IMG/VR virus record: IMGVR_UViG_3300013136_000537
Span: 1-35,008 of that record
Length of the DNA: 35,008 nt
Origin: a virus
Direction: 5' to 3' (one strand)
This document shows positions 1 through 35,008 of the stretch, piece after piece. Each line of letters opens with the position of its first letter. Position 1 is the first letter of the stretch. The position numbers were made by a program, and so were the translations under genes. The notes under the pieces are model-generated. The model worked only from the letters and a program-made list of their open reading frames with translations, had not been told where the DNA came from and made no database searches.

Positions 1-2
1 AA

Positions 3-776
3 ATTAAAACAAATCCAATTTGGGTGATTAAATATTATAATGAATTTAAAGAACTACTAGAGGTGGATTGGGGAAGTTATAAAGATATAAATGCAAAAGA
101 TAATAATAACAACACAGCCCTCATCATTGCAGCCCTTTACGGTCATACAGACATTGTCAAATTATTAATTGAAAACGGAGCAGATATAAATGCAAAAAAT
201 AAATATGGTTACACAGCCCTCATCTTTGCAGCCTTTTACGGCAAAACAGACATTGTCAAATATTTAATTGAAAATGGAGCAGACATAGAGGCAAAAGATA
301 ATGATGGCAACACAGCCCTCACCATTGCAGCCCATTACGGTCATACAGACATTGTCAAATATTTAATTGAAAACGGAGCAGATATAAATGCAAAAAATAA
401 ATATGGCGACACAGCCCTCACCTATGCAGCCTATAACGGTCATACAGACATTGTCAAATTATTAATTGAAAATGGAGCAGACATAAATGCAAAAAATAAA
501 TATGGTAACACAGCCCTCACCTTTGCAGTCTATAACGGCTATACAGCCATTGTCAAATATTTAATTGAAAAAGGAGCAGACATAGAGGCAAAAGATAATG
601 ATGGCGACACAGCCCTCCACTTTGCAGCCATTAACGGCCGTACAGACATTGTCAAATTATTAATTGAAAACGGAGCAGACATAGAGGCAAAAAATAATTA
701 TGGTAGTACAGTCCTCACCAAAGCAGTCAATAAAGAAATAAAAAGATTGCTTATAGAAAATGGTGCTAAAGAATGA
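3..776 (+). CDS. Ankyrin-repeat protein, 5' end probably outside the window
   Basis: The protein consists of about seven 33-residue ankyrin repeats, each near the consensus GxTALxxAAxxGHTDIVKLLIENGAD followed by IxAK, and ends in GAKE. Ankyrin repeats are protein-binding scaffolds; no catalytic domain is visible. The frame is open back to the window edge. The first possible start is GTG at 24, which has no Shine-Dalgarno, so the real start probably lies to the left. The repeats are almost identical at DNA level, and GC is higher than in neighbouring genes, which suggests recent expansion or conversion. A closely related gene runs off the right end on the opposite strand. The target protein is unknown. 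Confident as an ankyrin protein, uncertain about the start. Confidence 0.9.
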   Translation: MKTNPIWVIKYYNEFKELLEVDWGSYKDINAKDNNNNTALIIAALYGHTDIVKLLIENGADINAKNKYGYTALIFAAFYGKTDIVKYLIENGADIEAKDNDGNTALTIAAHYGHTDIVKYLIENGADINAKNKYGDTALTYAAYNGHTDIVKLLIENGADINAKNKYGNTALTFAVYNGYTAIVKYLIEKGADIEAKDNDGDTALHFAAINGRTDIVKLLIENGADIEAKNNYGSTVLTKAVNKEIKRLLIENGAKE

Positions 777-816
777 AATTAAGAATTTCAAATTTAAAAT
801 ATCAGGAGAAATAAAA

Positions 817-1125
817 ATGTTAATTAAATGTAATAAGTCTAAACAGGCAAATTTTGAAAATGAATTAAAAATAAAAGCAAAAGAAGTAGCAGAAATTGTA
901 ATTGAAAAAAATAGGAAATATGGAGATTCAATTCACAAAACTATTGCTATTCTTAAAATTCTTTATCCAAATGGTATATCGAAAGAACGGTATGTAAATC
1001 TTCTAACTATTGTCAGAATGCTTGATAAATTAAGTCGTTTAGCAAATAATGATAAAAATGATGATGAAGATCCTATAACAGATTTAATTGGTTATTCACT
1101 TTTAAGATCTTGCACAAAACTTTAA
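817..1125 (+). CDS. Nucleotide-modification-associated (Nmad1/DUF1599-like) protein
   Basis: A 102-residue, mostly helical protein. The start at 817 is chosen because AGGAG lies 8 bases upstream; a longer frame from 760 overlaps the ankyrin gene without a ribosome site. The pattern (E.. NRKYGDS, then YPNGI, VRMLDKLSRLA, a DDEDPITDLIGYSLL end) matches my memory of the small phage family named nucleotide modification associated domain 1. That family recurs near genes for modified bases and is suspected to have a MazG-like fold acting on nucleotides. Its position one gene from QueE fits. The biochemical role is not established, and assignment is by pattern only. Confidence 0.6.
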   Translation: MLIKCNKSKQANFENELKIKAKEVAEIVIEKNRKYGDSIHKTIAILKILYPNGISKERYVNLLTIVRMLDKLSRLANNDKNDDEDPITDLIGYSLLRSCTKL

Positions 1126-1129
1126 AAAA

Positions 1130-1167
1130 TTTGGAAATAATTTATGTTTTTATTAAATTATAAATAA
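1130..1167 (+). promoter_or_regulatory. Promoter P1, TTGGA-N15-TATTAAATTATAAATA type
   Basis: TTGGA at 1131-1135 is followed after exactly 15 bases by TATTAAATTATAAATA (1151-1166), which ends in TATAAATA, the core of T4 late promoters. The same two-part element occurs at 5014, 16290 and, on the minus strand, 33695, always in a gap between genes. It would drive the genes from 1186 (Cys-rich protein, QueE, clamp and clamp loader). Read as a sigma70-type promoter, TTGGAA and TAAATT would be 17 bases apart. Confidence 0.6.
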
Positions 1168-1185
1168 AAAATACAAAAAAGATAA

Positions 1186-1515
1186 ATGAACAAAGAAATT
1201 CTAAAAGAAACTTGGTTAAATTTATATAAGGATGATCTAGTTTTAATTGAAAAATTAGAAGTCAAAGATACATCATTAATTCCTGAAGGTAACTATTGTG
1301 AAGATTGTCCTTATTTGGATAAAGATTTAGATCGTCCAAAACAAATGAATGGTTATTGCCACTATTTAGAAAAAGGTGATTGGGAACGAAGTTATGAAAT
1401 GGAAATTAGAGAACCTGATACAGGTAGAATAATTACAAAAAAAGAAAAAGATGAAATCCCATTTAGTTTTTCGTTAATTTGGGATGGTGTTAAAGAATGT
1501 AGTATAAATAAATAG
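1186..1515 (+). CDS. Small protein with Cys cluster, unknown function
   Basis: A 109-residue acidic protein. Its central segment has CEDCP about residue 38, then YCHYLEKGDW, and a late Cys near the C-terminus, which suggests a metal-binding or Fe-S site. It is the first gene after promoter P1 and ends 11 bases before QueE, whose ribosome site (AGGAG) overlaps this gene's end. No Shine-Dalgarno stands out before its ATG, so the message may be nearly leaderless. I do not recognise the family. Confidence 0.7.
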   Translation: MNKEILKETWLNLYKDDLVLIEKLEVKDTSLIPEGNYCEDCPYLDKDLDRPKQMNGYCHYLEKGDWERSYEMEIREPDTGRIITKKEKDEIPFSFSLIWDGVKECSINK

Positions 1516-1526
1516 GAGAAATAAAA

Positions 1527-2288
1527 ATGAAATTAAATAACATTTATTCAGCTTTTGAAGGTGAAGGAATTTGGATAGGAACACCAACAGTATTTGTAAG
1601 ATTTCAAGGTTGTCAAATTTGTTGCCAAAACTGTGATAGTAAAGAAACTTGGAACTTTAAAAAAGGAAAAGAACTTTCCCAAGGTCAAATAGCTGCTGAA
1701 GTATTTGAAAAGTTTCCAAATATAAGAAGAGTTAGCATAACAGGTGGGAATCCTTTAGAACAAGATCATACCAAATTGATAGACTTGATTCATCTTCTAA
1801 AACTTGAAGGGCATAAGATAGTAAATATAGAATTACCTGGTGTTTATGATAAAGAAAATTTCAAAGATAATCCAGATCAATTTGTTAAATTACTAAATAT
1901 AACAGATCAATTATCTATTGACATTAAACCACCAAGTACTGGAAGGTGGAACGAAAGTTTAGACACATTTGTATATCAGTATCATGATATTCTAAAAAGT
2001 AATATTCTTTTTAAAAATAAACAGCAACAAGTAAAAATGGTTATAAGCAATACAGAAGATGATTATTTGGCTTTAGAAGAAACCATTGAAACTTTAGAAC
2101 GAATAAATTATTTACATCCTTTTGTAATTACACCTTGTTGGAATACTGGAGACAAATTTGAACAGATGAATTGGATTGATAATTTATATACTTTAGTAAA
2201 GAAAATTGAAAGTATAAAGAAATTAGATATTCGAATAATTTTACAGCAACATAAAGTTATTTATGGATCAGAAAGGCAGGATATATGA
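1527..2288 (+). CDS. queE: 7-carboxy-7-deazaguanine synthase, radical SAM enzyme
   Basis: QueE converts 6-carboxytetrahydropterin to 7-carboxy-7-deazaguanine (CDG), the ring-contraction step of 7-deazaguanine synthesis, using a 4Fe-4S cluster and SAM. The start has the family signature YSAFEGEG (residues 7-14), GTPTVFVRFQGC, and the cluster-binding CX3CX2C formed by C29, C33 and C36, followed by D37. The SAM-binding GGxP appears as GGNPLEQ at 73-79, where most members have GGEP. The ribosome site AGGAG precedes the ATG. At 253 residues it is slightly longer than typical bacterial QueE. It works with FolE (5355) and the QueD-like protein (9163); no QueC is present in the window. Confidence 0.93.
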   Translation: MKLNNIYSAFEGEGIWIGTPTVFVRFQGCQICCQNCDSKETWNFKKGKELSQGQIAAEVFEKFPNIRRVSITGGNPLEQDHTKLIDLIHLLKLEGHKIVNIELPGVYDKENFKDNPDQFVKLLNITDQLSIDIKPPSTGRWNESLDTFVYQYHDILKSNILFKNKQQQVKMVISNTEDDYLALEETIETLERINYLHPFVITPCWNTGDKFEQMNWIDNLYTLVKKIESIKKLDIRIILQQHKVIYGSERQDI

Positions 2289-2482
2289 AATTTAAAAAAG
2301 CAGATCTAAAAAATCTGTTTCTAATAATAGAAATACTGCTTAAAAAAGGAGCTGATATTAACTCAATAGATAATGAAGGATTTACTGTTCTTATGGGATG
2401 TTCATTTCATCACAATGACAAATAAATTTTTGAATTTTTATTAGAAAAAGGAGCAAAGGTATTCAGAATAATAGCCTCATAA
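2285..2482 (+). pseudogene. Ankyrin-repeat gene broken by an in-frame TAA
   Basis: The frame begins with an ATG overlapping the QueE stop (ATGA). It encodes LLKKGADINSIDNEGFTVL, a clear ankyrin repeat, then stops at TAA 2423-2425. The same frame continues directly as IFEFLLEKGAKV, the second helix and loop of the next repeat, and ends at 2482. A single GAA-to-TAA change would explain it, since HNDKEIFEFLL is the expected ankyrin sequence. A 46-residue product could still be made. It belongs to the same ankyrin group as the window-end genes but is much more diverged. Confidence 0.7.
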
Positions 2483-2533
2483 TTTCTAAAAGAAACAAAA
2501 GTAAAAATATAAAACTAAAGAGGAGGACTTTAA

Positions 2534-3328
2534 ATGAAAGTATTCTTACCAAATGTATTTGACCAATTCCTAAAAAATATGAGTTTAGGAAAAATTGTAA
2601 ATGAAGCAGTAATAAGTATTCGATCAGATTCTATTACTACAAGAATTCAAAATTATCCAGAAAAGACTTTATTAGTTTATGGATCAATTGATTATGATGG
2701 ATCTAAATTAGATTTGCCAGATCTTGAATATAAAACCAAAACAGAAACATTTACAGAAAAAAGATATGATCTTGGACTTCCAGCAATTGATCTTTTACAA
2801 AGAGTTTTTAGTTCGTTAGAACAAGACGATTCAAACAAAGTTCAATGTCAAATTGATACCAATGCAATCTTACTAGCAGATCAACAATCAACTTATCGTA
2901 TTATTCTTTGTTATCCAGACATTATCCATGTCCCACCTAAATTGAAACCTTTATCTTATCCAGTGGAATTTACTTTAGATAAAAAAGAAGTAGATGTTTT
3001 AATGAAAGGCATGTCTAACATTTCTGAAGATATGTTTTCAGTAATTCAAGAAAATGGTGAAGCCAAGATTAAGATTGGTATTGACATTACAAATAATTAC
3101 ATTAAGACTATTGTTAATGAAAGCGCACATGACCAAGCAAATGATAATTTCGAAAAATTCTTTATGAAAGATCATGTTTATTCAATTCTTGGTACAAGTA
3201 AATATATCGATGGTATTAAGTTTGGAGTAAGTGATAAAATTATGAAAATTACAGTAGAAGACAAATTGATTGGAATGAAATTTGAGTATTACTTAAGTCC
3301 AAAAGTAGTAGACAAAACAGATAATTAA
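2534..3328 (+). CDS. DNA polymerase sliding clamp (T4 gp45-like)
   Basis: This 264-residue protein sits directly upstream of the clamp-loader ATPase and small subunit, the same order (45-44-62) as in T4. It has the acidic, beta-rich, motif-poor composition of PCNA-fold clamps; T4 gp45 is 228 residues. A clamp encircles DNA, tethers the polymerase, and in T4 also activates late transcription. A strong ribosome site (AGGAGG) precedes the ATG. The call rests mainly on gene order, since clamps have few fixed residues. Four proteins in this window end in tails that look like ligands for such a clamp. Confidence 0.8.
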   Translation: MKVFLPNVFDQFLKNMSLGKIVNEAVISIRSDSITTRIQNYPEKTLLVYGSIDYDGSKLDLPDLEYKTKTETFTEKRYDLGLPAIDLLQRVFSSLEQDDSNKVQCQIDTNAILLADQQSTYRIILCYPDIIHVPPKLKPLSYPVEFTLDKKEVDVLMKGMSNISEDMFSVIQENGEAKIKIGIDITNNYIKTIVNESAHDQANDNFEKFFMKDHVYSILGTSKYIDGIKFGVSDKIMKITVEDKLIGMKFEYYLSPKVVDKTDN

Positions 3329-3354
3329 ATTTTTTATCTTGGGGGGATAATTAG

Positions 3355-4269
3355 ATGGAAGAGAAAACTTTGTTTGTAGAAAAATATAGACCTAAAGAAT
3401 TAGATGATTTTATATGTCCTGAATCAATGAAAAATAAGTTTAAGTATTATTTAGATACAGAAGATATCCCACACATCTTGCTTTGTGGCCCTGCTGGAAC
3501 AGGGAAAACCACCATTGCTAAAATCTTTGCTAAAAAAATTGCAGGTGATTACATTTATATCAATGCTTCTGAAGAAAGAGGAATTGATGTATTAAGAGAC
3601 AAGATCAAAGGATTTTCATACTACATGGGGTCAGATGAAAACAAATTGAAAATTGTAATCTTAGATGAAGTAGACGGTACAACCCCGGTTTTTCAGGCTG
3701 CTATGAGAGGTACAATGGAAATGACATATAAACATACAAGGTTTATTCTTACATGTAATTATCCCCAAAAGATAATTGATCCTGTTCGTTCAAGATGTCA
3801 AATTTTTGAATTGAAATCATTTACAAAGGAACAGATTGTTGATAAACTTATCTATATACTTAAAAATGAAAAAATCACTTTTAACAAAACAGATGTAGAA
3901 GATATTGCTAGAAGTACGTATCCAGATATTCGTTCAGCTATAAATACTATTCAGAAATTCTCCCAGCAAGGAAAATTAACAGTAGACAAGAGAATAATAC
4001 TTACTGATAATAATTCGAAAATTATGGAGTTTATATTAAGGAAAGACTGGAAATCTGCTAGAAAATTAATGCTGGAAGAAGGAATAGATTATGAAGAATT
4101 ATATGAATTTTTATTTACAGAATTTGCGGAAAATAAGATGGAACTTGATGATACTGCAACTGGCGATATTCTTCTATCAATTAACGAATCTTTATATCGA
4201 CAATCTTTTGTAGCAAGTCCAGATATAAATGCTACTGCATGTATGATTGATATTATTAGCAAACTATAG
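3355..4269 (+). CDS. Clamp-loader ATPase subunit (T4 gp44-like, RFC small-subunit family)
   Basis: This AAA+ ATPase opens the sliding clamp and loads it onto primer-template DNA. After the family's opening FVEKYRP (residues 7-13) come Walker A GPAGTGKT (45-52), Walker B VILDEVD (101-107), the TCN of sensor 1 (133-135) and the arginine-finger motif SRC (146-148). At 304 residues it is close to T4 gp44 (319). A GGGGGG-containing ribosome site lies before the ATG. The next gene, the small loader subunit, starts 6 bases after the stop, fitting translational coupling and a fixed stoichiometry. Confidence 0.93.
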   Translation: MEEKTLFVEKYRPKELDDFICPESMKNKFKYYLDTEDIPHILLCGPAGTGKTTIAKIFAKKIAGDYIYINASEERGIDVLRDKIKGFSYYMGSDENKLKIVILDEVDGTTPVFQAAMRGTMEMTYKHTRFILTCNYPQKIIDPVRSRCQIFELKSFTKEQIVDKLIYILKNEKITFNKTDVEDIARSTYPDIRSAINTIQKFSQQGKLTVDKRIILTDNNSKIMEFILRKDWKSARKLMLEEGIDYEELYEFLFTEFAENKMELDDTATGDILLSINESLYRQSFVASPDINATACMIDIISKL

Positions 4270-4275
4270 AAAAAT

Positions 4276-4830
4276 ATGCCAAATCCACAAGATAATACAT
4301 TATTCATTTTTCTAAAACAGATTACTGAAACTAAAGATAAAAATTTCATAGATAATCTACCAGAAGAAAAACGAAAAGCCCTAAATCCATTCATAATCAA
4401 TCTTTGGTTAAGTATGAATGAAAATTTGCTTCCATTAGCATCTTATCTAAACAAATATGTCTTTAATATGGATCTTCGTAAATATTATCATATTTGCAGA
4501 ACAATTATTCCGAAACACAAAGCCTGGTTTCAATGGCTTAAATATGAAAAGAAGAAAAAAGACGGTTCATATCCTAAATGGCTTATAGAATTAATAGTAA
4601 GAGAATATGAATTTATCAGTAAAAAGGAAGCTAAAGAATATGCAACACTTCTAATTATGAATAAAGGAATAATTGACATAGCTTTAAAATATCCTTTGGA
4701 AGACAAAGAGAAAAAAGAACTCTATAAGCTATGTCAATTAGAAATGCCAAAGATTGCCAAATCAACTATGACATATGAAAAACAAGAAAAAGTAGAAAAG
4801 AAAGATGATTTTGACGATATGTTTGAATAA
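4276..4830 (+). CDS. Clamp-loader small subunit (T4 gp62-like)
   Basis: At 184 residues this matches T4 gp62 (187) in size and in its place right after gp44. T4 gp62 is the non-ATPase fifth subunit that closes the loader ring. The sequence is helical and charged with no catalytic motif, so the call rests on order and length. No ribosome site precedes the ATG, consistent with coupling to the gene before. The C-terminus is acidic and ends DDFDDMFE, similar to the tails of the DNA polymerase, DpdA and one glycosyltransferase here, and so may touch the clamp. Confidence 0.8.
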   Translation: MPNPQDNTLFIFLKQITETKDKNFIDNLPEEKRKALNPFIINLWLSMNENLLPLASYLNKYVFNMDLRKYYHICRTIIPKHKAWFQWLKYEKKKKDGSYPKWLIELIVREYEFISKKEAKEYATLLIMNKGIIDIALKYPLEDKEKKELYKLCQLEMPKIAKSTMTYEKQEKVEKKDDFDDMFE

Positions 4831-4847
4831 AAGAAAGGGAGAGAAAA

Positions 4848-5009
4848 ATGTATACAAGAATGTTATCTGATGCAATTGCTATTAGACATAATGAAATTGT
4901 AAAAAGACTGCTAAAAACTTGGGAAGGGCTATATGATATATCAAAACTAAAAGCAGCCGCCCTAAAATATGAAAACAAAGAAATTCTTGAAATTCTAAAG
5001 AAGTATTAA
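4848..5009 (+). CDS. Small ankyrin-like protein, 53 residues
   Basis: A short gene with a good ribosome site (GGGAG before the ATG). It encodes AIAIRHNEIVKRLLKTW and AAALKYENKEILEILKKY, two helix pairs in the A-helix/B-helix pattern of ankyrin repeats (small residues, then xxEIVKxLL). It lacks the loop residues of a full repeat, so it is a minimal or degenerate member. It ends just before promoter P2. Function is unknown. The second ankyrin-like element within 2.5 kb of the broken one at 2285. Confidence 0.6.
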   Translation: MYTRMLSDAIAIRHNEIVKRLLKTWEGLYDISKLKAAALKYENKEILEILKKY

Positions 5010-5013
5010 AAAA

Positions 5014-5053
5014 TTTGGAAATTTTTGCTATATTTATTAAATTTATAAATAAG
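5014..5053 (+). promoter_or_regulatory. Promoter P2, TTGGA-N15-TATTAAATTTATAAATA type
   Basis: TTGGA at 5015-5019 is followed after 15 bases by TATTAAATTTATAAATA (5035-5051). The last eight bases, TATAAATA, equal the T4 late-promoter core. It lies in the gap before the operon that runs from 5096 through FolE, DpdA and the glycosyltransferases to the DNA polymerase, and probably drives all of it. It matches P1 closely, including the flanking AAAAAATTTGGAAAT upstream. Confidence 0.65.
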
Positions 5054-5095
5054 AAGAATTAAAAATTTTATGAAACAAAAGGAGGAGTTATAAAA

Positions 5096-5332
5096 ATGTC
5101 TGAAACAAATCTTACTCCAATTATGAAATCCCGCTTAATCGATGTTCAAAAATTTATCAAACGAATACAAGGACCCATGGAATCTTATGGTATAACCCTT
5201 GAAGCAATTAATTACGACTACCATAAAGATTCTGAATTAATAACATTTTCTATATCATATAACATAAAAAATCCAGAATTTATGGATGAGTATGCTAATA
5301 GTGAAGAAAATGAAATAGAAGAAGAACAGTAA
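5096..5332 (+). CDS. Small acidic protein, unknown
   Basis: A 78-residue protein, first gene after promoter P2, with a strong AGGAGG ribosome site. The core (RLIDVQKFIKRIQGPME, then ITFSISYNI) looks like a helix followed by a beta pair, and the C-terminus is a Glu-rich tail. I do not recognise it. It ends 22 bases before FolE and shares its transcript. Confidence 0.65.
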   Translation: MSETNLTPIMKSRLIDVQKFIKRIQGPMESYGITLEAINYDYHKDSELITFSISYNIKNPEFMDEYANSEENEIEEEQ

Positions 5333-5354
5333 AATTTCCAAATAGGGAGGAAAA

Positions 5355-5975
5355 ATGACAAAAGTTATAAAGAAAATCGAAGCAAATGGAAATCAAATTC
5401 TAAATGAAAAAAATAAAAGAATTAAAAAAGTTTCAAAACATCTATATAAATGTTTATTAGAAATGGGTTTTGATCCAGAAGATCAAAACTTAAAAGAAAC
5501 ACCAAATCGGGTAGCTAAAATGTGGATTAATGAATTATTTTCAGGGTGTTCAGAAGAAGAACCAAAGGTTACCATTTTTGAAAATGTTAAAGACTATGAT
5601 CAAATAATAGTATTAGATTCAATTGATCTAATTTCAACTTGTTCCCATCATTTTATGCCATTTCATGGAAAAGCATATATCGCTTATATACCAGATAAGA
5701 AAATAGTAGGAGTTTCTAAATTAGCAAGAGTAGTTCAATGGTATATGAAAAGACCGCAAATTCAAGAAGAGTTAACTTGCCAAATTGCTAATTATATAAA
5801 TGAAGTATTACAACCTTTAGGTGTGGGGGTAATTATTAAAGCTAAACATTACTGTATGATAGCAAGAGGAGTTAAACAGAATAATTCAGAAATGATTACA
5901 TCTAAGTTAATAGGCAACTTTAAAGAGAATCAAGTTAAGAATGAATTTCTAAAACTAATAGAAATAAAAGAGTAA
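5355..5975 (+). CDS. folE: GTP cyclohydrolase I
   Basis: FolE turns GTP into dihydroneopterin triphosphate, the entry step shared by folate and 7-deazaguanine synthesis. The sequence has the family core intact: ETPNRVAKMW (48-57), STCSHHFMPFHGKAYIAYIP (94-113), VGVSKLARVV, RPQIQEELT and KHYCMIARGV (164-173). Zinc ligands C96, H99 and C167 and the catalytic His pair are present. At 206 residues it is close to E. coli FolE (222). The ribosome site GGGAGG precedes the ATG. With the QueD-like protein and QueE in the same window, its product is probably directed to 7-deazaguanine for DNA. Confidence 0.95.
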   Translation: MTKVIKKIEANGNQILNEKNKRIKKVSKHLYKCLLEMGFDPEDQNLKETPNRVAKMWINELFSGCSEEEPKVTIFENVKDYDQIIVLDSIDLISTCSHHFMPFHGKAYIAYIPDKKIVGVSKLARVVQWYMKRPQIQEELTCQIANYINEVLQPLGVGVIIKAKHYCMIARGVKQNNSEMITSKLIGNFKENQVKNEFLKLIEIKE

Positions 5976-5977
5976 AG

Positions 5978-6634
5978 ATGGAAAATTACGAAACAAAATT
6001 AGTAAATTTGATGATTAACGATAAACCTGTTATTGTAAAAGTTTATAAAGATGATTTGATTGGCAATCATTTAGAGAAAAGAAAATATCCTTATGAAAGA
6101 AGATATTTGAAAAAATGTTTACTTTACATGAGAGAAGGTTCTGAAAGTATAGTAATAGATTGTGGGGCAAATATTGGTAATCATTCTATGTTTTGGTCTG
6201 AATATGTTTCTAAAATTATTGCAATTGAAGGATTCCCGCCAACTTTTGAATTACTAAAGTATAATATTGAAAATAATGGGTTTACTAATATTTATCCAAT
6301 TTTAGCAATGTTATCATCTAAATCGAAAGAAAAATTTATTACGAAAATTCATAAGAAAAACATGGGTTCAAATATGTTTGTACCAAACACTAAAGGTGGT
6401 ATAAATTCTAATACTTTAGATGTTGTTTTAAATTGTTCGAAGTGTGATTTCATAAAATTAGATGTAGAAGGGTTTGAACTTAAAGTTTTAGAGGGTGCAA
6501 AAGAAATTTTATCTAAATTTAAACCCTTTTTGGCAATAGAATTACATGAAAAAGAAAATAGAGAAAAAATAAACCAATTTCTAAAATTTATGGGATATCA
6601 AAAAGATAACTATATGTTTAAAGGAGACATTTAA
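5978..6634 (+). CDS. FkbM-family SAM-dependent methyltransferase
   Basis: Members of this class methylate hydroxyls of sugars and other small molecules. Motif I reads VIDCGANIGNHSMF (59-72), followed by AIEGFPP as the acidic SAM-ribose site and IKLDVEGFELKVLEGA (159-174), the diagnostic FkbM signature. The gene starts two bases after FolE and ends two bases before DpdA, so it is translated in one block with the base-synthesis genes. A methyl transfer to a sugar or side chain on the modified base is a reasonable guess, but the substrate cannot be read from sequence. Confidence 0.85.
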   Translation: MENYETKLVNLMINDKPVIVKVYKDDLIGNHLEKRKYPYERRYLKKCLLYMREGSESIVIDCGANIGNHSMFWSEYVSKIIAIEGFPPTFELLKYNIENNGFTNIYPILAMLSSKSKEKFITKIHKKNMGSNMFVPNTKGGINSNTLDVVLNCSKCDFIKLDVEGFELKVLEGAKEILSKFKPFLAIELHEKENREKINQFLKFMGYQKDNYMFKGDI

Positions 6635-6636
6635 AA

Positions 6637-7947
6637 ATGTTAAGACTTTACCCAGCATATTCAATTACAGCAAAAACTATATTAAATAATCAAAAAGTAT
6701 GTTCAACCGAATTTGATCAATATTTAAAAAATGTTCTTTATAAAACTTGTGAAAATGTCTTATTATCTTTTTCTTTTCATTATAATGATAATCCAAAGAT
6801 ACGAACAAAATTTCATTATTCAAAAAATGTTTTGGGAGATTCTGGTGGATTTCAATTAGCGCAAAAAGAAATATATAAAGATAATTTCAAAACCGATACT
6901 AAATTTATAACACCAAAAAATGTTTTAACATGGCTTGAAGATAATTGTGATTTTGGAATGAATCTTGATATACCCCCCATTATTAATAAATCAAATGATA
7001 ATTATGAATCAATTTTTGATAATTCTTTGAAGGTATCAAATGAAAACTTTGATTATTTTCAAAAAAATCGAAATGAAAATAGCAATTTAAAATTGTTTAA
7101 TGTATTACATGGAAGAAATTTTGATTTTATACAAAAATGGTTTGATATGGCCAGTAAGTATGAATTTGAAGGATGGGCAATAGGCGTTAAGCCTAATTAT
7201 AATCCTATTTTTATGATTCTTATACTTTTATTTTTATATGATAGGCTTAAAAATCAAGGCAAAAATTTAGAAAATTATTATGTTCATATTCTTGGAACCG
7301 ATGCATATCCACTTTTATTTGCTTTAGCGAAATTTAATTCATTTTGTAACATAAAATATCTTTCATATGATTCCTCCACATATTCTACTGGATCACAATA
7401 TGCTCAATTTCAGGTTCCAACAGGATATCAACATGAACGATTTTTATTAGATTTTCATTTAAAAATGGATAGAGAAACAGTTACACAAATTAAAAATAAT
7501 ACATCATATACATCCGGAAATTTAATTCTTGATGATTATATACGAAATGGGTTAAAAATGCCTTGTCTTTGTGAGCTATGTTCTTCTTGGAATGAATTCA
7601 TAGATAAAAATGAAAAATATGTTAATGATGATTTAATATTTAGATTTACCGGAATAAATTGCTCACATCATAATTTATTACAAAGATTAACATATACCAA
7701 ATTTTTAAATGGGTTAATGTTAAATCAAAGTTTCTTTAATGTTTATGCAAAAACATTATTCAAACAAAATGATACTAATTTTACTGAAACTATTAAATCT
7801 TTTGAAATTATGGAAAAATATTTCATAAAAGGAATTAGCATAAATAATCTAATAAAATCATATTTTCCAACAATAGAACAAACTATTTCAAGAATTATGA
7901 ATAATGATAATTTTCAAACTTTTGATGATAGCTTATTTGAGGAATAA
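6637..7947 (+). CDS. dpdA: DpdA-type DNA-guanine transglycosylase (TGT superfamily)
   Basis: TGT-fold enzymes swap guanine for a 7-deazaguanine; the DpdA branch acts on DNA. Motifs appear in order: GDSGGFQ (67-73) with D68 as the general acid/base position, LDIPP (110-114, base-recognition Asp), AIGVKP (181-186), HILGTDAYP (217-225), nucleophile candidate D245 in SYDSS, and the zinc site C310-x-C312-xx-C315 with H344 or H345. It lacks the tRNA-type PTR segment after the nucleophile, which favours a DNA substrate. At 436 residues it is longer than bacterial TGT. It ends FDDSLFEE, a tail like that of the DNA polymerase, so it may bind the clamp. Strong ribosome site AAGGAG. Confidence 0.88.
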   Translation: MLRLYPAYSITAKTILNNQKVCSTEFDQYLKNVLYKTCENVLLSFSFHYNDNPKIRTKFHYSKNVLGDSGGFQLAQKEIYKDNFKTDTKFITPKNVLTWLEDNCDFGMNLDIPPIINKSNDNYESIFDNSLKVSNENFDYFQKNRNENSNLKLFNVLHGRNFDFIQKWFDMASKYEFEGWAIGVKPNYNPIFMILILLFLYDRLKNQGKNLENYYVHILGTDAYPLLFALAKFNSFCNIKYLSYDSSTYSTGSQYAQFQVPTGYQHERFLLDFHLKMDRETVTQIKNNTSYTSGNLILDDYIRNGLKMPCLCELCSSWNEFIDKNEKYVNDDLIFRFTGINCSHHNLLQRLTYTKFLNGLMLNQSFFNVYAKTLFKQNDTNFTETIKSFEIMEKYFIKGISINNLIKSYFPTIEQTISRIMNNDNFQTFDDSLFEE

Positions 7948-7950
7948 AAA

Positions 7951-8421
7951 ATGAATTTCTTTTTTGGAAAAGAAGTTGAAGGAAGATTTCGAAATTATCC
8001 AACTTTATTTGTTATTAGTGATCAAGAAATAGATCATATTCTAAAATATTCTAATGAATATAAGGTAAAGCAAATTTATTTTGGTGCTGGATTTCAATCA
8101 AAAGTTAATAATTTAGATATTTTAAACAAAATCAAATTAAAAGTTAAAGATGAAATTCTTGTTAGTTATGAATTTGTATTTAAATCATTATCTGAATATA
8201 TACAAATTAAAAAATTATTGCCTAAATGTCATTTGATTATTTGTTTTAAAAACATAGACCTAAGTAATATTTTATCATTTATATATCTATTATGTTTTAA
8301 ATCAAGTAATAAATTATTAACTGTTAAACTTGAAACAAAGAAAAATATTACTTGTTTTAATAGTTATAAGAAATATGTTAATTCTTGGAATGTGTATAAT
8401 GATGATATTGTTTTGGAGTAG
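7951..8421 (+). CDS. Unknown protein between DpdA and the radical SAM gene
   Basis: A 156-residue protein that begins FFGKEVEGRFRNYPTLFV, then alternating beta and helix segments (QIYFGAGF, HLIICFKNID, LLTVKLET) suggestive of an alpha/beta fold. It has no catalytic signature that I can name and no Cys cluster. It sits 3 bases after DpdA and 5 bases before the radical SAM gene, all in one block, so it probably belongs to the modification pathway. Candidate roles are a partner of DpdA or of the radical SAM enzyme, or an unrecognised replacement for a missing step such as QueC, but it lacks a QueC ATP motif. Confidence 0.65.
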   Translation: MNFFFGKEVEGRFRNYPTLFVISDQEIDHILKYSNEYKVKQIYFGAGFQSKVNNLDILNKIKLKVKDEILVSYEFVFKSLSEYIQIKKLLPKCHLIICFKNIDLSNILSFIYLLCFKSSNKLLTVKLETKKNITCFNSYKKYVNSWNVYNDDIVLE

Positions 8422-8426
8422 TAAAA

Positions 8427-9161
8427 ATGAAAATATTTCAATTTGAAATAACAAACATTTGTCAGTTTAATTGCTGGTATTGTCCAAGAAAATTTATGAA
8501 AAGAGATCTTGGGTGGATGTCTAAAAATTCAATAGATAGAATTTGCAAAATTATTGAAAATAATGAAACTCAATTACATCATTATGGCGAATCATTATTT
8601 TTTCCAGGCATTGTATATTATGCTATTGAATCGTTGAATAAAAAAAATGTTAAAAGTATACTAAATACTAATGGAGAATTTTTAACAAATGAAATATGTT
8701 CAAATTTAGTTGATAGAAATATACATCAGATAATTATTTCATATCATAATGATTTAAGTTTGAAAAATTTATCTTTTATAAATAAAGAATTTCGAGAAAA
8801 AATTACTATAATTAAAATAACAGAAGATTTAGAAAAGCAATATCCTGAATTTGATAAACTAAAAGAACAAGGATTTAATATTGAATTAAAACGGCTTCGT
8901 AATTTAGGAAATGTAAATATTATAAAAGATTCATTTGAAATTGCAAAATCTGAAAAATGTTCTTTTGTTAAAAATAATGAATTTGTAGTATTATGGAATG
9001 GAGATATAGTTCCATGTTGTGAATGTTTCGATGATACATACAAATTAGGAAATATTTTTAATGATAATTTACAAAACATGAACAATATATACTTTTCACA
9101 ATGTAAAAATTGTTTAGGTTATGGTAATGAAGAATCAGAAACAGAAAAAATAACATATTAA
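8427..9161 (+). CDS. Radical SAM protein with C-terminal Cys-rich (SPASM-like) region
   Basis: Cluster-binding CX3CX2C is at C12, C16 and C19 in ITNICQFNCWYCP, near the N-terminus as usual. A second cysteine set, C178, C197, C198, C200, C226 and C229, surrounds VVLWNGDIVPCC, the layout of SPASM or twitch domains that hold an extra Fe-S cluster. At 244 residues it is short for a SPASM enzyme. It has no glycine-rich GGEP in the usual form. Its place between DpdA and the QueD-like gene suggests it modifies the 7-deazaguanine side chain or a protein partner. Substrate unknown. Confidence 0.82.
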   Translation: MKIFQFEITNICQFNCWYCPRKFMKRDLGWMSKNSIDRICKIIENNETQLHHYGESLFFPGIVYYAIESLNKKNVKSILNTNGEFLTNEICSNLVDRNIHQIIISYHNDLSLKNLSFINKEFREKITIIKITEDLEKQYPEFDKLKEQGFNIELKRLRNLGNVNIIKDSFEIAKSEKCSFVKNNEFVVLWNGDIVPCCECFDDTYKLGNIFNDNLQNMNNIYFSQCKNCLGYGNEESETEKITY

Positions 9162-9162
9162 A

Positions 9163-9498
9163 ATGAAGCAATCAATTTACATTAAGACAATTTTCGAAGG
9201 ATTTCATTCTTGGCCATTTGCACCAAAAGAAGTAGAATTTTTAAAGAATAAACATCGACATCTTTTTAATGTTTATGTTGAAGTTGGAGTTAATCACAAT
9301 GATAGAGATGTTGAATTTTTCATGTTTAAAAGAGAAGTAGATAAATTTATCAATGAAAAATTTGATAAACAGGATCTTGGTAGTTGTGAAATGATGTGTG
9401 AACGGATTTACCAAGGATTTAAAGAAAAGTATTCTATATTGGAAATTCGAGTAAACGAAGATGATGAAAACGGTGCTATTCTAAAAATAACTGAATAA
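9163..9498 (+). CDS. queD: QueD-like 6-carboxytetrahydropterin synthase family protein
   Basis: QueD converts dihydroneopterin triphosphate to 6-carboxytetrahydropterin, between FolE and QueE. The zinc triad is visible as H15 (FEGFHSWP) and H31/H33 (KHRHLFNV), followed by EFFMFKREV (51-59) and SCEMMCERI (74-82), which occupy the places of the family's DFxxLK and TxExxA motifs. At 111 residues it is close to the usual ~120. The catalytic Cys that bacterial QueD has four residues before HxH is not there. The ATG follows the previous stop by one base with no ribosome site. Confident about family, less so about activity. Confidence 0.72.
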   Translation: MKQSIYIKTIFEGFHSWPFAPKEVEFLKNKHRHLFNVYVEVGVNHNDRDVEFFMFKREVDKFINEKFDKQDLGSCEMMCERIYQGFKEKYSILEIRVNEDDENGAILKITE

Positions 9499-9509
9499 GG
9501 AAAACAGAA

Positions 9510-10493
9510 ATGATTTATCTAATAGATTTGGAACCCATAGAAAAAAGATATACAAAACAATGGTCTACTTGGATACCAGAAATGTTTTATAAATTAAATA
9601 CAGAAATTAAAATTATTTCTGGTAATATTTACGAGTTCCAAAAAGGTCAATTTTTAGATTTTAATAATACGAATAAATATAAAGCTGACCAGATTTTAAA
9701 AATAGCCAATTTATTCAATGAAGGAAAAGTTAAATCTGGTGATATTTTCTTTTTCTATGATGGATATCATTTTGGTATTACAGCTTTAAAATATATGGCG
9801 CAGTTAAATGATATAGATATAAAAATTGCAGCTATTTGGCATGCAGGAAGTTATGATCCTTATGATTTTATTACACAAGCCGGAATGGATTACTGGAGTA
9901 AATTTCAAGAAGAAGCTTGGTTTATGGCAACGGATTTTATATTTGTAGCTACTAATTTTCATAAAGAATTAATATTAAGAAGTAGAAATGTTTTGCCAAG
10001 TAGTATCTATGTAACAGGATTACCATTTGATTTTTCATTTTCAGATATTATTTTACCAAAAAAAGAAAATATTGTAATTTTCCCTCATAGAAAATCACCA
10101 GAAAAAAGATTAGACATATTTTTAGAAATAGAAAAAAAATTCCCAAATTATCAGTTTATAGTAACAACAGATGTTACAAATACTAAAGAAGAATACTATA
10201 AATTACTTTCTAAAGCTAAATTTGTTTTTTCTGCTAATTTACAAGAAACATGGGGAATAGGCACTTTTGAAGCTGCTGCATTAGGATGTATTCCTATTAT
10301 TCCAGATGATCTTAGTTATAAAGAAATGTATAATGAAATTTTCCGATATAAAACAATTGATGAAGCCGAAAATATGATAAGTGATGAACGATATAAATAC
10401 AAGCGAGAAATATTAAAAAAAGATATTTCTTTAATAAAATATAATTCTGAAAATTCTATTCATTTGATGAACAAAATTATGATGAAAGAATAA
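9510..10493 (+). CDS. GT-B glycosyltransferase (GT4-like) in the modification operon
   Basis: A two-domain GT-B enzyme of 327 residues. The N-terminal half has AIWHAGSYDPYD (109-120). The C-terminal half has IFPHRKSPEKRLDIF (190-204), a Lys/Arg pair typical for binding the nucleotide diphosphate, and ETWGIGTFEAAALG (246-259), the GT4 donor-site motif with both Glu residues. The enzyme should be a retaining nucleotide-sugar transferase. It lies between the QueD-like gene and a second glycosyltransferase, so a DNA-base acceptor is possible but not shown. No membrane segment or signal is present. Ribosome site AAGGA. Confidence 0.85.
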   Translation: MIYLIDLEPIEKRYTKQWSTWIPEMFYKLNTEIKIISGNIYEFQKGQFLDFNNTNKYKADQILKIANLFNEGKVKSGDIFFFYDGYHFGITALKYMAQLNDIDIKIAAIWHAGSYDPYDFITQAGMDYWSKFQEEAWFMATDFIFVATNFHKELILRSRNVLPSSIYVTGLPFDFSFSDIILPKKENIVIFPHRKSPEKRLDIFLEIEKKFPNYQFIVTTDVTNTKEEYYKLLSKAKFVFSANLQETWGIGTFEAAALGCIPIIPDDLSYKEMYNEIFRYKTIDEAENMISDERYKYKREILKKDISLIKYNSENSIHLMNKIMMKE

Positions 10494-10495
10494 AA

Positions 10496-11887
10496 ATGGA
10501 ACCTTTAATTTGTATCCCTTTAGATAAATATAATGATAGTCAAAATATTTGTGGAAGAATTTTTAATCAAAACTATTCAAATTCTTTTATTTTAGAAAAT
10601 CCAGATTCTGATTTTAGATGGGGATCAAGTATTTCAAATACTATTTTAAAACAATTCCCATATAAAGATGTGGATGCCGATTTTATTTATCTAAATGATA
10701 AAAGTTCAATAAATCATTTTTTAATAGGTCAAACTAATTCTTTTAATTATTTTAAACTTTTACTAAAATTTTATTGTTTAAATGACTTTTATAAAAATAA
10801 AAAAGAAACAGTTTTGCTTGATACTAAAAAAAATAGATCATTTCTTGAATTTTCTTTTTTTGAAAAATTTACTTCTATACTAAAGGCGGATATTGTTTGG
10901 GTTACATCTAATGAAATGTTTGAAGATATTTTATTTTTTTTAAAAAATAATTTTAGTAAAAGAATAACGGAAAATTTTCAAAATAAGTCAATAATCACTC
11001 CACCATTTTGTGTTTATAGATTTTTAAAGTTTGATCCCTTTATATACAATGAAAAAAAGTATAATGATATAGTTTTTATTTGGAATAATCGGGTAACTGC
11101 TGAGAAAAGATTTAATTTATTTTTAGAGACAGTTCAATTATTTCAATTAAATTATCCAAATATTAACAGTTATGTATATATAACATGTGATAAAAAAGAT
11201 CTTAATAATCATAATCAAGTAATAATAGATAAACTAAAAAATGTTAATTTAACTGGTTTCATTTCAAATAAAGAAGAATATGAAAAATTAGTCAAAAAAT
11301 CAAATTGTCATATTGTTACTACAAACAGAGATAGTTTTTATTCATCGTTATATGATTCAATTTCAAAAGACAATGTCATTTTTAGTTATTCTGATACAAA
11401 TATTTACACACCTATTTTTGGGAATAGATATGCATGTAACACAATAGAAGAAATGGTAAATAAAATATATGAAACATTTAGAAGTAAAGATAGAATAGTA
11501 GAAAACATTATCTATCACAAAAATATTGTTAAAAATTTACCAAAAATAGAAGATTCTGTTAAAATTATAACAAATAAATTGCAAATGGTTTTAGAAAAAC
11601 ATGTTAATTCTTTAGGGATTATGAATGAATCTGTTGGAATAAATAAATTATTAAAGTTAATTGAAAATAAAAAAATTGTAACAAAACGGGATTTATATAA
11701 AGAACTAGAATTTACTATAGGAATAAATGATTTTTGGCTTATATATTATTATAAAATACGTAAGCTTGGAGTTAAAGTTAAATATTTTAATGGCAAAACA
11801 TATTATTTTTTGGATGACTTTGATTTTAATGAAAAAAGAAATCAAATTATTTCATCACAAATAGATAGTAATCTTTTTGAAGAATAA
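10496..11887 (+). CDS. Glycosyltransferase with C-terminal winged-helix-like domain and clamp-type tail
   Basis: The 463-residue protein has a GT-B C-terminal domain: FIWNNRVTAEKRFNLFLE (194-211), then SNCHIVTTNRDSFYSSLYDS (269-288) at the usual donor-site position, in a diverged form. After residue 375 comes a domain with the pattern of a winged helix: LLKLIENKKIVTKRDLYKEL, a helix, then KVKYFNGKTYYFLDD as the wing. The very end is SNLFEE, like the tails of DpdA and the DNA polymerase. DNA-binding domain plus clamp tail point to a DNA glycosyltransferase acting at replication forks; T4 alpha-glucosyltransferase is reported to bind its clamp. It starts two bases after the preceding gene. Confidence 0.78.
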   Translation: MEPLICIPLDKYNDSQNICGRIFNQNYSNSFILENPDSDFRWGSSISNTILKQFPYKDVDADFIYLNDKSSINHFLIGQTNSFNYFKLLLKFYCLNDFYKNKKETVLLDTKKNRSFLEFSFFEKFTSILKADIVWVTSNEMFEDILFFLKNNFSKRITENFQNKSIITPPFCVYRFLKFDPFIYNEKKYNDIVFIWNNRVTAEKRFNLFLETVQLFQLNYPNINSYVYITCDKKDLNNHNQVIIDKLKNVNLTGFISNKEEYEKLVKKSNCHIVTTNRDSFYSSLYDSISKDNVIFSYSDTNIYTPIFGNRYACNTIEEMVNKIYETFRSKDRIVENIIYHKNIVKNLPKIEDSVKIITNKLQMVLEKHVNSLGIMNESVGINKLLKLIENKKIVTKRDLYKELEFTIGINDFWLIYYYKIRKLGVKVKYFNGKTYYFLDDFDFNEKRNQIISSQIDSNLFEE

Positions 11888-11903
11888 AGGGGGGAGGAAA
11901 GTA

Positions 11904-14369
11904 ATGGAAAATTTAGTAAACATTGAAAATGTAGGAAACAAGATATATCTTTGGTATGTGGATGAAATTGGAAAATTAACAAAGAAAATAGATGAAAATT
12001 ATCGACCATATTTCTATGTTGAAGCCTCACAATTTTCGGAAGAATTACAAGATAGTAAAGAATATCAAACTATTGATGGAAACACTGTTATAAAAATGTT
12101 TTTTAATGATTTAAATGAACTAAAAGAAAAACAGAAAGAATTTGAAGCACAAGATATTTCAATGTGGGAATCTGATATAGACTATGTTCAAAGATATCTA
12201 TTGGATAAATTCTCATATAAAGTAAATACAAAGTTACTTCCAGTTAGAACATGGTTTTTAGATATAGAAGTTTTAGTTGGTAATAAATTTCCAGAATTTA
12301 CAAATCCTACAAATCCTATTACAGCAATTTCCATATATGATACTATGTTAAAGAAAGTAATTACATTAGCTTGGCATCCTACAGAATACAAGAAAAATTT
12401 TCCTGGAGTTATGGTTTTAGAAAATGAAACAAAGATGTTAAGTACATTTATCGAACTTGTTAAAAAATTAGACCCCATGATTATTTCTGGATGGAATAGT
12501 GAAAAATTTGATTATCCATATCTTCTTTGTAGAATGTCTAAAATATTTGATAATGAAACCTTAAGAACATTATCTACAGTAGGAAGAATAGATATTAGTC
12601 CAGAATATGAAAGATTTAAAATTTACGGAAGATGTGAACTTGATTATATGTTACTCTATAAAAAATTCTCTATTAATGAAAGAGATAGTTATAGTCTAAA
12701 TTCGGTTAGTCAAGCAGAATTGGGAGAAGGAAAAATAGAATATAAAGGAAAATTAGATGATCTTTGGAAAAATGATTTTGCAAAATTTCTGGAATATAAC
12801 ATTCAAGATGTTAATTTGTTAAAAAAATTAGATGAAAATTTGAAATTTATAGATTTATCAAGAGAATTAACAGCTTATGCTAACATTAAGTTAGAGAAGG
12901 TATTTTACAATTCAATGTTAAATGAATCTTTAATTTTGACAAAAATTCACAAGGATGGATTTATATGTTTTGATAATCCTAACAAAAGTAAAGGTCATCA
13001 TGAATCATTTGCTGGGGGATATGTTAAAGATCCAATAGTGGGGTTACATGATTGGATGTTTTCATTAGATTTAACATCTCTATATCCAAGCATTATCAGA
13101 ACTCTAAACATGTCTTTTGATACTTTAGTTTTAGGAGATGAAAAACTAAGTGATGATCCTAATGCGGAAAATAAGATTAATACAGATTTTTATCGAAGTT
13201 GTAATGATCAAGCATTTGTTAAATCCCCAAGAGGAATCATCCCAACATTACTTGATACTTTGTTTACTAAAAGAATCGAATATAAAAAGTTAATGAAAAA
13301 GGCAGAAAAAGAAAATGATGAATATCTAACAAATTTTTATGATACAAAACAGTATACTATGAAAATTTTTCTAAATTCTATCTATGGATATTTAGGTATG
13401 CCATCAGCAAGATTTTTCGATAAAAGAATAGCAGAAGGAGTTACATTAACAGGTCAAGAAATTATCAAAAGTTCAATCAAGTATGTTGAAACTAGATATA
13501 AAAATCGAGTTCAAGCCATTGCAGCAGATACAGATTCAATGTATCTAAAAATACTGAATATGGAAGACATCAATTTAGAGAAAATTTTAGAATTTGCTAA
13601 TAGAGTAAACAACGATGTTAATACATATCTAATTAAAGAATTTAGTCCAAAACATTGTAATGTATTTCCAGAAAATAAAGAACCCAATTATTTTGAATTT
13701 AAATTTGAAAAGGTAATGTCGTCAGCAATTTTCTTAGCTAAAAAAAGATATGCAGCAAATGTAGTTTGGGATGAAGGATTCCCACCAAAACCAGGAAAAG
13801 AAATAAAAGTAATAGGAATCGAAGTAGTTAGATCAGATACCCCAATTTCTTGTAGAAAATTTATGAAAGAAGTATTGACAATGATATTACATCATAATAA
13901 AAAAGAGGAAGTAGACAAATATATCTTACAGTTTAAAAAAGATATAAAAAAGTTGCCATTGAGAGAAGTAGGAATCCCCATAGGAGTAAATGGAATAAAT
14001 AAATACTGGAATGTGGAAGAAAAAATCCCAAATGAAAATACACTCTGTAAAAAAGGAACACCTATTCAAGTTAGAGCAGCTATAAATTACAATGCAGCAT
14101 TTTCTAAATTTGGGCAAGATATGGATTATCCCGAAATAATTAATAGTGATAAAATCAAATGGTTCTATATTAAACCAACATCAAATTATAATGTTTCAGT
14201 TATGGCTATGAAAGAAGGAATAGAAAAGCATATAGAGCAGTTTCAAATTGATTGGGATTCGATGTTAGCAAGATTAGTAGATGGAAAAATCGAAACTATT
14301 TACGAACCTTTAAATTGGGGATCACCACAAGATCCAGCAGTTCAAATTTCCGATGAATTATTCGAGTAA
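11904..14369 (+). CDS. Family B DNA polymerase with proofreading exonuclease (T4 gp43-like)
   Basis: Replicative polymerase of 821 residues. The start at 11904 follows a very strong GGGGGGAGG site. Exonuclease motifs: D120/E122 in FLDIE, D203 in GWNSEKFDYPYL, and Y298/D302 in YNIQDVNLL. Polymerase motifs: A, DLTSLYPS (389-396); B, K487 with NSIYG (491-495); C, ADTDS (541-545). All catalytic carboxylates are kept. T4 gp43 is 898 residues. No intein or intron is seen. It ends SDELFE, the position and character of the T4/RB69 tail that binds the sliding clamp. It closes the operon that begins at 5096. Confidence 0.96.
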   Translation: MENLVNIENVGNKIYLWYVDEIGKLTKKIDENYRPYFYVEASQFSEELQDSKEYQTIDGNTVIKMFFNDLNELKEKQKEFEAQDISMWESDIDYVQRYLLDKFSYKVNTKLLPVRTWFLDIEVLVGNKFPEFTNPTNPITAISIYDTMLKKVITLAWHPTEYKKNFPGVMVLENETKMLSTFIELVKKLDPMIISGWNSEKFDYPYLLCRMSKIFDNETLRTLSTVGRIDISPEYERFKIYGRCELDYMLLYKKFSINERDSYSLNSVSQAELGEGKIEYKGKLDDLWKNDFAKFLEYNIQDVNLLKKLDENLKFIDLSRELTAYANIKLEKVFYNSMLNESLILTKIHKDGFICFDNPNKSKGHHESFAGGYVKDPIVGLHDWMFSLDLTSLYPSIIRTLNMSFDTLVLGDEKLSDDPNAENKINTDFYRSCNDQAFVKSPRGIIPTLLDTLFTKRIEYKKLMKKAEKENDEYLTNFYDTKQYTMKIFLNSIYGYLGMPSARFFDKRIAEGVTLTGQEIIKSSIKYVETRYKNRVQAIAADTDSMYLKILNMEDINLEKILEFANRVNNDVNTYLIKEFSPKHCNVFPENKEPNYFEFKFEKVMSSAIFLAKKRYAANVVWDEGFPPKPGKEIKVIGIEVVRSDTPISCRKFMKEVLTMILHHNKKEEVDKYILQFKKDIKKLPLREVGIPIGVNGINKYWNVEEKIPNENTLCKKGTPIQVRAAINYNAAFSKFGQDMDYPEIINSDKIKWFYIKPTSNYNVSVMAMKEGIEKHIEQFQIDWDSMLARLVDGKIETIYEPLNWGSPQDPAVQISDELFE

Positions 14370-14479
14370 ATAAAAAATTTGAACTTATTTTTAACATAAA
14401 GTTACAAAAATTTAAGAATTAATAGTTTAAAAATAATTGAAATTTTTAATCAAAAAAATTAAAACAAAAGGAGTTTAAA

Positions 14480-14881
14480 ATGAGTGAAGAAGAAAAAGAA
14501 ATTCTAAAACAAACAAAAGTGAACAATTTGGAAAACAATGTTCTAATTGAAGTAGCTAAAATACTTTCTAAATCTAATAAAACTGTAGTAAGAGCAAAAG
14601 TAGTAGATGCTCTTGTAGAAAAGGAATTAGAAAGAAGAGCACAATTAATTATGTCTGCTTTAACACTTTATGAAAAAGTAAATGATGATCTAAAGAAAAT
14701 CAAACCAGATTCCAAAGTTTATGATATAGAAGGGAAAATTATAAGTGAAGGTTATTCAGAAAATGCTTCTAAAAACAAAACAGCTTTAACTAAAAAATTA
14801 GAGGACCTTAATCTCACTATTTCTAATGCTTTAGAGAAAAATGATTATCAAAAAATTGAGCAGATGATAAAAAATGCTTGA
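14480..14881 (+). CDS. Helical protein of unknown function downstream of the polymerase
   Basis: A 133-residue, strongly charged, helical protein (VNNLENNVLIEVAKILSK at the start, coiled-coil-like heptads towards the end). It has an AAGGAG ribosome site and follows a 110-base AT-rich gap after the polymerase that shows no terminator or clear promoter. Its last codons overlap the start of the next gene by eight bases, so the two are translationally coupled. I do not recognise the family. Confidence 0.65.
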   Translation: MSEEEKEILKQTKVNNLENNVLIEVAKILSKSNKTVVRAKVVDALVEKELERRAQLIMSALTLYEKVNDDLKKIKPDSKVYDIEGKIISEGYSENASKNKTALTKKLEDLNLTISNALEKNDYQKIEQMIKNA

Positions 14882-15191
14882 CATTGAAAAATTAAAAAAT
14901 GAAACTAAAGAATTAACAGATAAAAAAATTGATAGGTTAATTCAAATGGTTTTGTCAAAATATTCTAAAGATCATCTTTTTAAAAGAAATGTACTTTTAT
15001 CAAAGTGTAATTGTAATGCTTGTAAATTACTTAGAAGATATGTAAGATTAAAAATTGATATACGAAATTTAGATAAAGATTATCAAATATGTGATAAAGA
15101 TTTTGATGATAAAATTAAAATTAAAAATTGTTATCAAGAAAAAATTGATTCAATTAAACCGTTAATTGAAAAATTAAAAGAAAATAACTAA
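14874..15191 (+). CDS. Small Cys-containing protein, unknown
   Basis: A 105-residue lysine-rich helical protein with a central CNCNACKLLRRYV (CxCxxC), which could hold a zinc ion, flanked by two helical arms. It overlaps the end of the preceding gene and shares its message. There is no independent ribosome site apart from the AG-rich end of that gene. Function unknown. Confidence 0.6.
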   Translation: MLDIEKLKNETKELTDKKIDRLIQMVLSKYSKDHLFKRNVLLSKCNCNACKLLRRYVRLKIDIRNLDKDYQICDKDFDDKIKIKNCYQEKIDSIKPLIEKLKENN

Positions 15192-15211
15192 AAAATCAGG
15201 AGATGGAAAAA

Positions 15212-15457
15212 ATGTCAGATGAAAAACCCATTTACGAAAAACAAGAATTACCCCCAGAAATGAAAGAACAAGAAATTCCCGAAACAATGTTAGATCTTGA
15301 TAAAATGACCACAGAGGAAAAACTTAATTTCATTATTTCTACCCAAGCCGATACTATGCGCTTACTTATATTTATTGTTCAAGCAATACAAATGATGGGC
15401 GTTCCTATAGAAAAGAAAAGCAAAGCAGGAATAGTTTTACCCTTTAATATCAAATGA
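15212..15457 (+). CDS. Small acidic protein, unknown
   Basis: An 81-residue protein. The ATG at 15212 is preferred because the AGGAG site touches the upstream ATG at 15203, leaving no spacing. The N-terminus is rich in Pro and Glu (ELPPEMKEQEIPETM). The second half is a hydrophobic helix (TMRLLIFIVQAIQMMGVP) that could be amphipathic or a membrane-associating segment. It overlaps the methyltransferase start (ATGA). Function unknown. Confidence 0.6.
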   Translation: MSDEKPIYEKQELPPEMKEQEIPETMLDLDKMTTEEKLNFIISTQADTMRLLIFIVQAIQMMGVPIEKKSKAGIVLPFNIK

Positions 15458-16272
15458 AAACAAGAGATCCAAAAGACAATTCACTAAATGATATAACTAA
15501 TTCTCATGATTGGTTAAAAAATTTACATACTGTTTTTACTTACCAACCGAATTTGAAAAAGGTATATAAAGGAATAGAAACAAGAGGAGTAGCTAAGCCA
15601 CCAGAACTTTTAGAGCAACTAATCAATTTTTTTACTAAAAAAGATCAATGGGTATTAGATCCTTTTGCTGGAATAGGAACAACTAACATTGCTGCTAAAA
15701 AATTAAATAGAAATAGTGTAGGAATTGAACTTTATTCAGATATGAAAAATTCTTATAAGAAACTTCTTGATAGAAATTTTCCGCCTATTCTAAATGATGA
15801 AGAACAAAACGGAAATAAATCAATTTTTTTAATAGGAAATAATTTAGAAGTTATTCCTACACTTAATCAAAAGTTCAATCTAATTCTAACTGATCCTCCT
15901 TATGGAATAAATCATAGAAAAAGACAAGATGAAAACGCTCCATTTGAAATGTTTGGAAATGATAGTGTAAATGATATAGGACTCGCTAAAAATTATGAAC
16001 AATTTTATGAAAGATTAGCAAACACATTTGAACTATGTAGAGAAAAGTTAGTAGATAAAGGATGGCTTGTAATTTTCTTAGGTGATAGATATTCATCTAA
16101 ATATATTCCAGTAGCATATGAAGCAAATCCATATATTGAAAATAAAGGTTATGTTCTAAAAGGAGTTAGAATTTGGAATCAACCAAATGTTATGAGGCAA
16201 GTTTATGGCTGGTGGCAAACATATGTTCCTGTTATTAACCATTGGAACATAATGATTTATAAGAAAAATTGA
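15454..16272 (+). CDS. Site-specific DNA methyltransferase (N6-adenine or N4-cytosine type)
   Basis: The enzyme has the SAM-binding motif DPFAGIGTT (69-77) followed by the catalytic DPPY (147-150), within a Rossmann fold; GIELYSDM (90-97) provides the acidic SAM-ribose contact. DPPY is typical for N6-adenine transfer. The binding motif precedes the catalytic one, whereas FAGxGT-type enzymes are more often in the opposite order. No restriction endonuclease lies nearby, so it looks like an orphan phage methylase, protective or regulatory. At 272 residues it has little room for a large recognition domain. It starts on the stop of the preceding gene. Confidence 0.87.
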   Translation: MKTRDPKDNSLNDITNSHDWLKNLHTVFTYQPNLKKVYKGIETRGVAKPPELLEQLINFFTKKDQWVLDPFAGIGTTNIAAKKLNRNSVGIELYSDMKNSYKKLLDRNFPPILNDEEQNGNKSIFLIGNNLEVIPTLNQKFNLILTDPPYGINHRKRQDENAPFEMFGNDSVNDIGLAKNYEQFYERLANTFELCREKLVDKGWLVIFLGDRYSSKYIPVAYEANPYIENKGYVLKGVRIWNQPNVMRQVYGWWQTYVPVINHWNIMIYKKN

Positions 16273-16289
16273 AAATTCTTGTAAATATA

Positions 16290-16330
16290 TTTGGATTTCT
16301 CCTTTATTTTTATTAAATTTATATATAAGA
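16290..16330 (+). promoter_or_regulatory. Promoter P3, TTGGA-N15-TATTAAATTTATATATAAG
   Basis: TTGGA at 16291-16295 and TATTAAATTTATATATAAG from 16311 are separated by exactly 15 bases, as in P1, P2 and P4. It sits between the methyltransferase stop and the next gene's ribosome site, which also shows that the upstream-extended frame from 16291 is untranslated leader. Confidence 0.62.
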
Positions 16331-16365
16331 AAATAAAAGGTATCTCAATTAGGAGAATTCAAGTC

Positions 16366-16740
16366 ATGAAAAAACTAATCAAAGAATTTGTTCTAATTCA
16401 TGGTAAAATGTTATCTGATAATCCTTGCCTAAAGTGTGATAGGGTATATGGCAATAGCGGATGTAAAAGTTATTCACCTAAAACTGCTTGTAAATTATGG
16501 TGGAATTGGAACGATAATGATAGTAAATTATGGATTGAATTTTGTATAGAACATAAGTTTGGAAAGTATAAAAATGTAAGTTATTTCGGCATAAAAGATA
16601 AAGAATTTCTTTTAAACATCATAGGAAAAAGGTTTAAACAAGAACTTGAAAATGTTTTGGAATTGCGTAAAGCTTTACAAACAATTGCAAATGCTGATGA
16701 AGATTCAATTCAATTTGCTAAATCATTAATCTCAAATTAA
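16366..16740 (+). CDS. Cys-rich protein, unknown
   Basis: A 124-residue protein beginning at the ATG that follows AGGAG and promoter P3. The N-terminal half contains CLKCDRVYGNSGCKSYSPKTAC, four Cys residues spaced like a zinc or Fe-S site, then a Trp-rich stretch LWWNWNDNDSKLWIEFC. The rest is helical. No known family comes to mind. It is the first gene of its transcript. Confidence 0.65.
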   Translation: MKKLIKEFVLIHGKMLSDNPCLKCDRVYGNSGCKSYSPKTACKLWWNWNDNDSKLWIEFCIEHKFGKYKNVSYFGIKDKEFLLNIIGKRFKQELENVLELRKALQTIANADEDSIQFAKSLISN

Positions 16741-16790
16741 AGAAAAAAGATATAGTCTAAATTTTCTAAAAAGAAAGGTAATAAAAAGAA

Positions 16791-16998
16791 ATGAAAAACT
16801 TATTTCTAACAATTTTATTATTTGTGGTAGGTGAGGTAAGCTTTTTAGTTAATGCACAAGAAACATATACTTTTAGATGTGATAACTATTATTCTGCTGA
16901 AACTTGGTATTGGGCAAGATGAACCTATAAAAAGAATGGAAGGTGAAACTGTCGCAATAGATGGAGGAGTAGAATTCTGTAGTTGGAAAGATTTGTAA
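16791..16998 (+). pseudogene. Small secreted peptide, probably frameshifted
   Basis: The ATG opens a 43-residue frame with a classical Sec signal peptide: MKN, hydrophobic core LFLTILLFVVG, and a cleavage-like NAQ at 21-23, followed by ETYTFRCDNYYSAETWYWAR and a TGA at 16920-16922. From the same place the +1 frame continues as DEPIKRMEGETVAIDGGVEF and then CSWKDL to a TAA at 16998. This looks like the real C-terminus after a one-base slip. A weak AAGG lies upstream. A signal peptide is unusual in phage DNA outside superinfection-exclusion or lysis genes. Either the short product is real or the gene is broken. Confidence 0.5.
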
Positions 16999-17032
16999 AG
17001 ACATTAAAAAATATCTATTTTTACAAATTTGC

Positions 17033-17082
17033 AAAAGGTTTCATTAATATCTTAAAAAAGGTATTTTTGAAACCTTTTTTAT
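17033..17082 (+). terminator. Strong rho-independent-type terminator
   Basis: AAAAGGTTTCA (17033-17043) pairs perfectly with TGAAACCTTTT (17069-17079). Inside, AATATC (17046-17051) pairs with GGTATT (17060-17065), giving one long hairpin with a small A-rich loop, followed by a run of T. It separates the replication/modification region from the accessory glycosyltransferase region. Confidence 0.85.
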
Positions 17083-17084
17083 TT

Positions 17085-17162
17085 ATATATATTTATATAA
17101 AAGTAAAAATCAGTAACCTCTTAATAATATTCAAATTAATTTTTTTTATATTTATATTATAG
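17085..17162 (+). promoter_or_regulatory. Class II promoter motif TATATTTATATAAAAG, with a second partial copy
   Basis: TATATTTATATAAAAG at 17088-17103 is identical over 16 bases to a motif on the minus strand at 34693-34678. In both places it is followed by a similar A-rich leader (GTAAAAATCAGTAACC here). A variant, TATATTTATATTATAG, lies at 17147-17162. It stands between a terminator and the first gene of a new block, where a promoter is needed. No TTGGA element is present. Confidence 0.5.
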
Positions 17163-17200
17163 ATAATAGGAATAATATTCATAATAGGAGCTTGCTAAAA

Positions 17201-17395
17201 ATGGGAAAGAAACCCATATCATTTACCATTGAAGAATATAAAGCAGAAACATTCAAAAATTTAACATCAGAAAAATTTATTAATAGATCTATTCTTGTCG
17301 AAAATCTAATCGAACATTGGATATATGAACAAATTTCAGGTTCAAAAAGTTTGGTTAGTCAATCTATGTCTTTTGCACAATCAAACAATCAATAG
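17201..17395 (+). CDS. Ribbon-helix-helix-like small DNA-binding protein
   Basis: A 64-residue protein starting at the ATG after AGGAG. KKPISFTI forms the expected beta strand. INRSILVENLIEHWI matches the second helix of MetJ/Arc-type repressors, where an xxRSxLIxxxIxxW pattern is usual. The C-terminus is a Ser/Gln-rich tail. As first gene behind the class II promoter it may regulate the block. Family assignment is by pattern only. Confidence 0.6.
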   Translation: MGKKPISFTIEEYKAETFKNLTSEKFINRSILVENLIEHWIYEQISGSKSLVSQSMSFAQSNNQ

Positions 17396-17413
17396 AAAAA
17401 TTTAGGAGGAAAA

Positions 17414-17650
17414 ATGGAAATTAAAAAAGTATTAGAAGATCAAATTTCTATTAACGAAAAATTGTTAAAAGGTCTAATAAATAAAACAACAGATAGAGAT
17501 TTCTTTTTCAAAGATGATAATAATATATATATTTCTTTACTAACCCAGCAATTAGAATATATAAAATTTTTATATGAATTATCATTATATAATGATAATT
17601 ATGGATATGTTTATGATTTAGAAAAAAATGAAATACAAACAGAAAATTAG
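17414..17650 (+). CDS. Small helical protein, unknown
   Basis: A 78-residue protein with a strong AGGAGG site. Helical with hydrophobic positions in YISLLTQQLEYIKFLYELS and a Tyr-rich segment YNDNYGYVYDL near the end. No recognisable domain. It is cotranscribed with the RHH-like gene and the following glycosyltransferase, which starts 12 bases after its stop. Confidence 0.6.
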   Translation: MEIKKVLEDQISINEKLLKGLINKTTDRDFFFKDDNNIYISLLTQQLEYIKFLYELSLYNDNYGYVYDLEKNEIQTEN

Positions 17651-17662
17651 GAAATCATAAAA

Positions 17663-19039
17663 ATGATAAAACCAAATGGAAGTAGATTAAAAATACTTGT
17701 ATTAGGAGATGATCCAAGGATACCTTCTGGTGTAGGAGTTATGACTGAAGCAATTACAAGGGGATTTGTTAAGGAAGGATGGGAAGTCTTTTGTTTAGGT
17801 GGGGCAATGCGAGAAAGACCTGAACAGCTTGTTATGGATGAAATAGGTAGAAAAATTCTTCCTATTCCAGGATATGGTGATATTATGTTAATAAGACAAG
17901 TAATAGCAGCAGAAAAACCAGATATTATGTGGATTATGACAGACCCAAGATATTGGACTTGGCTTTGGGCATTTGAAAATGAAATTCGAATAAAAATGCC
18001 TCTAATTTATTATCATGTTTGGGACGATATTCCAGCACCCAAATACAATGATCCATATTACGAATCTTGTGATGAAATTCTTTGTATTTCAAAACTTTCA
18101 TATGATATCGTTAAAGAAGCTAAAAAAAGAAATAAAGCAAATTACAGATATTCATACATTCCTCATGGAATAGATCTTGAAAATTACAAACCTCTTCCTT
18201 TAGATACTATTATTGAAAATCCAGCAGAAATGCCTAAATGGATAAATGAAAATAAAGATAAACCAGAAGAACAGAAATCACCAAAACCAATTATTTCTCT
18301 GACTACTCTTTTGGAGAATTTGAAAAATGTAAATGAAAATGTAAGAAAAAATAAAAGCAAGATTAAGTTTATAGTGTTTTGGAACAATCGAAATATTCGT
18401 AGAAAAATGCCCACCGATGTAGTTTCTGCTTTTGCCAGATTTGCTAAAGATAAAAAAGATGTAATGTTAATTATGCACACAGATCCAGTAGATCAACATG
18501 GAACAGATATACCAAGAATGATAGATGATTTATTCCCCGATGCTCCCATTGTTATCGCTCCTCAGAAAGTACCAAAACAAGTATTAGCCAGCTTTTATAA
18601 TCTTTGCCAATGTACAATTAACATAGGTTCAGCTGAAGGGTTTGGATTATCAAGTGCTGAATCTTTAGCTTGCGGAATTCCCATTATTAACATCTTAACC
18701 GGTGGATTGCAAGATCAAGTGTCATTTACAGAAAATGGAATAGAGAAATTTACTGGCATATGTATTGATCCAGATGCAGTAGTTACTGTAGGATCTCCAC
18801 CTACACCTTACATTTATGAAAGGTATGTGGATATAGATTCAATAGTTAAAGCATTGCAAGAAATGTATGATATTTATAAAAATAATCCCATTAAATATGA
18901 AGAATTCAAAGCTAATGCCAGAAGAAAAGCAGAATTAGAATTTGATGAAAAAATAATGGTGCAAAAACACATTGATTCTGTTAAATCAATTATTAAGACA
19001 TGGGAACCAAGGAAAAGATGGGAGATGTTTCAAGTATGA
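17663..19039 (+). CDS. GT4-like glycosyltransferase
   Basis: A GT-B enzyme of 458 residues. The N-terminus, LKILVLGDDPRIPSGVGVMT (9-28), is the acceptor-domain glycine loop, followed by IYYHVWDDIPAPKYN and YIPHGIDLENYKP, a GT4 hinge motif. The donor motif SAEGFGLSSAESLACGIPI (about 322-340) has both catalytic-site Glu residues. Between the halves there is an insertion rich in Pro, Lys and Glu. It probably moves a sugar from a nucleotide donor to a small or polymeric acceptor in the cytoplasm. Acceptor unknown. Stop overlaps the next start (ATGA). Confidence 0.88.
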   Translation: MIKPNGSRLKILVLGDDPRIPSGVGVMTEAITRGFVKEGWEVFCLGGAMRERPEQLVMDEIGRKILPIPGYGDIMLIRQVIAAEKPDIMWIMTDPRYWTWLWAFENEIRIKMPLIYYHVWDDIPAPKYNDPYYESCDEILCISKLSYDIVKEAKKRNKANYRYSYIPHGIDLENYKPLPLDTIIENPAEMPKWINENKDKPEEQKSPKPIISLTTLLENLKNVNENVRKNKSKIKFIVFWNNRNIRRKMPTDVVSAFARFAKDKKDVMLIMHTDPVDQHGTDIPRMIDDLFPDAPIVIAPQKVPKQVLASFYNLCQCTINIGSAEGFGLSSAESLACGIPIINILTGGLQDQVSFTENGIEKFTGICIDPDAVVTVGSPPTPYIYERYVDIDSIVKALQEMYDIYKNNPIKYEEFKANARRKAELEFDEKIMVQKHIDSVKSIIKTWEPRKRWEMFQV

Positions 19040-19368
19040 AAATGAAAATAGATATATCAAAGAAACTTACAATTCTTACTCCTTTTGAAACTATCGAAGA
19101 ACAGATTAGAAAATTCGAAAAAGAAACTGTTGAGGTAAGTATATCTAATCTTCGACAATTTTTAAATGAAATCCTTAAACCATTTGAAGATATTATCAAA
19201 TTTGACATTTTTCACGGCAACACTAACTTCTTAGTTTATCTATATATTTTAAATGAAGATAAAACAAAAACCACACAAACCAAAGTTGTTGAAATTTTAA
19301 CAATCAAACAAACAGTAAATACATCGTCCGAAGCAAATATATATACATCCCATGAAGGAGAAGTATAA
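19036..19368 (+). CDS. Unknown protein, 110 residues
   Basis: The start at 19036 overlaps the preceding stop and has GGGAG upstream, so it is preferred over the ATG at 19000, which lies inside the glycosyltransferase. The protein is helical with a beta segment (DIFHGNTNFLVYLYILNEDK). The same frame stays open for 32 codons after the TAA, as RIITGLLSTYSFFDDKGV and onward to a TAG near 19464, hinting that a longer gene was truncated. Family not recognised. Confidence 0.6.
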   Translation: MKMKIDISKKLTILTPFETIEEQIRKFEKETVEVSISNLRQFLNEILKPFEDIIKFDIFHGNTNFLVYLYILNEDKTKTTQTKVVEILTIKQTVNTSSEANIYTSHEGEV

Positions 19369-19496
19369 GCAAGGATAATTACAGGCTTATTATCAACTTA
19401 TAGTTTCTTTGATGATAAGGGGGTTAACCATATAATTGATCTTAAAAAATCCATTACAACTTAGTAAATTTAAATTTTAAAAAAGGAAATATAAAA
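19369..19496 (+). other. Gap with an in-frame extension of the preceding gene
   Basis: This 128-base gap continues the frame of the gene before it past its TAA, with protein-like content to a TAG near 19464. No ATG, GTG or TTG lies in this frame near the start. No promoter or hairpin was seen. It ends with the AAGGA ribosome site of the next gene. Confidence 0.35.
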
Positions 19497-20099
19497 ATGG
19501 CAATAAAAAGAAAAGCAGTAGCTAAATCAGTAACAAAAGCCAAAGCAGTTAAAATTACTAAAGCTGTAACATCAAAAGTGTTAGTGGCAGAAAAATCAGA
19601 ACCTCGAGGATTTTTAGGGTTATTTAAACCTAAAAAGAAAAAACCAGAAGTTCAGATTAAAGGAAAATATACACCTTTACCAGTTAAACCATATGGTGAA
19701 CCTAAAAGAGTGGGGTTAAAAACTGTTGTGGGCAGTTTTAAAGCATATCCGGGTTCGGCATTTGAATTAACTCCTGGAACGGTAGCAGTGTTTAGATATG
19801 TAGGAGAAGATTCCCATGAACCAAGACCTACAGTTATAGTGTTTTCAGATGGTTTCTATAAAGGACTTTTACATGCTATAAACTTAATGTATTTAGATAA
19901 AGCTACTTTAAAAAAATTAAGAGATGTAATCAAAGACAACAAAGATAGAATAGGAAATCCAAAAGCATTCTATGATTCTACTTTAAAACATTTTCTTAGT
20001 TCTTTAGGAGACAGAGGTATAAATGCTTATAGAACTTATAAGAAAAGTGGCATAAGCGCTATAAGAATTTTTGATATGGATATTTTCGATATTCAGTAA
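19497..20099 (+). CDS. Phage protein with basic Lys/Ala-rich N-terminus, unknown
   Basis: The first ~50 residues are Lys/Ala-rich (KAVAKSVTKAKAVKITKAV), reminiscent of DNA- or membrane-binding tails. The rest is a compact domain with PGTVAVFRYVGED, PRPTVIVFSDGF and LLHAINLMYLDKATLKKL, then FLSSLGDRGINAYRTYKKSG. I recall the PTVIV...HGINLxYL arrangement in uncharacterised proteins of large tailed phages, where it may be virion-associated. No enzyme motif. It has an AAGGA site. The role is not known. Confidence 0.7.
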   Translation: MAIKRKAVAKSVTKAKAVKITKAVTSKVLVAEKSEPRGFLGLFKPKKKKPEVQIKGKYTPLPVKPYGEPKRVGLKTVVGSFKAYPGSAFELTPGTVAVFRYVGEDSHEPRPTVIVFSDGFYKGLLHAINLMYLDKATLKKLRDVIKDNKDRIGNPKAFYDSTLKHFLSSLGDRGINAYRTYKKSGISAIRIFDMDIFDIQ

Positions 20100-20119
20100 A
20101 GTTAAAAGGAGAAATAAAA

Positions 20120-20233
20120 ATGGCTTATGATTTAGAAAAAATGCCTTGTTTTTATCAAGATAAAGAAGATAGAAATGAAAAAACTGAGATTGTTTGCAAC
20201 TGTGATAAATTCTATAGTGTGTGGGGCTTATAG
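20120..20233 (+). CDS. Short Cys-containing ORF, probably truncated
   Basis: ATG with an AAGGAG site opens a 37-residue frame, MAYDLEKMPCFYQDKEDR and onwards to CNCDKFYSVWGL, ending at TAG 20231-20233. The frame immediately following, in another register, continues with VEYERCKNCDRRED, which gives a CxC...CxxC set of a zinc ribbon. The N-terminus does not look like TnpB, so this may be a separate small gene fused by deletion to the transposon remnant. Product, if any, unknown. Confidence 0.45.
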   Translation: MAYDLEKMPCFYQDKEDRNEKTEIVCNCDKFYSVWGL

Positions 20234-20444
20234 TAGAATATGAGCGTTGCAAAAATTGTGATAGAAGAGAAGATAAGAAAGATAGAGAAACATTGAAAAC
20301 ATCAACAGAGATGTAAATGGCGCAGTAAACATTTACAAAGTATGTACGGGCATTTATAATCTGCCACTTGACACCCTTAAAGTGTCTAAAAGGAGTGGAT
20401 GGGGATATGTGCATAAACAATCCCACCAACATTCACTTGAATAG
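20233..20444 (+). mobile_element. Remnant of a TnpB (IS200/IS605) gene C-terminus
   Basis: In one frame the sequence reads ERCKNCDRREDKKDRETLKT, close to the first zinc-ribbon half of TnpB. In another it reads INRDVNGAVNIYKV, the TnpB RuvC motif III (RDxNxAxNI) with its catalytic Asp, running to a stop at 20444. A deletion or shift separates the two. The rest of TnpB and any TnpA are absent, so it is dead. A small hairpin, GACAC (20370-20374) with GTGTC (20382-20386), lies inside it. Confidence 0.6.
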
Positions 20445-20509
20445 AAAGTATATAAATTTAGTATAGATTTTTTATGAATTTATATGAAATCAAATACTTT
20501 TTATATTAT

Positions 20510-20698
20510 ATGTGACTTAAAACAACAATAAAATCATTGATAATTAATGATGAGATTTTAAAGAAAGAACAAAAGTTAAAAGAATCCCAAGACAATTTTA
20601 CATTTAGTAGTTATGAACCTATTCCTTTTAAAGATGATATAACTGTTAATTCAAGTTTAGTTTGGAATCCTTTAAGATTTACAAAAATAGGACAGTAA
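20510..20698 (+). pseudogene. Decayed paralog of the next gene, stop at codon 2
   Basis: ATG at 20510 is followed at once by TGA, then LKTTIKSLIINDEILKKEQK and an open frame to TAA 20696-20698. The first 22 codons match the next gene, which has AGA where this copy has TGA. No ribosome site is seen, and the region before it is plain AT-rich sequence. The rest (SSYEPIPFKDDITV) differs from the neighbour, so this is either a fused fragment or an ORF using an internal TTG start. The TnpB remnant is 66 bases upstream. Confidence 0.5.
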
Positions 20699-20699
20699 T

Positions 20700-20921
20700 A
20701 TGAGACTTAAAATGAAAATGAAAACATTGATAATTGATGATGAAATTTTAAAAAAAGAAACAAATGAAAGAATAGAAACTTTTTTCAAGATAAACAGGAT
20801 TCCACCTGAATATCTTTACTTAAAACCAGTTTCCATTGGTCTTACAAAGATGAAAGTAGCAAATGCTGCAAGTACAATACATCTTTTATATCAGAAATCA
20901 AAACCAAAAGGAGAAAAATGA
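20700..20921 (+). CDS. Small protein, unknown
   Basis: A 73-residue protein beginning LKMKMKTLIIDDEILKKETN, with middle segment NRIPPEYLYLKPVSIG and AASTIHLLYQK near the end. AGGA precedes the ATG weakly. The next glycosyltransferase begins within its stop (ATGA). Similar to the decayed copy just upstream. Function unknown. Confidence 0.6.
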   Translation: MRLKMKMKTLIIDDEILKKETNERIETFFKINRIPPEYLYLKPVSIGLTKMKVANAASTIHLLYQKSKPKGEK

Positions 20922-22297
20922 ATCAAGATGAAATTAAAAATGCTATGAACGATACAATCAATCAAGAATTAACTCCTCCTATATTGCCCACATTGGAAGA
21001 ATTGAAAACAGAATTGAAAACTTTCATGGGAGCCAATAAATTAAAAGTATTATTTAGAGCTCCATTTCTAGTACAAAGTGGATATTCAAGTTGGGCTGTA
21101 CAATTTGCTTATTTACTTTCAGAAATTCCAGAAATAGATTTGTATCTTTGGTCTGTTCCTTGGGGGCATTGTAGATCAGATGTTTTAGATATGGAAGATA
21201 CAATAAATAATAAATGTTTAAAAAGAATAAAAGAACTTATTCAAAAACCAAGATTACAACAAGAGCCTGATATATTCTATACTATGACGACTCCTGCAGA
21301 ATTTCAAAGAATGTGTAAGATAAATATAGGAATTACAGCTGGAGTAGAAGCCGATAGAATTACTCCTAAATGGATAGAAAAATGTAACGAAATGGATTTA
21401 ATTTATGGTATATCTAAATTTACTGCTCGAATCATTGCATCTACAGGATATAAACAGCAAAATGGGCAAGATTTACGAGTAGTTAAACCTATAGACATTT
21501 TACAACCAGCAGTTGATATTGATATATATAAATCAGATTTACCACCTTTGGGTATTCCAGGCTTATATACAAATAAAAATTTCCTATTTGTGGGAAGATG
21601 GTTACAAGGTGGGTTAGGTAATGATAGAAAAAATATCGGATTAACTATCCGAACATTTTTAGAAACATTTTTAGGAGTTTCAGATGTAGGTTTCATCTTA
21701 AAAACAAGTCATACTCATGAATCAATTATGGATAAATATGAACTAAAACGAAAAATTAACGACATACGAAAATCTATTCCTAACCCAAATAACAAACAAT
21801 TTCCACCTATTTACATTCTACATGGTTATCTAACAAATCAAGAAATGGCACAACTTTACAACCATCCTTCGGTTATTGCATATTTATCTGCTCATCATGG
21901 AGAAGGATGGGGAATGCCTATAACCGAAGCAATGGCTTGTAATGTTCCTGTTATTCTAACACCTTGGTCTGGAAATACAGATTACATGACAAATTTCAAT
22001 ACAATTGCTGTTTCTTTTGATATGGGGAATGTTCCAGGTGATGCACAATGGGGTGAAATATTTGTAGATGGAATGCAGTGGGCAAATCCAAGAATGGATA
22101 ATTTATCACAAATTCTAAAATGGACAGTAGAAAACCCTCAGCAAGCTAAAAGGATAGGCTTAACAGGTGGGGAAGATATAAGAAAATATCATAGTTTAGA
22201 AATTCGTCAATATCATGTTTATCTACTTTTACTAAATATCTTACGAGCAATAAAAGGAAAACAATCATTACCACAAATCAATTTTGAGGAAATATAA
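20918..22297 (+). CDS. GT4-like glycosyltransferase
   Basis: A 459-residue GT-B enzyme. FRAPFLVQSGYSSWAVQFAY (about 46-65) is the acceptor-domain loop. LFVGRWLQGGLGNDRKNIGL supplies the linker to the donor domain. SAHHGEGWGMPITEAMACNV (about 323-342) is the GT4 donor motif with conserved Glu residues, followed by TPWSGNTDYM. The first ~40 residues are a charged extension. It resembles the enzyme at 17663 in length and layout. No signal peptide; cytoplasmic during infection. Acceptor unknown. Ribosome site AAAGGAG. Confidence 0.88.
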   Translation: MNQDEIKNAMNDTINQELTPPILPTLEELKTELKTFMGANKLKVLFRAPFLVQSGYSSWAVQFAYLLSEIPEIDLYLWSVPWGHCRSDVLDMEDTINNKCLKRIKELIQKPRLQQEPDIFYTMTTPAEFQRMCKINIGITAGVEADRITPKWIEKCNEMDLIYGISKFTARIIASTGYKQQNGQDLRVVKPIDILQPAVDIDIYKSDLPPLGIPGLYTNKNFLFVGRWLQGGLGNDRKNIGLTIRTFLETFLGVSDVGFILKTSHTHESIMDKYELKRKINDIRKSIPNPNNKQFPPIYILHGYLTNQEMAQLYNHPSVIAYLSAHHGEGWGMPITEAMACNVPVILTPWSGNTDYMTNFNTIAVSFDMGNVPGDAQWGEIFVDGMQWANPRMDNLSQILKWTVENPQQAKRIGLTGGEDIRKYHSLEIRQYHVYLLLLNILRAIKGKQSLPQINFEEI

Positions 22298-22299
22298 AA

Positions 22300-22698
22300 A
22301 TGAAAAAACAACAAAGAAAAATTCTAAAAAAAAAAGTGAATACTACCGCTTCTAATCTAATTACTGAAAAGGAAATAAAACTAACAGAATTGGGAATAGG
22401 AGAACTTTTAGAAACATATACAGTTAATCTTAAGCATTATCTGGTGGATGAAATTTTTGACTTTGTGATTCTAACATTTGAAAATGATACATCTAAAATG
22501 AAGATGATCCTCACTTTAGATAACTTATTAGAATTATCATCCACCGCCAAAATCTTTGCTGATGAAGTATCAGATAAATATGAAATCAGAAGAAAAAAGA
22601 TGATGAAGAATGCAGATATTTTTAACGAAATAGAAAAAACAGAAGCAAAAGAAAAATTATTTAAAGAAGATTTTTCACAAATGAACAAAGAAAAATAG
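22300..22698 (+). CDS. Helical protein, unknown
   Basis: A 132-residue protein with AGGAAAT before its ATG. The first 15 residues are very basic (KKQQRKILKKKV). The middle holds an alpha/beta segment (YTVNLKHYLVDEIFDFVILT) and the C-terminus a charged helix. It lies between two glycosyltransferase genes. No family recognised. The TAG is followed by sequence that looks like a broken small gene. Confidence 0.6.
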   Translation: MKKQQRKILKKKVNTTASNLITEKEIKLTELGIGELLETYTVNLKHYLVDEIFDFVILTFENDTSKMKMILTLDNLLELSSTAKIFADEVSDKYEIRRKKMMKNADIFNEIEKTEAKEKLFKEDFSQMNKEK

Positions 22699-22945
22699 TA
22701 ATTAACAATCATGAATTTTCCAATTTAAATTTAGAAACAGTAAACAATATTCTTAAAAATTTTTAAATCTTCCGCTAATTGAAAAAATAGAAGACTTTAA
22801 TGACAATGTTAAAAACAGTATAAAAGAAAAAATAAAAACAACTAAGGAGGAAGTTGATGAATTACGGAAGAAAGTGAATGTAGATCCTATTCAAGAATTA
22901 AATGATGAATTGAAAAACAAAAAACAAGAAGAGGAACCCAAATGA
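22695..22945 (+). pseudogene. Frameshifted coiled-coil gene fragment
   Basis: One frame gives INNHEFSNLNLETVNNILKN and stops at a T5 tract near 22759-22763. The next register continues PLIEKIEDFNDNVKNSIKEK and then KEEVDELRKKV, a clear coiled coil, to a TGA overlapping the next ATG. One missing T would join the halves. No ATG start with a ribosome site is visible. It could also be two remnants. Confidence 0.4.
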
Positions 22946-24846
22946 AAATTCTTTATGTGATGCCAAGATCAACAAGCGATGTTATGCAAAGTACAGCAGT
23001 TTGTAGACGATTAAAAGAAAAATTCCCAGATTCAGAAATATACTTTGGGGTAGAAGAACAATATGCATCATCAATTAAAGATTGCCCTTGGATCACCAAA
23101 GTCTTAAAGTACAATCCACAAATGGATAATCCAGACCTTCTAAATTTCATGACGAATTTTGATATTTGCTATACTCCTCATATTTACTTACAATATCTAA
23201 ATACAGCAAATTTCGTACATTATCCCCTTTGCGAAAAAAATATCGTAGAACATTTCTGTTGGCATACAGATTTATCTATAGACAAATTTTCCAAAGATGA
23301 CTTCTATATTCCCATTGACGAAACATATTCAATTCCAAAATCTAAATACATCTTAGTTATTACAGCTACAGGAATAGATAACAAAACTAAGATATATGAA
23401 AAATGGGATGACATTATCTATTCATTAAAAATGGATATACCAAACGATATAAAAATTATTCAAGCCGGAGATGGTAAAGATAGTTTAATAGCTGTGGATG
23501 GAATCATTGATTTTAGAGGAAAAACTAAAACGGTAGCTCAATTAAACAAATTGATAAAAAATGCTACATTAGTTTTATCAATAGATAGTTATCCTATGCA
23601 TGCTGCTTATGTTCTTGGAATTCCATTTATTAGTTTATTTTCGTCTACATCGGCTAAATGTTCAGGCCCAACATACCTAAAAGATTCCACACAAAATTTC
23701 CAAATTTTTGAAGCTAAATTATCAGAAGGTTGCAAAAAAGTTTGTTATAAAAATGAATGTATGGTGAGAAATAATTGTATTAATAGCATAGATGACCAAG
23801 AAGTATATAAAACAGCTATAAAATTTTTAAACCAAGAACCAAAAGAATACAAAGTTTTATATCCTTCAATTTCTGGTTATACCACAATTTTTAACGGTGA
23901 AAAAGCAGGTCTTCCATATATCGAATCTATTCAATCTGTTCTTCCACATGTAGATGAACTGGTAATCATTGATGGAGAATCAACAGATGGAACTTATGAA
24001 AAATTACAAGAAATGTTTGGAAATGATGAAAAGATAAAAATATATCAGAAACCATATGATATGTCGGAACCTGGAATAGATGGTCAACAAAAAGCATATT
24101 CAAGAGCATTATGCACATCTAAATACTGTTTACAATTTGATGCAGATCAAATTTTTGAAGATGGAGAAAAATATAAACTAAAAGATTTAGTTAAAAAATT
24201 TCCTAAAGATCAAGTATTGATGCATTTTCCGATAATTGACTATTTTGGAACAATTGATAATATAAAAGAAGGAAAATACTATATAAGTGATGATTATCAT
24301 ATGAGTAGATGGGCACTTAGTTGTAATATGGATAATTGTACACATGGAATATGTAAACAAGCTAAATTGATAAATGAAAAAACTGGGGTAATTTATGCTA
24401 AAGAATTTTCTGACGGATGTGAATATATCGACATAGTAAGTGAAGAAATAATTCCACAGTTTGGACCTTATACACCTGATATAGATTTTCTAAGAAGAAC
24501 CAATCCTAAAAAATATGAAATTGAAATAAATAGATTATACAAAGAATATCCACATTTTCATCATTTGAGTTGGTATTCGATAGAGCAGAAAATAAATCAC
24601 TTTATTACTTTTTGGTCAACACAATGGAATTTGTTATATCAAACAAATAATCCAAATCGCTTTTTCCCAAATATAAATCCTGAAGATGTTACAAAAGAAA
24701 TGATTCAAACTGAAGCTAAGAAACTTTTCAAACAAGGTGGCTGTCATCTAAAGGAAAATGAACAAGGTATATTGATTCCTTTACATACCAAGTTTCCAGA
24801 AATTCTAAATAGCTGGCGTGAAAAAGTAATTAAAAAATGGAGTTAA
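22942..24846 (+). CDS. Bifunctional GT9-like plus GT2-like glycosyltransferase
   Basis: Residues 1 to ~300 look like a heptosyltransferase/GT9-type GT-B domain: MKILYVMPRSTSDVMQSTAV at the N-terminus and SIDSYPMHAAYVLGIPFISL (213-232) as the donor motif. A Cys set (C240, C264, C268, C273, C279) closes it. From ~310 a GT-A/GT2 domain follows: GEKAGLPYIESIQSVLPHVD, VIIDGESTDGT (341-351) and the metal-binding DAD at 400-402. The two are one 634-residue chain. Presumably it adds two sugars in sequence. Ribosome site AGAGGA. Acceptor unknown. Confidence 0.85.
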   Translation: MKILYVMPRSTSDVMQSTAVCRRLKEKFPDSEIYFGVEEQYASSIKDCPWITKVLKYNPQMDNPDLLNFMTNFDICYTPHIYLQYLNTANFVHYPLCEKNIVEHFCWHTDLSIDKFSKDDFYIPIDETYSIPKSKYILVITATGIDNKTKIYEKWDDIIYSLKMDIPNDIKIIQAGDGKDSLIAVDGIIDFRGKTKTVAQLNKLIKNATLVLSIDSYPMHAAYVLGIPFISLFSSTSAKCSGPTYLKDSTQNFQIFEAKLSEGCKKVCYKNECMVRNNCINSIDDQEVYKTAIKFLNQEPKEYKVLYPSISGYTTIFNGEKAGLPYIESIQSVLPHVDELVIIDGESTDGTYEKLQEMFGNDEKIKIYQKPYDMSEPGIDGQQKAYSRALCTSKYCLQFDADQIFEDGEKYKLKDLVKKFPKDQVLMHFPIIDYFGTIDNIKEGKYYISDDYHMSRWALSCNMDNCTHGICKQAKLINEKTGVIYAKEFSDGCEYIDIVSEEIIPQFGPYTPDIDFLRRTNPKKYEIEINRLYKEYPHFHHLSWYSIEQKINHFITFWSTQWNLLYQTNNPNRFFPNINPEDVTKEMIQTEAKKLFKQGGCHLKENEQGILIPLHTKFPEILNSWREKVIKKWS

Positions 24847-24848
24847 AA

Positions 24849-25232
24849 ATGGAGATTATAGAGAGTGTGATAGCTGGAATATTTCTTGCTTTACTATATC
24901 CCCACATAGAAGGATTTAAAACAATATTTAAAAATTTTGGAAAAAAAGAAAAGATAAAAACATGGTTAAAAGAAATAATTGTTAAAGATGGAGAAATTTG
25001 GAGAGATATTCAAAGAAGTTTAACAAATAAAGAAACACCATCTGGTGTTAGAGTATCAGATGAATGTATAAAAATAAGAGTTTCGGAACACATAAAAAAA
25101 TTGAAATTAAATATAAAGTTAAAAAATAGTAAAATTATAGCGACGCAAAATGATAATGTTATTATAAAACTATTAAATCAACCATTATTTGAATTTATAT
25201 GTGAAGAAATTTTAGGAGAAAATAAAAAGTAA
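24849..25232 (+). CDS. Small protein with hydrophobic N-terminus, unknown
   Basis: A 127-residue protein. ATG 24849 has GGAG six bases upstream, inside the end of the previous gene, and is preferred over the ATG at 24837. Residues 1-20 (IIESVIAGIFLALLYPHIEG) could be a membrane anchor or buried helix. The rest is basic and helical. It overlaps nothing else. No family recognised. Confidence 0.6.
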   Translation: MEIIESVIAGIFLALLYPHIEGFKTIFKNFGKKEKIKTWLKEIIVKDGEIWRDIQRSLTNKETPSGVRVSDECIKIRVSEHIKKLKLNIKLKNSKIIATQNDNVIIKLLNQPLFEFICEEILGENKK

Positions 25233-25249
25233 AATGGGGAGAGTAGGAA

Positions 25250-25408
25250 ATGGAAGAAATAGAACAGGAAAAACTTGATAAAAATTATAAAAAATGGGTT
25301 GAAGAAAATACTATTCCAGCAAGTATGGAAGAATTATCAGATCTGAAATTGCCTTACTCAGACCACATAAGACTTGATTTAGATGATTGTCGAACTATTT
25401 TTATTTAA
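25250..25408 (+). CDS. Small acidic protein with KWxEENTI motif
   Basis: A 52-residue ORF with GGGGAG and AGG ahead of the ATG. It contains NYKKWVEENTIPASMEEL, a motif that also appears twice in the zinc-ribbon protein at 27384. The rest is acidic (RLDLDDCRTIFI). Function unknown; the shared motif suggests a common interaction element. Confidence 0.55.
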   Translation: MEEIEQEKLDKNYKKWVEENTIPASMEELSDLKLPYSDHIRLDLDDCRTIFI

Positions 25409-25423
25409 AATGGATAACTATTA

Positions 25424-26506
25424 ATGATTTTATTTATAGAACATAGACAAATAGAAGGAACTTTCTGGTCAAGAATAACTGATCAATGGAGAATAATTTC
25501 AAGTAAACTAAAAACAAAATTTCCAAATTTAGAAGTTTATTTTATAGACTGGAAAGAAGATTTAACAAATTATCCTATTCCTGATATATTTTTCAATGTA
25601 TGTATTTGGCACAAAGAATACATTCTAAAAAATAGAAAAAAGATAAAATGTATTATCACTTTTTCTGGGAATTCACATCCACAACACATTGCTAAAATGA
25701 TAAATCCAGAAATTGCTTTATTTCAAAAAAATCCAGAAGCATTTTACAATTTATATATAGATAAGAATACATATAGCAAACCCATGACAAATGATATTCA
25801 GTTTCAAACTATTTTAAATATTTCGGATTATATAATTTTACCGGGAGAATTTACAAAAGAAACATTTATAAAAAATGGAATAAAGGAATCTAAAATTATT
25901 CCTTTAGTATATTCAGTAGAACCGGAAAGATTTAAAAGAAAATTTCCAAGAGATCCAAACTTTACTATATTTTTTGCTGGTGGTGATAGATTAAGAAAAG
26001 GAGAAAGAATAACTATTCAAGCTATCAATGAATTAAGAAAGGAAATTCCAAATTTTATATATTTGGATACTGGGCATGGTCCTAAAATTTATGATACTGT
26101 GTATGGAAAATCATCAATAGCCTTTCTACCAAGTTTAGAAGATGGATTGCCAGTAACATTATTAGAATGTATGTCTTACGAAGTACCCTTTATAACATCA
26201 TTCAATATGTCATTTTCAGAGTTTTTCGATTTAGATGAAAATAATTTTGCATATATAAAAGGTACAAACTATAAAAAGTTATGCGGAAAGTTTATAGATG
26301 TAAATAATAAAGATACTATCCATGAAGAAACTAAAAAAGCGATTAATTTTTTCTACCAAAACAAAGATAAATTAGATGAATATGGTAAAAATTGTAGAGA
26401 GGTAATTTTAAAGCAAATAACATGGGAAAAGTATAGAGATAAGTTATATACTTTCTTAAAACAAAGAATAGAGGAGATTGAAAATAATGGAAATTTCTCT
26501 AATTGA
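25424..26506 (+). CDS. GT4-like glycosyltransferase
   Basis: A 360-residue GT-B enzyme. The N-terminal domain begins MILFIEHRQIEGTFWSRITD. The donor domain starts at IFFAGGDRLRKGERITIQAI, and SLEDGLPVTLLECMSYEVP (about 237-255) gives the conserved Glu residues near the nucleotide. A HGPKIYDTVYGKSS segment lies between. There is no ribosome site stronger than GGATAA, so translation may be weak. Acceptor unknown. It is followed by two small genes that overlap in sequence. Confidence 0.82.
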   Translation: MILFIEHRQIEGTFWSRITDQWRIISSKLKTKFPNLEVYFIDWKEDLTNYPIPDIFFNVCIWHKEYILKNRKKIKCIITFSGNSHPQHIAKMINPEIALFQKNPEAFYNLYIDKNTYSKPMTNDIQFQTILNISDYIILPGEFTKETFIKNGIKESKIIPLVYSVEPERFKRKFPRDPNFTIFFAGGDRLRKGERITIQAINELRKEIPNFIYLDTGHGPKIYDTVYGKSSIAFLPSLEDGLPVTLLECMSYEVPFITSFNMSFSEFFDLDENNFAYIKGTNYKKLCGKFIDVNNKDTIHEETKKAINFFYQNKDKLDEYGKNCREVILKQITWEKYRDKLYTFLKQRIEEIENNGNFSN

Positions 26507-26666
26507 AAAACTTGCCAATTATGTCATTAAAATAAGAAAAATTAACCCAGACATTTCAGAGGAAGAAATGTTTAAACTATTACAAGATAAAGAAATTGAA
26601 ATTATTCTAAATTATGCTAAAGAGATTAGCATTAAAAAATTGGAGGAAATTAAAAATGAAAAATGA
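26487..26666 (+). CDS. Small helical protein, unknown
   Basis: A 59-residue protein that starts at the ATG after GAGGAG (26471-26476); the upstream TTG at 26478 is too close to that site. The sequence (IEKLANYVIKIRKINPDISE, EEMFKLLQDKEI) is an amphipathic helix pair. It overlaps the end of the glycosyltransferase and the start of the next gene. Function unknown. Confidence 0.55.
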   Translation: MEISLIEKLANYVIKIRKINPDISEEEMFKLLQDKEIEIILNYAKEISIKKLEEIKNEK

Positions 26667-27075
26667 AAACATAAGAATTCTAAAAGAAAAACAATTAAAA
26701 ATGGGCTGCAAAGAAATAGATTTTATAGATTACAATTATGAAAATGGTCAAAGGCGGCTTACAAAAATAGTTTCAAAAGATGGGGGTTATGTAGGGACTA
26801 AACAAATTTTTAAAGGTATGGCAAGAAGAGGAATAGTTCCAGAATTAGCTAATAAACAAAATAAAGTTTGTTCAATAGGTTTTTGTAAAAAAGAACAGAA
26901 ATGGTATGGGTGGAGTCATAGAGCGCTATGTGGATTTGGAATAGAAGATATGCTTTTTAAAGAAAATGAATATAAAGGTGGGGATATACCATTTGTAAAA
27001 GGAGGAAAAGTAAAAATTAAAACTTTAGAACAAGCAAGAGAAGCAGCGATTAATTTTGCAGATTATATAAGTTAA
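26656..27075 (+). CDS. Conserved phage protein with KWYGWSHRA motif
   Basis: A 139-residue protein; ATG 26656 follows GGAGG with good spacing, and the longer frame from 26614 is not needed. It contains SIGFCKKEQKWYGWSHRALC, an arrangement I recall in small uncharacterised proteins of large phages, usually with GFGxG after it (here GFGI). C-terminal TLEQAREAAINFADYIS is a helix. Its role is not known. Note two Cys (C84 and C88 by estimate) and a Trp-rich core. Confidence 0.65.
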   Translation: MKNENIRILKEKQLKMGCKEIDFIDYNYENGQRRLTKIVSKDGGYVGTKQIFKGMARRGIVPELANKQNKVCSIGFCKKEQKWYGWSHRALCGFGIEDMLFKENEYKGGDIPFVKGGKVKIKTLEQAREAAINFADYIS

Positions 27076-27087
27076 GGAGATATAAAA

Positions 27088-27381
27088 ATGTCTAACTGTA
27101 AAAATTATTTTTTTAAAGTTAATTGTAATGATAAATTTCTAAAAGATTTACAAACATTCTTAGATAATTGCATAGAATTTACCAAAGATAGAAATTTAGA
27201 AATAAAAGAATGTGAACTAAGTTATAAAAGTACTATAGTAAGTTATGGAATTGAAAAAACGGTAGAACCTATAATTTTAGATGTAAGTAAATTTAGTAAA
27301 GAAGAAATGGATGAATTTATGGTATATATAAAAAATAATCCAGGTGAAATAAAAGTAATTAACTATAAAAAGGAGATTTAG
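27088..27381 (+). CDS. Small protein, unknown
   Basis: A 97-residue protein with AAGGAG before its ATG. Mixed alpha/beta: CNDKFLKDLQTFLDNCIEF, then TIVSYGIEKTVEPIILDVSK, then a helix and IKVINYKK. No family recognised. Next gene starts two bases past its TAG. Confidence 0.6.
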   Translation: MSNCKNYFFKVNCNDKFLKDLQTFLDNCIEFTKDRNLEIKECELSYKSTIVSYGIEKTVEPIILDVSKFSKEEMDEFMVYIKNNPGEIKVINYKKEI

Positions 27382-27383
27382 AA

Positions 27384-28286
27384 ATGGCTTATCTACATTG
27401 TTATAACTGTGATTGGAATCAAGATGATTTCTGATCTGATAATTACTTACCATTCAAAAATACTAATGATTTAAAAGAGGATTTATTTAAAGATAAAATA
27501 CAAATAGATAAATGGTGGGCTGAAGAAAATAACATTCCTTTTGAAATGATAAAAGAAAAGAGAAAATTTGAAAAGCAAGATTTTCTAAAAGGATCAATAG
27601 GAGATATTTCAGACGAAAATGGTGAAATGTATGTTAATGTTTGTTATGTAAAAGGAACAGATTATGTAATTTCAGAATTAGAAGAAACAATTAGAAGAAT
27701 CAAAGGTATGAAAATTAAAACATGGGATGAATGGTTAAAAGTTAAAGATATATTTGTATGCCCAAAATGTTGGTCTAAAAAATTAGATATAGATTATAAG
27801 AAAGGACAAAGAATGAAAACCCAGGAACAAATTATCCAAGAACAACTATATGAAAAGTATGAAAAATGGCTTGAAGAAAATACCATTTTATCACCAGACA
27901 TGATAAAAACATGTCGTGAAAATGAATTAAAAGAACAACAAACAGAAGAACTTAAGGAAAAAAATAATCCACTAAAATTTATAGCAAAAGAGGATAATTT
28001 TAAAACAGGGCAAGATATAAAAATTGAATTTATCAAAGATGAAAATTATACGAATAGATTTAAACTTAGTATCGAAAGTAGTAAAGGAAAGTTAATTTTA
28101 TGTATAAGAATTAATTCTTTAATTAAATGTATGGACAGAAAATGCAGAAAAAATTTAACAGAACTTATTCGAGTTGTAGATGATGAAGAATTAAAAAAAT
28201 GGGCATTTTCTGCTGGGGAATGTGCAGGATTGGTAGGGGGTAGTAATGATGAAGGATCTGCGGTACATTATCCAAATGGAGATTGA
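27384..28286 (+). CDS. Zinc-ribbon protein interrupted by an in-frame TGA at codon 17
   Basis: An AAGGAG site precedes ATG 27384, and MAYLHCYNCDWNQDDF is read up to TGA at 27432-27434; the frame then stays open through SDNYLPFK to 28286. I recall proteins beginning like this with Trp after DDF, so TGG has probably changed to TGA. Zinc ligands include C6/C9 and C126/C129 (CPKC), with a later KCMDRKC. The motif KWWAEENNI (43-51) and KWLEENTI (161-168) is shared with the ORF at 25250. A shorter product from an ATG at 27546 is possible but would lack the first ribbon. Standard code is used elsewhere. Confidence 0.6.
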
Positions 28287-28314
28287 TAATTTTATAATCT
28301 AAAAGGAAACAAAA

Positions 28315-28680
28315 ATGAAACATTTAGATTGGGTAGTAACAGTTCCTAAAACTATAAATTGGAATGATTATCTAAAAGAAATAAATGATGTAGAAAAGAA
28401 AAATTTAGTAATAAACTATAAAGCTTCATACATTCCAAAAGATATGAAAGTTAACGATAGAATGTGGATTGTGCATAATGGAAGAATTAGAGGATTCATG
28501 AAAATTTGTAGTTTTGGAAAACAAGATGGGTTTGTTTGTCAAACTACTGGTAAAAAATGGGCAAATGGAAACTATATACAAAGAAGCGGAAAATTTTATG
28601 AATTAGATCATTATGTAGCTATGAAGGGATTTCAAGGATTAAGAAAATTAGATATACAGAAAATTGTAAAAGAAGATTAA
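28315..28680 (+). CDS. Putative PUA/ASCH-like small protein
   Basis: A 121-residue protein with GGAAA before the ATG. VNDRMWIVHNGRIRGFMKI, then KWANGNYIQRSGKFYEL and MKGFQGLRKLD form a beta-barrel-like pattern that I recall from an uncharacterised bacterial and phage family (ending MKGFQGFR). The barrel may bind RNA or modified bases, but this is a guess from shape. No catalytic residues are evident. It lies between the zinc-ribbon gene and a methyltransferase. Confidence 0.6.
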   Translation: MKHLDWVVTVPKTINWNDYLKEINDVEKKNLVINYKASYIPKDMKVNDRMWIVHNGRIRGFMKICSFGKQDGFVCQTTGKKWANGNYIQRSGKFYELDHYVAMKGFQGLRKLDIQKIVKED

Positions 28681-28687
28681 GAAAATT

Positions 28688-29335
28688 ATGACCCCCCAAG
28701 AAATAATCAATAAAGCAAATAGTATAGAAGGATGGTTTCAAATTCAAGATATGCAAGCAATAATAAATGTTATTCAATCCTTTAATAACAATCCAATCAA
28801 ATATTTAGAACTTGGAAGTTCCAGAGGTCGTTCTACTATTTCTATAGGATTATCATTACCTCCATATAGCGAATATTTAGGAATAGATAGATTTATGCCA
28901 GAAAAAGGACATGTAGAACCTTTGATGGTTTGGGATGATAATTGGGAAAGAATGATAAATAAAGAAGTACATGATGAATATCTAAGAAATTTAGAATATC
29001 TTAGAAAAGAAAATCCTACTTGCAAATTTGATAATTTGGTATTAGACACTATAGATGCAGTAGATAAAGTTAAAGATAATTACTACGATATACTGTTTAT
29101 AGATGCAGATCATTCTTTTGAAGGTGTAAAAAGAGACCTAATCAATTATTATCCAAAAGTTAAAGAAACAGGAATAATTGCTGGTCATGACTATTTTGCT
29201 GGATTTCCAGGGATTATCAAATGTGTGAATATGTTTTGTAAAGGAAAACAGATAACAGGATCTTTTGGTGGGTGTGTTTGGTATGTTAAAAAAAGTGATA
29301 TTGATAAAAAAATGATTCCGAGGAAAAAACGATAA
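28688..29335 (+). CDS. Class I SAM methyltransferase (Methyltransf_24 type)
   Basis: A 215-residue Rossmann enzyme. YLELGSSRGRSTISIG (39-54) is the SAM-binding motif I. IDRF (70s) is the ribose-binding acid, and YYDILFIDADHSFEGVKRDL (about 131-150) is motif IV with a metal-binding-type DADH. Related enzymes methylate or modify sugars, often next to glycosyltransferases, as here. The end overlaps the start of the GT2 gene. Acceptor unknown. Ribosome site weak. Confidence 0.83.
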   Translation: MTPQEIINKANSIEGWFQIQDMQAIINVIQSFNNNPIKYLELGSSRGRSTISIGLSLPPYSEYLGIDRFMPEKGHVEPLMVWDDNWERMINKEVHDEYLRNLEYLRKENPTCKFDNLVLDTIDAVDKVKDNYYDILFIDADHSFEGVKRDLINYYPKVKETGIIAGHDYFAGFPGIIKCVNMFCKGKQITGSFGGCVWYVKKSDIDKKMIPRKKR

Positions 29336-30288
29336 AAGATTTTTCAATAATTGTACCAGTTAGAAATGATGATCATGCTGATCAATTTATTCATAGATGG
29401 TTAACTTCCTTACATAGCATAGCAAATTCGGCTAAAAAAATTGGAAGTAACAAAGTAGAATATATCATTTTAGACTATGGGTCAGATGCTTTAGGTAGGA
29501 AATGGTTAGATGAAGAATATGGTCATTTGTTTCCTACTAATATACAAATTAAAATAGTTAGAATTCCTCATCAAGCTTTAGAATATAAGTCTAAAGGGTG
29601 GCCACCATCACATCCTATTGCTGCAAATTTTTCATTTCCCCTAATTTTCAATGTGGGTTTAAAACATTTTTCAGATGCTAAATATATCATATCTACTTGT
29701 GCTGATGTGTATTTTTCTTCAGATATATTTCTATTTTTACAAAAGACTATTAACATAAATAAAGACGATCTAATATTATGTACAAGAGTAGATATTCCTA
29801 CAGAAGCACATGAAAACATTACATATAACGATATTGACTCTTATATTACAAAGATAAATAGAATCCAAAACGAAATAATTTCCAAAGATAATCTAAATCA
29901 ATTACATATATGGCCAGTAATAAATGGCTGGAATGGAGCTATAGGTGATTTCCAAATGTTATCAAAAGAAAACTGGAATAAATTGAAAGGTCATATAGAA
30001 TATGCCCCACATAGATGTTTTACAGATATAAATCTTTGTCAAAGAGCAATGGTTCAGGAAAAATTATCAATTACAAACATTTTTGATTTTTATCAAAGAA
30101 AATTTGTTTTTCATTTAGGTCATAAAAAATTTATCGGAAATGAAGTAACAAATGATATGACTTTTTATCCAGAAAAGGTAAATTTAGATACTTGGGGGGA
30201 TTATGAAGGACAAATAGAATACATTGAAAATTTCTTTAATAGAACGGTTGTAATAAGAGATCTTAATTTTATGGTAAATTTATACTAA
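29332..30288 (+). CDS. GT2-family glycosyltransferase with an AUA start
   Basis: The family's N-terminal strand, FSIIVPVRNDDHADQFIHRW, is in frame from 29338, but no ATG, GTG or TTG lies between the in-frame stop at 29305 and it. ATA at 29332 is 8 bases after GAGG (29320-29323) and overlaps the upstream TAA, so it is taken as start: 318 residues. VEYIILDYGSDALG is the diphosphate loop and CADVYFSSD the DxD-like metal site. A GT-A fold with inverting chemistry is expected. A TTG at 29527 would remove the fold's core. Acceptor unknown. Confidence 0.75.
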   Translation: MKDFSIIVPVRNDDHADQFIHRWLTSLHSIANSAKKIGSNKVEYIILDYGSDALGRKWLDEEYGHLFPTNIQIKIVRIPHQALEYKSKGWPPSHPIAANFSFPLIFNVGLKHFSDAKYIISTCADVYFSSDIFLFLQKTININKDDLILCTRVDIPTEAHENITYNDIDSYITKINRIQNEIISKDNLNQLHIWPVINGWNGAIGDFQMLSKENWNKLKGHIEYAPHRCFTDINLCQRAMVQEKLSITNIFDFYQRKFVFHLGHKKFIGNEVTNDMTFYPEKVNLDTWGDYEGQIEYIENFFNRTVVIRDLNFMVNLY

Positions 30289-30350
30289 AAAAATTCATAT
30301 CTTTTTTTCATATAAAAATCAATTAAAAACATTAAGAAAATTGGTAAAAA

Positions 30351-31424
30351 ATGGCAGAAAACAAGCAAAAACTATATATTTATGCTATGAATTTACATTT
30401 CACAAAATTAGCATCCGTTTGTAAAAGTGAATATGGGCATTTTTACAAATTTATAGCAAATGATTATCAATTAATTCCTATAGATGATCCTAATATGAAA
30501 TTTGAAGAAGATAGTATAATTTACTGTTTACTTGGGAATCATGGAGTACCAAATGACTTAGTAAATGTTTTAGATAATAATATAAATGTTAAAACAAGAA
30601 AAATTTGTGTAGTTGATGAAAGCCCACAATATGCTCCAGTAGTCTTTGTAAAAGATCATATTCTGGAAAAATATTTTGATATCATTTATAGATGTACATT
30701 TTTTACTTGTGACCAAACAAAATCATTTCGTTTTTTAACTTTACAAAGAAGGTTTATGTGGTCTGATCCTAAAACAGGTATGACATCATTTCCAATTCCT
30801 AAAAATTTGCATGTAGAAAAAAATAGAATAGAAGATAAATTTCTAATGATTCTAAATAATAAACATATCCAAATTCCTATAGAAAGACAAAGTGACTTTT
30901 TACTAAATGATAATTTGATAAAGAATAATTTACCTTTGAGATATGAAATAGGAAGGTATTTAGATAAAAAAAATAAAGTAGATTTATATGGTACTGGGTG
31001 GGAAAATTTTACAAATAATAAAGGAAGATATTTAGGAAATAGAGTAAGCATATATCGAAACTATAAATTTTGTATTACTATGGAAAATTGTGTATGTGAT
31101 AACTTTGTATCTGAAAAAATCTTTGATGCTATTTGTAGCGGATGTATTCCTATTTATAAAGGTGGGCCAAGAGTAAAACAAATGTTGCCAAAAGACACAT
31201 TTATATGTTTAGACGATTTTGATGATAAATATGAAAGAGCAATAGAATATGCTTTAGATAAAGGATATGAATATTTTTATAGGAATATATGCAAGAATAT
31301 CGAAAAAATTGAAGAGAAAATTGAATCAAGAAAATATTTCTATGATTTGTTAAAAATAGGAATAGAAGGAGATAGAGAAAAGATTATTAGTTATTTAGAG
31401 GATAAATTATGGTGGAAGGAGTAA
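30351..31424 (+). CDS. GT10-like fucosyltransferase, copy 1
   Basis: The donor motif YKFCITMENCVCDNFVSEKI (238-257) followed by FDAICSGCIPIYKGG is that of alpha-1,3-fucosyltransferases (ExxxxxxDxxxEK then GxxPxxxG). SEK at 254-256 retains the Glu-Lys pair that binds GDP-fucose. At 357 residues it has a normal size for bacterial GT10, with no membrane anchor. Fucosylated epitopes can mimic host glycans; here the acceptor is unknown. It is preceded by a 62-base AT-rich gap with no clear promoter and is paralogous to 32129-33214. Confidence 0.85.
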   Translation: MAENKQKLYIYAMNLHFTKLASVCKSEYGHFYKFIANDYQLIPIDDPNMKFEEDSIIYCLLGNHGVPNDLVNVLDNNINVKTRKICVVDESPQYAPVVFVKDHILEKYFDIIYRCTFFTCDQTKSFRFLTLQRRFMWSDPKTGMTSFPIPKNLHVEKNRIEDKFLMILNNKHIQIPIERQSDFLLNDNLIKNNLPLRYEIGRYLDKKNKVDLYGTGWENFTNNKGRYLGNRVSIYRNYKFCITMENCVCDNFVSEKIFDAICSGCIPIYKGGPRVKQMLPKDTFICLDDFDDKYERAIEYALDKGYEYFYRNICKNIEKIEEKIESRKYFYDLLKIGIEGDREKIISYLEDKLWWKE

Positions 31425-31429
31425 AAAGT

Positions 31430-32125
31430 GTGGAAGCAATAACAGCATCTACAGTAGAAAAATTAACAGGAGGATTTGTTTCAGGGGTAATTTCGGAATA
31501 TCAAGAAAAAAGAAGAAGAAAAAAATTGATTAAAGATAAATTTTTATTTTTTCTTGGTGCATATAAAAGAATTTTTATAGAAGATGTTAGAAATACATAT
31601 CACCCATTGTCGGAAATGAAGGAATGTTTGAAGTATTATATGAATAAAAAATTAAAAACAATTAATAATTTTAAGGATCTTTATGAAATACACATTTTTC
31701 TTTGGAAATATAAAATAAAACTTTATCCAGTTTTTTTGGAAATAATGAAAATATGCGATGAATTTTCATTGATATTTGGAATAAAAGAATCCCAAGAGAT
31801 ATTCTTTTACTTTCAGGAAAAAGTAAATAATTCTTTTTATCTAAAATTAGTCGAATCTGAATCTTTTTTAAATGACAAAAATGAAAATTATTCAAAGACA
31901 GAATCCTCACTAAGATCTAATTCAACATATGGTGGATTGATTGGGTTTGAAGATAATTACACTAAAGAAATTGATTATCTTATTTCTTGGATCAAAACAT
32001 TCCCAAAGAAACCTGAAAAACCGATGTTTAGTTATCTATATGAACTTTTTGAAAAATTTATAAGTAAAATAATTGGTGAATTTATAAAAATTTGGAATGA
32101 ATTCTTTCCTCAAAAGAAAAAATAA
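31430..32125 (+). CDS. Unknown helical protein between two GT10 genes
   Basis: Start is GTG 31430, 8 bases after GGAG; an ATG at 31409 inside the preceding gene is the alternative. The 231-residue product begins EAITASTVEKLTGGFVSGVI, continues with a very basic EKRRRKKLIK, and is otherwise helical with hydrophobic segments (IFLWKYKIKLYPVFLEIM), ending in basic KK. No family recognised. It is wholly enclosed between tandem GT10 paralogs. Confidence 0.6.
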   Translation: MEAITASTVEKLTGGFVSGVISEYQEKRRRKKLIKDKFLFFLGAYKRIFIEDVRNTYHPLSEMKECLKYYMNKKLKTINNFKDLYEIHIFLWKYKIKLYPVFLEIMKICDEFSLIFGIKESQEIFFYFQEKVNNSFYLKLVESESFLNDKNENYSKTESSLRSNSTYGGLIGFEDNYTKEIDYLISWIKTFPKKPEKPMFSYLYELFEKFISKIIGEFIKIWNEFFPQKKK

Positions 32126-32128
32126 ATA

Positions 32129-33214
32129 ATGAAATCAACCCTATACATATATACCATGAATTTTGAATTTAGCAAATTAGCTGCAAATCTAAAAGGTGAA
32201 TATGGTTATTTTCTAAAAAAAATTGCTGAAGAATACACTTTGATTCCTATCAATACAAACACTATATTCGAAGATAATTACATAGCATTATGTTTAGTAG
32301 GAAGATTTGATATTCCAAATGATTTATTCCATGTGTTTGATAAAAATAAAGATATAAAAGCAAGAAAAAGAATTTGCATAGTTGACGAAGCACCTATATA
32401 TGTTCCAGCTTTATTTGTTAAAAATCATATATTAGAAAATTATTTCGACATAATTTATAGATGTTTAGCTTCTGGATGTGATAATGTTAAATCATTTTTA
32501 TATTTAACAATTCAAAGAAGATATTTATGGGCAGATCCTAAAACAGGAATGAATGCTTTACCTATTCCTAAAAATTTTCATATAAGTAAAAATAGAAGTG
32601 ATAAAATTTTAGTTCTTCTAAATAACAAATATAGAACAAATGAATGGCAAAATAGACCAAGTCAAATAGAAATAAACGGAGAAATAATTCCTAATCTTCT
32701 AAAATTTAGATATGATGTAGGAAAATGGCTTGATACTAATTTACCAGTTGATTTATATGGAGATTACTGGAAAAACTTTAAAAATGCTAAAGGTATATAT
32801 TTAGGAAATAGATGGAATTTATACAGAAACTATAAATTTTGTTTTACTTGTGAAAATTGTATATGTGATAATTATGTAGCTGATAGATTATTTGATGTAA
32901 TAGGAAGCGGATGTATTCCTATTTATTTAGGAGGAACACAAGTAAATAGAATGCTACCAAAAGATATATTTGTAAATATAGCAAATTTTAAAGGTGATTA
33001 CATTAAAGTTTTTGAATATGCTTTTGATATGGGGTATGAATATTTTTATAACAATATATGTGAAAATATAGAAAAGTTAGAAGAGAAAATTGAAACAAGA
33101 AAGTATGTATACGATCTTTTGAAATTAGGAATAGAAGGGGATGCTACAAAAATTATAAAGTATATGGAAGATAAACTTTGGTGGAATAAAAAAAGCCACC
33201 TAATTTCTTATTAA
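32129..33214 (+). CDS. GT10-like fucosyltransferase, copy 2
   Basis: A paralog of 30351-31424 over the whole length: IYTMNFEFSKLAANLKGEYG matches IYAMNLHFTKLASVCKSEYG. The donor motif reads YKFCFTCENCICDNYVADRL with FDVIGSGCIPIYLGG. The SEK of copy 1 is ADR here, so the Glu-Lys pair is replaced by Asp-Arg, which may change donor preference. 361 residues. Its last codons encode one arm of the terminator at 33191. No strong ribosome site; coupled to the previous gene three bases away. Confidence 0.83.
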   Translation: MKSTLYIYTMNFEFSKLAANLKGEYGYFLKKIAEEYTLIPINTNTIFEDNYIALCLVGRFDIPNDLFHVFDKNKDIKARKRICIVDEAPIYVPALFVKNHILENYFDIIYRCLASGCDNVKSFLYLTIQRRYLWADPKTGMNALPIPKNFHISKNRSDKILVLLNNKYRTNEWQNRPSQIEINGEIIPNLLKFRYDVGKWLDTNLPVDLYGDYWKNFKNAKGIYLGNRWNLYRNYKFCFTCENCICDNYVADRLFDVIGSGCIPIYLGGTQVNRMLPKDIFVNIANFKGDYIKVFEYAFDMGYEYFYNNICENIEKLEEKIETRKYVYDLLKLGIEGDATKIIKYMEDKLWWNKKSHLISY

Positions 33215-33223
33215 GTGGCTTTT
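33191..33223. terminator. Bidirectional terminator T1
   Basis: AAAAGCCAC (33191-33199) pairs with GTGGCTTTT (33215-33223), nine bases, with A-tract and T-tract usable from both sides. The stop codon of the + gene lies in the loop. It serves the convergent gene pair ending at 33214 (+) and 33246 (-). Confidence 0.85.
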
Positions 33224-33245
33224 ATAAAAGACAAGTTCGAAAAAA

Positions 33246-33611
33246 TTACTTCTTACAATAATCAAAAAGCATTTCATCTAGAAGAGTATCAAGCTTCCTG
33301 AAATCTTCTCCTTGGGAATTTACAAACTCGTTCCAAGTCATTCCAGTCATCTTTTGAAAAGTCCGTTCTGCAGACTTTTGAAACGATTTCCTATAGCGAT
33401 AATGCTTTTGATGAATAGCTTTCTTTGTTTTGGATACTGTGGATGCTTGCTCCTTAACTATCTTAAGAGCATCGGAAATTTTAACATCCTTCAAACTAAT
33501 TACGGAATCCTTAATGTTTGTAATTTCTGCTTTTTCATTTGAAAAACTATTCTTCAAATCATCTATAACTTGAAGAATTTGCGTTGCGTTTACATTTTGT
33601 AATGATAACAT
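33246..33611 (-). CDS. Minus-strand protein, paralog A, unknown
   Basis: A 121-residue helical protein with AGGG before its ATG. Its C-terminal half is homologous to the next minus-strand gene (34213-34641): KKAIHQKHYRYRK, MTGMTWNEF and KLDTLLDEMLFDYC. The N-terminus (NATQILQVIDDLKNSFSNEK) is coiled-coil-like. It is the product of promoter P4 and stops at T1. Virion or scaffold function is possible but not shown. Confidence 0.65.
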   Translation of the reverse strand: MLSLQNVNATQILQVIDDLKNSFSNEKAEITNIKDSVISLKDVKISDALKIVKEQASTVSKTKKAIHQKHYRYRKSFQKSAERTFQKMTGMTWNEFVNSQGEDFRKLDTLLDEMLFDYCKK

Positions 33612-33658
33612 TTTTGTACCCTTTTTATAATTTTGAAATTTGATTATTTTATTTCTAA

Positions 33659-33695
33659 CATATATAATTTAATAAAAATTTTTGAAATATCCAAA
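33659..33695 (-). promoter_or_regulatory. Promoter P4 on minus strand, TTGGA-N15-TATTAAATTATATATG
   Basis: Reading leftwards, TTGGA (33694-33690) and TATTAAATTATATATG (33674-33659) are 15 bases apart. This is the same spacing as P1, P2 and P3. It lies about 50 bases before the start of the 121-residue protein at 33611, on the right strand for it, which supports the motif as a promoter. Confidence 0.65.
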
Positions 33696-33754
33696 TTAAT
33701 TCATAAAAAAAATTAAAAAATTAAAAAATTAAAAAAAGAAAATCCTCAAAACCC

Positions 33755-34171
33755 ATGACAAACAAAGAAAGACGATATTTACCTACATTTTCAGAACTTG
33801 TAGATAGATTAACTATTACACAGATTAAAGAGGTTTTAATAAAGGATCATAAAGAAGAATATGCTAAAGAAATTGAAGATATTTTACATGATATAGAAAT
33901 AGAAATGGAAGATAATGATATAAAGATTACATCAGATATGATCAGAGACATTATTGTTTTATCACAAATTAATTTACATATCTGGTATAATGAATCAAAA
34001 GCAAGAAATGGAGAAAATTCTGGGGAAAATCTAAGATTAACCCATGGTCTAAATGGTATTCGAAATACGGCTAAAAACCGGATACAAAATAAAATAGGTG
34101 GAAGAAAAGATTATAAAGTAGATTGTTTAGCATCAGAATTTAAAGATTGGGAAATATCTTGGAAGAAATGA
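33755..34171 (+). CDS. Phage-type helical protein, unknown
   Basis: A 138-residue protein starting MTNKERRYLPTFSELVDR, then helical segments (QIKEVLIKDHKEEYAKEIED) and a basic C-terminal half (NGIRNTAKNRIQNKIGGRK). I recall proteins with an LPTFxELVDRL opening in large phages, role unknown. The ATG has no clear ribosome site; upstream is an AT-rich gap from 33612 that also holds the divergent P4. It stops at terminator T2. Confidence 0.6.
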   Translation: MTNKERRYLPTFSELVDRLTITQIKEVLIKDHKEEYAKEIEDILHDIEIEMEDNDIKITSDMIRDIIVLSQINLHIWYNESKARNGENSGENLRLTHGLNGIRNTAKNRIQNKIGGRKDYKVDCLASEFKDWEISWKK

Positions 34172-34204
34172 AAAAACCACCTAATTTCTTATAAGTGGTT
34201 TTTT
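34171..34204. terminator. Bidirectional terminator T2, near-copy of T1
   Basis: AAAAAACCAC (34171-34180) pairs with GTGGTTTTTT (34195-34204). The loop sequence CTAATTTCTTATAA matches that of T1 except for one base. It serves convergent genes ending at 34171 (+) and 34213 (-). Confidence 0.85.
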
Positions 34205-34212
34205 CTAAAAGA

Positions 34213-34641
34213 TTATTCTAATTCTTTCTTTGCGGTATTTTCACACCATTGCATAAACATTTCATCCATCATCTTATCTAGTTTTACAACATCAGGTCCC
34301 ATTTCTTCTAATATTTCTTCAGCTGTCATTCCAGTTAATTTCTTAATTCCTTTTTTAGCACTTTCTATCATTCTTTTTCTTTTTCCCTGATACTTTTGAT
34401 GAATAGATTTCTTTTTCTTTGTTTTTTGTTTTTGCAATTCCAATACAATTTTCATGGCTTCACTTACCTTTTTCTTATCAATAGAAACTGTTTCACTTTC
34501 TGCTTCAGAAATTTCTTTTAATTCATTTTTAAAAGCATCTTTCATTTCTTCAGCAAATTCAATAATTTCATTTGGTGTTTGTGGCAATCCTTCATTTAGA
34601 ATTTCTTCTCTGATCAATTGTCTTAGTTCTCTTTCATTCAT
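34213..34641 (-). CDS. Minus-strand protein, paralog B, unknown
   Basis: A 142-residue acidic helical protein with a strong AGGAGG site. It starts ERELRQLIREEILNEG, a segment I recall at the ends of structural or scaffold proteins of large phages. From about residue 55 it is homologous to the 33246-33611 gene: VSEAMKIV, KKSIHQKYQGK, LTGMTAEE, KLDKMMDEM. Coiled-coil content is high. It follows the class II promoter motif at 34678-34693 by 36 bases. Confidence 0.7.
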   Translation of the reverse strand: MNERELRQLIREEILNEGLPQTPNEIIEFAEEMKDAFKNELKEISEAESETVSIDKKKVSEAMKIVLELQKQKTKKKKSIHQKYQGKRKRMIESAKKGIKKLTGMTAEEILEEMGPDVVKLDKMMDEMFMQWCENTAKKELE

Positions 34642-34677
34642 TTTTGATGTCCTCCTGTTTTGGTTATTGTTTTTACT

Positions 34678-34693
34678 CTTTTATATAAATATA
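34678..34693 (-). promoter_or_regulatory. Class II promoter motif on minus strand
   Basis: TATATTTATATAAAAG, read on the minus strand, is identical to 17088-17103. It is followed by AGTAAAAACAATAACC, again near the other copy. It lies 36 bases before the ATG at 34641 and after the ankyrin stop, where a promoter is expected. Confidence 0.5.
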
Positions 34694-34712
34694 AAAAAAA
34701 ATTTAGAATTTT

Positions 34713-35008
34713 TTACTCTTTAGCTCCAGCTTGTTTTAGTAATTTGACAATGTCTGTTTTGCCGTTATCAGCTGCTAAGGTGAGGGCTGTGTTGTCATAA
34801 TTATCTTTTGCCTCTATGTTTACTCCGTTTTCAATTAATAATTTGACAATGTCTGTATGGCCGTTAATGGCTGCAAAGTGGAAAGCTGTATAACCATTTT
34901 TATTTTTTGCATTTATGTTTGCTCTGTTTTCAATTAATAATTTGACAATGTTTGTATGGCCGTTAACGGCTGCATTGATTAGGGCTGTGTTGCCATAATC
35001 ATTTTTTG
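34713..35008 (-). CDS. Ankyrin-repeat protein, 5' end outside the window
   Basis: Read on the minus strand from the right edge, the frame encodes three ankyrin repeats (NDYGNTALINAAVNGHTNIV, NGYTAFHFAAINGHTDIVKL, NYDNTALTLAADNGKTDIVK), ends AGAKE and stops at 34715-34713. About 98 residues are in the window and the rest lies to the right. At DNA level the repeats are nearly the same as those of the left-end gene, for instance in GACATTGTCAAATTATTAAT. The two genes thus form inverted homologous arms 34 kb apart. A scaffold role is likely, target unknown. Confidence 0.9.
   Translation of the reverse strand, partial: KNDYGNTALINAAVNGHTNIVKLLIENRANINAKNKNGYTAFHFAAINGHTDIVKLLIENGVNIEAKDNYDNTALTLAADNGKTDIVKLLKQAGAKE

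Follow-up and report, generated by a model that had tools for sequence, protein, structure and literature searches.

A polymerase-like C-terminal tail on a phage DpdA and its likely role as a sliding-clamp tether

Replication and DNA-modification genes of the window

The window, by which we mean the whole stretch of DNA analysed, is the 35,008-base IMG/VR record IMGVR_UViG_3300013136_000537 (positions 1 to 35,008). It is that of a T4-like phage, in which genes for the sliding clamp, a gp44-like protein, a gp62-like protein and a family-B DNA polymerase are interleaved with genes for a QueE-like enzyme, FolE, DpdA and other enzymes. DpdA swaps a modified guanine into DNA; two genes of the 7-deazaguanine pathway, those for FolE and the QueE-like enzyme, lie near dpdA, and no QueC was recognised within the 35-kb window. 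The large and small clamp loader subunits and the DNA polymerase were identified through PHROGs. The relevant features are the following.

1527..2288, + strand: QueE-like radical SAM enzyme of the 7-deazaguanine pathway (matched by NCBIfam QueE models at 2e-21 or weaker, none reaching its curated cut-off)
2534..3328, + strand: gp45/PCNA-like sliding clamp, to which the tails are proposed to bind (phrog_223, E 4e-6, weak; AlphaFold2 model with PCNA fold)
3355..4269, + strand: clamp loader large subunit (gp44-like), without tail (phrog_168, E 5e-77)
4276..4830, + strand: clamp loader small subunit (gp62-like), 184 aa, extended at its C-terminus (phrog_225 match confined to residues 4-139)
4810..4827, + strand: tail of the gp62-like protein, FDDMFE (translation)
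5355..5975, + strand: FolE, GTP cyclohydrolase I of the 7-deazaguanine pathway, without tail (Pfam GTP_cyclohydroI, 1e-61)
6637..7947, + strand: DpdA, a TGT-fold DNA transglycosylase, 436 aa (TGT Pfam 1e-4, NCBIfam tgt_general 7e-7, PDB fold matches)
7921..7944, + strand: tail of DpdA, FDDSLFEE, predicted to be disordered (translation; low pLDDT; conserved tail Phe column)
9163..9498, + strand: small protein of phrog_17812, tentatively QueD/PTPS-like by eye (51 homologs in related contigs; no Pfam or NCBIfam match)
9510..10493, + strand: glycosyltransferase of DpdA neighbourhoods, without tail (phrog_4356, 1e-6; 66 homologs)
10496..11887, + strand: orphan ORF of 463 aa, here ORF 10496, tail-bearing, enzyme identity unconfirmed (no family match)
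11861..11884, + strand: tail of ORF 10496, IDSNLFEE (translation)
11904..14369, + strand: family-B DNA polymerase, gp43-like (phrog_262, E 1e-188; ATG at 11904, stop codon ending at 14369)
14346..14366, + strand: tail of the polymerase, ISDELFE (alignment to the end of T4-type polymerases that binds the clamp)

The TGT family matches of DpdA are weak, and the predicted model has a TGT fold (pTM 0.80), with the PDB matches listed being all TGT proteins. The Asp residues of the DSGGF and YDSS motifs (D68 and D245) are invariant in the homolog alignment. Residues 424-436 have pLDDT values below 50 and lie outside the body of the TGT fold, and when 20 DpdA homologs were aligned, the tail Phe proved to be one of the few columns with at least 90% conservation, preceded by a hypervariable linker. 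By model and alignment, the tail thus sits at the end of a variable linker beyond the fold. The clamp was also modelled (pLDDT 84), and its PCNA fold gave best PDB matches that were all PCNA (1rxm, E 9e-14).

Four C-terminal tails in the window

The sequence-only reading of this DNA had claimed that DpdA, ORF 10496, the polymerase and the gp62-like protein share a C-terminal tail, and the translations bear this out exactly. The gp62-like protein ends in KKDDFDDMFE, ORF 10496 in SSQIDSNLFEE and the polymerase in AVQISDELFE, while the C-terminus of DpdA is NFQTFDDSLFEE, with TFDDSLFEE as its last residues. The tail of the window polymerase can be aligned with the end of T4-type gp43 that binds the clamp and, judged by this alignment, is an ordinary T4-type clamp-binding tail. 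T4 gp43 itself ends in ASLDFLFG and T4 gp55 in PSLDFLYEAND; the gp45-binding tails of T4 gp43, gp55 and gp33 resemble each other closely and can replace one another (PMC2988020). Among 120 polymerases, a tail ending in [LFM]F was found in 115, as compared with 11.5 expected.

One possible explanation for the likeness of the four tails is chance or composition, given an AT-rich genome with many Phe, Leu and Glu ends and a pattern that was chosen post hoc. Ends of the form [LM]FE or [LM]FEE occur in 4 of the 44 plus-strand ORFs of the window, where shuffled tails would give 0.025 (Poisson P ~1.5e-8), a calculation that takes the polymerase motif as the prior, and in none of 2,895 ORFs of other T4-like contigs. 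When no pattern was set beforehand, however, about 4% of the shuffles gave an equal number of ORFs with a common terminal trimer (I, L, V and M merged), so that the in-window statistics carry weight only because the polymerase tail is an already known motif; the excess of shared tails is modest if the motif is not fixed in advance. Chance could still account for the tails of the gp62-like protein and ORF 10496. As an explanation for DpdA we think it very unlikely, because its tails recur in highly diverged homologs, as described below.

The homologs of the gp62-like protein did not bear out the conservation that had been proposed as a check of the tails, as the tail was present in only 2 of 47. 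The gp62 tail is thus, on this comparison, almost unique to the window phage and lineage-specific, and it may represent an extra clamp contact of this lineage. ORF 10496 had been read as a glycosyltransferase; we could not confirm this identity, since no glycosyltransferase family was matched in Pfam, PHROG, NCBIfam or PDB. It had no match of any kind at a meaningful E-value in these four databases, and homolog searches found none.

The DpdA tail in related phages

Single-sequence scans of IMG/VR with DpdA, the polymerase or ORF 10496 returned no relatives. The IMG/VR relatives used here came from alignment-based scans, which yielded 80 DpdA contigs, and in many of these the same stretch also encodes the polymerase. 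A terminal [LFM]F tail, beyond a variable linker, was found in 50 of 78 DpdA homologs of these phages as compared with 6.7 expected, so that for DpdA the proposed conservation of the tail was upheld; in further homologs the motif lies slightly inside the C-terminus, and some DpdAs (L105 and L158) have weak or absent tails. The same tail was found in none of 79 gp44 homologs, none of 42 FolE homologs and 2 of 66 homologs of the glycosyltransferase at 9510 (1.7 expected). From such homolog tail counts, FolE, QueE, gp44 and the 9510-like glycosyltransferases were rejected as tail carriers. When 31 DpdAs of less than 70% identity were searched for the core [FLMIVYW]xx[LFM]F, it was present within the last 60 residues of 20, whereas shuffled sequences gave a mean of 5.3 and a maximum of 12 in 500 trials, and three decoy regions gave 5, 5 and 11.

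The tails of DpdA also resemble those of the polymerases beside them; in the window and in numerous relatives, DpdA carries a short hydrophobic and acidic C-terminal tail like that of the phage's own polymerase. One group of IMG/VR DpdAs (~400-430 aa) has ends such as FNKFFKF, VFNQFFE and IETFFDFN, and the adjoining polymerases end in NKFFSFG, GKFFSF and ESFFEF. A second group (~500-540 aa) has FSSLFEGG, FNALFE or FDSLFD at or near the end, with polymerases ending in TFNKLFEF and TFTSLFSFE. Polymerase and DpdA of the same phage are paired, for example, as GKFFSF with VFNQFFE and as TFNKLFEF with FSSLFEGG. The class of tail, LF or FF, agrees between polymerase and DpdA in 20 of 21 phages, an agreement that could reflect shared descent because the class changes only once on the DpdA tree; co-variation of the two tails was not shown.

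Distant DpdA homologs in cultured jumbo phages were retrieved with tblastn. In cultured phages that have both a T4-like polymerase and DpdA, the two proteins end in similar tails: NNTDLFDW and NNNDLFGW, respectively, in Vibrio 2.275.O, and FNDLFTF and VEGLF in Sinorhizobium phage Phosso. In the PA5oct-type phage PAC2 the polymerase has HFDSLFGW, and DpdA has SFNSLFDVD about 30 residues before its end. DpdA2 of Vibrio phage nt-1, which has a T4-like polymerase, is without a tail. The jumbo phages GR7B, Lauda, PhiXhv-12 and Motura, which are without a T4-type polymerase and in which no DnaN-type clamp domain was found, were for that reason not counted as support, although downstream of the TGT domain their DpdAs contain an internal motif like TLFG or SLFG.

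The position of the motif bears on another explanation, namely that the hydrophobic end is a signal for degradation or localisation. Bacterial proteases can recognise hydrophobic C-termini, but a degron on a replicative polymerase would be odd, many of the ends are acidic, unlike ssrA-type tags, and in many group B DpdAs the motif lies about 30 residues inside the protein and is not terminal. We therefore consider this explanation extremely unlikely.

The dpdA gene is also linked to that of the clamp. In 55 of the 68 contigs with a detected clamp, dpdA lies no more than 150 bp from the clamp gene, on the same strand throughout, with dpdA first in 35 and the clamp gene first in 20; in the nonredundant set the two were this close in 13 of 20. 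The distance in the window is 3.3 kb. Other recurrent genes of the DpdA neighbourhoods in related contigs are those for FolE, for the 9510 glycosyltransferase and for the small phrog_17812 protein.

A proposed clamp tether and its relation to known systems

Taken together, these comparisons make it likely that the tail of DpdA is a C-terminal clamp-binding motif that tethers the enzyme to the sliding clamp. Three observations support the tether: tails of this kind recur widely among DpdA homologs, within a given phage they look like the polymerase tail, and dpdA usually lies beside the clamp gene. The motif would consist of a hydrophobic residue, two to three mostly acidic or polar residues and L, F or M followed by F, often with acidic flanks, and would be of the kind by which T4 gp43, gp55 and gp33 bind gp45. 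Joined to the TGT fold by a flexible linker, it would hold DpdA on the clamp, and the exchange of guanine for 7-deazaguanine would then be concentrated on clamp-loaded, freshly replicated phage DNA. We infer from the sequence comparisons that DpdA probably binds the clamp physically and that modification is probably timed in this way.

Alternatively, the tails might bind some other common partner, such as the single-strand DNA-binding protein, RNA polymerase or a helicase, which the polymerase would share. The motif is short and generic, and clamp binding in the clade of the window is something that we infer. The equivalent tail of the RB69 polymerase, however, has been co-crystallised with the clamp (PMC2988020), and dpdA adjoins the clamp gene in either order. 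We think that a different partner is unlikely. The clamp tether, in turn, is not equally well founded for every carrier in the window: besides DpdA, it is likely for the polymerase, for which it is known from T4, more doubtful for ORF 10496 and weakest for the gp62-like protein. Of the earlier proposal that the modification enzymes are tethered to the clamp, the part concerning DpdA thus stands on comparative evidence, and the part concerning ORF 10496, which has no homologs and no confirmed identity, does not.

A census of 2,943 ORFs gave 201 tails as compared with 36 expected; 110 of these belonged to polymerases and 42 to DpdAs, the contigs having been chosen by polymerase or DpdA, and the remaining 49 are not clearly above the shuffled total. 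Only the polymerase and DpdA families had more than four tail-bearing members. Among the 49 other tails were those of four TET/JBP-type oxygenases (two checked by Pfam and two by homology), a related pair of methylase-like proteins (of which one has an N6/N4-methylase match that falls short of the curated cut-off), a D12 methylase, a protein of the T4 alpha-glucosyltransferase (alpha-GT) family, two TET-associated glycosyltransferases and two GT4-type proteins. In Stenotrophomonas phage DLP6 the polymerase has ATLDSFFA, the TET protein ATLGDFFV and the TAGT DLSSFFN; in phage C48C1 the polymerase has ATLEDFFG and the TET protein ISLEEFFV; and in Caulobacter phage Cr30 the polymerase has DLSSLFD, the TET protein GATLF and a TAGT-like protein, below cut-off, DLSKLF. 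One interpretation, to which we incline with some reserve, is that T4-like phages have repeatedly added the clamp tail of the polymerase to unrelated hypermodification enzymes (DpdA, TET/JBP oxygenases, TET-associated and alpha-glucosyltransferases and N6 methylases), in which case the clamp would act as a common platform linking base hypermodification with replication. The tails of these proteins, in IMG/VR contigs and in cultured phages, lend support to such a possible wider rule. Because tails occur on DNA-modifying glycosyltransferases elsewhere, the tail of ORF 10496 becomes more believable, and a clamp tether of this protein is plausible.

If the tether is real, it would help to explain how phages modify their DNA fast and fully enough against restriction and how DpdA picks phage over host DNA, in that DpdA would travel with the clamp of the phage itself along DNA that has just been synthesised. 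The tail would also provide a simple sequence mark for finding further replisome-coupled enzymes, and the prediction is testable in cultured phages, namely Vibrio 2.275.O, PA5oct-type Pseudomonas phages, Caulobacter Cr30 and Stenotrophomonas DLP6.

Full-text searches of the open-licence literature found no report of a clamp-tethered DpdA, in keeping with the sequence-only reading, which knew of none. Like the phage DpdAs of 7-deazaguanine modification (Hutinet et al. 2019, PMC6884629), the DpdA of the window is a transglycosylase of TGT fold whose gene has FolE and QueE-like genes in its vicinity; we found no clamp interaction mentioned for that system, whereas the lineage of the window has both the tail and the linkage to the clamp gene. 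The functional parallel that the sequence-only reading had named, the binding of T4 alpha-GT to the clamp, holds: the interaction with gp45 is attributed to Sommer et al. 2004, as cited in PMC13216743, and was confirmed in 2026 by pull-down in a paper that attributes the level of glucosylation mainly to expression and does not regard the interaction as what chiefly sets it (PMC13216743). Alpha-GT modifies phage DNA and binds the sliding clamp, as is proposed here for DpdA, but it is without a polymerase-like C-terminal tail, its end being FKEQFDIITK, so that such a tail was rejected as the basis of its gp45 binding. There is a likeness in form to the sliding-clamp-binding motif (SCBM) of T4 gp55 and gp33, likewise a short hydrophobic and acidic C-terminal tail that follows a variable linker and resembles the polymerase tail; there it recruits RNA polymerase for late transcription, whereas the carrier in the window is a DNA base-exchange enzyme. 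Human DNMT1, which modifies DNA and is held on the replicative clamp PCNA by a short peptide, its PIP box (PDB 6k3a), offers a further parallel, although it is a methyltransferase with a PIP box and the window has a C-terminal tail on a transglycosylase.

DpdA neighbours and glycosyltransferases

In the window, the gene for the transglycosylase DpdA is adjoined by both of the following:

8427-9161, radical SAM/SPASM protein
5978-6634, FkbM-type methyltransferase

No counterpart of the radical SAM/SPASM protein was found in related contigs, and FkbM homologs end in NNLFEFV (contig L137) and SNLFEITL (contig L153). A glycosyltransferase that has no clamp-binding-like tail (window 9510-10493) is kept beside DpdA in about 60 related contigs (homologs in L104-L183). 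This conserved placement hints that the inserted 7-deazaguanine may be glycosylated. Several further glycosyltransferase-like ORFs are distributed across window 17663-33214; those at 17663 and 20918 are present also in Microcystis phage Mel-JY01 and in DpdA contigs. Ankyrin-repeat ORFs with mutually similar sequences occupy both ends of the record (24-776 and 34713-35006).

Jumbo-phage TGT/DpdA proteins

In jumbo phages that lack a T4-like polymerase, the TGT/DpdA proteins have an internal TLFG/SLFG/TLFSG/NLFGG motif C-terminal to the TGT domain, and no DnaN-type clamp domain was found in the jumbo phages of these four loci:

L004, 8602-10218
L090, 1366-2736
L092, 1105-2811
L095, 1165-2586

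Tail-like C-termini on other proteins

In T4-like phages, polymerase-like C-terminal tails (TLEEFFG, SLEDFFG, DLSKLF and similar) also occur on TET/JBP oxygenases, on TET-associated glycosyltransferases, on alpha-glucosyltransferases and on N6 methylases, at these loci:

L025, 15701-18369
L033, 13992-15347
L046, 3647-5718
L049, 5389-6270
L054, 5604-6410
L080, 13823-15106
L188, L189 and L190

The ribonucleotide reductase small chain of contig L106 (882-1871) has the C-terminus NDYSVDSLF, possibly a clamp-tail-like end on a nucleotide-supply enzyme. A possibly comparable C-terminus is encoded in the window:

19497-20099, 200-aa protein of unknown family, C-terminus IRIFDMDIFDIQ

As a sequence, this end recalls the RB69 polymerase tail.
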